Shown piece by piece: positions 1-64,000 of a stretch of DNA of 64,000 nt. Made by a program: the position numbers and the translations under genes. The notes beneath the pieces were generated by a model. The model saw nothing but the letters and a program-made list of their open reading frames with translations, was not told the DNA's origin and searched no databases. Each line of letters begins with the position of its first letter. Position 1 is the first letter of the stretch. Origin of the DNA: Ulva prolifera. Lineage: Eukaryota > Chlorophyta > Ulvophyceae > Ulvales > Ulvaceae. The stretch spans positions 8,610,807 to 8,674,806 of the forward strand of contig CM041200.1 of assembly GCA_023078555.1 (NCBI GenBank). Direction: 5' to 3'.

Positions 1-695
1 CAGTGCAGCTGGATGCAACAATGGACACCACCTTTGGCAACCTGTCGCATGCATCCTCTCCACGAAGCTGCTGCTCACTGGTGATCGTGGCTGCTTGACA
101 TGCAGGCTCAAAGCAACACCCATTTCCCAATACAGCAGTCAGAATGGTCACCACATCAGTCCTGCTGCAAGGCTGGTTCCTCCGCTAGAAGGGCCTGCCT
201 CATCAGTGGCCTGTGACGCGTAGCACTCGCAAGGCGCGACTTCACGCCACTGCTCCTGAGAGCAGCGTGGCCGTGCTTCGGCGCATCTTGCCCAGTTCCA
301 CAGTTCCAGCACCGGATCAGAGACGCTGTTGCAGCCCCGGCTTACACATCAGCCCTGCGCACCCAACAACCGCGCTACTCATCGCTTGCTGCTGTCTGCT
401 CTGAGCACAGCAGCTTCAGCAGTCACTTGGCTGAAGCAGTGTCAAAACCCACCACCTCCTGCTCCTAACTCTGCAATTCAGATTCCTACACGCAACAGCA
501 GAGCCGCCAGCACATCAGACAGTGCCAGTGGAGACGCCAGTAGCTCGACCGCACAGAAGCGCGCCTCCGTAATCCCCTGGAGCGCCAACTTCAGTCCGAT
601 CCCCGAAGTTGCTCACCTCAGGCGCTGTCCATCCAGTTGCCCTCATCCACGTCTGATCTACTCTCTCGCGGAAGGTTTGCTCTTCGTCCCTCTCC
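1..695. other. No gene recognised; upstream region of the first gene
   Basis: I see no supported exon here. Short open frames exist on both strands, but they lack a convincing splice context or a recognisable motif. The region may hold the promoter and 5' leader of the gene beginning at 696. Confidence 0.4.
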
Positions 696-2693
696 ATGGC
701 CGCAGCGGCACAGCCGTACGCCGCAGGCCTCCACCACGAGATGCTGCAGCCGCCACCAAGCCTCGACGACTCGAACACGATCTCGGCCGACCTCAGCACG
801 CGCCGCATGCATGGCGGCGCCGGCCGCGGCGGCGCCGCGGAGGAGCGGCCGCTGCGTGCGCCGCACATGCTGCCCGTCCCGAAGCCCGTCCAGATGGTGA
901 TGTCACCCGTCGCAAGCGGCCTCGTGGCTGGCTTCTCGGCCCAGGACACGAGTATTATGTTCATTGAAGACAGCCCGCGGACCGAGTCGTCGGCGTCGGT
1001 CTCGATTGCGGGGCCGGAGGAACGGACGGATGAGGAGGCTGAGGCGGAGGAGGATGTGGAGAACGAGGGGGGGTGGCGGCTGGGGGATTCGGCAGGAGAT
1101 GAGGAGCGGCCGCTGTTGCCGCAGGGTCCATCCCAGGTGCCGAGTGAGTGTGCAGCCGGGCCGCCGCGCGGCGCGCCGCAGAGCGGGGTGCCGGTGGCTG
1201 CTGCTGTGTCTGGCGAGGCTGTAGACGCAGGCGGCATGAGCGGCGGGAGTAGCGGTGGAAGTGATGTGATCGGCGAACATGCCGGCGGGATTGGCTTGAG
1301 TGGCGGGGATGTGGCCATGAGTGGTGTGAGCGGCGAGGACCTCGCGATGAGTGGTGTGAGCGGCACAGAAGCCGATGCGAGTGGCTTGGGCGAGGGGGGT
1401 GTTGATATGAGTGGTTTGAGTGGGAAGGACCTCGCGATGAAAGTTCTGAGCGGAATAGAAGCCGATGAAAATGGCTTGGGTGACGGGGGTGTTGATATGA
1501 GTGGTGTGAGCGGGAAGGACCTTGCGATGAGCAGCTTGGGTTGTGTTGGCGCTGACGCGAGTGTCTTGAGCGGCGCGGGTGCTGACGTGAATGGCGCGGG
1601 CGGCAGGGATACCGCGATGAGCAGCCTGAGCGGTGTGGCCGCCGGCGCGAGTGTCTTGAGCGGCGGGGGTGCTGATGTGGCTGGCGCGGGCGGCAAGGAC
1701 ACCGCGATGAGCAGCCTGAGCGGCATAGGCGAGGACGCGAAGGGCGCGGGCGGCGGGGGCGTCGACGTGAGTGGTCTGAGCTGCAAGGTCATCGGCGCGA
1801 GTGGCGTGGACGACACCACTGGCCTCCATGCTGAGCATGCTGTGCCGGAGCAGACAGGTGAAGCCATCGATGCCGGTACGCTGCATGCATGGCGACCGTG
1901 TACCTGCTTGCAGGATTGCATGCTGTTCCTCTGTATGCGCATGAGCTGGTACCAGGGATTGCCTGGGTTGTGTGGCAGGCATGCGTGGCCACGCGCGTGC
2001 GTGGGCTGTCCATGTGCTCACACGCCCAGCACGCTCGCTGCATTGCAGTGGCAACATTCATTTCTCTTAGCATGACCGGGGATTAGCCGGCCGCTCCCAC
2101 CCGCTGAAGGGTACCCTTCCTATGCACCGCAAGGCTGACATGATCAGGGTGAGATGTCAACCCTACGCCTGCGCCTGCTCCTGACAACACAGAGCTGCTC
2201 TTTTGCAGGGGATCAGATGCCCGTGACAGCGCCCGCCACCCCTGCCACTCCCGCCGATGCGGTGATCAAAGCCGGTGTGGTCGGCGATGGTAACACATCC
2301 GGCAAGGGCGCTACAGTGGACGCGTCGGCGGCCGCCACCCCGGGTGCTCCCACCGAGACACCAAATACCCCAGTTCCCGCCGCGAAAGACGCAAAAGCCG
2401 CTGCGGCGGGCGACGCGGACACCGCGGCCGGCACTGCCACCACCCCGCACGAATGCCGATTCTTCTCGACCTATAACCCTGTGTACGGGCAGGAGGCTGC
2501 GCGGCTTCTTCAGGACGAGGCGGCGCAAGCGGCGGCCGCGGAGCATGCCGCCGGTGGCGCTGCGGCGTCCGCGGCCCGCTCCTGGCCGCGGTGGAAGCGG
2601 CGGAACAGCGGCGGCGGCGGCGCGGCGGGCCGCGGTCCCAGCGGGTTTCGGCGGCTGCTGTGCTGCGCTGCGCCAGGGGTGGCTGTGGGGTGA
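696..2693 (+). CDS. Low-complexity protein with 30-residue Gly/Ser/Asp repeats; function unknown
   Basis: Two exons fit together, 696-1857 and 2209-2693. The donor is ACAG^GTGAAG, the acceptor is TTTTGCAG, and the phase is 1 on both sides. Together they give a 548-residue protein. The start is the first ATG after an in-frame gap; an upstream exon is possible. The N-terminal third is acidic. From about 1,300 to 1,790 there is an exact 90-nt (30-residue) repeat in which the block DLAMS or DTAMS recurs at 1350, 1440, 1530, 1620 and 1710, with a half-period echo of GVDMSG. The second exon is Ala/Pro/Thr-rich and ends in a basic, Gly-rich tail followed by CCAAP. No enzyme motif, signal peptide or membrane helix was found. 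A scaffold or wall-associated role is possible but not shown. The opposite strand is also open over this GC-rich stretch and is taken as a shadow. Confidence 0.6.
1261..1790 (+). repeat. 90-bp coding tandem repeat (about 5-6 units)
   Basis: The motif GCGATGA recurs with an exact 90-bp period (ends at 1350, 1440, 1530, 1620, 1710), with a weaker 45-bp sub-period. Because 90 is a multiple of three, the repeat keeps the frame of the gene at 696-2693. The units have diverged by substitution, not by indels, which suggests selection to keep the frame. Confidence 0.85.
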
Positions 2694-3148
2694 ACATGTT
2701 GAAAGCCGCGAGTGATGCCAGGTGGATGTCAAACCAGGTGTGGCGGCGCTGCCGGGTAGAGGGCGTGGCCCGGATCAGGTGACAAGCGCCCGCATGTGGG
2801 TACACGTATGTTGACAATGGGAGCTGTTTTGGAGCCCCATGGGTTGGCGTTTTTTCAGGGTACAGAGGGGGAGATGCTTCGAGTGCTGAATACGTCGCTG
2901 TGCATGCTTCCTAGCTTGTAGTTTGCTGCTGCGGTGGTAGGATATTGGCTGCTGCTTGATGTGGCGCATCCGCCGTTTGCGGTCGGAGGTCACAGTATCG
3001 AGGCGGCCTGCCAGCGAAGCTGCAGGGCCCCGAACTGTGACTGTGTAGCGACAGTCATTGCTCGCAGTTTGCTAGGCTGGCTGGCGCCTCGCAAGGGAAC
3101 GCTGTAGGCTAGACCTTTGCTGGGCAGGCTCTTGTGAGCAGCCATTGT

Positions 3149-3760
3149 TCAGGCCAGCCTTTCTGTACGTATGTAGTGACAAAGGACAGAGGCCGGGCAT
3201 CGAGCCGTTTCTCGGAATCCGCTCGCAAATCCACTTACTCGTTCATGGCACGAGCGCACCACAGCCCTGCCAGTGATGCCAGCCAAAGATTGAAGCCCCA
3301 CACGGAGCAGAATAACATTCCCTTTGCACAACGCCGCACTCAACCGGCGCAGAGCACTCGTCACAAACAAACAACGGTTCACAACACCACACCGAGACGC
3401 AAACTCCGTCAGTCGATTCAAGTGATCCATAGCGGGCTGTCCCAAGCGACCATGTGTCGCATGCGACAACGGCACAGAGCTACATGCATCAGGGTCGTAC
3501 CAACGATAAGTATTGCGATTCTGCACGTCCCACGTCACCGCAGCACCCCTGTCCTCCCGAGCCGCCCGGCCGCAATAGGTATCGGCATAGGGGTTCACAA
3601 TCAACACATCCCCTATGCACAGAGGGTCATCTGGCGGCATAAACATGATGTCCCCCAGTTTCCCTTGAGCCAACACCCTGAGCACCTGCTCCAGCCCCTC
3701 CGCCTGCGCGGCAGCGGCCTGCTCCCCAGGCCCCGCAGCACCCTGGCTATCTTACACCGC
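3149..3760 (-). CDS. Possible exon of an unknown minus-strand gene or old repeat-borne ORF
   Basis: On the minus strand an Ala/Gln-rich run reads into GLEQVLRVLAQGKLGD, then a segment with MPPDDPLCIGDVL, VNPYADTYCG and RWYDPDACSS, without stops for about 200 codons. The composition looks protein-like and the upstream edge has a possible TAG acceptor at about 3,760. I recognise no family. The downstream end overlaps a dispersed repeat that is also present at about 19.9 kb, so this may be part of a mobile element and not a host gene. Confidence 0.3.
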
Positions 3761-3800
3761 CGCCGCCGCCGCCGCCGCAGCCGCCGCCGCCACAGCTGTG
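3755..3800 (+). repeat. GCC trinucleotide microsatellite
   Basis: An interrupted (CCG)n/(GCC)n run is readable directly in the sequence. Confidence 0.8.
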
Positions 3801-4512
3801 CAGCGTCCGGCACGGGCCGCCCCACATATGGGCGCTAGCTGTGTCCATCATCGGCATCAGCGGCCTTAGCAGTGTATGTATGTATTTATGCATGATTACA
3901 TAGCCGTATCCATCTGGACATTGACAACTACGAAATCCGGGACCTGTGATTCAGTCTCGAGGCTGATTGATCAAGCTGCTGTTTATGAATCACCCTGCGC
4001 GGGCTCGACATGAGTACTACTGCTGCGTGAAACCTATTGGCATGTTCTCATGATCAGATCTCTTCTGTACAATTTGGCAGGTACGATCGATTCTGTTGAC
4101 TGCTCCCGCGATGCCGGCGAGCGATTCGCACCTGCTCCACTATTGGCGCAGAAGGCCCGAATTACCTGCGTACAGAACGCCACCACACCTTCGACTCGAG
4201 GCCGCATGTGACTGCAAAGTGTAGTAGGCCGGACTCCGAAGAAGCCATCGCCTGCTGTGTTGCGTGTGCATTGTAAGGTTCAGGTGTAGCACCGGCAACT
4301 CACCGGCACTGTGGCTGCAAGTCAAAGCGGACTCCGATCAGTGCTCCAAGGTTGCTCGTCGATTGAGTGAGACGCAGGATTTGTCTGTGTCTGTTTGATC
4401 GGGATTTCACGTGCACGTAGACCTACAGCGCTGCGATGCTCCGCCTGGCCCAAAGTGCTCCGGTTGTCGAATCTGCGCGCTGGCGTTGTCAACCTGTCCA
4501 GGTGCGCACAAA

Positions 4513-7403
4513 ATGTCGCCGGTAGCTGCGCCAGATATGCCAGAAAATTGTTTTAGCGTTACATTGTGCGAGACTGCGCTTGCAGCGGCGTCACACCTCT
4601 TGCCGCGCATTCCAGCCCACTCGGCCCACGTTATTTGACGTGCCGCTGTCCCCATACGGCGCACGCATTCGGTACTATATCTACAAGTACGGGCTAGAAG
4701 ACAAAGTCGATGTTCGTTCTCCTGCTGATCTCGGTGGGCTGAAGAGTGAGGAGTACTTGGCACTACATCCAGCGGGCAAGATGCCGCTGCTCGTGCTGCC
4801 CTCCGGTCAAGGCATCCCTGAAAGCGCAGTACGTGGCCATCTATATAGCCAGATACGTATGTTCAGGCTCCGAATTCCAGATGCTGCTCCCGCCGCATCT
4901 GTGGTTGCGACACGCAGCGCAGCACTCTGTTTGACTGCATGCAGAGCTGCTGCATGCGGTAAATTGCCCTGACCAAGCGCGGCATCAATCACAATCTGTG
5001 CTTCAGGTGATTCAAGACTATGTGTTGGATGCGATTGTCCCGGGCAATCCTGACCTGGTGCCCACCACGCCTGAGGCTCGAGCCCAGGCCCAGTTCATCA
5101 CTCAATACCTTGACCTATACTTCGGCCGCGCAATGGTATGCTCCAGACGTATTTAATTGTTTGCCCATGCTGTCCCAGCATCGGCTCGACACGCCAAGAG
5201 CTGCTGTTGAGCTCTAGCTGTCTCAGCACTACCCACAAACACCCGGCTACTGACATCACATGTCCGTGACTGGGGAGCAAACACTTCTAGCGTCACACAC
5301 CAAACTCCTTCTAACAGTGCAAAAGGACCATGCACAGTCATCCGCCCCATACCTGTCTTGGTCCCCTGTCCTTTTGAGCACGCTTTGCCCCAACCATGTG
5401 TGACAAGGACAAACGCAGCAAGGCGGGCAGCACCGCGACAGAAGCAAACAGACGAAGCAAACACACAAACACGCACGCACGCGACACCCACCACGCCCAG
5501 GAGACCCACCACCGGCGCATCAAAAGACACAGATCCGCAGACCGCCAAGCACACACCCACACTCCCACACACCCACAAACCCGAACCCACACATGCACGC
5601 ACAGGCCCCACGGCCGACACACAACATCACAACCACCCACACCACAACGCCCGCCGCCGTACGACAGGGCCAAAACCGACACACTGCTGCCTGGGGCCGC
5701 CCATCATGGCCGCCCGATTGCTGGGGGCCGCCCTAGCCCCAAGACCCACCCCCACCCCACCGAGCCACAGCGCACCATGCCAGCCCGGCACACCGCCGCG
5801 CAGCCTCGCCGGCCCACGCCGCACCGCACCCAGGACAATGCACCGCCCAAGCCGTCTCCGCAGTCCTTGCACATGCCAACGAAGGCACCCCGCACACCCA
5901 TCGGACCCGGCCTAGCCGGAGTCAGAGGCCACAGGTCGGTGGCGTCAAGCGGACGGGGCGCCCGAGGGGCACCCCAACCATGTGTCCCATCACCCAGAGT
6001 CATCACCAGCCACCTGTACCTAATCAAGTCCACAGCGGTGCAGCACCATCTCACGCATCACGCACCCACGCCCCACGCAGGCCTGCTATCCACGACGCAA
6101 TGCACAACTCCTCAGCCACCGCAGGTCAGCACCACCGGAAGAGATACGTTGCCACGCCCCACACGCAGGCCTGCTGCGATGCTTACCACGGTATCGCTGC
6201 TACTAAAACATCGACGGTTTTCGTTTTTATTACCTTAGTTCACATTGTATCAACGTTTTTCCAGGTCGCAATGTACAAGCCGATGGACATCGACGCCCGC
6301 GCCGACGCCCTCGCAGAAATCAACTCCATCCTCTCCTCCCTCGAGGACCTCACCGTCGGGCCGTGGCTCTGCGGGGCCGCCCCAACGACCGCAGACATCG
6401 CCGCGATGCCCCACTTCGTCTTCATCACCTTCATGCTGCCGCGCTTCTTCGGCTGGGACGTGTTTGCCGGCCGCCCGAAGCTGGCGGTATGGTGGGGGGC
6501 GGTGCGGCAGGACCCCTACGCCACGCGGGTGCGCTGCCCTGCCTCCCCGCAGCTGAGCCCGCTGCCGCTTCGAGCCGCCGTGGGTGCTGCGCATGCGGTG
6601 ACACACAGAGGTCACATAGAGTAGAGTAATAAGAATTGCGGTGTTCACATGGTGAGTGCGGTGACACACATGCGGCACTGACACACATGCGGTGACACAC
6701 ATGGTGAGTGCCGTGTATGTTGTTGAGCTGGAAGCTGTGTGCTGAATGTGCTGGCCAGCACGGCGCATGCACGGCGCACTGGCGCTGCTGTTCATCACGG
6801 TGGCTCTGCTGAGGCGGTGCTGCACCGCCTCAGCAGGTTGATCCGCTTACCGAGATGAAGTCGGGCGTAGCTCACGGCTGCGAGGTTTCATGGCTGCTGT
6901 TGTTCCAGACACGCTACCGCCCGCCCACCCGATTCAGGGTTGACCGTCACCTGCTGCGAATGGGATGCATATGTATATATCGTGCCTCTTGAGTGGCAAA
7001 CAGCTTTCGCAACACACGTGCCCGCGAACGTGCGGCTGCGGCCGCAGCAGAACGTCACCCAAGATGCTGCAAAGGAAGCCGGTGATCAAGCGTTTTGCGA
7101 TGCCTGCACATGCGCAGCTTCGGCAGCAGTTGCAGATCGCGGGTGGCTAGACACATGCATGTTGTGCTGTCATCTGTTGCTGACACGCTGAAGCGTAGCC
7201 CCGCTGCATGGAGCACGCAACAACAGGGAGGCATGGTAGCGGCTGGTCGTGGCGGGGAGAGTGCATGACGTCGGCGCGGCCGCGTGCAGGTGATCGATGA
7301 AATGGTGCCGGCGCTGGAGGCGTGGGAGGAGAGCGGGCGGTGGGACACGACGGGCATCAACGAGCACGTCAAGACCCCCGGCTTCAAGTGGGCCTACCCG
7401 TGA
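4513..7403 (+). CDS. Glutathione S-transferase
   Basis: Five exons join in phase: 4513-4521, 4616-4828, 5007-5135, 6265-6528 and 7290-7403. All introns are GT-AG, giving 242 residues, the usual GST length. The protein begins MSPPTRPTLFDVPLSPYGAR. The Ser-Pro-Tyr near residues 15-17 sits where GSTs place the catalytic Ser/Cys, and the IPES motif (residues 70-73) is the classic glutathione-binding Glu-Ser in the thioredoxin-like domain. The C-terminal helical domain includes the interdomain PWLCGAAPTTADIA block typical of GSTs. The very short first exon (MSP) is the weakest part; an ATG at 4580 in the same frame is the alternative start. Expected role: conjugation of glutathione to electrophiles, or peroxide reduction, in the cytosol. 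Intron 3 is 1.1 kb because a retroposon (5402-5971) sits in it. Confidence 0.88.
5402..5971 (-). mobile_element. Retroposon copy 1 (LINE/SINE-like) in GST intron 3
   Basis: The insert is flanked by a 14-bp direct repeat, CCCCAACCATGTGT, at 5388-5401 and 5972-5985. The constant end on this strand is ACAAGGACAAA, so the element's 3' terminus read on the minus strand is TTTGTCCTTGT. Other copies share that end and differ at the other, the pattern expected of 5'-truncated target-primed retroposition. The internal part is GT/CA-rich. This is the longest of the five copies seen. The long His/Thr/Pro-rich open frame across it is judged an artefact of composition. Confidence 0.8.
6600..6720 (+). repeat. 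Short GGTGACACACATG tandem repeats in GST intron 4
   Basis: Variants of GTGACACACATG recur several times between about 6,598 and 6,705 inside the last GST intron. They look like a small degenerate tandem array without coding meaning. Confidence 0.5.
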
Positions 7404-10400
7404 GGGCTAGTGGCAGCAGCGGCACCTAGGGCAAGTAGCTGCCGCCCATCCTGCGCGTGGGCAGATTGTTCACGTGGTTGTTTGGAGTCTCTCGCTACCG
7501 CATGCGGAGGGTAGGCGTACTTCCCGTCAGGGGAGGGCGGCAGAGGAGCAAGTGAAGCATGTCGCGTCTTTCCCGCTGAGGCGAGCAAGTAGCGCGTTTG
7601 CCTGTGGTGAGCCGTATCAACGGGTGACTGCCGTCTCTCCTGCGGTGCTTCTCGGTTAGCGTGCCCGCCTGTGACGATTCTGATCCTGGGCGAGTGGCTG
7701 ATGCCCTACTGACGTGCTTGCGTGGCATGCCTGAGGCGCCATCGTGGGGCCTGGTGGCTGAGCGCGGGGCTCGTATCCGTGAGGTCTGGGGGTTGATCAT
7801 CGTGTTGAAAGGGCACAGCCGGGGAGGGAGGTAGCATCGCGGGAAGCGTACAGCTTGAGCGACGTGTCGGGCGGTGAGTATGACGTGTATGACAAATGCA
7901 TAGCCATGTCTACGGGGACGTTGTTGACAGCTTCACGGCGCCTGCGCATGCTGCGGGCTGTGCTGATTGCGAGCCCGAGGCCAGAGGGCAAGGTGTGCTG
8001 GTCCAGAGAAGGTGGGAGCGCCTGCCGAGATGTGATGAATGCATGTACATGTGGAACTCTGCGTTTGAGAATGTGTACGACGATGATCGCATGTCCCATG
8101 GGCGAGGCTATGAGGATGTTGTGTTGTAAAAGTAGCCGAGACAGAGACCCAATGCTCTCATCTGTGACAGCTGTAAGAGATGATGCTGCCGAGATGGGGC
8201 CGAGGGTACTTCCTGCAGCGGGGTGCAGGATGTCAGTGGTAGGCCAGCCCGACAGCTGCTTGGCAGCACAGCAGCAGTGTGAGGCATGCCGTGCCTCTGC
8301 AACTCTGGCCGTGATGGATGGGGTGAAAAAAAAGTGAATCTGAATTTACTGAGCCATATCCTGTTGGACATTGACAACTCCGAGTTAACGGGACCACATA
8401 TGAGTGGTGTAAGGGCGTGTGCGGTGCCCATGGCCAGGCGAGCCACAGACGTGGCAGGCTGCTGAGTCTAGGCTCTGTTCTGCGAGGCATATGGGTGTGT
8501 GTGGTGTGCCTGGTGTTGTGGTGCTCTCTGCCTCCCGACTTTGTCTTTGTAATACATAATACAAATCAATCTGCACAGGCAGCCTTAGCTACGTTCTAGG
8601 TCTGAGTTGTCTTGAATTTATTCCTCTGGTTGAAGCCTGGCGGAGTACCAGGGCAGCAGACGTGCCGCCATGCATGTGCTCATGTGTTCCTCCTGCAGCA
8701 CTGGCTTGCAGTGTTCATCAGGCGTGGCCTGTGCCATAGCAGGTGAAGATCCTTGGTGTGGTGCGTAACCTGGTGTGGTGGTTTTCAAGCCTAGACCTGA
8801 TGAGTGAATTCTCTGTCAACAGGCTTTGGATGCTGCACATATAATCCTGGACAGCAATCACCGAAGCTGCCCTGCACCCCTGCACCCCGCAATGACTATG
8901 CAATGGTGTTCGTCGTTGGGATTATGGCTGGTGACGCGTTTAGGTGGAAGGTTGCTGCCATACTGTTGATCCCTTGCAGTTGCGGTGCTATGCTGTGCTG
9001 TGTGACATGGCTTCGGCTTTGCCCCAAGGAGCACTGCAGATCATTTCTGGAAAGCAACTTGACCTTTCAGAGCTGCTGCGGGAGGGCTTTGATGGCACAA
9101 TTGTGAAAGCCAGACTCATACAGCCTGGTGCTACGCCTGGAGCGTATGCATAACCAGTGTCTTCGAAGACACCCGCCCAAGCTTGGGCGAGCGCTGCCGC
9201 TTTGGTAAGGGAGAGAAGCCCTTCGCCGCTAGTGCTGCAGGCAAATTTCTGAGAGCTGCCAAACCAGTCAGCAGGCCACGAAGCTGAATCGGTGCAGCTG
9301 CATTGGACGTTGTGCGCAACTATGCGCGCATATGCTAGTCGCCGAAGCTCTGCACCTGCAAGAGGTGACGACGCACAAGTACTCCTTGGTACGCAGCAGA
9401 AATCATCCTTGAGGCCGGCTGAGGCATCTTCAAGTCGACGTAAGCGCATGTGCACATCTACGATCACTGTGCACACGGGGGCGGGTGGTACCTGGCTCCC
9501 AGGCCAGGACGCTGCGCATGCATGCACAGCGAGCTGTACAGCGATCACTCATCAGAACACATGCAGCCTCGAGAGCAGTCCCGTAGCCATATACAAACAG
9601 GAAGACAAGCAGACTGCATTTGTTGTCATGTCGAGGCCCATGTAATGAGCTTCACGGACCTGAAATTCCTTTTGAACGTGTTGTTGAGGCCCGTCGTTTT
9701 GCGATGTCCGAAATGTTCAGCGGCAGGTGATGAACCAAGCTCGTCCATCTCTAGCATGACACCTTGAAGGAAGCTGGACTTGACTCTTCACAGTGCCGAG
9801 TACACGTCAGTAGCGATCAGTACTGAAACCGGCTTGGGGCAGGCCGGGAAAGCACTGTCGCCACCATTCCAAGTGTAGCTCCGAACCTGCCAAGTGCGCT
9901 AGGTATGAATTGTGCTATGATATAGAGGCTTGGCTACAAGCGTGGCAATGCCAGCGATCAGGATCAGCGCCTGCGGGTCTGCACAACGCACTCCTGCGCA
10001 ACGTAGACCCGCCGAAGGCATCCTGGGCTCACAAGCCTAGGACGTCGCTATCATCACCTGCAAAATGGCAATGCAGATGATAAACTCTTCGGCTCCTGCA
10101 TGTTCTCGCATATGTGCTAAAGTCATGGGCGAAGCTATGGATGTCAGTACCAAGCTTCCATCAGCGCCGAGCCCGCAGTGCTCGCGAGCCCTGCACCTCA
10201 GAGAACAGCGACGGCCATGGCTCAGCCATTCTAGAGCGCTCAGAATATCTTCTGTTTCTCCTCTCCAGCCGTGAAGCGTCGTCCGGCTCGCCGTTTGCAT
10301 CTGTGGACGCCGGGCTCTCGAACCAGCGCTCACTAGCGCTGCTGCGTGAGCACGCTGTTCCTCGATGCAAACATCGAAACACTACCTGACCTTTGAGAGA

Positions 10401-10439
10401 GTGCCTCACGTGTACCTGTCACTCTCTGTGGTGTGCAGG
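7404..10439. other. Region without a confident gene; isolated exon-like segments
   Basis: Two stretches look weakly coding on the plus strand. At 7,896-8,129 there is a frame containing VYGDVVDSFTAPAHAAGC. At about 8,981-9,150, after a TTGCAG acceptor, there is a frame containing LCDMASALPQGALQIISGK and LDLSELLREGFDGTIVKARL. Neither could be joined into a gene nor assigned to a family. A repeat end at 8,341-8,400 (GACATTGACAACTCCGAG) matches segments near 3.9 and 51.1 kb. Confidence 0.35.
8981..9153 (+). CDS. Possible single exon of an unidentified gene
   Basis: After the acceptor TTGCAG the plus strand reads LRCYAVLCDMASALPQGAL, continuing through DLSELLREGFDGTIVKARL before a stop. The amino-acid composition is unlike the surrounding noise. 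No partner exon was found, so it may be a relic. Confidence 0.3.
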
Positions 10440-13400
10440 TGACAGCGGTGCCTGTATCGCAAGCTCCTCCACCACCGCACGCACCGAGCTCAACAATCTG
10501 GCCACACGCCCCCCTCCAATCTTCCCTGCACCACCACAGCGATGAACGCGCTGTCTGCGGACATCACCTTTGTGGCGACGCCCGAGGAGCTGCAGCTGGC
10601 TGCGAGGCAGGGAGCCCGGGACATAGTCATCACTGAACACCTCGACCTCACAGGCTTGCCACTGACCAACATCACCGAGTGTGATGGCTGCCTGGCAGTC
10701 CTTGGGGACGTTCACCCATGGACACGTTCCATTCGAGTGCGAGCTTGCCGACACCACTCCATCCTGTGTTTTCAATTTTTTTCACTGCCGTGCGTGTGAC
10801 CTTGAGGGCAAGCACATCTTCATGTGGTCATGGAGTGCCATTGCAGCCGGGCACGGCCGCGGCTGTGAGTTAGCATCTGTGTGTGTTGCAGATCTGTGCT
10901 TCTGCATGTGTCTTCGCATGGTGCCACAGCCTACTGTGACTGCTGCTACAGTGCCCAGAGCTTGAGTGGCACGCATGTCACAATTATATGCATGAAAGTA
11001 ATGCATGATTACATACATACATCGCCTGAACAGACACCTCATTTTTGCCGGCGGACGCTCGCTCGCGACATTCAGGGCAACACAGGCCTCCTCATGCATG
11101 TGAAGGCTCCCGCAAAGCCAGTGCTTTGTTGCCCAACGGACACGGACACCAACACAAACACCAACCGTTGTTTGCAACAGTGCCCGCCAGGCACTGTCTC
11201 TCAATGCGATCGGCTAGCTGTCCTGGCGGGCGCGAGCGTAGCGGCGATGCTGCAGCGTTCTTCTGCTATGGTAATGTTTGGCAGTGCAGCAGCAGGTCAT
11301 GCGGTGGCGATCCAGTGATACGCCTGACACATGCATCGCCGCTACGGCCGGCAGCAGTATGAACCAATGGGCCAGATGGCGATACGATGCCAGCGGCTTC
11401 TCCGCCCAGCTTGTGCGATGATTGCCGCTGCCCCCGCCCCGGACATGTGTGCCACACACATCACGTGCATCGCCTCCTTCCGCACACCCGATCGCCTCTG
11501 CGTGTGATCAGGTAATGAGTGCTGCGGCCGGGGTCCCATGAGCGTTGCTGTACATGAGGAACGTGCTGCGGCCGGGGTCCTGCCAGAACAAGCATTCATT
11601 CCACGTGCACTGCTAGCCACCACCTGGCCCCCAGCACGGCAGCACCCCTCAAGCAGAGTAAGTTACACGTGTAATCACTGACAGCCTGTGTACGCTTGAG
11701 CAGGGGGATTGCCCGGCCGCACCACCGTCGGCCGTGGCGCTTCAGCTGACAGGCAGCGGCCTCGCGCCGCGGCGTGGCGCGCAGTGTGTGCTGACGGCGC
11801 CGATCGACATCATGCATGTGTCCGCGGGCAACTTGTGGCTCGACACGATGTACCTGCGGCTGCGCGTCACCGGCGTCACGTCGCCGCGGCCGACGCTCGT
11901 GTCCGCGTCGGCGGCGGGCCGGCTGTGGATGACGAACGTGACGATGCAGGGGGATGGCGACGCGACGTGCCAGGGGCTTTATTGCGGGACTTCTAAGGGC
12001 GCGTTTGTGCAAGGTGCGCAGTCCTCACAGCGCACCAGCGCTGAGGTCGCACCGCCTTCCAACTAGGAAAACACAGTGTTCAAGTGTTGCTGTTCGGCGG
12101 ACGTAGAGTCTGGCCGATGCTCCGTGAGAGCTGGACAACAAGCCTGATCCATGTACTGATGTGTGTTTTAGGCTTTCATGTGCGTCGACGTACTGGTACT
12201 GTGGTGGACGCACCCCACATTGTAGTTCATGTCGGCACTGGCAACAACAACTCCCGCCCCGCCCCCTGCCCCCCTCCCCCCCGACTCAGTTCCAGACTCA
12301 GATGAGCAGGGTAGAGAAGGCCAGGAGCCGTGTAGCATGATGCTGTCGTGTTACAGCTGCGGTCGCCCTTGTATGATTGATCCCAGCGACTCGAGAATGA
12401 CGCTGCGGCGCCCGTCCGGAGCCCTGTCCCGGCCTCCCGACTGCCGCATGCATGCAGGCTGTGAATTCCGCAACCTCGGCCGCGAACTCAGCGTCGTGCA
12501 CAGCACGGGCTCCCCGATGACGTTCCTCGACACCGACTTCGTCGAGAACGATGTGCCGTACGAGGACTATGCGACGGTGTCAGGGTGGAACGACGACACG
12601 GTCATCACCCTGGAGAACTGCACGTTCGACGGCAACACGGGCCCCAACACGTTCTTCATGTACAGCAACGCCACGGTCTACGCGTCGGGGCTGCGTGGCT
12701 TGCAGGCGCCGGTGGTGTTTGTCGACGACGAAACAGAGTCAAACGTGACGGTGCCGGCGCTGGCGCAGGCGCCGCAGGGGCGGCTGCTGCAGGCGGCCGA
12801 CCCCTGGTTCACGGCCGTCAAGGAGGTGCGACCCGGATCTGCGCGCCTGAGCTCAGAAATTAACGCAGGCGTAGCAAAGAGCTAGCGCCTCATATGCACG
12901 GGCCATGCAGCATGTGCACCGGCCTCTCTGACTTGTCCGTGTAACACAGCAGGTGCACTATCGGACCCTGGCGCCGATTGGGGGTGACCTACACTTTCAA
13001 GTCGCCCATGCGTGCCAGCGCGAGTCCCAAGCGCACATGCGTGCTCCACGCACAGCACGCGTAGCCCCTCACGCGCAGCATGGTGTGTACACTCCGCTGT
13101 CTCTCGGCCGGGTTGATGGCGCATCGCTAACGTGAAGAGGGAGTGTTTGTGGAGTACCCGCAGGCTTGCATAGGGTTGGCGCACATACGCACGCTTTGAG
13201 CCAGAACAAGTCTACTCAGAAAGGTGTGTAGCTTTTGAGCACGTGCATGCGTGCAGGTGTTGCTAGAAGCAGATTTGCCGGTGCCGGCCCCGGCCGCAGC
13301 GCCTGTGGAGGTCCCCGCACCAGCCCCCGCCGTCAGCCCCGACCCCATACTCCTCCCCCCCATACCCGATGCCGGATCCATCGGCAGCGCTGCGCGTGAG

Positions 13401-16400
13401 CCGGCCGACTCGCCGATGCCAGAAGCTTCGTTCTCAGCTCCGTCCGCCGCGACAGCGAGAGACGCCACCCTCGCCCCGGCCCCGGCCCCTGACACCCCTC
13501 CGTCTTCCTCGGACGATGTTTATGTCGTCATCGGCGCAGCCGCCGGGGTCGTCGTGCTCCTGCTGCTCCTCTTTGCCGTGATCGCCGCATGCATGTGCCG
13601 CCGCAGCCGCCGGCGCGAAGCTGCGGCCGCGGCCGACGCGCACCGCGACATGCAGTCGTACTGGGGGTCCATGCATGGCTACAACGGCGCGCACGGCAGC
13701 GCACACAGCGCCTTGCCCGCCCTCGGCAAGGTCGACTCTGCAGCGAGCTCCGGGCAGGACGCCAAGGGCGTGTATGGCTACAGGGGGCCCGCGGAGCCCC
13801 ATCGGCCCCTCAGCCACGCCGGCAGCCTCGGCGCGGCAGACGGCACCGTGTCCACTTCCGCCGACGAGCGGGGGTCGGCGACCGGGGGGCCCAGCTGGGG
13901 GGCCCCAGGCCGCGGGGGGACGCAGGGGACCATCTGGACGAACCAGTGCATCAACACAACGTATGGCATGCATGACGATGGGGATGTTGTGCCGATGGAG
14001 CCGCCTCCGCCGGGGGCGCCGGTGGAGCGGAGGGTGGCGTGGGTGCACCACCAGCTCGACTCGTTCGGGCCAGATGATGTTGTGCTCGGCCGGTTCCGCC
14101 TGCTCGGCGCGAACGAGCGGCGGCAGGGAGGTGCGTGCTGCGCTACTGCTGTGCGCTGTGTGCTGTGCTTTCTTCCGCAGCATGCCGGCCGCAGCCTGTT
14201 GACTCTCACCTGGGCTGGGGCTTCACCTGGGGCTTCACCTGATCAGAAATGATGTCTGAATGTGGTGCTGCATGTCGAGTGTCGCCCCACTGGCTCTTCC
14301 CGCTAGCTCTCATATTGTGCTTCCCTCGAGCTTGCATATACAGTGCTGCCTGGCTCGTCCGCGCCGTCTAGTCCACCGGCCGCTGTCAAAGCCCAGAAAT
14401 CCCGAGAGGCGTCAGTTCGAAGAACCAATTCTGCGCACTCTCATCTTGACTGGTCAGCTGTGGACAGAACAGCCGTGGAAAACAGATGAAGGGGGTGCCG
14501 GTGTGCTGGCGTTGACTGTGTCTTCCGCCGTGCAGGCCAGGGGGTGGTGCAGTTCGCGGTCGGCGCCCGCGACGGCCATGCATACGCGCTCAAGTTCTTC
14601 GTCATCCCGGACTCCTTCACGGCGGAGCAGGCGCTGTACGCTGACTCAGCGCTCGGGCCGTTCCTGCCGCGGCTCGAGGCGATGGCGGACAACGCGGACG
14701 GCGACCTCGTCGACGCGCGCGGCTACGCATTGCCGCCATGCATTGCGATGGAGCAGGGGGAGTCGCTGGACGAGTGGTCGCGGCGCGCCAAGCCGGACCT
14801 CTTCATGGCCGTCACGGTGTGCCCTCAGCCACACAGCGGTGCCGCACTCACCGGGTCACACCGCCGTCCAGCTTTACAAACAACCAACCATCACGCCGGG
14901 TGCGTTGGACACTGCCGGACGTTCGGGCCGACCTTGTGAGTGACACTCGGCCTGTGCAACGAAGACAGAGCCAGAGGGGCAGGTAGCAGCGCAGGACACG
15001 TGCACGCAACCGCCGGCATTCAACCCCAAACGAGACTCAAACTCTGTTCTCGGGCTTCGGTTGTCGGTGAGTGCACGGCGCGGCCGCGCCAGTGGACTTG
15101 AACCTAGATACGCAGAGCCTCCAGCCACGGGGCATCGTGCTGCCGCATGAATCTGTTGTTGCCATAGGCCTAGGATTGAATTCACAGGGCTGGCCCCTTC
15201 ATCCCAGGCCCACCACCACGGCGGACTCGAGGCTCCCCACGGTGCATGTGCGCCCAAGGGACCGCACCTGCGGGTCTAGCCTGGAGGCAGGAGCACAAAG
15301 CGCACAGCTGCTCACCGCAAGTGCCGCTGTTACCGTGCATGTCAACGCTGCTGTCCGTTCATGAGACCTCAGATGTCGACCTGGCTGTGTGGAGGAGGTC
15401 AGCGGATTCCGCAGCAGCCACAAGACTGGCGCGTGCAAACATCGCAATCAAATACCACTGGCATCTGGGCCGTTGTCAATGCTGGCACTGTGATCGCGCT
15501 GCAGGTGCTTGCGAACGTCGCTGCACGCCTGCGCGACATGCATGCCGCCGGCTACGCGCACCGCGACCTCAAGCCCCCCAACGTGATGTGGCTGCCCCGC
15601 GAGAACCGCTGGACGGTCATCGATTTCGGCTGCGCCGCGCGCATCGGCGAGGCCGCGCCGCTGAGCTTCACGCTCGCGTACGCCGCGCCCGAGGTCGTCG
15701 CGGCCATGCAGGCCGGCGAGCGCGAGATCGTGGCCACAGGCGCACTAGACGTGTGGGCCCTCGGAGTGATGGCCCTCGAGATGCTCACCGGCGCGACCGC
15801 CTTTGCGATGCCGTTCGTGTCCAAGGACGATGTGCGCCCCTTCGTCTTCCACAGCACGCTCAGCACGGCGCGGCCGGCGGCATAGCTGTTCGGCACTCTG
15901 ACAATTGCGAGCCGCGAGGTCAGCGTGCCGTGTTGTGTGAGGGCGCCGGCGCCCCCCCAACACGCATGAGTCCCTGAGCTGCGCTTGAAGAGTCCTCCTC
16001 CGCAGTTCTTGTTGTCTGCCCAGTTCCTCTTCAAAGCCACGTCGCGCTGCCCGGCCAATTTCGAACTGTCAAACTTGTGTCAATCAACAGAACGCCTGAG
16101 GCTGCAAGCGTGGATGCATGCTTGCGGCAGCGTGCCTTGACTGCGCTTGCACAGTCGTCACGCGATTGCTTTGCCACAGCGGCGAGCGGACACCCTCGGT
16201 GTCTCAGATTGCAAGGCCCAGAGCGCTGAAGCATAACACAGACTGCGGCACCGCCGTCATCAACGCAGAACTCTGCTCACAATTCAGCAGCCCGAGTGAT
16301 TCGTGATGTTCTCCTGGATATGAAGCGTGAAAGACAGCAAGATGTCCTCACGCACTCTTCCATTACAACAGTTTTTCGCTGTATACACACACCCCAACCC

Positions 16401-16652
16401 CACGTTCTTGCCCGCCCCTGCCATGCTCTGATGCCCCGGCGGCCGATGCAGGTGATTCAGCAGCTGCTGGGTGAGCAGCCGCTGCCGTGGGAGGGCGCCG
16501 GGCTGTCGGCGGCGCAGCGGTCCCGCCTCGGCGTCTTCCGGCGGCCGGTGATGCAGCTCCTCGAGCGGGACCCCGGCCGGCGCCCCTCGCTGTCGCAGTT
16601 CTGCGACATGGCCTCTAGCATCTTCTCCGCAACCACCACAGTCAACCTGTAG
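10440..16652 (+). CDS. Receptor-like protein kinase with beta-helix-like ectodomain
   Basis: The exons supported by phase are 11704-12013, 12458-12825, 13257-14130, 14536-14816, 15505-15831 and 16452-16652. A first exon around 10,440-10,680 contains ITFVATPEELQLAARQGARD; its exact start and the exon that follows it are unresolved. The extracellular part (ALQLTGSGLAPRRG, later CEFRNLGREL and TLENCTFDGNT) resembles right-handed beta-helix or pectate-lyase-fold surface domains. It ends with GRLLQAA and a Pro/Ala-rich stalk. One membrane helix follows (VYVVIGAAAGVVVLLLLLF, near 13,520-13,590) with a basic stop-transfer stretch. The kinase shows a Gly-rich loop (RRQGGQGVVQFA, split by an intron), the Lys in YALKFF, HRDLKPPN, DFG, APE and DVWALG, so it should be active. 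The expected role is Ser/Thr phosphorylation at the plasma membrane in response to an outside ligand; the ligand is unknown. Splice phases agree across the kinase exons. Confidence 0.88.
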
Positions 16653-18208
16653 CCACCATCAAACTCCAGCCACCCTTGATCCCCCTTCCCGCTCCGCCCT
16701 CGTCTTTCCCACCCCAGAGAGACGTACGCGTGAGTGCTTAGGCCCCACCCTCTGGGCGACAATAATGAATCATAACAGGTTTTCAAGCATGCTCAGCTTT
16801 GGGGATTCGTGGGTGCTCTCGCAGTGGGATCTGGTTTGGAGACAGATCTAGTGTTCTGGCCCAAGTCCACGTGGGTTCTTGCTATCTGTGGGATCTGCTC
16901 ATGCAGACAGGTCACGCAGTGAGACACTGTTCGCCCTACAGGGATCGTGAAGGAGCCAGTCTGCATGCTGGCCGGTCATCGAGCCGTCACCATCACCGCA
17001 GCCTCGTCTCGAGGTGTTCTGCTGAAGATGCAGCGGCATGTTGCTTGTGTGTCTGGAGCAGTGCAGAGTGCCTGAGCAGCCACTGGCCGCACATGTGTGA
17101 AACTCATCTGCGCGTGGCTGTGCAAAGTCAGACACGCCCACGCAGTCCGTAGATCTGTTGAAAGGGCTCAGGTGTGCTGCGTGTGGAGAGTCTCCACAGA
17201 TGCCAGGGCACAAGCAAGGCCAGCATTTTCATCTGTTGCTCGAATAGAGAACGGTGAAAAGCTTGCTCGCTCCAAAGGCTCATTCCCTCGACCAGGATTG
17301 GGCAGCGTGGTATTGTACTTGGGTAGTCCCTCTGCAATGTGTGGCTATGCAGAAGAACTGCTGGTTACAACACATGGCGTCAGCGTCACTGTGTTGCGGC
17401 CATCGTGCTGCCATGGCGGTGTTCCCACAGAACCCTCCGCTCCGCCAGTTTGCCTGCAGGTCGAGAAGTCTAGAAAGAGAGCAACATCACAGTTTTAGTC
17501 AACGCTACTGTGTGGCAGGTCGGTCTTGTCCATTCTTCGCTTGTGCAGTGCATAGACAGGTTTAGCCAGGCGGACATTGAGCAGCAACAGCCGGTACTGC
17601 GACACGTAGTGGGTGTGGTGCTTGTGGCTGAAGCGGTTGAGGAACATTAGCTCTTGCCGTGGCACTGCAGAACACAGCACTTACAGCAGAGCATCTCGAT
17701 CAGATCTGTATGTCGACATATGCTGGATCCGACCGCTGAACCTACGTGCTTCTTGGGTCATGCAGCGTACTCGAGCTTGCTTAACACAGCAATTGGGCTC
17801 CATCTCTATTTCCCGCGTGCTGTGGCCATGGTAGCTTCCAGCGAGGTCAACGGACTTCCTGAAAGGGTCGGACAGGCGTCTGATGTGCCCTTGCTTGATG
17901 ACGCAGCTGCTTGCGGGTCCTGCTGTGGTTTATAGCCTGCGAGGCTGTTTCATCTATGCTGCCGACCTAGCAGCTGCTGCCGTGTTGATAACATTGTGTG
18001 TGTGAACTAGTACGGTGGAACACACTGACCTGAAATAGGCATCGCTCACTAGCTCTGACTCCGACACATCGTGCATTACAGCCATTAACACGCCAGCCCA
18101 TCCCGGCTGTAGAACCGACTCAGAACATCGTTTCTTTGTCTCACGTTATCACGTAGAACCGGTGAATGCTGTTTTGCTTTGTTTTACTTTACTACGCCAT
18201 AGCTGATA
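16653..18208. other. Intergenic, nothing recognised
   Basis: I see no supported exon, RNA gene or long repeat between the kinase gene and the minus-strand cysteine-rich gene. Open frames here are short and have no motif. Confidence 0.4.
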
Positions 18209-18994
18209 CTACGGGCTGAAGCCCCGGCGGGTCTCGCGCGGTGGCACAGAGTGGGGCTCCCCACCAGCCTGCACGCCTCCACCACTACCCTGTGGCGCCA
18301 ACGCTGTGTCTGATTCCGGGCCTGCTTCAGTTGGGGGGACTGTATCCCCTGTGCTTGTGCCGTCAAGCGGGGAGCGGGGCGTAGCCCGCAAGAACCCTTC
18401 TTGGCTGATCGGCGCACAGCTAATCGCCCGACAGCGCTGAGTTCTCTGATCCGAAACCTTGCACAGCCCAATGCACTGGCCTTCTTGACAGCGCTGGATC
18501 AAGCAGCGGGCGCACCGCGGCAGACAGCGGCAGCCGCGGCACTGCAGCAGCCGCCGGCCGGACGCCGCGGCGCCAACCGTGCTGCCCTCCGTGTCTCCTG
18601 CATCGCCGTATGCATCGTCCTCATGCATGTAATCACCATAGTCGTACGGCACGTGGGCATGGTCGGGGCCGTCGGCGATGCCGTCCACGTTGCCGAAGAC
18701 GATGTCCCCTACCTGGATCGGTGGGGGGGGCTCGTTCGCAAACAGGGCATCGATCGGCGCGATTCCGGTGTCTACGCGGAAATCTGCATCAACTAATGGG
18801 CTATCAGTGCTGCTGGGGGCGTCCAGGGAACCGGCGGGGGGGTCCTCAAGGCCGTAGGTGTCGTAGAAGTCGGTGGCGACCCCGGTGATAATGCCGGGGG
18901 TGATGTCTCCGGGCTGGAGGGGGCCGGCTAGGGGGGCCTGCGCAAGCGCCACACATGGCAACAATGCGACAAGAAGCGCTGCGAGGGTACACAT
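18209..18994 (-). CDS. Secreted cysteine-rich protein with RRLLQ processing-like site (paralogue A)
   Basis: A single open frame of 261 residues starts at the ATG at 18994. The first 20 residues (MCTLAALLVALLPCVALAQA) form a clear signal peptide. An acidic Pro/Asp-rich region includes PPPPIQVGDIVF. Then comes GRRLLQ, directly followed by a ten-cysteine cassette with spacing C-2-C-1-C-3-C-2-C-4-C-4-C-3-C-9-C-4-C (QCRGCRCLPRC, RCLIQRCQEGQC). A Pro/Ser-rich tail ends the protein. The same architecture occurs in the gene at 24517-25023, also on the minus strand. The dibasic site before LLQ suggests release of a disulfide-rich peptide; this is inference. No known family name was recognised. A GGT/CCA microsatellite lies just upstream in the 5' region. 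Confidence 0.7.
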   Translation of the reverse strand: MCTLAALLVALLPCVALAQAPLAGPLQPGDITPGIITGVATDFYDTYGLEDPPAGSLDAPSSTDSPLVDADFRVDTGIAPIDALFANEPPPPIQVGDIVFGNVDGIADGPDHAHVPYDYGDYMHEDDAYGDAGDTEGSTVGAAASGRRLLQCRGCRCLPRCARCLIQRCQEGQCIGLCKVSDQRTQRCRAISCAPISQEGFLRATPRSPLDGTSTGDTVPPTEAGPESDTALAPQGSGGGVQAGGEPHSVPPRETRRGFSP

Positions 18995-20099
18995 GCTAGT
19001 GTTTGTGGTGGGGGGGCGGGGGGGGGGAGGAGGCAGAGGCAGCGGAGCCCTGCGTGCTGAGGCAATGGGGCTCGTTGCGGGTGGAGATCTCTTCGCTACC
19101 GGCAGCGGTGGTGGTGGTGGTGGTGGTGGTGGTGGTGGTGGGGGTGGTGGGGCGCACTTAGGAGGTGTTCATATGGCGGCAGGCCATGGCTCCGGCTGGT
19201 TGAGGAGGCGGGTGGGGGTTAGGGGTTAGGGGGAGGTGGCTGGAGACGTGGCGGAGCGTGAGGTGATCACGGTAGCTGTGTATCCGGGGAACTGGGCGCC
19301 ATGAGAGGTTGGGATGTGTCTTGGGCGGTCGGTCAGGCAAGGTGCCTTACTTCTGGAGTTCCTGTGTGCGCTGGTGAGGGGTAAGTGAGCTTGAAGGTCG
19401 GAGGTCGGAGGTAAAACAGAAGATGCTTGATGTGTCCTTGCAAGGTCACCGGTCGGCAGGGTGAGTCAATGGACGGGTTGCGCGTCGAGATGGCCGGGAG
19501 CGGGAGCAACCGCTCATGCCACAGGATTGGTGTTTGGGGGTCAGCGGTGCCGACAGATACTGCCCATGGCTAGCTGGAGGACAAGGATCGATTGGCGAGT
19601 GGCAGCGAGTGCACCGGAAATTTAAAGTTTAAACGCGGGTCAGAACCATGCTGCAGGATGTGATATGGTGATACAAGGATTCTGGCAACGAGGCGGGGAG
19701 GTATCGTGGCTTCAGCGGGCATCGCAAGCACGCAGCCGCAAACCCGCCCTAGCGCACCCACGCCACAGCGGCGCTTAGCCGTACAGCGCCCCCAACGACC
19801 CCCAACGGCCGACACAAACACCGGTGGGCCCAGACCTGGGCCCAGACCTCCACACGCATGCACACCCCCACCCACAAACGTAATCATGCATACATACAGC
19901 CATGACTGCGTGAGTGGATATACGTGTGTATTCCTGGCAACGGCTCGCTGCCCGGCCTCTGTCCTTTGTAACTACATACAGACAAAGGCGCCGGTAGGGC
20001 TGTGATGTAGGGCTGTGGTACACGCTCGGCCCGCTCTGCCCGGCCTCTGCCCTTTGTAAGTACCTACGTACAAAGGTGGCGGGGCTGTGATCGTGACTC
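18995..20099. other. 5' region of paralogue A, GGT microsatellite and dispersed-repeat fragment
   Basis: It holds a G-rich tract and (GGT)n microsatellite (about 19,015-19,150). There is also a repeat fragment at about 19,890-20,075, related in inverted orientation to the one at 3,160-3,250. Shared features are CCTTTGTAA, the block CGGCCTCTG, and the conserved reading YVVTKDRGRA on one strand. No gene is supported. Confidence 0.5.
19105..19150 (+). repeat. GGT trinucleotide microsatellite
   Basis: About thirteen nearly uninterrupted GGT/TGG units are visible in the 5' region of the minus-strand gene at 18209-18994. Confidence 0.9.
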
Positions 20100-21351
20100 C
20101 TCATCAGGGACTGGTCCTGTTGGTGGATGGGCGTGTAAATGTCATGTATGAAAAGGATCACGTCGGAGACACGTGTGCCCGGTGAGTCGAACGAGGACTG
20201 GGTCTGGACTGGCAGCGTTCGTGTGTCCACTGGCAGCTTCTTCCTTAACAGGTACGCCAGGTGATCATACATCGAGCCGCTGCAGGCAAAAGTGAGATTT
20301 ACCGAAACGCACCAAATCAGAGTACAGCTGCATGTTGAGGACTGGTTGATGGTTGGTCAGTGGACAACAGAAGAGCGCGCAAACCTGCAGAATCCCGCAC
20401 TTGTTGGTCCAGGCCGCGTGCGGTGAAGCGTGCATGGCACGAAAGACACACAGGCGTACTAAAGCCAGTCCATGCACTGCTGAGCTCACACCTCAGGTAG
20501 GAGCGCTTCGCATGAGCTCTTGTTGATCTTCGATGGCGTGGCTGATTGTACTAAATCAAATATACGTGTGCAAAGGACAACGCTGACAACGCACTGCGGC
20601 GAGGTGAGTTCCAGGTACTGTGTCGAGATGAAACAAACAAATCTGCAGACTTCAGAATTGAGCGTGTTGACATCGAGGACTCACATATAACTCGTATGTG
20701 CTTGCGGCGCCGGTGTGGCAACGGCGAAGAGCCAGTGCACACATTCCACACACTGGCTGCAGACCGCGGCTGGAGAAGTTGCCGTCCCTGACGGTGCACT
20801 CGTACTGGACGGAACGAAAATTGTAATGTTGGTGGTTAAAAGGCCCGCGCTCGGGTGGTACGGGTGCCACGCCGGTGGTCTACTGGCCAGCTGAGAATTT
20901 CGCGCCTCTGCACAGTTGATCGATCGAGATCAAACGCAATCCATCCTCGATTGCACTGTATGCAGTTCATGCGTTGGTCTAGCCAGGAATGCCAGGTAAT
21001 TTGACATGTCGTAATTCCATACCTCAACGTCCCTGTGCCTGGTCGCACGCATTTGTTGACCAAGCACTTGCCTCGCGAGCAGTGCCATTGCACCCGTTGA
21101 AACGTGTAATGCAGTCTGAATGTTGAAATCATGTTGTGGGCTTCAGCGAGCACCGTGAAGTCTTCCCGGCGTTGCAGGAGGTGCAATACGTGGCCTGGCT
21201 GCTGAAGGCTCATGGAGGTGCACCTAGGTGGTGCTCGTCTTGCAACGCTTGCGTCCTCGGAGTCCATGTGCTGATGTGTTACAAGGACAAAGCGAGCAAG
21301 GCATGTGCTGATGTGTAAACCTCCTGGGAACATGGTAGCTGCCTGAGACAA
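20100..21351 (-). CDS. Possible multi-exon minus-strand gene, function unknown
   Basis: Several minus-strand segments look like exons. From the 5' side: about 21,190-21,000 (FTVLAEAHNMISTFRLHYTF, ending before a GTATGG donor); about 20,850-20,680 (SAPSGTATSPAAVCSQCVECV); about 20,645-20,490 (FVCFISTQYLELTSPQC, then RIFDLVQSATPSKINKS, ending at a GAG^GTGTGAG donor). A later segment at 20,280-20,120 contains SMYDHLAYLLRKKLPVDT. Donors and acceptors of GT-AG type lie between them, but I could not prove every phase. No family was recognised. It could be a decayed gene. Confidence 0.35.
21280..21301 (-). mobile_element. 22-bp remnant of the retroposon with its own target-site duplication
   Basis: The 22 bases TACAAGGACAAAGCGAGC... 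match only the extreme constant end of the family. They are flanked by a 15-bp direct repeat, CATGTGCTGATGTGT, at 21265-21279 and 21302-21316. This looks like an extremely 5'-truncated, dead-on-arrival insertion. Confidence 0.75.
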
Positions 21352-21682
21352 CCGCAGCCAACACAGAACTTCATATGCTTGTGCTCAGGTACAGGATCTC
21401 ATTCTGTGCATAGTCAAGGCTGTGACTTTGTCTGGCATGCTGGCATGCTAGTGGCCATGCGCCAGTGTCTCACAGCATCACAAGGTCTGCAAAAATCTTC
21501 AGTGCAGTTCATTCTTGTATCCTCAGGAGCATATCCCAGACATTCACGATTGAGGCACACATTTTGGACATCCGGCCTTGGTCGCCTGTCCACAGGAACG
21601 TTGCAGGGCAGCCGCTGAACACTGCCTCCTCCCTGTGAGCTCTGCGGAAGTACCATGTGTCACTGCTCGGTATGATGTTCAG

Positions 21683-21742
21683 AATGGGAGGTGGACGCAG
21701 GCTTTGCTGCGTCCACCTCCGCAGGCTTTGCTGCGTTCGCTG
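21683..21742 (+). repeat. Small tandem and palindromic motif (GGTGGACGCAGGCTTTGCTGC)
   Basis: The block CGCAGGCTTTGCTGCGTCC is followed by CGCAGGCTTTGCTGCGTTC after a short spacer, and GGAGGTGGACG faces CGTCCACCTCC. It makes a compact hairpin of unknown meaning. Confidence 0.6.
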
Positions 21743-21854
21743 GCTGTGCATTGTGTTGTGGTTTGTGGCTGTGTCACATGGACTGTTTGGATGGGGCAGG
21801 CAGGCAGCACCATCGGCCCCGCACAGCCTTCATCCCTGTGACACTGTGTGCACC

Positions 21855-22163
21855 GGGCGGGCATGATGGGCGGCCTCAGGCAGCAGTGTGTTGGGTTTGG
21901 CCCTGTCGTACGGCGGCGGGCGTTGTGGTGTTGGTGGTTGTGATGTTGTGTGTCGGCCGTGGGGCCTGCGTGCGTGCGTGTGTGGGTTTGGGTTTGTGGG
22001 TGTGTGGGTGTGTGCTTGGCGGTCTGCGGATCTGTGTCTTTTGCTGCGCCGGTGGGTGTCGTTTTTGGGCGTGGTGGGTGTCGCGTGCGTGGGTGTCTGT
22101 GTGTTTGCTTCGTCTGTTTGCTTCTTTCGCGGTGCTGCCCGCCTTGCTGCCTTTGTCATTGTA
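21855..22163 (+). mobile_element. Retroposon copy 3, plus orientation
   Basis: It is flanked by the 14-bp direct repeat ACACTGTGTGCACC at 21841-21854 and 22164-22177. The body ends in CTGCCTTTGTCATTGTA, the conserved 3' terminus of the family, and is TG-rich in the middle. The left end starts inside the region shared with copies 1 and 2 (ATGATGGGCGGCC), consistent with 5' truncation. Confidence 0.82.
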
Positions 22164-22316
22164 ACACTGTGTGCACCCCAGCCACTGCACCCAAATGTGG
22201 ATCAACTTCGACTCGACCCAGCCACCCTGCACAGCCTTACAACTCAACTCCACGTGTACTGCCGTGCTTCCCTCACAGGCACATTGTGGGTGAGTGGGTC
22301 TCTGCCTGTGGGTGTG

Positions 22317-22386
22317 TGCTACAAGGACAGAGATCTCTAGCGGCCGGCAGCACCGCCGGAGCAACGCACAAGCACAGGCGGCTCTA
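22317..22386 (-). mobile_element. Short retroposon copy
   Basis: A 12-bp direct repeat, CCTGTGGGTGTG, at 22305-22316 and 22387-22398 brackets a 70-bp insert. The insert begins TGCTACAAGGACAGAG and includes GGCAGCACCGC, both family motifs. It is another strongly truncated copy. Confidence 0.6.
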
Positions 22387-22505
22387 CCTGTGGGTGTGCC
22401 CATGCGCTCGCTGGCGTGAGGTGTGTGGCCGTCTTGCTGTGCTCGGAATTCCGCTGCTTAAGCCGTGGTCAGGGCCGGCATGGGTCGGCCTCTGCGGTTG
22501 ACGGC

Positions 22506-22846
22506 GGCGTGGGTGTGCACTTGCATTGCCGGCGGTGGCGTGGGTGTGCACTTGCATTGCCGGCGGTGGCGTGGGTGTGCACGTGCATTGCCGGCAGTGG
22601 CGTGGGTGTGCACGTGCATTGCCGGCAGTGGCGTGGGTGTGCACTTGCATTGCCGGCGGTGGCGTGGGTGTGCACGTGCATTGCCGGCAGTGGCGTGGGT
22701 GTGCACGTGCATTGCCGGCAGTGGCGTGGGTGTGCACTTGCATTGCCGGCGGTGGCGTGGGTGTGCACGTGCATTGCCGGCGGTGGCGTGGGTGTGCACG
22801 TGCATTGCCGGCAGTGGCGTGGGTGTGCACTTGCATTGCCGACGGT
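22506..22846 (+). repeat. 31-bp minisatellite, 11 units
   Basis: The unit begins GGCGTGGGTGTGCAC, continues TTGCATTGCCGGC, and repeats with an exact 31-bp step from 22,506 to 22,846. Units differ at two positions (ACTTGC/ACGTGC and GGCGGT/GGCAGT), which fall into alternating higher-order patterns. Since 31 is not a multiple of 3 and the unit lacks stops, all forward frames stay open. The long open frames here are therefore not evidence of a protein. Confidence 0.95.
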
Positions 22847-22907
22847 GGCGTCACCAACGGTTGGTGTGCACTTGCACTGCCCCGGCGGTTCTACCTCCCT
22901 CTCCGAC

Positions 22908-23352
22908 AGTGTTGGGTCATCGGGCCCGATCACATAGAACAGTTCCGAATATCCACGTCTATTTTTGGGGTGTCATCCCTGAAAATGCGGCAAAGCGGCC
23001 CAACACTGCTCTCCGACTGTGTCCTTGGATCCGATTCGAACACACACCCCCGCACGTAAGCACACGCCGTGCAGGGCCCCAGGCCCTCAAACACCGGTCG
23101 TGAGGCCTCGCCCCAGGCCCCCTTCCACGCACGCAACACCCCCTGCAGCTGGCCGGCGCCATCCCTGCGTCTCTCCACACCGCCCCAGGCCTTGCTGATT
23201 ACGCGGTGCTGCCCGCATGGAATTCTCCTTGGACCACTGCCCCAGGCTCAGTGTTGGGTCGCTTTGCAGCATTTCCTGGGCTCCCATCCAGGAATTCGAC
23301 CTGAATATTCGGAATTGTTCCATATGATCGGGCCTGACGACTCAACACGGGT
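22908..23352. mobile_element. Inverted pair of about 105-bp MITE-like elements (foldback structure)
   Basis: The segment at about 22,908-23,012 recurs in reverse complement at about 23,246-23,352 (shared GTGTTGGGTC, GGCCCGATCA, AGTTCCGAATAT, AAGCGGCCCAACACTG with some changes). Each arm itself starts CAGTGTTGGG and ends CCCAACACTG, so each is probably a small inverted-repeat element. The two together make a foldback of about 445 bp. Confidence 0.65.
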
Positions 23353-24516
23353 GTTCAGTATCCCCGCCGAGATATGTTCTGTGTGCGATTGAAGTCAATT
23401 GATCCACGCCTCGTGGCACCAACTGCTGTCTGACCACGTGTGCTTCTGCAGCTGCATACAGGTTTGTGTGTGTATATACCCACATAGGTCTGGCGTGACA
23501 TCATGTGCATTTGCCCGATGTGGTGCTCTTGGTTGTGGTGGCACAAGGGGGCCGGCACTCTCCCAATGCCAGCTGGTGGGAGCGCGAGCATCTCAGAAAG
23601 CTGCGGAAAGCGCTGGGGGCGTCTGCTGACACTCGGCCTGTCGTGCCTGACATCCGGAGTTGTCGAGTTATGACAAGCTTCTCCTTAAGGAGATGGCCAA
23701 GTGAAGGAAAAACTGCTGTACGCTTCAGGTCACTTACAGTGCTGCATCTACTCACCCATCCGAATCCACCACCGAACCGCGCGCGGCCGGCGTGGCACCA
23801 TTCTGACAAGTCAAGCCCCAAGTGGCTCAAGTCCAGAACTCTGTCAAGTGAATCAGGACTCGGTACTCACGTCTAAAGCTGCAGGATACCTAAGAAAATA
23901 GGGCAAACGAAACAGTACACTAAAAAATCCACTGCTAGAATCACTGACTCATGTTATTCTGGATCCCAGGCATAAGGCCCATGCAACCCCCGAGCTGCCA
24001 CACCAACGATGGGCAGACCCAGCAAGATCCTGGGACATCTACTCCACTCCTTCTACGAGTCGTACCATCTCTGAAAAGACAACACGCATGCGCGCGCGTG
24101 TGTTCCAACCTATGACTGTGCGCCCGTGCATGCAGAGCTAATTAGCTAAATATAATGAAGCCCATGGGCTTGGCCACACACTGCCATCACGGCGGTATCA
24201 TTGTGGCTTCCCCTTCAATCACTTTCACCCCCCAGGGGCGCCGGTCGTAAACACCGCACACCGGCAAGGTCGGATCGACATGTCGCCACGTCAACTCCGA
24301 CCCGCGCACCCCCGTTATTGTCCCCCTTGACACGGCCAGCCTCTAGATTGTAGTCCGGGACGCCAATTCAGCTCTGTTGATCCAGAACCCATGATTTCGA
24401 TAAGTGAGGGGTCAAATACTTCAGCGCACGCGGCCGTACGAGTGCGCGTTCCGAGGCTGTGTAGCCCCCAGATCTTCCGCCCCTCGGCAGCCCCACCCCT
24501 CCGGTGCGCCCCCTCG
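23353..24516. other. Intergenic, nothing firm
   Basis: No supported exon was found. Minor features are an alternating purine-pyrimidine patch (GCATGCGCGCGCGTGTG) near 24,088 and AT-richer sequence around 24,130-24,170. Confidence 0.35.
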
Positions 24517-25023
24517 CTAGATCGCAGAGGGGAACTGCTCCCGGGAGCACGTCAAGATGGAACATCGGCTGTCTGCAGCCGGCACGCGGCAGAACCCCCT
24601 GCACAGCCCCGCCCGGCAGCTGTTGATCAAACACCGCGAGCACCTCGGCAAGCACTTGCACTTGCGGCACTGCAGCAACCTCCGCCCTCCCGCCGCGGCC
24701 AGCTCTCCAAACGCGAGCGCCTCAGGCACCGGCTCCAAGCTGTCGATCGTGACGTGTGCGTCGATGACATCGCCGGGCTGGATTGGAGTCGGTTCAGGCG
24801 CAGGGGGGACGGGCGGGTACACGTCCGCGGGTGGGTCGGCGAGGCCGGCGCAGAGGGTCGCGCGGGACATGGCGGCCGCGGGCCCGGGGGGGCTCACGAG
24901 GCCGGCTTCAGCTGCCGCGGCAGCCGGCATGCATGCGGTGAGCGCGGCGAGGGCCGCCAGGAGCGCGAGGCCGATGCGGGTGACGGTCAACGCGCGCCGC
25001 CGGAGAGCCTGTGTGGAAGCCAT
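24517..25023 (-). CDS. Secreted cysteine-rich protein with RRLLQ processing-like site (paralogue B)
   Basis: A single open frame of 168 residues starts at the ATG at 25023. The N-terminus is basic (RRRALTVTRIG) and followed by a hydrophobic signal segment (LALLAALAALTACMPAAAAA). A Pro-rich stretch includes EPTPIQPGDVID, matching PPPPIQVGDIV of paralogue A. GRRLLQ precedes the cassette C-2-C-1-C-3-C-2-C-4-C-4-C-3-C-8-C-4-C (QCRKCKCLPRC, RCLINSCRAGLCRGFC). Ten cysteines are conserved with A; only one loop differs by one residue. Both genes lie on the minus strand about 6 kb apart, suggesting local duplication. The cassette is better conserved than the rest, so it is likely the functional product, perhaps after cleavage. 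The role is unknown. Confidence 0.75.
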   Translation of the reverse strand: MASTQALRRRALTVTRIGLALLAALAALTACMPAAAAAEAGLVSPPGPAAAMSRATLCAGLADPPADVYPPVPPAPEPTPIQPGDVIDAHVTIDSLEPVPEALAFGELAAAGGRRLLQCRKCKCLPRCSRCLINSCRAGLCRGFCRVPAADSRCSILTCSREQFPSAI

Positions 25024-26867
25024 TTGATTATAGTCGTATATGATATTGGGTGTTCAAGGCGTGGCGTTGTTTTGAGGGGCGTCCGGCGATCTGCAGATCT
25101 GCAAATCACGGGTGGCGGCTTAGGGTCAGGGCGTGCGCGTTGGTCGCGCGCTATGCAGTGAACAGAGCACGTGTGCTGTGCTTGGCAAGGGATCACCTGA
25201 GGTGCCATGCTGCATGTTGATATGAATGTCCGGCCAGAGGCCAACGCTGCATGCAGCGGGACAGCAAGTCTCTCTGAGGCTCGGTGTTGGTGTGCGGGGG
25301 GGTGCTGCCGTAGAACACAAGGTACATATACCTAGGTCATGACCTCATGCATGCGTGCCTCTCCACATGCGTGGTTGCGTTGAGCATGTGACAGAGCAGA
25401 GACACATGCGCATGCTGCGGCAGTGCTACTGCTCATGCATGCTGTGTGCATGCTGTGCTGCGGCAGTGCTGCTGCTCATGCTTGCAACCGACGTGCCAGC
25501 ACAGGGGTATGAGCAGGCTGGGTGCTCAACCTGCAGGCATGCACAGGTCGTTCGTGTGAATTAAATGCAGTGCTGCAGTGCTGCGGCAGCATGGCAGCAT
25601 GGGTTTGGCAGCACCTCTGGCCTCTGGGTCTGTACGACTGATTGTAAGACAGGTGCAACACAACGGTGGCATGCACACATGCAGCATGGAGGCCATGCTG
25701 CGTCTCCATGGTTCGGAAGGCACCACGGCGGGGCTCGGTTTTTGCTGTTCTTGCGGGCATGTACACTCTGAGCACATCATCACTGCCCAATTGCAAGCAG
25801 CATGTCAAATGTCAGTGAATAGTGGCTGAGATGTTGTTCCGGATCCGCAAGTTCAGGGGTCCATCGTGAGCTCTGCAGAGATAGAGGCCATATGCATACC
25901 GTTGTCACAGAGCCAGTTCCACCTCACTGTCTGGGATTCAGTTGGCTTGGAGGGTGGGGCAAGGGTGCTGACTGTAGCTGACAAACCCGAGGTTGAGATT
26001 GGAAAGGAAGCTGTGGAGTTGGCAGCTTGAGCGACAATGTGTAGGCTGGATCTTAGAGCCGTGGGCGTGCAGTGAATCCGTGCCAAGGTGAGCTGAAAAA
26101 GCGGGTGCAAGCTGCGACGCAGAACGTTGACCAAATGCCGCTGTGTAGATACCGTCGCCCTCCAGTGCCTTATATGAACGTGCGCGATCATCTCAGACGT
26201 CATCTTTCAGCAGGTGCCAGTGGTGGGACTGTCGCTGCCTGTGTTCGCGGTGTAGCGCTGCTTTGTTCGCCTGGTGTGTGCAGTTGTGCGCCATGGCTAC
26301 GATGGCGATGCCCTTAGGCGGGCCACACGAGCCGCAGCGCACATCTGTAAGCCAGGGCTGCATCGCAACGGCGATGAGTGGCGATTCGTGCGGTCGGCGT
26401 GCACACGGCGCTGGGCTCGTGGCTCATACGTGCCAATTTCTTGCGATGAGTACGGCCTTCACTGGGGTCTCAGGCAGGTTGGCATTACGCCAGCCATTGA
26501 CAAGCCTGTTTATGCGAACTTCATCGTTCATGGCATGTTAGATATCTACCAGTGCACTGTGTGAAGTGCGCTTCTCGTGAATAGAGTGTGCACAAGTTGC
26601 TCGGGTGCCTCTTTCGGAGACGTCCATGTCCAATATGGATACAGCTTTGCAATCATGCACACATTTTGAGGGCACTGATTGTTCGGTTTGATCCACAGGT
26701 CCGGGATACGCAGTCTGGTGTGTGAGGTGCTCGGAATCAGCCATCCACATTTCCAGAAATAGATTTCCGATCGGGCCCTACTTGTTAATCGCATTCATGT
26801 ATGTGTGCTGGCCTGCCACTTCGTTGCACACCACCTGGTGCCTCACATGATGTAGCTTAGACTCCTT
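25024..26867. other. Intergenic up to the CACTA element; weak exon-like segment
   Basis: The area is rich in TGCATG motifs. A direct repeat of GCTGCGGCAGTGCT around 25,415-25,470 is visible. A plus-strand frame at about 26,280-26,564 (ISCDEYGLHWGLRQVG, IDKPVYANFIVHGML) has protein-like composition but no partner exons, so it may be a relic. Confidence 0.35.
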
Positions 26868-26898
26868 CACTAGAAGAATGGCGACACGGTGAATCGGA
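26868..26898 (+). repeat. Left terminal inverted repeat of the CACTA element
   Basis: It begins CACTAGAAGAATGGCGACAC, then GGTGAATCGGA. It pairs with 45318-45348 at 27 of 31 positions, and a CTT target duplication precedes it. Confidence 0.92.
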
Positions 26899-27321
26899 GA
26901 GCTGACGTAGTGTGTGCGGAGGGGCAGTTGGAGAGCCTTCGGAGAATCGGTGGAGGCCGGACGTAGGTTGCTAGGAGTATCGGAGACTTGTGGCGGAGGT
27001 GGGGCAGAGGCAGGTAGGATTTTCCGATTCCCGTCCGGTACGCCCCAGGGCAACGCCTTTTGTTACTAGCCTGCCTTCGGAGCCCAACCGGAGGATGTAC
27101 GGAAGAAAAGACGGTTCCGTTGTGCGTCCGACGGAGGGCCTACGGACGCGTGCACTAAATTTCGGATCCGTCTCGGATCCGTATGGCGTCCGCCTCGGGG
27201 ATGCGGGAAATACAGGCTGGGCCGTAGGATTGGTGACCTCTTGACGTACATGTATCCGTCTGGCTTGAGATAAACTCACGTATGGTTTCGAGGAGTGTGC
27301 ACTTGTGGACACGCAATGCCT

Positions 27322-27352
27322 GACGTCATGGGCGTCATGGGCGTCATGGGCG
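27322..27352 (+). repeat. GTCATGGGC 9-bp tandem repeat
   Basis: GTCATGGGC is repeated three times and followed by a partial fourth unit inside the left subterminal region of the transposon. It may be a protein-binding cluster or simple slippage. Confidence 0.7.
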
Positions 27353-27692
27353 TTATTACCGGATCAGACCTGGTCGCGCACATGTAAGCGGAGTGCAGGA
27401 AGGATCGCGGTTTTGTGGAAGCATGATGTGGTTGTTTTCTTTGTTATGAGGCACGTGAACACGGGGCTGCAGTTGGCAATAGGCCTGCATTCATATGCTG
27501 TAGGTGCTTACATGGCGCGTGCTTTCCTTGTTCATCGCTAGATTCATACATAGCTCACACTCCCACACATTTCCTCAGGACAGACTCCCTGACATTCCGC
27601 GGACAGGACCGGGCAAAGGACCTATGTCTACGTACAGGCTGCAAGATGGTCCTGAGGTGGCCCAAATACAACCATACAATGCACTGGCATGT

Positions 27693-28781
27693 CTACTCGT
27701 CCTCGTCCGGGAAGTCGTCAATTAAGGAGTCTTGCACCTTTGACAACTCGGCCTGCATGCAATACCAGCTGCATGAGTGCACGGCTCTAATGCATTCGTG
27801 GTCTGAGCGACTGTCACACAAATAGTGCTACAATTGCAGGCATTGGTGTCACATGTTAGTTCAAGTGTATCGGGGTAGTGACATACCGTCAATACAGCAA
27901 CCTGCTGTTTTAATTTCTGCACACTCGCACCCTTGCTCTTGGGCTGATGCCTTGCCAGCTTAGCCTCGCAATCCTCTATCTTTTTCCGAATATCCCTGCG
28001 CGCTTGTAGGGCGGCCTCCTTCTCTGCCTTGGCCTTTCGCTTCTCAAGAGCTTTGTTGGACTTCTGCAATGTACAGGCGCTCTTACACCTGGTCTGATGA
28101 TGGGTGGGGCAAGTACAATCGGACTAGGCGTCAATTGGCACAAATCATAAGAGGACGTACCGGCGCTGCGGCTTGTAACTCCATCTCCGGGGACTCGCAT
28201 CGATCGTCTGCCCGCTGGGGAGAATCAGGCTCTTCCTCTTCACCCATCTGATCGTGACCCACCTCTTCCACGTCACGCAGGTGCTCACTGTCCTTATCAG
28301 CAGTGCGGTCTGCCCTTGGATCTAGCCCTGGCCGCCGGGGAGAAAAGTCAGCGAGCATTGTGCGCCGTCCGCTGTTGGAATGAGTGCCCCGTCTTCCTGA
28401 CTTCGATGCGGTAGGAGCCTGTACACGCATGGCTGCCTCGAATGATGGCACATGCCGCTCACACAGGCGTCCGTACAATCCCGGTACCACTTAATGGTCA
28501 ACCTCAGGCGGGCAGTACAGCGTGTGGTGAGATTGTACCTTCTCGGTCTTCCTTTGTCTCTTGCCCCGTTGGACGGGAGAGTCAGCGGTCCCTTCGAGGG
28601 CGCGCCGGGCCGCAGCAACCTTGGCGATTCCTTCGCACACATACTCACCGTCCTCCATAGCCCAGGCCTCGGGGGTTTTCATGGGTTCGCTATCGATAGG
28701 GAAGCGGTCTCCTCTCACGGTGAACTGCGCACGAACCACATTGGTTGGAACACAGTCGCCGAATGGCAGGTCAGTGGCCAT
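27693..28781 (-). CDS. Transposon accessory protein with coiled coil and acidic tail
   Basis: Supported minus-strand exons: 28781-28539 (81 codons, MATDLPFGDCVPTNVV), an exon ending at 28161 with donor CCG^GTACGT, 28063-27887 (59 codons), and 27752-27693 (20 codons including stop). The third exon is a Lys/Glu/Ala-rich coiled coil (ALEKRKAKAEKEAALQARRD). The last exon ends DDFPDEDE. The 3' introns are GTATGT...GCATGCAG and GTACGT...TTGCAG in phase 0. The exact start of exon 2 (near 28,490) is unresolved. It contains a Ser/Arg-rich then strongly acidic segment (MGEEEEPDSPQRADDR). The gene starts about 35 bp outside the left palindrome array and runs outward. By position it could encode the element's DNA-binding regulator, as TNPA does in Spm; this is inference. 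Confidence 0.6.
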
Positions 28782-28815
28782 GCAAGTGCGGATTCAAGCA
28801 GGCCGCGCCGCGCTG

Positions 28816-29290
28816 GAGTGGCCATTCGGCGAATGGACACTCCGGGCGCGTGCAGTGCAACACAATGCATGACGCGCTGGAGTGGCCATTCGGCGAATGG
28901 CCACTCCGGGCGCGTGCAGTGCAACACAATGCATGACGCGCTGGAGTGGCCATTCGGCGAATGGCCACTCCGGGCGCGTGCAGTGCAACACAATGCATGA
29001 CGCGCTGGAGTGGCCATTCGGCGAATGGCCACTCCGGGCGCGTGCAGTGCAACACAATGCATGACGCGCTGGAGTGGCCATTCGGCGAATGGCCACTCCG
29101 GGCGCGTGCAGTGCAACACAATGCATGACAGGCTGGAGTGGCCATTCGGCGAATGGCCACTCCGGGCGCGTGCAGTGCAACACAATGCATGACGCGCTGG
29201 AGTGGCCACTCGGCGAATGGCCACTCCGGGCGCGTGCAGTGCAACACAACGCAGGACGCGCTGGGGTGGCCATTCGGCGAATGGCCACTC
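28816..29290 (+). repeat. Left subterminal array: eight 27-bp near-palindromes, 64-bp period
   Basis: Each unit has the half-site GAGTGGCCATTCG, a central G, and the inverted half-site. Units start at 28816, 28880, 28944, 29008, 29072, 29136, 29200 and 29264. The 37-bp spacers (GGGCGCGTGCAGTGCAACAC...) are also nearly identical. The outer units carry one or two mismatches and the inner ones are almost perfect, as expected of an array kept uniform by unequal exchange. The same core in opposite orientation forms the right array. Confidence 0.97.
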
Positions 29291-29293
29291 CAA

Positions 29294-29620
29294 CTCTGAC
29301 CAAGGTGGAGGACATGCCTTGGTGTTCTGGAACACATTCATTGCCGCGAGCAGCTTCCTCTGCTCGCGGGCGCTGGGATTCCTCCGCAGGCCCGTGTTAT
29401 GGTCCCACGCCCGTCTCGCATACTTCCTGCACATCGGGTCACCTCCGTTTGGGCGGATACTGTGTGCTTCCCTTCTCCGCCACCGTTGGGCACGGTGTGA
29501 CGATACGTCACAGTACGGGGAACAGTGGGCTGAGCTCAGCACACTGTGGCAGGTGTCGTACACAGGCTGTCTTATAGTATATAAGCAGCTGGACCTTAAA
29601 GGGTAGACGACAGATCTCAT
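29294..29620 (-). CDS. Possible minus-strand exon next to the left array
   Basis: On the minus strand this reads HRAQRWRRREAHSIRPNGGD, continuing into CRKYARRAWDHN and REQRKLLAAMNVFQNTKACP, then runs into the palindrome array. The composition is basic and protein-like. It may be the 3' part of the gene that starts at 30596, joined by an intron, or an exon of its own. The continuation through the array is considered non-coding. Confidence 0.4.
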
Positions 29621-29666
29621 AGTATATAAGCAGCTGAACCTTAAAGGGTAGACGACAGATCTCTTC
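29572..29666. promoter_or_regulatory. Duplicated 47-bp block with TATATAA box
   Basis: The block containing ATAGTATATAAGCAGCTG and CCTTAAAGGGTAGACGACAG occurs twice in direct tandem with one or two changes. Each copy has a TATA-like core. It lies between minus-strand frames and 1.3 kb upstream of the transposase ATG. It may be a promoter; which gene it would serve is unknown. Confidence 0.4.
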
Positions 29667-29873
29667 TTCTATGTCTCTTGACTTCACAGTCGTTACACAC
29701 GGCAGCAGGTACGGCATGGGCACGGCAACAGGCACGGCATAACCCGAGCATCAGCAGAGGCACACTCTTTGGTCACGGCGTTCAAATGGGCGTGCTGGCG
29801 GTAGAAAGCATGATTGATATTAGTCGCAGCTTTGTACGCTTCACCTGTTCTGCCGACCTGTACACGATACCCG

Positions 29874-30596
29874 TCACTGCATACTGACCGCGAATGGCGA
29901 CTCTGACGCGCCAAGACACAACACTGACAGTCGGTGGCATGGGATCCCGTGGGCCTGACGGGGTGGTAGTGGACCCCAGTTTGCAATCACGTTGTTAGTC
30001 GGAGACAGCAGCCGTACCCCATGTGCAGCTTTGCCGAGTGCGTCCGCCCGCGTTTTCGTTAGAATACTCCCGACCCACACCTTCTCGTCGTCTGGGAGGG
30101 CCAGGTTCACTAGTCCCTGCACCTTCTTGCCTTGCGTGTGGGCATCGGCCATTCCCGCCACCTTGGATCTCATCCCTTCCGTCCACATCATCACCGCATC
30201 CTTCATCGTTTCCCACCGCCTGTCAGCTTCCGGGTCCCCAGTCAAGGCCGTAGCTGTGGAGTGTGCAGTGCCGACTGCTGCCGACGCTTGTCCCACGCTC
30301 CCTCTGCCCTTGCCCAGCGCCTTCACCAGCACGGGCGGCTTCAGCAGTCCAGCGATAGTGCCTTTCCTGAAGAAGTACCTTACGCACGTCATCAGTTTCT
30401 CGACACTGTCGATATCAACGGAGCTGTCTTTGTCGACGGTTGACGTCAAAGTCAACCCGTCGACGCCGGCACCTCTGCTCCACACGTTGCTGACCAGCAC
30501 GTCAAGCATCCCTGCTCCGTTGTCTGCGTCATCTACAACTTCTTTCTCGATGACGACGGGCGCCGCGCGGAGGAACGTGAACTGCAGGTTGGACAT
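29874..30596 (-). CDS. Transposon-encoded protein of unknown function (first exon)
   Basis: An open frame of 240 residues starts MSNLQFTFLRAAPVVIEKEV at 30596. It contains an acidic N-terminal region, then SVEKLMTCVRYFFRKGTIAG, a Gly/Ala-rich stretch, and GDPEADRRWETMKDAVMMW followed by a Lys-rich segment. The last 40 residues look less protein-like, so a donor probably lies before 29,950 and the gene may continue at about 29,620-29,294. It diverges from the transposase gene, whose ATG is 338 bp away. No family was recognised. Its position inside the element makes it a transposon gene. Confidence 0.55.
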   Translation of the reverse strand: MSNLQFTFLRAAPVVIEKEVVDDADNGAGMLDVLVSNVWSRGAGVDGLTLTSTVDKDSSVDIDSVEKLMTCVRYFFRKGTIAGLLKPPVLVKALGKGRGSVGQASAAVGTAHSTATALTGDPEADRRWETMKDAVMMWTEGMRSKVAGMADAHTQGKKVQGLVNLALPDDEKVWVGSILTKTRADALGKAAHGVRLLSPTNNVIANWGPLPPRQAHGIPCHRLSVLCLGASESPFAVSMQ

Positions 30597-30933
30597 GGTG
30601 GATGATTAGACAAAGCGGAATTAACACACGTCTATGGCCCGTACTGTGGATGGTCGTATCGTAGGCACAGCTAACATATCGCGTCATTCGCACATGCTTT
30701 GCTGCTCCGTGCTTTGAATGGTATGCCGATGTAGCGTCGTCGCGCGGTCCGCCTTCAAAGGTTTGGCTGCCTCGATACCCCGGCGCCTCGCCTGGGATTG
30801 TGGCGTCAGTGCGAACATGGGATGCGACAGGGAGGTCTTCGTGGGACGTAATGCCATCATAGGGACGACAAACACCAGAGGCCGCGCTATCGTTGAACAT
30901 CTTCACAAGAATGCTTAAGTCCGGCTGGCTACC
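30597..30933. promoter_or_regulatory. Divergent intergenic region of the transposon
   Basis: This 337-bp stretch separates the minus-strand gene (ATG at 30596) from the transposase gene (ATG at 30934). By arrangement it should hold both promoters. I see no clear TATA box in it. Confidence 0.4.
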
Positions 30934-33900
30934 ATGGCTGGTTCGGCGGATAGACTGAAGAGGGCGGAGGTGAACGAATTGGTTGCCAAAGCGAACTGTA
31001 AGCGCCTGATCCCTCCCGAGCCGACGGGGAAGGAACCGTTTAAATACCAGTGTCTAGGCTGTGGTGAGAAGTTTCAGAGGCACAACACCGCCCAAAACCA
31101 TCACGGTCCTTGCAGCCGTCGACTGAGTGCAGCAGCCGCATCGCGGAGAGCCGCTGGTGGACACGACGACGCGGGCCCAGACTCGAGGCCAGCCGCTGGC
31201 CCGACCTCCGCTACTGCCGATGATGACCGCAGCGGCAGACACGACGGGGCCGGTCCCTCTGGGAGATCCCCATCACCTCCAGACATGGGGGGTCCCCCCG
31301 ATGAGCCTGCCCACTCCGACGACCTCTTCGACGTGCGTACCTTCGGTAGTTGACCGTGCTAAGTCCCGGTTTGCCTGATCATGATGCAGATCGGCATGAC
31401 AGCGGCTCGTGATCACGATGGCCATGGGTGTCAGCGCTCCTGTCCCTCAGCTGTTTCTTGCCTGCTCGCCCAATGCAACTCCGAGGTGTTGGGATTGTGT
31501 ACAGCTGCCCCCACCGTCCGAAAGCGATCACGCCGAGGGCCCCGCACAATATTCAGACGACGACTCAGACTTCTCAGACGCCGACTCCATTGCCTTTTCA
31601 TCAGAGACGGACTACAGTTCAGACGAACCTGAGGTGTGTCCACATCTTCCATTACATACAATGCTGTGAATCAGCTCGTACTCCTCCGTAGGACACGCCT
31701 GATCGTTGCACATGCAGGAGGCGGATGACGACGGCCCGGACCCCACCACAGGGGCCCGGAAGGGCACGGGCGCCTGGTGGCATGAGCAACGCATGAAACA
31801 CATATACACCGGCAGCGCCCTCACCGTCCTCACAGTGTGCATGTGGATTGCCCAGTTGAAGAGCCTCTTCCGCATACAAGACGTGGTCGTCGACACGTGG
31901 TGCAGGTTCATACATTACCTCCTGCTACCCGATGGAAACTTTTTCCCTCCCTCCTTCCACCTCGTCAAGGCGGTCTTGGGTGTCCCGCCTGTTTCCTCTG
32001 TAACGCGCCACGTTTGTCCCCAATGCTGGACCTTGTTCCCCCCACTTGATCCGGGTGACCATCACCAGCATCTGGCGGACACCTGTGGAACCCCAGGTTG
32101 TTGTCAACAGCGATTTGATGTCGATCTCACAGGGAAGGGTGTCCCTGTGCGCTCAGCTTTCTTCTTTGGCGAAGAAGCCTCGCTGAAAGACCTCCTCCTG
32201 CAGCCGGGGCTGCTGACGAGCGTACGGGAAGCCAGGGCAACAGCTGTCAAAGACAAAAGCAGCTTCCTCAACTCCCCGGCTGGAAAGGCCCTCAACCTGG
32301 CGTGTGGGGGCAAAATCCTGAAGCCAAAGCATAGGGAGCTTGTCCTGCTGTTCAGCCTCGGTGCGCTCCACCTCCTCATCTGAGCAGGTGGCTATCACAC
32401 CGCATCGGCACGCCTATGCAACTCCGCGAATTGAGACCCTCTGCCTCGTGTCCCGACAGTCGCTTTTCCTGCAGGGGGGGACGGGGCCCAGCTGTACGTC
32501 AACAAGCAGCACGGTGTCACAATCTGGGGGATCCGCCTGCTTGACCTGCCGCCCCATCTCTCAAGTACCAATGTGGCCTGGATTCCCCTTGGAGTGGTGG
32601 AGGGGCCATCCGAACCAACATGCATGGCCAGCATTCTGGAGTCCGTGATGGCGTTCTTCAAGAAGCATGATCCGGGCGCGCACTCACCTTGTCTTCCTGG
32701 TCACTGCCGGGTGATGTGTACAGTTCCCGATCACGTAGTGTCTGGCCCCCGCACCACGTGATGGCTGGAGTGCAGGAGCTGGGGGTGAGGCACTCAAAAT
32801 CACACTGCCCGGGGGCGAGGTACTGCACGTGTGGCCGGTGCTGTGCTGTGTGGAGGGGGATATCCCGTGGCTGGAGAAACTTACCAACAGCATCGGCCAT
32901 ACAGCGAAGAGGGCATGTTTCAGATGTGCCCAAAACGGCGTGTGGGATTACCCCTCCAACACTGTCAGGTCCGGGGTGTTCACTTACGTTTGTAATCTCT
33001 TTCCTGCTAGTGCTGTCTCACGTACCTGTCCTGCTTATAACTGCTATCATGCATGCCACACAGGTGGATGGGACACCATCACCCTCTGCACCAGCCCGTG
33101 CCCTGCTATGCCGACGGGCCTCTGAAAGGGAAATCACTCACCCCGGAGGAAGAAGCAGCATCCTCGGCTGCAAACCCCCGGATGGTGCCTGGGAGTGTAC
33201 AACCGGACACTGGTGGCAACCCCCCACGGACCGCGTGGTCTGAGCCCCGGCATGTGCAGCCCTCGTCCTGGGAGTCGGACAACCGCTTGAAGTACTCGGC
33301 GGCAGAGATCCTGGCCAGGGGCCGAAAGGGCGACACGATCGCTGCCCAGGTGCAATTCCATCTACAGTGTCATCGAATGCAAACTGTGCACATGCGGCCT
33401 ACTCCCCTGCCCCCCCTCTGTGCGCCGCAACTCATCTTGCCAACCCCTCTGACACCGAACAAGCGTCGTTGGTGATACGGCTCTTTTCTTGTGGTAACCC
33501 TGGCCAGGCCTGTGGTAATGCAGGTCCACGCACCAACCTTGAAACGCTATTGCGACCGGAAGACACCGAAGTCCAGGGCCAAGCTCGCCAAAGATGAGTA
33601 CAAGCTACTGGGGGTGAAAGGTTCTCCGCTGTTCAGTCTCCTCTCCTACTTCAAGTACGAGCACCCCCAGCCTGCTGCTGCCTGCCTCGCCCTTGAGTCT
33701 GGAGTTGATTATGAATTACGCTGTGGCGTTGCAGTCCCTGCCATTTCTTCCGGCTCGGAGTGGCGCACGTGTTTCTGCTCGGTGTGCTCATGGACTTCTG
33801 GAACCAGTGGCTCCCTCCCCTGGGCCGGAAGAAGTCCAAGAAGGCGCCATTGACTGGCCTCCGGGCCCTGTTCCGACTGCCAGAGGATGTCGTCAAGGCG

Positions 33901-35450
33901 ATAGCTGCCAGAGCGCCCCACATCATGCAGACCTCTCTTTTCAAGAAGGTGTACACCGACATCACCAAGTGCGCAGTCCCATCGCCTGCACACCCTGCTC
34001 GCATCCGAGGCTGCGCCATTTTTCGGACTGTTACTTGGACACAGGAACCATGTGCACTCCTGTTGAAGCATCCCGTCTGAGTCAGGGTGACTGTTTGCGT
34101 AGGCACCGCAGTCGCTGGCTCATGGAAGACTGGCTGGCCTTCACCGAGACATTCTCGCTGTACCTCCTGCACGATCTCCCGTGGAAAGCCTCCGAGAAAC
34201 GCATACGCAGCGTGTTTGAGCAGTCGTGGGGGCTCCTGCGAGCAGGGGCCCTCTACTTTCTCAGATATGAAGAGGGTCAGCACACACCGGCCCGAATCAC
34301 GGAAGCACAGCGATTGCTGCTGCAGTACGCCAAACTGGCGGAAGAGACGTTTGAAGGGGCTGCTCTCAGCACGTACAAGCTGCATCTGGCGGCCAGTCAC
34401 CTACCGGATCAGGTGAGGTGCTGCGGTGCATCCTTCTTCAGTCTTGAATTCTGGATCGAGCGGATGGTCCAGCTCCTGAAGAGACTGATCAAGTATCGAT
34501 CGACTCGTTGCCCTGAACAAGTATATGTGAGCGATGAACTGCTGCGCCGCACATGTATGCGGCTGTTGCATGATGCAGCTTCACTGCCTGCTGCCATGAC
34601 TTCACTGTCAGATGCCATAGCGACTGAGAAACGCCGGCGGGCACGAACTCGCAATGGAAGATCCGCTGACGGGGAGCAACCAATTGACAGTGACCGGATC
34701 ACCGGCAGGGTCGTGGGGGTGGGCAGGGCCCTAGCCCAGTCTGAGACTGCGGCGGTCCTCCCCCTGGACTTTGTGGGAGATAATCTGACAGGGTTGCCGT
34801 ACCTCCTCTTCCATCAGGACTCCCTACAGGACGAGGGCTGGCCAACTCACAGTCGCCTGGGGGTTGGTTATGCACGTCAGGTGGCCATCCACCGAGCTCT
34901 GGGCCTGAAGGTGGATGGCAGTGTTGATGAGGCTCGCCGTGAGGGCACAGTGACACTTATGAAGTTCCACCAGATGCAATCCCGCGTTGCAGACATGTTC
35001 AGCTGCGCGCAACAGTGTACGCAAGGGAAGAAAGACAACAAGTGGTGCCTCTTGAGGTACCTCATTGGGGGGGACGGGGACGGGGGTGGCGGGACAGTGA
35101 CGTATTTCGTCGGGGAACTGCAGTATTTCACGAGGGCGTGTCTGCAGCCCCGGGATGGCGTGTGTTGCGTGTCATGTGTTGCGAAACCAAACCCATTGTA
35201 CCTGGGGGTTGCTGATCTGTATAATTGCACCTTGCCAGCCACCCCGGGAGCCCGCGCCCCAGATCCCGTGTTGAAACGTCCCCCCGAGTTTTTCGGTGTG
35301 GCGGGTGCAAACAGGGGGTCTCGGGCATATGCCGGCAGATACGTCGTAGACTTGGACGCAGTTCCATGCCAGTTAGTTCCAGTCCGGAGGGTTGCACAAA
35401 ATGTGCAGTATTGGTCCACAGCGAACAAGGCTTCTGGCCGAACTGTGTAA
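30934..35450 (+). CDS. CACTA transposase, Tnp2/Plavaka-like
   Basis: About nine exons: 30934-about 31345, an exon ending at 31633, 31718-32360, 32475-about 32690, 32776-32968, 33064-33349, 33524-33654, 33735-33968 and 34103-35450. Most introns agree in phase; the ends around exons 1-2 and 4 are approximate. Roughly 1,200 residues. The N-terminus has a C2HC finger (Cys40, Cys43, His56, Cys60), then an acidic linker. The core matches Tnp2 landmarks in order: SALTVLTVCMWIAQLKSLF; a Cys cluster (VCPQCWTLF...TCGTPGCC); LFSLGGDGAQLY; LCCVEGDIPWLEKL with ACFRC; the LLSYFNPCHFFRLGVAHVFL block; and FFSLEFWIERMV near the C-terminal third. Candidate catalytic acids are the Asp of GDGAQL, the Asp of EGDIPW and the Glu of WIERM. 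It should cut and join DNA at the CACTAG ends. No stop interrupts the exons, so it may be active. Confidence 0.88.
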
Positions 35451-35801
35451 TTGTACAAGACCACCGCCAAATGCCTTCGTCAGCAATCCCAGTTGATGGC
35501 AATCCCAGTTGTGCCCACTTTGCATTTTCCATACTTGCCAGAGGGCCACGGGGGGGACCAGAGTCCCCGCCAGTGCGTGTCTACAGGCGCCACCCTCGTT
35601 GGAGCCATACAACCCACGTCCTGCGGCGTGCGCTCGTGGCCACTTTCGCTCCCTCTTCAAGCGTCGGTGTCGTCTGTTAGTGCACGTCGCAGGTCCAGCG
35701 GACAGATTAATGGTAGGTGCAAGGTCTGATGCAGTTGATGTAGGAAGACTGCGTCGCGATAGCGCGGATAGAACGTTTCTGTGCGGTGTACAGTCCACAC
35801 G

Positions 35802-38413
35802 ATGTGTGCCAGTATGATAACGGACGGGGACTTGCGGGCCTACCTTGCGACAATTCGTAGTAACCGTCAGTGTGACTCGTCTTTCAAGCGGTTCCTGGAA
35901 ACCGCCCTGAAGGGTAACTGGACGCCTGGCCAGCCGATCCCAGCACTAACGATCTGTACCCGGAAGCCCGGGTTCCCGATAGACTTCATGGCCAACGCCT
36001 ACCTATTAACGACTGTAGATGTTACCATGGTGGGCTCTATAGTGGAGGCCGGGGGGGAAGGGTTAGACATGTACCTGGACTCGATCCGGGCGATGAAGGA
36101 GAGTGTAGAGGCTTCACACACCGCCGACCACGCCGCGCGGGTAGAGCAGAAGATGAAATCCCTCTGGCACGACCTCCGGATGATCGCATTCGAGCGCGCG
36201 GTCCATACTAAGGCCCCGTGCAAGCCAGAGGAGATCGTGCTGTACCGGTCTTGCCAGGTCGGCGCGGGCATCATAGAAGACGCTGGCGGCCTGCTCGAAC
36301 GTGTGCGGCACACGGGCGGGACAGACTTGATCTGCGAGTGGATACAGTGCGAGGCAAACTTCGCACGGACTCCAAATCCTAAGTGGCCTGTCTCCGAGGT
36401 TCATGTGGGGCCTCTGCAGGCGCCCATGTTGGCGTTACAGCTAGAGAGGGGTGGGGCGGGCGGGTCGCACGGTGAAGACCGGGGGGGACCCGACGCCGCT
36501 CTTGGGGGCGTCACCGGCACCGCCACAGCCCCAGGACCGGGTGCAGCCGCTGCCCCGCCGCCAACAGAGTCCAGCGGCACCAGCATAGGCCCGGGTGACC
36601 GAAGGCAGGGGCGTGGCAGACACACCCATCCGCGGCAGCAGCAGCGGGTTGGCGAGGCACGAGGGGCACGGGCTCCGGGTAGAGGGCGCGCAGATCGGGG
36701 CACCAGTCTTCAGCAGCCCGCCCGAATTAGGTGGCCCAGGGGGGCACGGGGTGCCGCACGGGGGGGGGCTGCGGCCGTAGCGCAGATCCTTAGCCGGGAT
36801 CATCCGCCGCCCGAGGGGCCGGCTGCAGTAGGGGTTCCCCCTGTGGCGTTGCCCCAGCAGTCCCCACAGCCGGTTGGCCCTGTGAGGCCGCCGTCGCCAT
36901 CGCGGACCAGTGGCTGTCTGCCGCCGCCGCGGCTGGACGAATCCGCTACAGCTATCGAAACCAGACTAGCTGCCGCAGACGCGGGGCCGGCAGGTCCCCC
37001 GGATGATCCCCCCGCCTGGGAAGGGCCCATTGCGGACCCCCCTGCCGAAGGAGACAATAAGGCGAGGTCGGACACCGATGCCAATCCGGTTCCATCCGTC
37101 ACCCCTGATGATGGCCCTAGCGAGGGGCCCCAACCTGCCCCAGTCGGTGCAGCCATCTGCTCCATCGGCGAGGCCCCCCCCCCGCTCCGGACCTCTCCGG
37201 AGCCTGCTTGTCCAGCACCCGGTCAAGAGGGGCCAATCCAGTCCGCACCTCCTCCTGCCCCGGACGTCCCGGAGCCTTCGGCCGCCGGTAAGGATAAGCC
37301 GCGGCTGTCAGCATCCCTCCTGGCACACCCTCCGGTGGTGCCGCCGGATTGGGTCACAAACATCCCTGCAAAGCCTCCGGGCAAGCTGAAGCAGCAGTGG
37401 GGGTCCACTTCCAAAGACGCCGGTACATCCGCTGCCGACACAACGCAGGATGCAGCTGAACCGACCGTAGTGTCCTCCGACGACGACGATGGGGGGAGGT
37501 TCCCGAATGTGGTGGGGGGTGTGATCTTGCAACTAGGGCATTTTGGGGATGCTCGGGTGTCTGTGACAGTCGGTCTGGAAACCCTCGCGAGAGGCTGGCC
37601 CACCGCATGGGCCGAGAGTACACACGTTGACTACGCCTTGAGTAGGTGTGTCGCACTGGCCGGGCAGGGCGTCATTGCAACGCCTAGCCAGAATATGGCT
37701 GGGATATGTACTGGGGATGCGGACGCAGACTGGTCAAGCGGACGCACCAGATTTATGGGGCGGTGGTTGTTCAAAGCTCACACCTTTGAGCAAGAATGTG
37801 TCTTAGTCCCTGTCCCCCGGAACGGCCACTGGATGTTGGCTGTCATCTGGCATCCATGTACGCTCTCCCCGCCGCAGCAGACTTTGTGATGAGGTAGCCT
37901 GCTGTGCGTAGGACTGTCATATTGCCCCCCGCCCCCCCATACCCCCCCCCCCCCCCCCCCACAGTAGGCCCGCTGAACGCCACTACTGACGTTTCAGCCA
38001 TAATGCAGGGCGTATGAAGCAGAATAAGGCGCCGACTGTGTCGTTCTTTGACAGCCTGATCAGCGCCGGCTCAGGCACCGCTGAACGGGCCAGGGACGTC
38101 TTGAGTGAGGCTCTGTGCATGGCGCTGGACTACCCCGAGGGCCGGGCCCCCTCCCCCCCGGAAGACCCCGCATCTACCACCCGGCCTCGGGTAAAAGCAG
38201 TGGGCCGCCCACACAACGTCCGACTGGCCACCCGGCCGACCGAATCCACCGCTAGGATAACCCTGAAGTTGGCGAAGGTACAATGCCCACGTCCCACTGT
38301 TCTCCTGCGATACCATCCACACAGATGCTGTCCTCTGACCCTTGACAGTCGCGCATATTACCAAATGGACTGCAATCGTTGACACAACAGCACCCTCTGA
38401 ATGCGCCCACCTG

Positions 38414-38451
<38 letters not shown>

Positions 38452-39175
38452 TTCTCTGCCCGAACCCGGACAGCGTACTGCTTTGGAACCACCCCGCGTC
38501 CAAGGTCTGCGGTGGACTTGATCTGTTGACGTAACATTAGCATTATAACCGTCCCCCAATGGTGTCCAGGTAGGAGGAACCCCGCAGCAACCAAACGGCC
38601 ACGACTGCGGGGTTTTCACATGCATGCTGGCCGACGCTGTGTGCGACGTCATCCACCGCATGCGACAGGAGGGGGGAACTGTGTTCAGCAGTGACATCCA
38701 CGGTGTCGAGGCGACTCGAAGGGTCCTGTTACTCACCAACCGCGTCAAGGTGCAGCACGCGGTGCTGTACCGTATCGTCCTCACTCGAGCCCTCATTCAA
38801 GAGTGGCACCGAGGCGGGAGAGGGGGCGACAAGTTGGGACACTTATCAGTCGAGGATGCCACCAAGATTCTAGCCGACGCTAGGTGGGACCGCCACCTCC
38901 AGACACCGCCCTTCAAAGACTTTTCCGAAGAGCAGCTGAGGTGCGGGCGAGTCGATGCACCTGCCATGTCCACCGCAGCATTGTCACCATCTATCCTCTG
39001 GCACCCCCTTGGAGGCCCGGTGGGGACCTTTGCCTGATGAAGCTGCTGGATCTGCAGGGAGTGGTACCTGCAGGCGCGCTTTGACGCCTTCCTGGAGACT
39101 GCGCGCCCGGTAGTGGCTACCCTGAAACAGCAGTATAACAAGCTGATGGCTAAATCGCTGAAGACGCGTTTATGA
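35802..39175 (+). CDS. Transposon-encoded Ulp1-like (C48) cysteine protease, 937 aa
   Basis: Four exons join in exact phase: 35802-37857, 38009-38277, 38570-38940 and 39058-39175. All introns are GT-AG and the sum is 938 codons. The N-terminal 210 residues are globular (ITDGDLRAYLATIRSNRQ, SCQVGAGIIEDAGGLLERV) and of unknown fold. A Pro/Ala/Gly-rich linker of about 350 residues follows. The C-terminal domain carries the Ulp1/SENP catalytic set: His676 in NGHWMLAVIWHP, Asp700 in SFFDSL, Gln782, and Cys788 in QQPNGHDCGVF. Gln lies six residues before Cys, as in SENP proteases. The protein ends with a basic tail (YNKLMAKSLKTRL). Known relatives of CACTA and KDZ elements also carry Ulp1 domains, thought to remove SUMO-like tags. 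Introns 1 and 2 contain long poly-C tracts. The ATG at 35802 is preferred to an upstream in-frame GTG. Confidence 0.9.
37942..37960 (+). repeat. Poly-C tract in Ulp1 intron 1
   Basis: Nineteen consecutive C residues, preceded by shorter C runs, lie just upstream of the acceptor of the first intron. Confidence 0.95.
38415..38448 (+). repeat. Poly-C tract (34 C) in Ulp1 intron 2
   Basis: Thirty-four consecutive C residues lie inside the second intron of the protease gene. Length may be uncertain because such runs are hard to sequence. Confidence 0.95.
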
Positions 39176-39843
39176 GACACTGAAGGGTGGCATCCGGGAG
39201 ATTCCGACGCCACAGGCCAGGTGATGCCATTTCGCTGCAGCTGCACTGAACCTCGGTGTCTCGACTGCAGCGCTGCGGGCTGCTGCCAGGCAGGCACAGC
39301 TGAAACTGTTCTGAACCCATTGTCTACAGAAGACAAGACGCCACAGTTTGCGTACGGAGTTCGACTCAGTATTCTAATCGTTATTTCGTGTAAAAAATAC
39401 TATCAATCCTCAACGGCTACACCAGGTCGGCGCTGTAGGATTAGAGGGGTACAACGGTCAACCCCTGCATTATAGCAGAGCGTATGGCACTAGTAGACGG
39501 GGGTGCATCACTGTACAGTGATGTGGCCCACCGTCCTTGTATTACCGTCGAAATGGGAATAATTTTGACGTATTCCCGTAGCATCTGCATTAACAAAGTT
39601 ACTATGCTGATACTGCCGGGAAGTTCTACGCTTGATGGCTTAGCGGACACTGCACGCCGCATTAAAGTGTACTCCCACGCAGCTGTGCTACCGGCACCCC
39701 CATCCCCCAGGGACTTAGCTCATCAACCAGTATTCACCACAGGCCCCCATCCCCCAGGGACTTTGCTCATCAACCAGTATTCACCACAGGATCCGGGGCT
39801 GGGACGGCTTCGCTGCCCTCTGTAGAATTGCGTCCCTGCACGG
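39176..39843. other. Convergent intergenic region of the transposon with a 50-bp tandem duplication
   Basis: It lies between the stop of the protease gene and the 3' end of the minus-strand gene. A block containing CCCCCATCCCCCAGGGACTT and CTCATCAACCAGTATTCACC occurs twice in tandem at about 39,698-39,789. No gene is supported. Confidence 0.6.
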
Positions 39844-42800
39844 TCAACATCCCTGGGTACTGTACGTCTGCCTTGGGAGCGGGAGTAGAGAATTGGCCCA
39901 CCACGGCCATGCGACAGACTGGCCAGGGGGGGTGGCGGGGGTTGTTTGCTTGGAGGAGCGCACCGTCTGAATCAGTGACACAACTTCGGATACAGTGCCT
40001 TCATCTGGTTGGAGCCCGTAAGCCGATATGATCGACTTCATGCGGACTAAGCGCTCCGCTTTAGTCAAACCCATGCCGGCGGTGCTTACCAACATCAGGT
40101 CCACTGCCACGACAATGAGCCGCAGTTGAGCTGCACGCCCGACCGAACCACCCGGAGGGGATACGAAAGTGGCGGCCATGTGCAGGGTGGTCTTCTGCTC
40201 CTCGAAGGACTCGTCCACGGTTAGACGAACTGACCCCGAACTATCGTGCAGGTAGATTATTTGGGACGGCCTAGTCTCAGGGTCCTCTGCCGCCACTTCG
40301 TGCTCAGCGCAGCGGGGGTCCGCTGGGTCAGAACGAACCGAATCGTCATCCAAGCTGATGGATCCGAAATCGTCTGAGGAGTGGTCTTCCGGATACAGCA
40401 CTGCCTCAGCGAGAGCATCTGCAAACATGGCGTCTGCTACCGGATCGTACACCAGACCCCCACTTCCTCCCGCACTGTCCGGTTGCATAAACCCTGTAGG
40501 TGTCGGTGCCGGTCCCCCCGCCGGCACGGGGACAGGCAGGCCAAAGGGGCCCACTTCTGGACGACCTGTAGCGTCCTGACCCTGCAAGGGGATCCCCGCA
40601 ACATCCCCCACAACTTCCCCCCCCACTGGTGGGTTCAACCCGCCACGCGCCGCCATGTCTGCCATAGCTTCTGCAGCCCAGCCCCCCCCAGCCCCCCCCC
40701 CCCCCCCCGCCCCCGCCACCGTTGGGCTCAACCCGCCCTGCCCCGCCAAGCCTGCCGTAGCCTCCGCGTCTCCCCCCCCCGCTGCCCTCCCCTCCACGGG
40801 ACTCAGTCCCGCCTTCAGCGCTGTGACTGGCAATGCCTCCGCAGCCCCCCCAGTGGCTGCCACCCTCACAGTGGGGTTCAATCCCGCCTTCGCCGCCGAA
40901 TCTGCCACCGCCGCTGCTTTCCCCCCCAAACCACCCCCCGCCCCACAGTCAGGCTCAACCCCCCTGTCACTGCCGTGACCGGCAGAGCCTCTGCGGGACG
41001 GCCACACGCATCCCCCCCCCGGCTGGGAGACTGCCCCCCCCTGCCCCGGCCCCGCAGCGGCACCCGGGCCGAGCACCTCTGGCCCTGTGGCCACCTTGGA
41101 CGCAGGGCGGGTGGTGCCCCTGTCCCCACCGGATTCCTGAGTGTCGCTGCCGCCGGTGTCGGTGCCGCCAGCGGCTGTGTCCCCCTTCTTGGCTGGTGGC
41201 AGGCCCATCTTACGCAGCAATAGCGACTTGGTACGTGCTTTAGCTACCTCGTGCTTCCCGGTTCGTCGACGGTTGCGCTGGCCAGAGGCAGGGGTGTCAC
41301 CGGCACCCCCTGCCCCAGGGGTAGGCTGGGGTGGTACGACAGGCGGCTGCCGCAAGTCCTCGGGCAGGGTGGCGAGGATACCTTCGGGAATGTTATTGAG
41401 CTCCGCCCTGTAAAATTAACCAGAGTCGCCAACAACAAACAGAACACGCTGGTAGTCCCAGGGCCCGTGCATGTCAACTCTGGATCAACTAACAGCAACA
41501 CATGCTCCCGTTGGTGAAAGAACAGGAGGATCTGATGGCCAGAACTCAGACGCATACGACTGAACATGCAGGGAGCATGTTCTGCAAGAGACACTCCTGG
41601 TCACTGTAGGGACCATCACCGGGGGTTCGCACATGTAACACTTTGAGCTCTGCATCCCCTTGGCCAAGGACAGCTTGGCAAGATCTTCAGCGCCGGCATA
41701 ATCCCAGTCCTTGATCCCGGGGAATGATCCTGGCCTAAGGCGGACAACCGACGGGGATGCTGATTTCCCGGAACTGCTCCCCGCGATGTCTTTCTGCACC
41801 ACGCTAAGGTACCGCCAGCTCCTGAGCGCCCAGTGCCACAGCGTGTGGGGCGGGCACAAGGGGATCAGGTCGTCGGCCAGCCTCTTGACGGGCTGACCAT
41901 ACCCCGATTTCACCAAACCTGGATGCACCGCGTGGTTCAGACGAGAGCACTGTCTGCAAAGCTGAGTCTTGCCCCACCTCGGGGGCTACAGCAGGTAACA
42001 ACTGAATCCTGAACAATGGAGACGAAAAGGTTGGTAGCGCACTGCTGGTATTCACCGTGCACACCAGGATGGCGGCAAAGGCGGGATCCAGGAGGCTGGG
42101 CTCCAAGACTGGAATGTCCTGCACACGCCGCCTCTCCAGGACAGGCGCCCCCGGGTCCCCTGTCACAGCCGCGGCGACGAGGCGCCGATAAGCATGCATG
42201 AACAGGTGGACCCCATTCGTGGCGAAGGACGCCAGTTCCGTAGAGGTCAGCTGCAGCCCTTCACATGCCCACATGATGTGGGAATTGAATGCCTGGACAG
42301 AACTCCACGCCGGACGGAGAGCTCGGGCTACTCGGTCACCCTGCACGGCGAGATCCAGGTATACTCAACAATTGGGGACGGGCAACAGCAAGCATATACA
42401 GCTCTGCACAGACACGCAGCTCTCGATGGCATGTACAGGTCAGTGGCACCTCGCACCTCTGCACAATCAAACAGAGGGTGCTCCGCCGCATAAGCCACTA
42501 CCCAGGGTCCTAAGTTGTCGAGCGCGGCGACAAACTCACCGAGGATCTTGACATCCTGCACGCAAAGAGACCTGACTACAGAGCTCGAGCCCAGGCCGGT
42601 GACAGGCCAGTCTTGAGGGATCAACAGAAACAGGGACAGAAACAGGGCCCGGGGCACCATGGCCACGATCATGCATGCGATAAGGCACAAATGCCGGGTA
42701 GAACAGGACAGCACACAGACCAACAGGCAGTCCCCCTGTCCATGCCGGAGTCATGTTAAGTCACCGGAGCGCACGAAAGCTTTGATGAGGTCCGAGTGCG

Positions 42801-44001
42801 AGGTGTGCATGTCGACTAACACCGGCGCGCCCGAGGTCAGCTGGAAAACCGGCTGTGCAGGGACCCCGTTTGTGTTCGCCAACATCCTGGGGCACCGGTC
42901 CCCAATGTGCCGTGCTATCGACTGACACGGCTCGAGCTCATCTTCATCCATGCTCTCGAGCTGGGCGCAGTGTGCGTGTTCATACAGCACCCACGCCACC
43001 AGCGGGTTCAGGTCCTCTGGGAGGTTGGATGTGGGTCTCTCCCTGCTCCTGGAGGACCCGTGACCCTCCACCGCGGGAGAAGCCTTTCCGGCTGTCCACA
43101 ACTTGGTGCGATGAGGGGACAGCCCAGACATGAAGGAAGCCCAGGCCCACACGACGTGTCGTGGGGTGGAGCAATGAAACACTGCACCGAGAACACCCAT
43201 GTCACTTGTGCACGAATGCGGAGGCCATGCCGCGCACGATGTGGGGACAGCATACGTGACTGCGTTACATAACAACATGCGTGCAGAGAGCACACCGTCT
43301 GGAGGCGGGGGGTCCGGGCCTTTGCGCTTTTCCCCCACGTTGATCTGAGGAAGATCGAACCGCTGGCGAAGTTCCGGATCTCTCTCCGCTGTGATTCTGG
43401 TCTTAGGGAGGCCAGACTCACATACGTGGCCGGTGATCTCAACCTGCACAAATGGCGGCACTGAGTCCTGGCCCCACTCCACAGGTTAGCTGGGCCCCGT
43501 GTCAGTGGACTGGCAGTAAATGCAGATCGCGCTCAGCTGATCCACCAGCACACCGGGCACACACACCTCTTTCTTTCCCAACAGGGGCTTCCACCGCCGG
43601 GGCACAAGGCAGCCATGTGGGGTCTTCCCTGTGCCCTCCCACGAGGACACGAGCATTGCCTGCTCGTGCAGCCAGGAGGAGAGCGCGAGACAGGTAGTGA
43701 CAATCACTTCCTTGGCCGTACCCAGCTCCCTCGTCCGACTCTCCACCACGTCGTCTCGCAGAACCACCCCCAGGGACCACCACACCGACACCCCAGGACC
43801 GGACAGTGGACCGTCGTTGCGGCCGACGCGGGCACGATCCGTAAAACGCCCGTCCCTTGAAATTAAAGTACCCACTACAGGGATTCTCTGAGTACGCATG
43901 CGACCAACGAGTAAGTCTCCGCTGCGAGCGGAAGTAGGCCCATTCTGGGTACTTGACAGTCCTGCAACTGCTGCAGCATGGCGCGGATCCATTGTATGCA
44001 A
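39844..44001 (-). CDS. Large multi-exon transposon protein of unknown function
   Basis: Minus-strand coding blocks follow one another: 44001-about 43510 (GDLLVGRMRTQRIPVVGTLI, CLVPRRWKPLLGKKEVC), 43482-42751 (FVQVEITGHVCESGLPKTRI, NPLVAWVLYEHAHC), about 42700-42500 (LGPWVVAYAAEHPLFDC), 42346-about 41990 (AFNSHIMWACEGLQLT, GVHLFMHAYRRLVAA), 41928-41485 (LWHWALRSWRYLSVVQKD) and about 41410-39844. The last block starts ELNNIPEGILATLPEDLRQP, is basic (RNRRRTGKHEVAKARTKS), passes through about 200 Gly/Ala-rich residues, then an acidic part and a structured end (LHMAATFVSPPG, LTKAERLVRMKSIISAYGL). Splice junctions between blocks are not all resolved, and two genes are possible. No domain was recognised. 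It converges on the protease gene and belongs to the element. Confidence 0.55.
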
Positions 44002-44246
44002 ATAAATATTTTGGTCACTGCCGGAAGCGGAAACTGGTCACGAGCAGCGCAGCTAGGCGAAGGAATACGACGCCAGCAGGGACGCGGTGCACTTAAACGC
44101 CAGGTGAACTCCAAACGCTGGAAGTTAGCCGTATCATACACTATATCCACCGTTTGTCCCTTTCATGAAGCACGACCCAAGTTGGGGGCCCCGAATGCAA
44201 AGGCGCCTGATCACTCGGGTAGGGCAGGGTGAGATCAACCGCGCTG

Positions 44247-44783
44247 GAGCGGTCATTCGCCGAATGGCCACTCTGTACCACCGCATGCATTCGTGTCCAG
44301 GAGGACGGGCGCACGCCTTACCTGGAGCATGATGACGTAACTCCGCCAGAGTGGCCATTCGCCGAATGGCCACTCTGTACCACCGCATGCATTCGTGTCC
44401 AGGAGGACGGGCGCACGCCTTACCTGGAGCATGATGACGTAACTCCGCCAGAGTGGCCATTCGCCGAATGGCCACTCTGGACCACCGCATGCATTCGTGT
44501 CCAGGAGGACGGGCGCACGCCTTACCTGGAGCATGATGACGTAACTCCGCCAGAGTGGCCATTCGCCGAATGGCCACTCTGGACCACCGCATGCATTCGT
44601 GTCCAGGAGGACGGGCGTACGCCTTACCTGGAGCATGATGACGTAACTCCGCCAGAGTGGCCATTCGCCGAATGGCCACTCTGGACCACCGCATGCATTC
44701 GTGTCCAGGAGGACGGGCGCACGCCTTACCTGGAGCATGATGACGTAACTCCGCCAGAGTGGCCATTCGCCGAATGGCCACTC
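44247..44783 (-). repeat. Right subterminal array: six 27-bp near-palindromes, 102-bp period
   Basis: Cores start at 44247, 44349, 44451, 44553, 44655 and 44757. The half-sites equal those of the left array, but the central base is C and not G, so the array is inverted relative to the left one. Spacers of 75 bp (TGGACCACCGCATGCATTCG...) are nearly identical to each other and unrelated to the left spacers. The outermost 44247 unit has two changes. Confidence 0.97.
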
Positions 44784-45317
44784 TGGACCACCGCATGCAT
44801 TCGTGTCCAGGAACCTATGGGCACGCTTTCCCGGCCACCTTTCACAGGGCGACGACCAACACTACAAGGACTGCTGCCGAGCCTGACATACGGACCAACG
44901 CTATCTTGGGCGATGCAAAAAGTCACCGCTGTTGTGAGCCTGCCTCCAGCTTCCTGCCGCTTCGTCTCCTGCCCAAAGTCGATGTCAGTTGCCATGAGTA
45001 TGGGTCCACATATACCTGCACCGTGTCCAATCCAGTCGTTTCCAGATCCGCATGTAGTAATAAAGTAACCAATAGTATCATTCGATCCACTGTCAGCGCG
45101 GGCTTGGCCCGAAGTGACCTCGTATCATGGCAGCCGGCGCAGACATGCGAAGGCCACTTGCAGCGGTAAGGTACGTCCACAGTCCGGCGGAATATACCTG
45201 GGTCGGCGGATGGTTCGGTGCCAAAGTCCAAGGTCCATCCGACTGCTCGCATCCGATGACGTCGGAGAGGTATCAGAGAGTGAACGGACTTTCGGAATCT
45301 GGCGGACGACACCCGGA

Positions 45318-45348
45318 TCCGTTTCAGTGTGTCGCCATTCTCCTAGTG
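45318..45348 (-). repeat. Right terminal inverted repeat of the CACTA element
   Basis: It ends GTGTCGCCATTCTCCTAGTG, the complement of the left end, and is followed by the CTT target duplication at 45349-45351. Confidence 0.92.
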
Positions 45349-45413
45349 CTTGTGTCACAAGGGCAAAGGTGGAGGGGCACATAGCAAGAAGCCTGGAGGG
45401 GCCTTTGTTGTGT

Positions 45414-45784
45414 TACAAGGACAAAGGCAGCAAGTCGGGCAGCACCGCGAAAGGAGCAAGCAGACGAAGCAAACACCAAGACACCCACGAACATCTCACC
45501 CATCACCGGCGCAGCAAGCGACACAGATCCGCAGACCGCCAAGCACACACCCACACACCAGCACACACACGCACAGACCCACACACCCACAAACCCAAAC
45601 CCACAAACGCGCACGCACAAACCCCACGGCCGACACACAACATCACAACCACCAGCACCACAACGCCCGCCGCCGTACGACAGGGCCAAACCCAACACAC
45701 TGCTGCCTGAGGCCGCCCATCATGGCCGCCCGATTGCCGGGGGCCGCCCTGGCCCCAAGACCCACCCCCACCCCACCAAGCCAC
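45414..45784 (-). mobile_element. Retroposon copy 2, close to the right end of the CACTA element
   Basis: It is flanked by a 17-bp direct repeat, AGGGGCCTTTGTTGTGT, at 45397-45413 and 45785-45801. The left side begins TACAAGGACAAAGGCAGCAA, the constant family end. The body shares ATCATGGCCGCCCGATTGC and CGCCGCCGTACGACAGGGCC with copy 1, but stops earlier at the other end. The CA-rich middle differs in length between copies. Confidence 0.85.
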
Positions 45785-45801
45785 AGGGGCCTTTGTTGTG
45801 T

Positions 45802-46625
45802 GATCAAGCACAGCCCAGTGATTCAAGTGGGATGGGCGCAGGGGAAGGGGGAGGGCAACCAGATCTTGTCCAGTATTGAATTGCCAGTGTTGAATTACAG
45901 CCGGTTTTGAACTCTATGTAGGGCTACATATGGCTACTACACCTATGGGGAACTGATATCAGACACAGCTACGCTGCACGCAGCTGGCCATGGATGTGGC
46001 CTCATCGTCACAGGAAGCCGCAGGTACTGTTACAAACGTAACTCACCGGTTGCCTGTGATTAGACTGAGTGGACCCGGGTCATTCTGGCATTCTGAATTG
46101 ATCTTGTCCTGCCTAGGCCACGGGCCTGCTCACCTGTTCTCTTTTGCAATTGCCTGCAGCCAGTCCAAATAGTACACTGGCATGCTCTGATTGCACTGGA
46201 GGTCAAGATTTGGGTCGCAGGCTCGTCTTGAGGGCGGGGCGCCAAGCTCGGCCATCCGTCACCCGAGTCGGGTTGCTTCTTTGTTTCGATGCGGCTGAAA
46301 TTAGAGCGAGAAAAGCCTATACTATGTATGATATACACTCTGTGTCATCGGACCACACGATCCACAAGTGATCGCCACCATGGTGCACTGGCGCCTTTTC
46401 TCACCGGCGGCTTGCAGCAAATCGTGAATCCAGATGTGAATGCTCATACTGGCTGGATCTAAGACGTTGCACCTGCAGCAATCGTGCGGTCTCCCATGGG
46501 AGACATTTGCAGCACAGGCATCAGCTGCCGTTGTAATTCGTGAACTGGTGCAACGCCACCACGCGGCTTGCATCTCCTGCCTGATATGGTGCGACGCCAC
46601 CACACGGCTCATGGGCTGCACCGCT
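45802..46625. other. Intergenic, nothing recognised
   Basis: Short open frames only. A GT-AG-like small frame at 45,990-46,172 has no motif and is not called. Confidence 0.35.
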
Positions 46626-49600
46626 TTAGCTATGCCCCGGCCGCAGCAGATAGAGGCCTTCAAAGTGCTCCACTCCAGCCACCGTTGGCACAGCACATTC
46701 TACCATCGATAAATCATTTTCCATCCTCGCTTTGGAGGCTCCCCCGTTGCTAGACCTGAGCAGTCCAGCCTGCACATGTGGGGGAGCGTATGCTCTGAGG
46801 CTGCCAGCGCTAAATGATGATGGCACTGGCAGCACAGTCTGCTTTTTCAGAACTATGCCAGCACCCGTGGCAGACCAAGCGCTCTGGCGACCAATGCCCG
46901 GACGCGGCTCCATGTTGAGCTGCGCCCGCAAGATGGCACCTGCCGTCAGAGGCGCAGCGTCTGGCAGTGAATGTTCCCTGTGCCCATTCACACTGCCCCC
47001 AGCCTTGAGGTCTTCTGAGAGGCACCCCATCTCCAACTCTTTGGAGCCTGTCGAGGGCCTCTCAGACACATCCACACGCAAACCTCTGTGAGCAGATCTA
47101 GAGAGCCGCATGGAGATGCCCTCCGCTGGTGCTGCTGCACTCCCATCGCTGGGCCGCAATTGCCCATTCAAGGAGCTCCTCCACTCCACACCCCCTGAAT
47201 CCCTGCACGTGGACAAGCATACGCCAGGCGGGACTTCGTAAAGCTCTTCATGCATCACAACCCCAGCAGGCCGGGCCATGGTAACCACACAAACACGCAC
47301 CATCGATCCATCCCGGTCGTCTTTCCGGCACTCTGCAGGGCACCCAAGCAATGCGATGCACACTGTTTAAATTTGTCTCCGTCCGCAGCTACGGGCGCCT
47401 CATCCGTCTGCACCGGCACTGCGCCCGCATGCGAATCGGCGTACAAGCAGTTCTGCTGAAAATGAGGCACACGGTACATGGGGACTCGGCTCGGTTCCAG
47501 GCTCGGAGCATCTTCGCCGTTGGAGTAAGTATCCTGTAATGTATTGCTGCTGTGACGGTGCTGTGCGAGCCGCGTCTTCTTGGCAACCGTTGGCGAACTG
47601 GAGCCATTCCCAAGTGAGGCTGTCCAAGTATGCACTGCCCCAAAATCGTTTGATCCTCTGTCCGGGGCCAGGGAACTGCACAGACCGATCTGTGACTGTC
47701 TGAAACGTGTGGACTGTCCGGCATTGGAGCGAGGGGCATAGAAGCCACAATTCTCGGATGTTTGGACCAGATAGCTGAAGCCACGCGGCAGAGGGACGGA
47801 GTGTTGGCGCTGCAACGCTTTCAGCGCAGTCATCTGCTCTGACCACGTCAAGGACATCTGCGGTGGCGGCAACACCGGCTGACCGGCGTCCGGGCGCAAC
47901 AGGTCCTCGACGTGCATTCCCCCATTGACACAGAGCGATTGGTTCTCCAGAGCACGCCACGCATGCACAGACTGAACCCGGGCGAGCCGCAGCCGGGCAT
48001 GCACAGATGTGTCTGGAGGCGGCACATCCGCATCTCCTAACCGGCGAACCAACTTGACCATTTGCCTCCAGAACCGTTTCAGATACCCGAGCGAGCGGCG
48101 AAGGCCCCAAATGTTGGCAGCAAACATGAGAGTGTTGGCTGTGGTGGCAACTGCGATCTGGACTCCGCGGTTTGCTGGGAGGAGATGCAGTTGCGGACCA
48201 CCGGTGCTGGGGAAGAAGCCGCTGGATCCGCGCAGCACACGCCAGTGCATGACGTGAGAGCAGATGAGGCCAGTCTCGCAGAGCAGGGAGACGGTGTACA
48301 CAGCCACCCGCACCCTGCATGCACAGAGGGCAGCCTCAGAGCCACGATGTGAAAGTGTGCCGGGCAGCAGTACGTGTGTGTCTGTGATTGTATGCAATTG
48401 CAAGCGGCTTGAGCCTCTGCAGAGCATTAGAACCTTGAAGCATGTGATCTTGGACCCATGTACCCTTATTGCACAGTGACAACTCGGAATGATCCGACCT
48501 GTGGCCGATGGCATCCTGCATCGGGTGAGACAACATGGAGCAGGTTCCAGATGTCGGGGTCACATTGTCTGAGGAGACAGCACCAGTCGAGCAATAGCAT
48601 GCCGATGGAGGCTCGACAGCGCAGCCAGCGACAATTCCACCAGTGCGCTGTACCTGGAAGGCACTGTTGAGGGGCAAGCAGCAGGCTGACGATCCAATCA
48701 GAAGTTATACTGTGAGCAGCCCTCTAACACATTGCCACATTTGATAACGCGTACATGTGAATTCTCATTGGTAGCCATGTGGACCGTGCTGCCGAAACAC
48801 ACACCTGTTTACGTGAGTGGTGCCACTAGCCATGAATTTTCCACCACAGGTCAGAACGATGGAGACGAACATTTCAATGGTACTGAGGGACAGATAAGTG
48901 CAGGCAAGCGGCCACAGGTCATCGCAGATGCTGTGCAGGCTAGACCTGCATTGTGGACCTTTCGCCTGCACGTCAGTTGTTGTGTCATACAAAAGCGTAT
49001 GTTTTGGCTTCAATCATTCTAATATGCAGATGTACCATATTGACACACCGTTGAGAGTCCATGCAATCACGAACAGAGCATTCAAGGCTGCAGCGCTCAA
49101 GTTTCCTGATGCAGTTGCGCTTCGCTCAGACAATCCGGCAGCACAGGCAGCAGCTATCCTATTGCGCAATTTGCTTCTTCATTTAAGATTCAGGGCAGTG
49201 ATATGCGAAGCAGGTGGAGTCTCACGTGAAGAAACCAATGCTGGTATGGCAACATTTGTCAGGAAGCAAATGTGGTAGGCGATACCGGCATACCTGGTCC
49301 AGCAGTTTGATTCCCATGTCTATGTCAATGATGTTGTCCAGATGCCTACAGACAGCGGCCAACCCCGAGAAAGCCACATCCAAGCGGGCTTCTAAAAGAC
49401 GATGTGGCGTCACCTGCCATGACTCTGTCGAAACCACACAAGGGAAGTGCATCAAGAAAGTGCTGACAGTGCCAGCTGCAATGTGCCATTTCCAACTTCC
49501 CCATGGTCTCTGCAAACCAAGTGAGTCATATTTCTGCCCTGACAGCGGTGCACAGTGTTTTTGTTGACGTTGGACAAAGTTGCTGATCGTAGGCCATCAA

Positions 49601-49995
49601 CCAGGCAACAGAAGCCACTGGTAAAAACATCAGCAGGCTGGGAGGAGAGGGCACACATTCTGGACCTGTTGGATGAAAGGGCAGACCACAATGTAGATCT
49701 TCAGCAAGTTGTAAGCTGGGCACAGTATCGTAGCGTGGGGTATCGGGCCGTGAAAGTGGACAGCCAAGAGAGCTAACGTGACCACAGCGACATGCGCGAC
49801 GGCAGGAGCAGCAACAATGAAGGGCTGACCTGCCGCAACCCAGCCCCAAACATAGACAACAGTAGTAAGAACCGCTTCCGAGAGTAGACTGATCAAGAAC
49901 CACGTACGCAGGAAACGTGGATTCAGCGAGATGTGTTCCCACTGCTCCGTGGCCGTCAACCGACGAAGGCGATCAAAGCTAGCTCTTACAATCAT
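46626..49995 (-). CDS. Multi-pass membrane protein, function unknown
   Basis: The gene starts at the ATG at 49995 (MIVRASFDRLRRLTATEQWE). The first exon holds about three hydrophobic segments (FLISLLSEAVLTTVVYVWGW, IVAAPAVAHVAVVTLALLAV, YNLLKIYIVVCPFI). Further minus-strand exons: 49515-about 49287 (TFLMHFPCVVSTESW, ending LLDQ^GTATGC); about 49180-49030 (ALNALFVIAWTLNGVSIWY, ending at GTACAT); and about 48,350-47,370, with two more helices (VAVYTVSLLCETGLICSHVM, GVQIAVATTANTLMFAANIW) and a long Ser-rich cytoplasmic region. The stretch 47363-46626 (LSEDLKAGGSVNGHREH, TGAGIVLKKQTVLPVPSSF) probably forms the C-terminus, but the junction near 47,360 is unresolved. About six membrane helices followed by a soluble tail would suit a sensor or transporter; no catalytic motif was seen. 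Confidence 0.55.
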
Positions 49996-51570
49996 AGGCG
50001 GTAGTGACTCGGCGGCTTCATGATCTTGTGCTCGACGACTGGTCTTGCAAACTGCACTTTCTTTGTAAGCAGCTTGGGAGCCGACGTCTACACTAGGTGG
50101 CAGCTACGGCAATGATCTGTTCATTTTAGTAGGAGAGACGATTTGGCTCCTTTGCGGGACCACAGTGTGGAACGATTTGCCCGGCTCGATTCAAAGCGGG
50201 CAACATCGCGGTGGAGGGGACAAGAGGATCTCGCTAGCCAGAAGCTAGCAGCTGAAGCAAACTGAAGTAAACACGTCAACAGTCAGGGGCACATCATGCT
50301 GGCGATGAACTCGTCCTGGCTCCCTACTGGAGTAGCATAATGGAGATGCTCACGCAGGAGCCAACATTTATGGACGCTACCAGGCACTTCAGATTCAGAG
50401 GTGGACGTGTTGTCTGAGGGTTGTATGGGCCAAGTCGGAAGGGAAGTACCGCCGCAGGCATCGCAAAGCAACTTCTCGCAAAACCAGCACATAAGCGCAA
50501 AACAGTCCCAGGTCACCGCAGCCACGCCAGCAACATCACACCCATGCACACAGCACGATACCAGCGCACGACCGCCAACTCCAGCTCCCAGCAGCGCCAC
50601 GAGGACACATCATAATCCCTCAGTGCCCCCGAGCTATGCTATCAATTCGATTGAACTACTTGCAAGTATTAGAAGGGTAAAAGATCTAGAGGTAAAAGGA
50701 GGAGAGTCAGAGTATCTCGCAGATAGTCGCACGAGGAGATCTACTTTGATGGATTGAAATCCTCTGCTGTATATTTCTGCACCCGTTCACTCTTCTTCAG
50801 CACATATGCCACATGGTGCAGGAAGTGTACCTGTACAAGAGCAGGTCGCTCTGCAGGGCTCCGATGGCGGGTTTGCCAGCTGGTGACAGTGCCGCTGCCA
50901 GTGCCGGAGGGTCAGTGGGTGACCTGTGCTCTGCTGTCCTTGCATCTTGACTCCGGGTGTGGGGGGTGGGGCTCTCTTCGCTGCTTGTACCCGGCAGAGT
51001 CCGGGCGGTGACGTATGTAAAGTAATTACTGTACTTAAAGTAAAGTACACTTTACTATCTTTATAAATATAGAATTATTGAGCTGTGCGTATACGCGGGT
51101 ACGTATCCTGAAGAAGACGTTGACAACTCCGAATGAACGGGACCACATGCCGGTGATCGCCTGGGCCCCAAGTGTGCTGGTTGTGTGTGTCTGTGCGGTC
51201 CAATGTGTGCCACGTGTACAAGGACAACTTCCCAGAGGCCCGTGGCACCGCACGGTCGCGATCACTCGTTCGAACCACACGAAGGAACACCGCACATCAT
51301 GATGCACGAAAACGTCACTCAGACACATGCTCAAAACCACACGGCCGTGCACGCCATCACAACCAAAACTCAGATGGCCACCGCCGCAGACAATGCTGGC
51401 CTGGTCCGACTCGGAAGTGGCAGTTCGGGAGTGACGCGCCCGTGCAGCCGACTCGGAATTGTGGTGAGATATCTCACTGCAATTCTATGTAGGGCAAACC
51501 GCCCGGGCTCCCAGATATATACTGAGGCCTCAGTAGATATCTAACAATCTCTGAATCAATACACGTCTGT
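49996..51570. other. No confident gene; dispersed repeat end
   Basis: The segment 51,106-51,152 (GACGTTGACAACTCCGAATG...CGGGACCACAT) matches repeat ends at 3.9 and 8.35 kb. A short T/A-rich patch (AAAGTAATTACTGTACTTAAAG) lies near 51,017-51,065. No exon is supported. Confidence 0.4.
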
Positions 51571-51740
51571 AACCCATGGCGCCCTTATTCCGCCCTTAAC
51601 TTAATGTCGTTCCGCACTTATGCCGCCCTTAATGGCCGCCCTTACCGGGGGGGGTTCGATCCGCTAATGCGTAAGGGCGGATTGTGTGTGGTCGTGTGTA
51701 AGTGCGGATTGTGTCATTGCGTAAGGGCGGACTGAACTGA
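51570..51740. repeat. Cluster of inverted CCGCCCTTA / TAAGGGCGG motifs
   Basis: CGCCCTTA-type 9-mers occur several times between about 51,579 and 51,645 (with one CCGCACTTA variant). The reverse complements TAAGGGCGG and TAAGTGCGG occur three times between about 51,670 and 51,732. The whole makes a foldback of about 160 bp with a G-run in the loop. Confidence 0.7.
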
Positions 51741-52008
51741 CCCCTCGCGGCTTTCTTTTCCTCGACTGCGTGGGTTGCACGCCTGTTCACGGGAGATGCC
51801 TCGGCAATCACTGAAGTGCACTCTTTAGGGATCCACTGTAGCAAGCCGTTGCCAATTCCAAATAATTCCAAATAATTCCAAGTCCATTCATGCACGCCAC
51901 GGTGACGATCATCGCGCATGGGTCCAACACGTCAAGTGTCGTGCACTGGCAGTCTATGTCCAAGGCGTCTCCATCATATTCGTGCTTGCTCCAACGACAG
52001 CTGTAGAA

Positions 52009-52059
52009 GATGCCTTCTGCAAGAAGCGCTACCTTGCAAAGCTTCTTGCAGAAGGCATC
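52009..52059. repeat. Perfect 19-bp inverted repeat, 13-nt loop
   Basis: The arm GATGCCTTCTGCAAGAAGC (52009-52027) is exactly complementary to 52041-52059. The loop sequence TACCTTGCAAA recurs 30 bp downstream at about 52,077, as if part of the hairpin had been duplicated. Confidence 0.9.
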
Positions 52060-52193
52060 CTTGTATCGACCCATGGTACCTTGCAAACATTACGCAGGCA
52101 ACGTGTCATGATGATGACGCCTGAACGTCATGACGCGCGTCCATGGTTACTGCCGCTGCATGTGGGCGGTGCATGTGCTTCAGCAGTCTCGAT

Positions 52194-52248
52194 ATGTCGG
52201 GGGTGCATTTTGACAGCGTCTGACGCTCCCAAAATGCACCCCCGACAT
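52194..52248. repeat. Perfect 19-bp inverted repeat with inner hairpin
   Basis: The arm ATGTCGGGGGTGCATTTTG (52194-52212) is exactly complementary to 52230-52248. The 17-nt loop contains a further AGCGT/ACGCT pair, so nearly the whole 55 bp folds. It could be a small precursor-RNA hairpin or a MITE. Confidence 0.9.
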
Positions 52249-53897
52249 CTCGACCGAATACCTACGGGCCCCGAGGGGACGCCTGACAATGTCGCCAACA
52301 ACCAGTGTAATCATGGAGCGAATCAATCAATAGATTACCGCACTGCTATTTGCTTCACGACGCCACCACGTGCCGCCCCCATGTCGCAGCTAATTGCGGA
52401 TGCGTGGACACAGAGGTACATATCTTCTAGGCGTTTGAGGAATCGGCCCCTGCATTCAAAGATCGTTGGCTCTGGATGTGGCCCTTAGCGTGAGTCATGA
52501 AAACAGAGTACTCTTGTGCTTCAACGTCACAGCAGCGTGGTGGCAGATGTGGCGCAGCACGCATGTTATGCGATGCAACTCGGCGTTGGATTGTGGCACG
52601 CACCGAAGCATCCCTTTGATTATCGCAGCTGTCATTGTCCGGGCATACCATCCGGTTTAGAAGTTTGCAGGCGAGAAGGGCAGCCTGCAGTGCAGCATTC
52701 GTGTGATTGGACGCTGCCTGCAAATATCACACAGCTCACGGCACTATACATACTCAACTACGCTACGTCTTCCAATGCAATCAGGGCTCTGGATCGCCCG
52801 CGCACCGGCTAGTCTGTCCGTACTGGGCAACGAGGATGTTCACCTCAAGGGAATTCATATGGAAGCCCTGCATCGCGAATGCAATCTTGATCACTATACT
52901 ATCGTACAGTGCAAACCACGTATCAGGAATGATGAGCACCTTCCATCGAGGCAGTCCGTAGCCGTTGTGGCGTGCCCGCTTGTCCCATTGTCCCGTAACT
53001 GGGAACGTCCTTTTTCAAGGCCACCTGCACGGACGGAGCATCATCATGTATCTGAACCTACATATCTCAATCGTTGGCCTGTAATTGCTTGCTGCAATCA
53101 CAGCAACTGCTGCACTGCATTTCAGTTTCAGGCTCAATCGTCGATCACCTTTCTATACTGCCTCTTGGCCTGCTATCCGCGTCAGGGATCATATTATTCA
53201 AATTATCGTTCTACTTACAAGCAGGGGGCGCGTAGGTGCAGGGACGATGCTCACACTGTTTACGAGACGGCTCGGTTAACATCAGCATGGCACGTCGGCT
53301 TACGCCCCTCATGCAACCCCCAAACATTATCCCCACTTGTTTCACTCACATATAGTATCGTACTTTGACTTTTGGTAAAGTTTGCCCCTCTGTTAGTCCA
53401 GTCGACGACTGGCTTGAGACAGCGGCGGCGAGCCTGTTTTGACGCTAGCTCCGGCGGTTATATTCTGGTAGCCGTGGCAACTTCCTGCCAACAAAAGATA
53501 TGTATGATGAACGTCCATCGACGTCGCGCTTTATCTTGCATCCAGCTGGACTGTCTGCGTTGACGTCTCGCACCCCCGTTTTTTGGGCGGTGGCTTCCAG
53601 GGATCGTCCGTCGATCAATGGGCCTCGTTTGTCTCTGCCCGCTTGTATTACATACGGCGTTTGTTGTGGGGAACACCTGCAGCCCTCTATCGAAGGCTAT
53701 AGATACGGTGCAATCGACGACCGATCGCCTCCCGTTACTGTGGGCTCCCCTGCGGAATATGTCTGTGGTGTGCAAATTCGATCATGCAGGGTTCCAACGA
53801 GCTTACGCCCGCCTCTGTTTCGGCTGTATTACATAATATTATTTCCAAACCACATGAAGCAAGCTTCGCGTCGTTCGTCCGAGACGGGGTTGCCTTG

Positions 53898-54590
53898 CCT
53901 GCATCTGTGGAGTGGCAACGAATGGATTTCCCGCTGCTTCCAGATAGCTTTGAAACAATCTTCATCATAGCATGCCAATACCTTTGCCTACGATGTCTGA
54001 GGCCCAGATCCTCAGCACTGACATCTCCGGCCTTGCCAGCATCTGTGGAGCGGCAACGGATGGGTTGTCTGCTGCTTCCAGATAGCTTTGAAACAATCTT
54101 CATCACAGCATGCTAATAGCTTTGCCTACGATGTTTGAGATCCAGGTCATCAGCACTGACATCTCCATCCTTGCCTGCATCTGTGGAGCGGCAACGGATG
54201 GGTTGTCTGCTGCTTCCAGGTAGCTTTGAAACAATCTTCATCACAGCATGCTAATAGCTTTGCCTACGATGTTTGAGATCCAGGTCATCAGCACTGACAT
54301 CTCCATCCTTGCCTGCATCTGTGGAGCGGCAACGGATGGGTTGTCTGCTGCTTCCAGGTAGCTTTGAAACAATCTTCATCACAGCATGCTAATAGCTTTG
54401 CCTACGATGTTTGAGATCCAGGTCATCAGCACTGACATCTCCATCCTTGCCTGCATCTGTGGAGCGGCAACGAATGGATTTCCTGCTGCTTCCAGATAGC
54501 TTTGAAACAATCTTCATCACAGCATGCTAATACGGTTGCCTACGATGTCGAACAGTGCACATGGCATGGCACTGCACACTTCTACAGAAA
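53898..54590. repeat. 138-bp tandem repeat, about five units
   Basis: CCTGCATCTGTGGAG (or CCAGCATCTGTGGAG) occurs at 53898, 54036, 54174, 54312 and 54450, exactly 138 bp apart. The middle three units are nearly identical and the outer ones more diverged. The period is a multiple of three (46 codons); on the minus strand the first units stay open (MMKIVSKLSGSS, RCRSTDAGKA). A coding role is possible but not supported by splice context. Confidence 0.93.
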
Positions 54591-55399
54591 CCCTTACAGA
54601 ACTGTGTATGCTGCTGTTTCCGGGCTGCCGTGCTCCCTGCCTCCACTGACATTGCAGAGGATATGCCACTGAATCTGCAGACATTGGCTGCAACAGCAGT
54701 GTGGTGATGCATGGTTTTTGTGCTGCCATGCCCTCTGCCCGCACAAGCAGTGCAGTGGACATGCCACTGCATCTAAAGACATCGGCCGCAGCTGCACTGA
54801 TGGAGTTTGTGCTGCCATGCCCTTTGCCCGCACATGCAGTGCAGAGGACATGCCACTGAACCACGTGGCGATGACAGGGGGTCTGAAGACAACAGACGCA
54901 CGGGAAGCTCCCCAGCCCGGAAACCCGACTGCAAGGGTCCTCATTGGCAATCTCTTAATTAAGCATTAACAGCTCATACAGCCTCGTCTGTATAGCGTGC
55001 TCAGCGAGGTTGCCACCAGTGGTGGATGGCCAGAACATTTATCAGCACTGCAGTGTATGTAGTTCGATTTCGCAACATGGGATGGCTCAAGTAGCAGTGC
55101 TTCCGCGGTCAAACATTGTGGCCCTCATATGTAGGAGACTCGCGCGGATCTACGCAAGTACGTCTGGCATGCTTTGTGGCAGCGCCCTTTGTGGCAGCGC
55201 TCTGGTTTGAACACGTGTTCAATACGCGATTCATCCTCAATTTGCCAGGAGGATTGGGCCAACATCTTCTGGGATATGGTGAGGCCATGCGGCGAATGAC
55301 ACTCGTGTTGGCTCCAGGGCGTCCACAATTGTGGAATTGCAACCCTGGCGGTGACCAGCGGTACACACACGCGCACAACTGCCTCTGCATTTGTCCGAC
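54591..55399. other. Degenerate repeats, no gene recognised
   Basis: A motif of the type GTGCTGCCATGCCCT...CGCACA...GCAGTGCAG..GACATGCCACTG recurs at about 54,655-54,870 in two to three diverged units of about 115 bp. No exon is supported. Confidence 0.45.
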
Positions 55400-57243
55400 A
55401 AATGAGTCAGAGCACCATCATGCAACCGCGGCACGTCCACACGCCTGCGGTGGATCCCCCGGGCGAACTCCCGGCCGGCCAAACTCTGGCCTCACATCCG
55501 GCCACGGACGCCACTGCGGTGGCGGCCGCCCCAGGCAGCAACCGCGGGCCTTGCGGGACGGCTTCAGCCTCCGGAGCGGCAGACTTTGAGGCTACCTGCA
55601 GCGATGTGTAGTCACCACTTGGCAGCCCGCGCTCTGATCGTGAGATGTCCTTGGCGCCCCCCGACAGCACAGCTGGACAAGCTGGTGATGGCCGCGACGG
55701 TGATGGTGCAGATGCTGACCGCGCTCCGCCTGTTGCAGCCGTGCCGCAGCATCACGCAGAGGGGCTCTCAGATTTAAAAAGGTATTCACTCTGCTGCGCC
55801 CTGTGACATCAATGCCATTCCTGTGTTCTTTGTGAGTGACCGCTGCCGCAGCGTCTTTCCGACACGAGCGTGCCCTTTCAGTGATACCCCAGCTGCAGAC
55901 TTAATTAAGCTTAGGGGTGAACTTCCGGCCCTGGTGGCTACAGGATGTACAGATACATGTTGTTCCGGGGCGGGCGCTCATGTCACAATCATCGCATGAT
56001 GGCCGTGTCTGTATGACCTGCCATGCAACTGCTCGCAAGTTGTACATGCGTGTGTGCTGCCACATGCACCGAGACGCCCAGCCGCAGCCCCACGCGTGTA
56101 ACTGTGTTTATAGACAGCCCAGCCCCCGAGAGCGCTCTGCACATCTTGGTGGCGCATGCATGCAGCTGCAGCTCTGATCATGAAGAATCATCACGATGTG
56201 ACGTGCTGCACAGACGTGGTCGTGAGGACAGAGCAGGGCCCCAACTCGAGCACTGACTTTCAAATGCCGCATGCAGGGCCTGCAGGGCCAATGGAGTCGC
56301 TCGTGCAGACAGATTTCTGCGCAGTAAATAACGCATGCAGATGTGCTACCTGCGGAGGGACACCCGGGAAGGTCGCTTCGCCACTGGCTAGCCTCGGGGG
56401 GGCTTGGGAACATGTGTGGCATGCTCGGAACATCACACCGGAGCCGCGATCGGCCTTCCCTGCATTTGATACATATGACAGAAGATTGAATGGGCATAAG
56501 CTCACATAAGCTCGCACATCGAAGGGGACGTCTCGTCTTACGCACAAGTCTTCGTGCGCACGGACCAGCCCCCTGTGCAAGAACCACGCCGCTCCTCAGG
56601 ATCAGCTGAGCCCGTCCGCCAAGACATGGTATACCTGGCTTCAAGCAGGATGGAGTGCTCCGCATGTGCCGCCGGTCGCGAAGGACGGCACTCTCCCGCT
56701 TGCGGAGAGCGCTGCGGGATTCAACTCCCCTATTGAGGTCTTCAGACCACGAACCGACCAATCCTGACCGCTGTCGTCCCGTGCAGGCTCCAACTTGTGC
56801 TGGAAGGCTGCGACACCGACAGTGCAGTCGAGGCGGCGCTGCTGGCCGTGGCGCCGTTGTGTCGTCCAAGCAAGCGGACCCTGATACAGCTCCGAGCAGA
56901 TGAGTCATCTGCACGTACTCCAAGGCCGGGCTGTGGCAGCGCGCATGGCCTTGCCGTCTTCGACCACCTGCACCGCCTGCAGATTGACGTGGACCTGCAG
57001 GGACCTACAGATGTGTCTCACCAACGCGGCGCTATGGGCGTGCAGCCGCGGCGCCGACGGCTCCGAGGCGCCTCAGAGCCGGCGTGAGGGCATGTTGCAG
57101 AACACCCGGCAGGCGCCTGCCAGGTGTTCTGCAACATGCCCTCACGCCTGCAGGCCATGGATCACCACTGCGCCGACGGCGTCACCTATCGCGCGCTGTT
57201 TTCAGCGCTTCACGCCCGAAACATGTGGCAGCATTGTGTCGCA

Positions 57244-57275
<32 letters not shown>

Positions 57276-58813
57276 GCTGCCTTGTATCACACGTTTGCGA
57301 ACGAAGACCCCTTGAAGCCATCTGAATGATGCGTTTGCGACCTTTCATGAATTCATCAAAACGGATCATCTTGCTTGCGCAGTTCGATGATCCACTGCGT
57401 CTAGGTCACGTTGTCCTGGACGCATGCGCGCCGTGCGCATGCATAGCGCGATGGTGACAGCAGAAGGCGGGTGTACATGTAGGCGTATGCACTGGCCTTC
57501 CGACAGGGCGCCCGCCTGGACGGCCAGGCGTGCCTCTACATGCTGCGCATGCTGCGCCGGGCTGGCCAGTGGCAGCTGGCAGAGGCCTGCCTCCTCGCCG
57601 AGCTCGCCGAGCAGCTGCGCCTCGAGCCCTTCACTGCCCTCGCGGCAGTGCTCGCACGAACTCCGGCGCCGGGCCCGCATGGCGGCGCCGCCGCAGAGCC
57701 GGCCTGCGCGCTGCTGGACACTGTGCGGAAGCTTGGAAGTGCGCAAGCTGATGGCAGACCTGACTACCTCCGCCAGCTGCAGCCAGCGCGTGGCCACGGC
57801 CCCGAGGGTGTGCGTGTGCGTACAGGCTCTCCAGATGAAAGGCTTGGCCGTTACGCCGGAGTGATCTGGGCTCGAGGCCTGGCCTGGCACGAGCTGGCGA
57901 CGCGGTGCTGCAACGTGTTGCTGCAGGCCTACTCCGAGGCGACCCCTCCACAGCCGGGCCGCGCCCTGAAATTTTTGCATGCGATGAGCAGGTGAGGCCA
58001 TCATGATGGCGACTGTGCATTGCGTTTGTGAGTTTGTAGCTGGGCATCCACTGCACGCATGCAACCTCCTGTGGACTCTATTTGTGGACACTGGACACTA
58101 TTTGCGAGGGGTGAGGTCACTTCGGTCCAGTCAGTTCATCTGCAATTCTGTGGGTTGCATGAGGTGATGCCGTGGTGAGAGGAATTCCGAAGCTACGTTA
58201 AGGAGACTGATGCACGCTTGTTGTATTGTGTGAGCGCGGAGGCTAGCGCACTCTCCTGCAAGGCGTTTATGGATCTCCTTCCGCAGTGTTTCGAATGTTC
58301 TGAAGTTGCGGCCAGTCACCTGGCAAGAGAAGCAACGCTCCCCTCTCAAACCTCCAGTTGTGCGCTGCCAACTTGTTACAGTTCACGGTTTCTCATGGCC
58401 GCAACGCGGTGGCATGCAGCCCCGGGGGTTGTATGGGGCCCGGCAGCTGCGCTGCCGTATGCCCGCCACAGCAGCTGACCTCGTCGCGACCATGCAGCAC
58501 GAGCAAGATCAAGATCCCGCACGGTGGCTTCCTGAAGCCGGACACTGTGTCATATGAGCTCGTCGCGCTGGCACACTTCCGCGCCGGCCTCGCCTCAAAG
58601 GGGCTTGAAGTGCTGGACGCCTGTGCGCTCTACTTCCAGCCACCAACGTCCGCTGGCTATGCGCAATGCATGGCTGCTGCTGCCAGCACCGGAGGCGATG
58701 ACGGCGTCGCGGCGCTGTGGCGGCACATGGCGGCCCTCGGCGATCCGCCCAACGACGACTGCCAATCTGCGTTCGAAAAAACCCATTTCCTCGCAGCGGC
58801 CTCCCAGGTGTGA
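55400..58813 (+). CDS. Pentatricopeptide-repeat (PPR)-like protein
   Basis: Firm exons are 57483-57991 and 58498-58813, joined in phase 2 (AG^GTGAGG...ATGCAG). Upstream blocks: about 55,400-55,780 (low-complexity N-terminus ending GLSDLKR at a GTATTC donor), about 56,790-56,900 (LVLEGCDTDSAVEAALLAV), about 56,985-57,080 (DLQMCLTNAALWACSRG) and 57124-about 57,240 (DGVTYRALFSALHARNMWQH). Helical pairs such as QACLYMLRMLRRAGQWQLAE and PDTVSYELVALAHFRAGLAS fit the 35-residue PPR pattern. PPR proteins bind organelle RNA in plastids or mitochondria for editing, splicing or stability; a transit peptide could not be seen. The stop at 58811-58813 lies right after a potential donor (CAG^GTGTGA), so a further exon is possible. 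A 28-C tract and a 68-bp palindrome fall inside the gene. Confidence 0.65.
57081..57148. repeat. 68-bp near-perfect palindrome at a PPR exon boundary
   Basis: The arm at 57081-57106 (GGCGTGAGGGCATGTTGC...) is exactly complementary to 57123-57148 over 26 bp. The 16-bp centre CGGCAGGCGCCTGCCA is itself palindromic but for its end bases. The probable acceptor TGCCAG^GTGTTC lies at the start of the right arm. Confidence 0.92.
57247..57274 (+). repeat. Poly-C tract (28 C)
   Basis: Twenty-eight consecutive C residues follow a PPR-like exon; read in frame they would give poly-proline. Confidence 0.95.
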
Positions 58814-60130
58814 TGTCTACTCCGTAAACCTGACCCTTGCGACTGTGCTCATGATCATGTCGCCGATGATTTATTACCGTCACGGCTTGTCCCTGAACGC
58901 GGTCTGCGCACCCCTGATGCATGCAAGCAAACATAGACATGCGATGCCTGCTGCTGGCATCGATATCATGCCGGCACAGGTGCATCGTCGTAGCGCCGTG
59001 GCGGTGTTGCACGCCAGCGGCGCCAGTGTGCACAGCCAGGGCGATGGCCATCAGCCGGCAGTTCATCCCGGCCAATTGTTAGCGCCGCAGGCCTGTACGG
59101 GCGTCACATGTGTATGTCGTACGACACAGTGCTGGCTTGCCCGGCACTGCCGCCCGCCCCCACCCACACTCCTGGCTGCGCCGCGCCCGTCATACCCGCC
59201 CGCCTTAATTAATTATAAGCTTGATAAGTGCGCAACAACAGATTTGTGTTGTTACGGCGTCATGCATGCCGATCATGTCACACGGTCACGCCTTCAACAA
59301 CCCCACATGTTGTGCAGGCCTCCTTGTGCAAGCAACAGCACAGGTGCATGCATTGTCTACCGCGGCCTGCAGCTGCGCGAGCCCGCCTCTGCATGCGCAG
59401 GAGGACATCACAGGGCCTACAGCCAAGTCACGCACCCGGGGTGCGCGACTGTGGGTGCGCGATGGAACTTCGAAACAGAAACTTACGAATACAGCTCCAA
59501 ATGACCTAATTACACGTCTACATTGTACAGATGTCTCTTCTGTGTAGCATGAAACCGCCCCGATGTCGATCGGGTTCCATTTGGCCCATTTACGAACGAT
59601 ACCATCAACCACCTCGTTTCCACTGCCTAGCGTGCCAGCTCCAAAGGGTGAGGCCGCTGATGCAACTGCGACCCCGATGAAGTTGGAAAATGTAATATGA
59701 TTGCTTGTGTGCGTCCGGGGTGCCGGTCGACTTTGCGTTGAGGGCGAACGTGCACTTGCATCCGCCACGCTTTGCACCAGGTTTCCCATGTTCGCGTTGT
59801 GTGCAAGACCTCTCGCGCAAGAGGTGCCTCACAACGCGCCTTAAACATCAGTGTGACTTTTTGGAAGCTCCTGGCGCCGACGATTTTAGTGTATGCGAGG
59901 TATGCACGTTGGATCCTAGCTTGTGTCTTTGCATGTGTGAAAGAGCGATGCCACCAGACTTGGCTGCATAACGTCCGAAGCGGCCGATTGCGGATGGTAT
60001 ACTTGTGAGACTATTGTGTAGAAGTTGCCATACCTCTCTCGCGGGCGGTTGGGATTTGCTTGATGAGCTCTGAGCGACGTTCAGAATGTCCAGCCGTACA
60101 AGACATCGTCACCAGGGAGCAATGTTACCG
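58814..60130. other. No confident gene
   Basis: Fragments at 59,600-59,960 read as Cys-rich on the plus strand (FPCSRCVQDLSRKRC, FSVCEVCTLDPSLCLCMC) and Lys/Arg-rich on the minus. They look like remains of a zinc-binding ORF, but nothing can be joined. Confidence 0.3.
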
Positions 60131-63121
60131 CTGTGTCCTTACGAACGATCGCCATTCGGTTTGAAGTCGAAAGATATATCCTCTGTAGCAGTACGTGTTC
60201 CTTGAGATGGGGCCTTTGCCGCGCTGATGTGTGCCGTGTTCTCTGATATTGCACGCATCACCGCGTCGCTAGGCGCCCCGTGCACCCGCCGAACGCTGGC
60301 CTTGAGAGTGTATTGAAAAATATGCAACATCATATGGCCCTGTCTATGCGTCTGTAGACTTCGCGCCCGTATGCCTCACCTGCTTCGATTCGCGATTGCT
60401 CTGTGTTGATGCCACGGAGCGCGACACACCGCTCACCTGGCTCTATTGGTTTTCGTATATTAAAAACAATCACTACGTAGTGAAAGGAACCTGTGTACGG
60501 CTCGTTTGCGGTTGGGTGCGACCAAGCGCACCTGCCGTGTGCTCACCCTGGGTATCTGCCTTCCCCATCTTTTGCCGGGTGCTCCAGCGTGGTGAGCCGC
60601 AGTGAATCAGGGTGCACGATGCAGGTAAGCTAAATGCAACAGTGTAATTTATCTGTAAATTCAGTGGTCCATACAGTAGCATTACCATATGTACAGTTGG
60701 TAGTTGCATTTACACTAGCCGCTGTCGACTACCGCCCAATCACCAATCACCGGCCAGGCCATGGTACCAGTCCAATCGCTGGGCATCACCAATCTATCGC
60801 ACACATCTACAACTACGATACGGGGTACTTATTAATCAACACACAACTCCAGTCTTCCTGCATGCCAACAAAAACATATAGCATATAAACATGAAGCCTG
60901 GTCGAAACTTAGTCAATGTCAATACTGATCTGCAGTCAAGAGAGTTGCTGAGAGTTCTATAACATGGCATCAACTCAACGGCTCAGCACAAATGCAACGG
61001 GCTCGGGTCTTACCAGCCAAGGACAGATGCAGTAGCCTTCGCCACCATGAGCTGAAAATTGAAGGAGCGGCTACAGAAAACAAGCTTCTCGCATATCATT
61101 TGCAATGCGGACGCTGCTGACCTGCAAGTGGTTGATATGGTGAAAGCTCATGGATGAACAGCCACGCCAGACATTCAGGACATCAGCCAAGTGCACCAGC
61201 ATCAGATATCGGATGAGGCAAATAGATATGGGAGCAGCAGTCGACGTACCAGGCGATGGTGGACCGTCAGTGACAATTGTCACCGTGGCTGTGAAGCTTT
61301 CAAAGTCAACTTGCTCTATTTTTCTGATGCCTGCATATGTGAACCTTGCTCAAGTCATCGGTGTCTGATCAGGTCAGGACATTGCTAAATCATGACTCTT
61401 GCTCCTAGAGCACAGCTCTTCTTTGGATGGGGAAGTCTTTGAGACGACCATGGTGTGACACTTCTGGCGTAAGAGTCTAAGAAACGAATCGCGTGTCTGC
61501 AGCATCACTAACTACTGACTTGCATTACCGCTGGCTTCGCGGCTGGAGCTGAAACAGTGACGCAAAACTCTGCACCAGCAGCCCTCGACAAAGTCCAACG
61601 ATAATGTTTCCGGGCGTGCACACTCGCTGAAGCGTAATCTCTGTAAAACTATCTATGATCATGATTTGTATACAAACAAGTAGGCTATGGTCTTCGCCAG
61701 GCCCGGGGGCCGGATCGTACGATCCGACGTCTGACGTCTGACACGCTGATCAACAACGCGAGCTTGTATATGGCGCGCTTCACTACACCAGGCATGAGGA
61801 GCATACCATGCACTAAGAGAACTTAATCGTTGCGTAGTCAACAGCGAGAGCGCTAGATGAAGGTCCATTGTTTGCGTAGTGTCGAGAGTTGCAGGTACGG
61901 TTGCAGCATGCAAGAGCTGGCGAGTATGAAGAACGGTGACTATCAGGATGATATCATATGAGCAGCGATGTGTATGAAAGCGATAAAAACTTGAGCGAAG
62001 GGAGGGCTGCCCGCATGCCACGACCTCGCAAGTGCCAGAAATTGACGATGTCGCCAGAGAAATACGACATATTGCAGTCGGTACAGTATGCAAGTTGGCC
62101 GACATTATGTGAACCCTGCTTCATATTCTTCAGGAAAAACATCAATATTGATGTATCAATATTGCGCTTGCCTGGTGCCCTGCGTCACATTGTCAAAGAG
62201 TGGCAACAAGGGGCCGCGGGGTCAACACCCCATGGCCAGCAAATGTGCACACAGGGCTCCGCAATCATTGACAGCTCCACAACAAGTTTCCGTGTACTGG
62301 ACAGCGTGAAGCCAGCAGCAATGTACATATTGTGTTGTATGGCTGTGAACGGCTGTGGCGAGATCGGCTAAGCCAGTAACGTAGCGCTCTCTCTCTCTCT
62401 CTCAGGGAACACAAGCAAGCTGCATGTCGCTGACAATCACGCAGCGTCCACGCATAGGTATGTGACGGCGTATGCAAATTTTTTGGCTACCGCATCCCAG
62501 TAATCGACCCACAGACACAGGTGCTGGCAAAACCATCGTTCAAAACGCAGCACGTGTGCATAGCGATGCGTCCCTCGCCAGTCTACATATTCTACAAATG
62601 AAATGTAGTATAGGCTGCAAGTGCCACATGCTTGACGGGAATGGCGCAAGGCACACAACCGGAGAACTGAGTCTATTTGTGCATACATGGCGGTCGAGGC
62701 GACAAGCACCTACACCGTAAACATTTTCCGCCTTCTATGGCCAAATGTACAGAGAACATCATAGGCGCTCGAATGATATCTAAACGCAGGTCTTGTGTCA
62801 ATTTGGTGCACCGCCTTGTTGCGCACCCAACTCGGTGGAGCACCTGCTCCGATGCGCAGCTCTCAAGGCAGCACATCAGCATCGAGTCATTTGGCGATGT
62901 TGTGCACGTCCGCCTGCTTCACATACACAAATGTGCACGTTTTGAACAGCTTTGCGCTTGATTACATATCGAACGAGGCACGGACACAGGAAGCTCACCC
63001 ACAATCCGCGCACCCAATGACACCGCGCAGCCAATAGGTGCGCGGTCAGGTCTCCACATTTGGTTTGACAAGCGCTAGAGTGCACTAAACTGATAACAAA
63101 ACACATTTTGCAACTTAACAC
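60131..63121 (-). pseudogene. Possible remains of a minus-strand zinc-finger gene or hAT-like transposon ORF
   Basis: Minus-strand segments appear in a plausible order: about 62,880-62,680 (IRAPMMFSVHLAIEGGKCLR), 62,709-62,437 (YISFVEYVDWRGTHRY), 62,145-61,990 (LAYCTDCNMSYFSGDIVNFW, followed by HLRGRG, resembling a BED or TTF-type finger C-x2-C...H) and 61,283-61,071 (ISICLIRYLMLVHLADVLN). This order would suit a hAT-type transposase relic, but the catalytic core was not found. The identification is weak. No terminal repeats or target duplication were found. Confidence 0.25.
62387..62403 (+). repeat. CT dinucleotide microsatellite
   Basis: CTCTCTCTCTCTCTCTC is directly visible. Confidence 0.9.
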
Positions 63122-64000
63122 TCTTACTGAGTCAGTATACAGGCCCTAAAATTGATTTCTGAGCAATTCCCAGCATTCCAGATGTCCGCGCACCCCCATC
63201 TAGCGCACCTGGTTTCTTGGCGCACCCGGGTGGGCCATTCCTGCTGTAGCCTCTGTGATCGGCGGCGGGCGCCTGCTCGGCTTCCTCGCGCAGCACGGCC
63301 CACCAGCACACGCCGTCACGGCGATCCTAAGTGGCCTCGGATCTCATATCAGAGGTCCCCAGTGATCGTCACGGAGTGCGTCCTGGCGCTGGCCTGCGTC
63401 GATGCATGTGTCCTGTGTACCCTTTCGACAGATGGTGGCGGCTGCAGGCTTTCTGTGCTGCGATGCTCTGATATACATATGTGACCGCCGCGCGTCATTG
63501 CATGCATGTGAACGGCGTGAGGTTGCCGCATGCGGCCTTTAAATTTCGTTTCGGTCGAGAATCCCCCCCCCCCCCCCCCCCCCCCCCCCCCTGCGTAGGT
63601 GCAGACCATTTTCCAACCATAGTTTCAGGAGTGCAGACGCCCCACCCAGTGGGAGGATGCGCTAGCAGAGTGTCTTTGCGTACAGCACGTTGAAAGCCTC
63701 CTGCACGTAGAGATCCCTCCTGCAGCTGCAAGCAGTGCCCGTGATGCCTCCACAGAGTGTCCTTCGGTTCCTCGGTTCAGTCTGTAAGATTTGAGGGCAG
63801 CTTCCAAACACGATGAAACAAAAGCAGATTGGATGTGTCGCATATGCACAATGGAATGATGCTCCGGCGCGCGCCGGCGATGGTAGAGTAAAGTAAATCT
63901 GAATTGGTTGAAGAGGGTGATACGGTGACCGTAGCGCATCTGCCACGAACATCTGCAGTACTACTATACTATACTGCAAGTACTAGCGGACAGGAAGTAT
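63122..64000. other. Window end, nothing recognised beyond a poly-C tract
   Basis: No supported exon was found. The 29-C tract at 63,563-63,591 is the main feature. Near 63,940-63,990 the sequence becomes richer in ACTAC/TATAC steps. Confidence 0.35.
63563..63591 (+). repeat. Poly-C tract (29 C)
   Basis: Twenty-nine consecutive C residues, the fourth long C run in the window, all on the plus strand. Confidence 0.95.

Follow-up and report, generated by a model that had tools for sequence, protein, structure and literature searches.

The subterminal repeats of the maize CACTA element Spm/En are bound by TNPA, a protein that the element encodes, and are cis-determinants of excision, and the protein is also regulatory (PMC2613891). 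In soybean, Tgmt* and Tgm1 carry subterminal palindromes in unequal numbers at the two ends, with four on the left and 24 on the right. The motifs are divergent between these two families of one genome, and co-evolution with a TNPA-like protein has been raised (PMC2613891). In the Tpn1 family of Ipomoea nil, also of the CACTA type, the two subterminal regions carry tandem repeats, of 122 bp in one and 104 bp in the other (PMC5105172). In grapevine and rice, an additional ULP1 region has been described for CACTA families and proteins (PMC2528002).

The locus analyzed here lies in a stretch of 64,000 bp of Ulva prolifera DNA, referred to as the window. Like Tpn1, it is a large CACTA element with 3-bp duplications, and it has two subterminal tandem arrays of different unit length, 64 and 102 bp in this case. 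With Tpn1 and Tgmt* as close precedents, this kind of layout is known. The likeness to Tpn1 is one of layout only, and no relationship is claimed to that family with its 28-bp terminal repeat and TnpA/TnpD. In contrast to Tpn1, the two arrays of the present element have one 27-bp dyad in common, a palindromic core that is not stated for Tpn1 in the portions of the source available to us, and the left array is located about 2 kb from the end, in a predicted intron. The soybean elements, as far as that account goes, have stem-loops of 17-bp motifs within 159 and 732 bp of their ends, whereas the 27-bp dyads here are regularly arrayed in tandem, inward of the short repeats. The motif of En-1 measures 12 bp (PMC2613891) compared with the 27-bp dyads, and short CGGA repeats are present here as a second set adjoining the ends. 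Unlike in the ULP1-containing CACTA elements, the Peptidase_C48 match is found in a separate downstream frame.

The present variant is distinguished by the long dyad common to both arrays, by a left array that sits inside a predicted intron, farther from the end than the ordinary repeats, and by another dyad at both ends of a second, diverged family (family 2). In the open-access literature we found no published account of such paired dyad arrays, none of green-algal CACTA subterminal repeats, and nothing matching for palindromic CACTA subterminal sites.

A CACTA-type element with two inner arrays

The segment 26868-45348 is a large CACTA-type transposon, as established by its ends, its duplications and its copies. 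Its features are as follows.

26868..45348, + strand: CACTA/EnSpm-type element, 18,481 bp; ends mapped, near-identical copies elsewhere in the genome
26865..26867: left target-site duplication, CTT
45349..45351: right target-site duplication, CTT
26868..26887, + strand: left terminal inverted repeat, CACTAGAAGAATGGCGACAC
45329..45348, - strand: right terminal inverted repeat, CACTAGGAGAATGGCGACAC (minus strand)
26868..27267: left short subterminal repeats CGGA/TCCG, 21 in 400 bp
45179..45348: right short subterminal repeats CGGA/TCCG, 11 in 170 bp
28816..29290: left array, eight copies of the 27-bp dyad core, 64-bp period
44247..44783: right array, six copies of the 27-bp dyad core, 102-bp period

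A search with the sequence to the right of the right array placed the right boundary: in most of the listed copies homology ends at 45348 or a few bases from it. This end reads CTAGTG and has a matching inverted end at 26868. The terminal repeats are 20 bp long, CACTAG(A/G)AGAATGGCGACAC, with one base different between the two ends. The genome contains 99 exact terminal repeats of this type (family 1), and the 3-bp flanks were equal in 10 of 15 paired copies; one of the five pairs with unequal flanks spans 31 kb and may not be a single element. The CACTA/EnSpm features present are thus terminal repeats starting with CACTA, a 3-bp duplication, and direct and inverted subterminal repeats, here both the CGGA/TCCG clusters and the dyad arrays. 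The CACTA ends and the equal flanks bear out the assignment of the initial annotation. Membership of the KDZ (Zisupton) group, considered on account of the Ulp1-like gene, was ruled out by the 3-bp duplications and the CACTA ends; the target-site duplication of KDZ elements is 8 bp (PMC12730594). Three copies (L006, L008 and L009) showed 0 differences over 1,900 bp, have different flanks and carry eight left cores each. Being identical at different sites, they must have moved recently.

CGGA/TCCG occurs at 8.8 per kb in the middle of the element compared with its crowding at the tips (first 400 bp and last 170 bp), and these clusters look like the usual short subterminal repeats. Both arrays lie farther in, with the left beginning 1,948 bp from the left end and the right stopping 565 bp from the right end. 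That the arrays are the sole subterminal repeats was therefore rejected, the CGGA/TCCG repeats adjoining the ends.

Four genes are predicted in the element.

27725..30596, - strand: gene A (predicted, several exons); tblastn of window frames to L066, L068, L069, L071 and L073
30934..35447, + strand: transposase gene (predicted exons); C-terminal part 33618-35447; families at 57-100% amino acid identity in the same genome
35772..39034, + strand: gene P (predicted), Ulp1-type end; PF02902 in 38549-39034
42754..43992, - strand: gene C (predicted, unknown); ATG at 43992-43990; protein matches in other copies

The segments 35772-37886 and 38549-39034 probably form one gene, P. Peptidase_C48 (PF02902) matched 38549-39034 with 22 bits, just above the cut-off of 20.7. 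DUF4218 scored below its cut-off of 27 against the transposase, both here (E 0.16, 12.3 bits) and in family 2 (E 0.0034, 17.7 bits); a genome-wide DUF4218 search listed one place, which is not this element, and PF02992 had no match in the frames scanned. Pfam and NCBIfam searches with most frames of the element and ten other window frames, and a PDB sequence search with one transposase frame, returned nothing informative. The gene A frames matched no DNA-binding family in Pfam or NCBIfam, and an AlphaFold model of gene A exon 1 (five sequences) had a pLDDT of 36 and was unusable. By eye, the N-terminal exon of the transposase is zinc-finger-like and the last exon of gene A coiled-coil-like. 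Codon-position counts were uneven, a property common to related copies.

The left array is located between two conserved exons of the leftward gene A (tblastn to L066 and L068), in a predicted intron at about 28726-29318 whose edges were placed by eye. Between the gene C ATG and the start of the right array there are 255 bp, and DNA conservation to L065 and L067 ends at 43992, which is this ATG. In family 2, the left array adjoins the exon-3 homologue of gene A in L069, and the exon-4 homologue lies on the other side of the array in L071 and L073. In L070, the gene next to the right array of this family is a leftward gene-P homologue, whose aligned part lies at a distance of about 216 bp; gene P is found there on the opposite strand, near the right end.

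The 27-bp core and its variation among family-1 copies

Tandem repeats were detected at 28809-29291 (64 bp) and 44247-44812 (102 bp). With up to three mismatches allowed, GAGTGGCCATTCG-N-CGAATGGCCACTC has exactly 14 sites in the window, compared with 0 in 100 shuffles. As initially described, eight cores with a central G follow each other at exact 64-bp steps and six with a central C at exact 102-bp steps. The half-sites had been called identical, which is correct for most cores; those at 28816, 29200 and 29264 have one mismatch each and that at 44247 has two. The window contains 14 27-mers with at least 12 of 13 dyad pairs. Thirteen of these are cores, and the remaining one is at 6808.

Variation was assessed at 30 of 39 left-region places, plus L066 as a thirty-first, and at 30 of 40 right-end places. 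The left query contained one core, so that the left loci were selected for the region, while the right query contained none. All 30 left loci carried 3-10 cores and all 30 right loci 2-7. Among 40 left tips, 35 had the array region within 7 kb, two were found on reading to be without it (L065 and L076) and three were unread. The centre base had been taken to give orientation. This did not hold across the 30 left and 30 right loci of family 1, where the left units had 155 G and 38 C (n = 193) and the right units 99 C and 44 G (n = 143).

Perfect dyads made up 130 of the 193 left cores and 109 of the 143 right cores. One-arm changes (70 left, 55 right) included pairs other than G-U. A dyad-compensated change, GAGCGGCC..GGCCGCTC (GAGC..GCTC), was present in 8 of the 143 right units; compensated changes were absent from the 193 left units of family 1 and from the 46 left and 17 right units read in family 2. 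Between copies, the distance of the core arms was 0.027 on the left and 0.033 on the right, compared with 0.042 and 0.053-0.076 for the spacers. The arms are 1.6 to 3.3 times below the spacers, a ratio to be read with the fact that picking cores by similarity lowers their distance. The comparison of arrays across copies that had been proposed therefore gave a core better conserved than the spacers, as anticipated, but no fixed spacing: periods in family 1 are mostly 64 and 102 bp, with some of 63, 65, 70, 93 and 110.

The spacers of the two arrays were initially regarded as unrelated. They do align only loosely (31 matches in 76 columns, a figure without control), but CATGCA or TGCATG is common to both. 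One or the other was found in all 14 spacer samples, from arrays of both families, compared with 5-14% of window stretches of equal lengths; the samples were hand-chosen and are not independent, and the 93-bp type is not among them. The proposal that each array was homogenized separately is supported.

Two copies are without the left array. L065 is 3.43 kb long with flanks CAC/CAC, and L076, paired with L054, makes an element of about 17.7 kb with flanks TCT/TCT. Each retains about 690-720 bp of the left end and three right cores. The deletion junction of L065 was spanned only by L065 itself among the best 40 of 94 candidates and, since it is unique among those scored, no later movement of L065 was seen. 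These copies show that loss of the left array is compatible with intact ends; movement of such copies is not implied. Given L065 and L076, the left array may be dispensable, unless it was lost after insertion. The initial annotation had asked whether recently moved copies lack the arrays, and no clear case was seen: L006, L008 and L009 keep them, and L065 and L076, which have equal target duplications, lack the left one.

Diverged families and short copies

Transposase relatives fall at 85-100, 72-78, 66-68 and 57-58% identity in the genome, some of them fragments, as found in a search in which 72 of 333 candidates were scored. The L066 subfamily (about 77% DNA identity) has four left units, spaced at 70 bp, with GCG in the centre; one of them has exact arms, and the others have 1-3 arm changes. 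L068, from the 68% family, has five units at 66 bp, each with one or two changes, and one of the five is compensated, GAGTAGCC..GGCTACTC.

At the right end L067, which its position assigns to a 67% transposase, a lone core is conserved at 27/27. The blastn alignment covered the gene, 64 bp around the core and the last 177 bp, and nothing else. The DNA upstream of the core matched in 163 of 318 columns (20 shuffles: mean 0.46, maximum 0.51), and that downstream of it in 213 of 392 (20 shuffles: mean 0.48, maximum 0.52), with 29 matches in 41 over the 40 bp to the right of the core. The DNA around the lone core is thus barely above the shuffle level. As this core has no array, homogenization cannot explain its conservation. 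Together with the smaller distances of the core arms, it supports the earlier suggestion that selection acts on the core.

Family 2 (57-58%) has different ends, CACTAGGAGAATGGTGACGT/..CAT, and in both of its arrays the core is another 27-bp dyad, GAATGGYTGGTGG-S-CCACCARCCATTC, with periods of 60-77 bp on the left and 67 bp on the right. The layout is the same as in family 1, and the core differs at both ends together. By eye, in register and without statistics, 8 of 13 half-site positions are equal in the two cores. On the left, L069 has 21 units at 60-63 bp; on the right, L070 has five units and L074 twelve, both at 67 bp. A one-arm change was found in 9 of the 12 right units of L074, and 5 of the 17 right units are perfect dyads. 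One array holds three alternating spacer lengths with the core unchanged. Across families the periods range from 60 to 77 bp on the left and from 67 to 110 bp on the right, which removes fixed spacing as a basis for the original inference. Helical phasing by fixed spacing was likewise rejected, as periods of 60, 61, 63-67, 70, 71, 74, 93, 102 and 110 bp all occur.

Among the matches listed, at least 28 adjacent inward-facing pairs of family-2 ends less than 30 kb apart were found on contigs C1-C4, including at least 11 short pairs of 6.0-8.6 kb on C1-C3. Ten of the 11 short pairs listed have one end of each type; in C3:9222678-9231273, both ends are of the left type. A left-array match is present in every one of the 11, and 7-23 units were counted in each of the ten that were read. 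The core pattern was fitted exactly by 113 of the 133 units in these ten copies, a count that includes two degenerate right-side units of L071. The left units of L084 were exact in only 2 of 9, and L071 and L072 have degenerate right arrays of three units with 5-7 mismatches. L071, read whole, had no match to the transposase, P or C frames and matched gene A exon 4 only, and still its left array is clean. The other ten short pairs have no listed transposase match, but such a match was listed for no more than 5 of the 17 longer pairs, because 72 of the 333 candidates were scored. The matches are therefore weak evidence for the absence of a transposase, and the shortness of these copies is the better evidence. 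L073/L072 is flanked by ACT/ACT. L071 has GCCC on both sides, so that its 3-bp flanks, CCC and GCC, differ.

Proposed function and rival explanations

We consider it somewhat more probable than the opposite that the arrays are putative cis-acting sites for an element-encoded dimer acting on transposition, in the manner of TNPA sites. Such a protein would bind the 27-bp dyad as a dimer, and many copies of it would load near both ends. The loaded protein could help to bring the ends together or to load the transposase, and control of the genes adjacent to the arrays may be a further role. The gene A product and the zinc-finger-like first exon of the transposase are the candidate binders. We infer all four components, namely protein binding, encoding by the element, the dimeric state and the effect on transposition; the dimeric binder that could pair the ends, as suggested in the initial annotation, is likewise a proposal. 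A binding protein with a cis role near the ends is favored by three observations: the left array kept in the short copies, the conserved lone core, and the core of family 2, which differs at both ends jointly. The same core amid different spacers in each family, the alternating spacer lengths around one core and the compensated changes in family-1 right units and in L068 point the same way. Against it stand the two family-1 copies that have equal duplications but no left array, the degenerate right arrays of L071 and L072, the inexact left units of L084, the one-arm changes of L074, the few perfect dyads among family-2 right units, the absence of compensated changes from the left units of families 1 and 2 and the right units of family 2, and gene A frames that match no DNA-binding family. 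Since short CGGA repeats are already present at the tips, the arrays need not be transposase-loading sites.

The same positions would suit transcriptional control sites of the element's own genes, such as enhancers, silencers or autoregulatory operators. The left array lies between gene A exons in family 1 and beside the exon-3 and exon-4 homologues in family 2, the right array is close to the gene C ATG (255 bp) or to the gene-P homologue of L070 (about 216 bp), and Spm TNPA also regulates its own gene (PMC2613891). Nevertheless, the gene beside the right array changes between families, from C to P, while the array stays near the end, and in L071 the left array is clean although only exon 4 of gene A was detected. 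We regard control of these genes as rather unlikely to account for the arrays, although regulation fits their positions and may be a second role beside transposition. Less likely again, and in our judgment improbable, is that the arrays are neutral tandem repeats, in which the palindrome promotes slippage and conversion and so yields uniform units with no binding function. The homogenization within arrays, the variable copy number (3-10 left, 2-7 right and 7-23 in short family-2 copies), the degenerate edge units and the only 1.6- to 3.3-fold lower distance of cores that were picked by similarity are all compatible with this. It is at odds with a single, untandem core kept at 27/27 in DNA near the shuffle level, with the same new core at both family-2 ends amid different spacers, and with three spacer lengths around one core. 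Neutral homogenization explains the uniformity, but not the retention in short copies, the conserved lone core or the joint difference at both ends.

The core might instead act as RNA, if the gene A intron or a right-end transcript formed a run of short hairpins that serve RNA processing, silencing or protein binding. Its dyad would allow each core to form a short hairpin, a predicted intron contains the left array, and compensated changes are also compatible with pairing. The right array, by contrast, is outside the coding part of any detected gene, the one-arm changes (70 left, 55 right) include pairs that are not G-U, and no Rfam family matched at gathering thresholds in the window; this explanation is very unlikely.

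An extension of the preferred reading, a binding protein with a cis role, is offered tentatively and is itself on the unlikely side. There would be two layers of end recognition, the CGGA tips and the inner dyad arrays, with dimer specificity and arrays evolving as lock and key, and one domain may read both tips and arrays. Each core would then be a pair of mirrored end-like sites, deciding which family's protein moves which element. Joint change of subterminal sites and of their reader proteins in CACTA elements has been raised as an open question (PMC2613891). Here a single genome contains several families, their transposases 57% to 100% identical, whose clean 27-bp sites change at both ends together from family to family, along with many short copies. 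It offers a ready set of matched proteins and sites for asking whether the sites decide which family moves which element.

The terminal repeats contain GAATGGC in family 1 and GAATGGT in family 2. As GAATGG(C/T) is common to terminal repeat and core, one DNA-binding domain may read tips and arrays, a likeness that is weakly suggestive. The left terminal repeat holds a 10-mer matching the core half-site at 9/10, a level reached by 111 of 20,000 random 20-mers of the element, the draws overlapping one real half-site. An isolated half-site was also found.

29891..29903, + strand: isolated half-site CGAATGGCGACTC, its sequence between that of a core half and that of the terminal repeat

A third core site in family 2

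In family 2, the related group of CACTA elements with its own 27-bp dyad, cores were also found 134-202 bp past the transposase frame (G000:C1:1790419, 9300702, 10278393 and 10278461), where they form a third site. A stretch on another contig of the same genome, G000:C2:11892188-11892403, matches DUF4218 at 25 bits, below the cut-off of 27; on this sequence match, the place may represent another CACTA family.

Flanks and deletion breakpoints

The flank CGGGCCGC is common to the right ends of three element copies (L036, L045 and L048), and the DNA adjoining these ends codes for another CACTA-like transposase, with about 48-64% identity in pieces. Taken together, the shared flank and the adjoining transposase point to nested insertion and duplication. 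The 8-bp left flank GACTCCTT is identical in the window copy and in L005 (contig C28; compared with L008), and L005 may be the window-copy locus in duplicate or on a second haplotype. The breakpoints of two deletion copies missing the left array lie at 27557 and 27588, at most 31 bp apart. Immediately to the right of the left array, a 45-bp tandem duplication occupies 29570-29663, with TATATAAG present in both copies.

Other repeats and a palindrome

Two further tandem repeats were recorded in the window:
22502-22851, 31-bp repeat with TGCAC(G/T)TGCA, 11 copies
53893-54548, 138-bp repeat, 4.8 copies

A search around the 31-bp repeat found no CACTA-type end pair of good match. A single long palindrome, which is perfect and centred on GAGGCGGTGC-T-GCACCGCCTC, was observed at 6803-6840.
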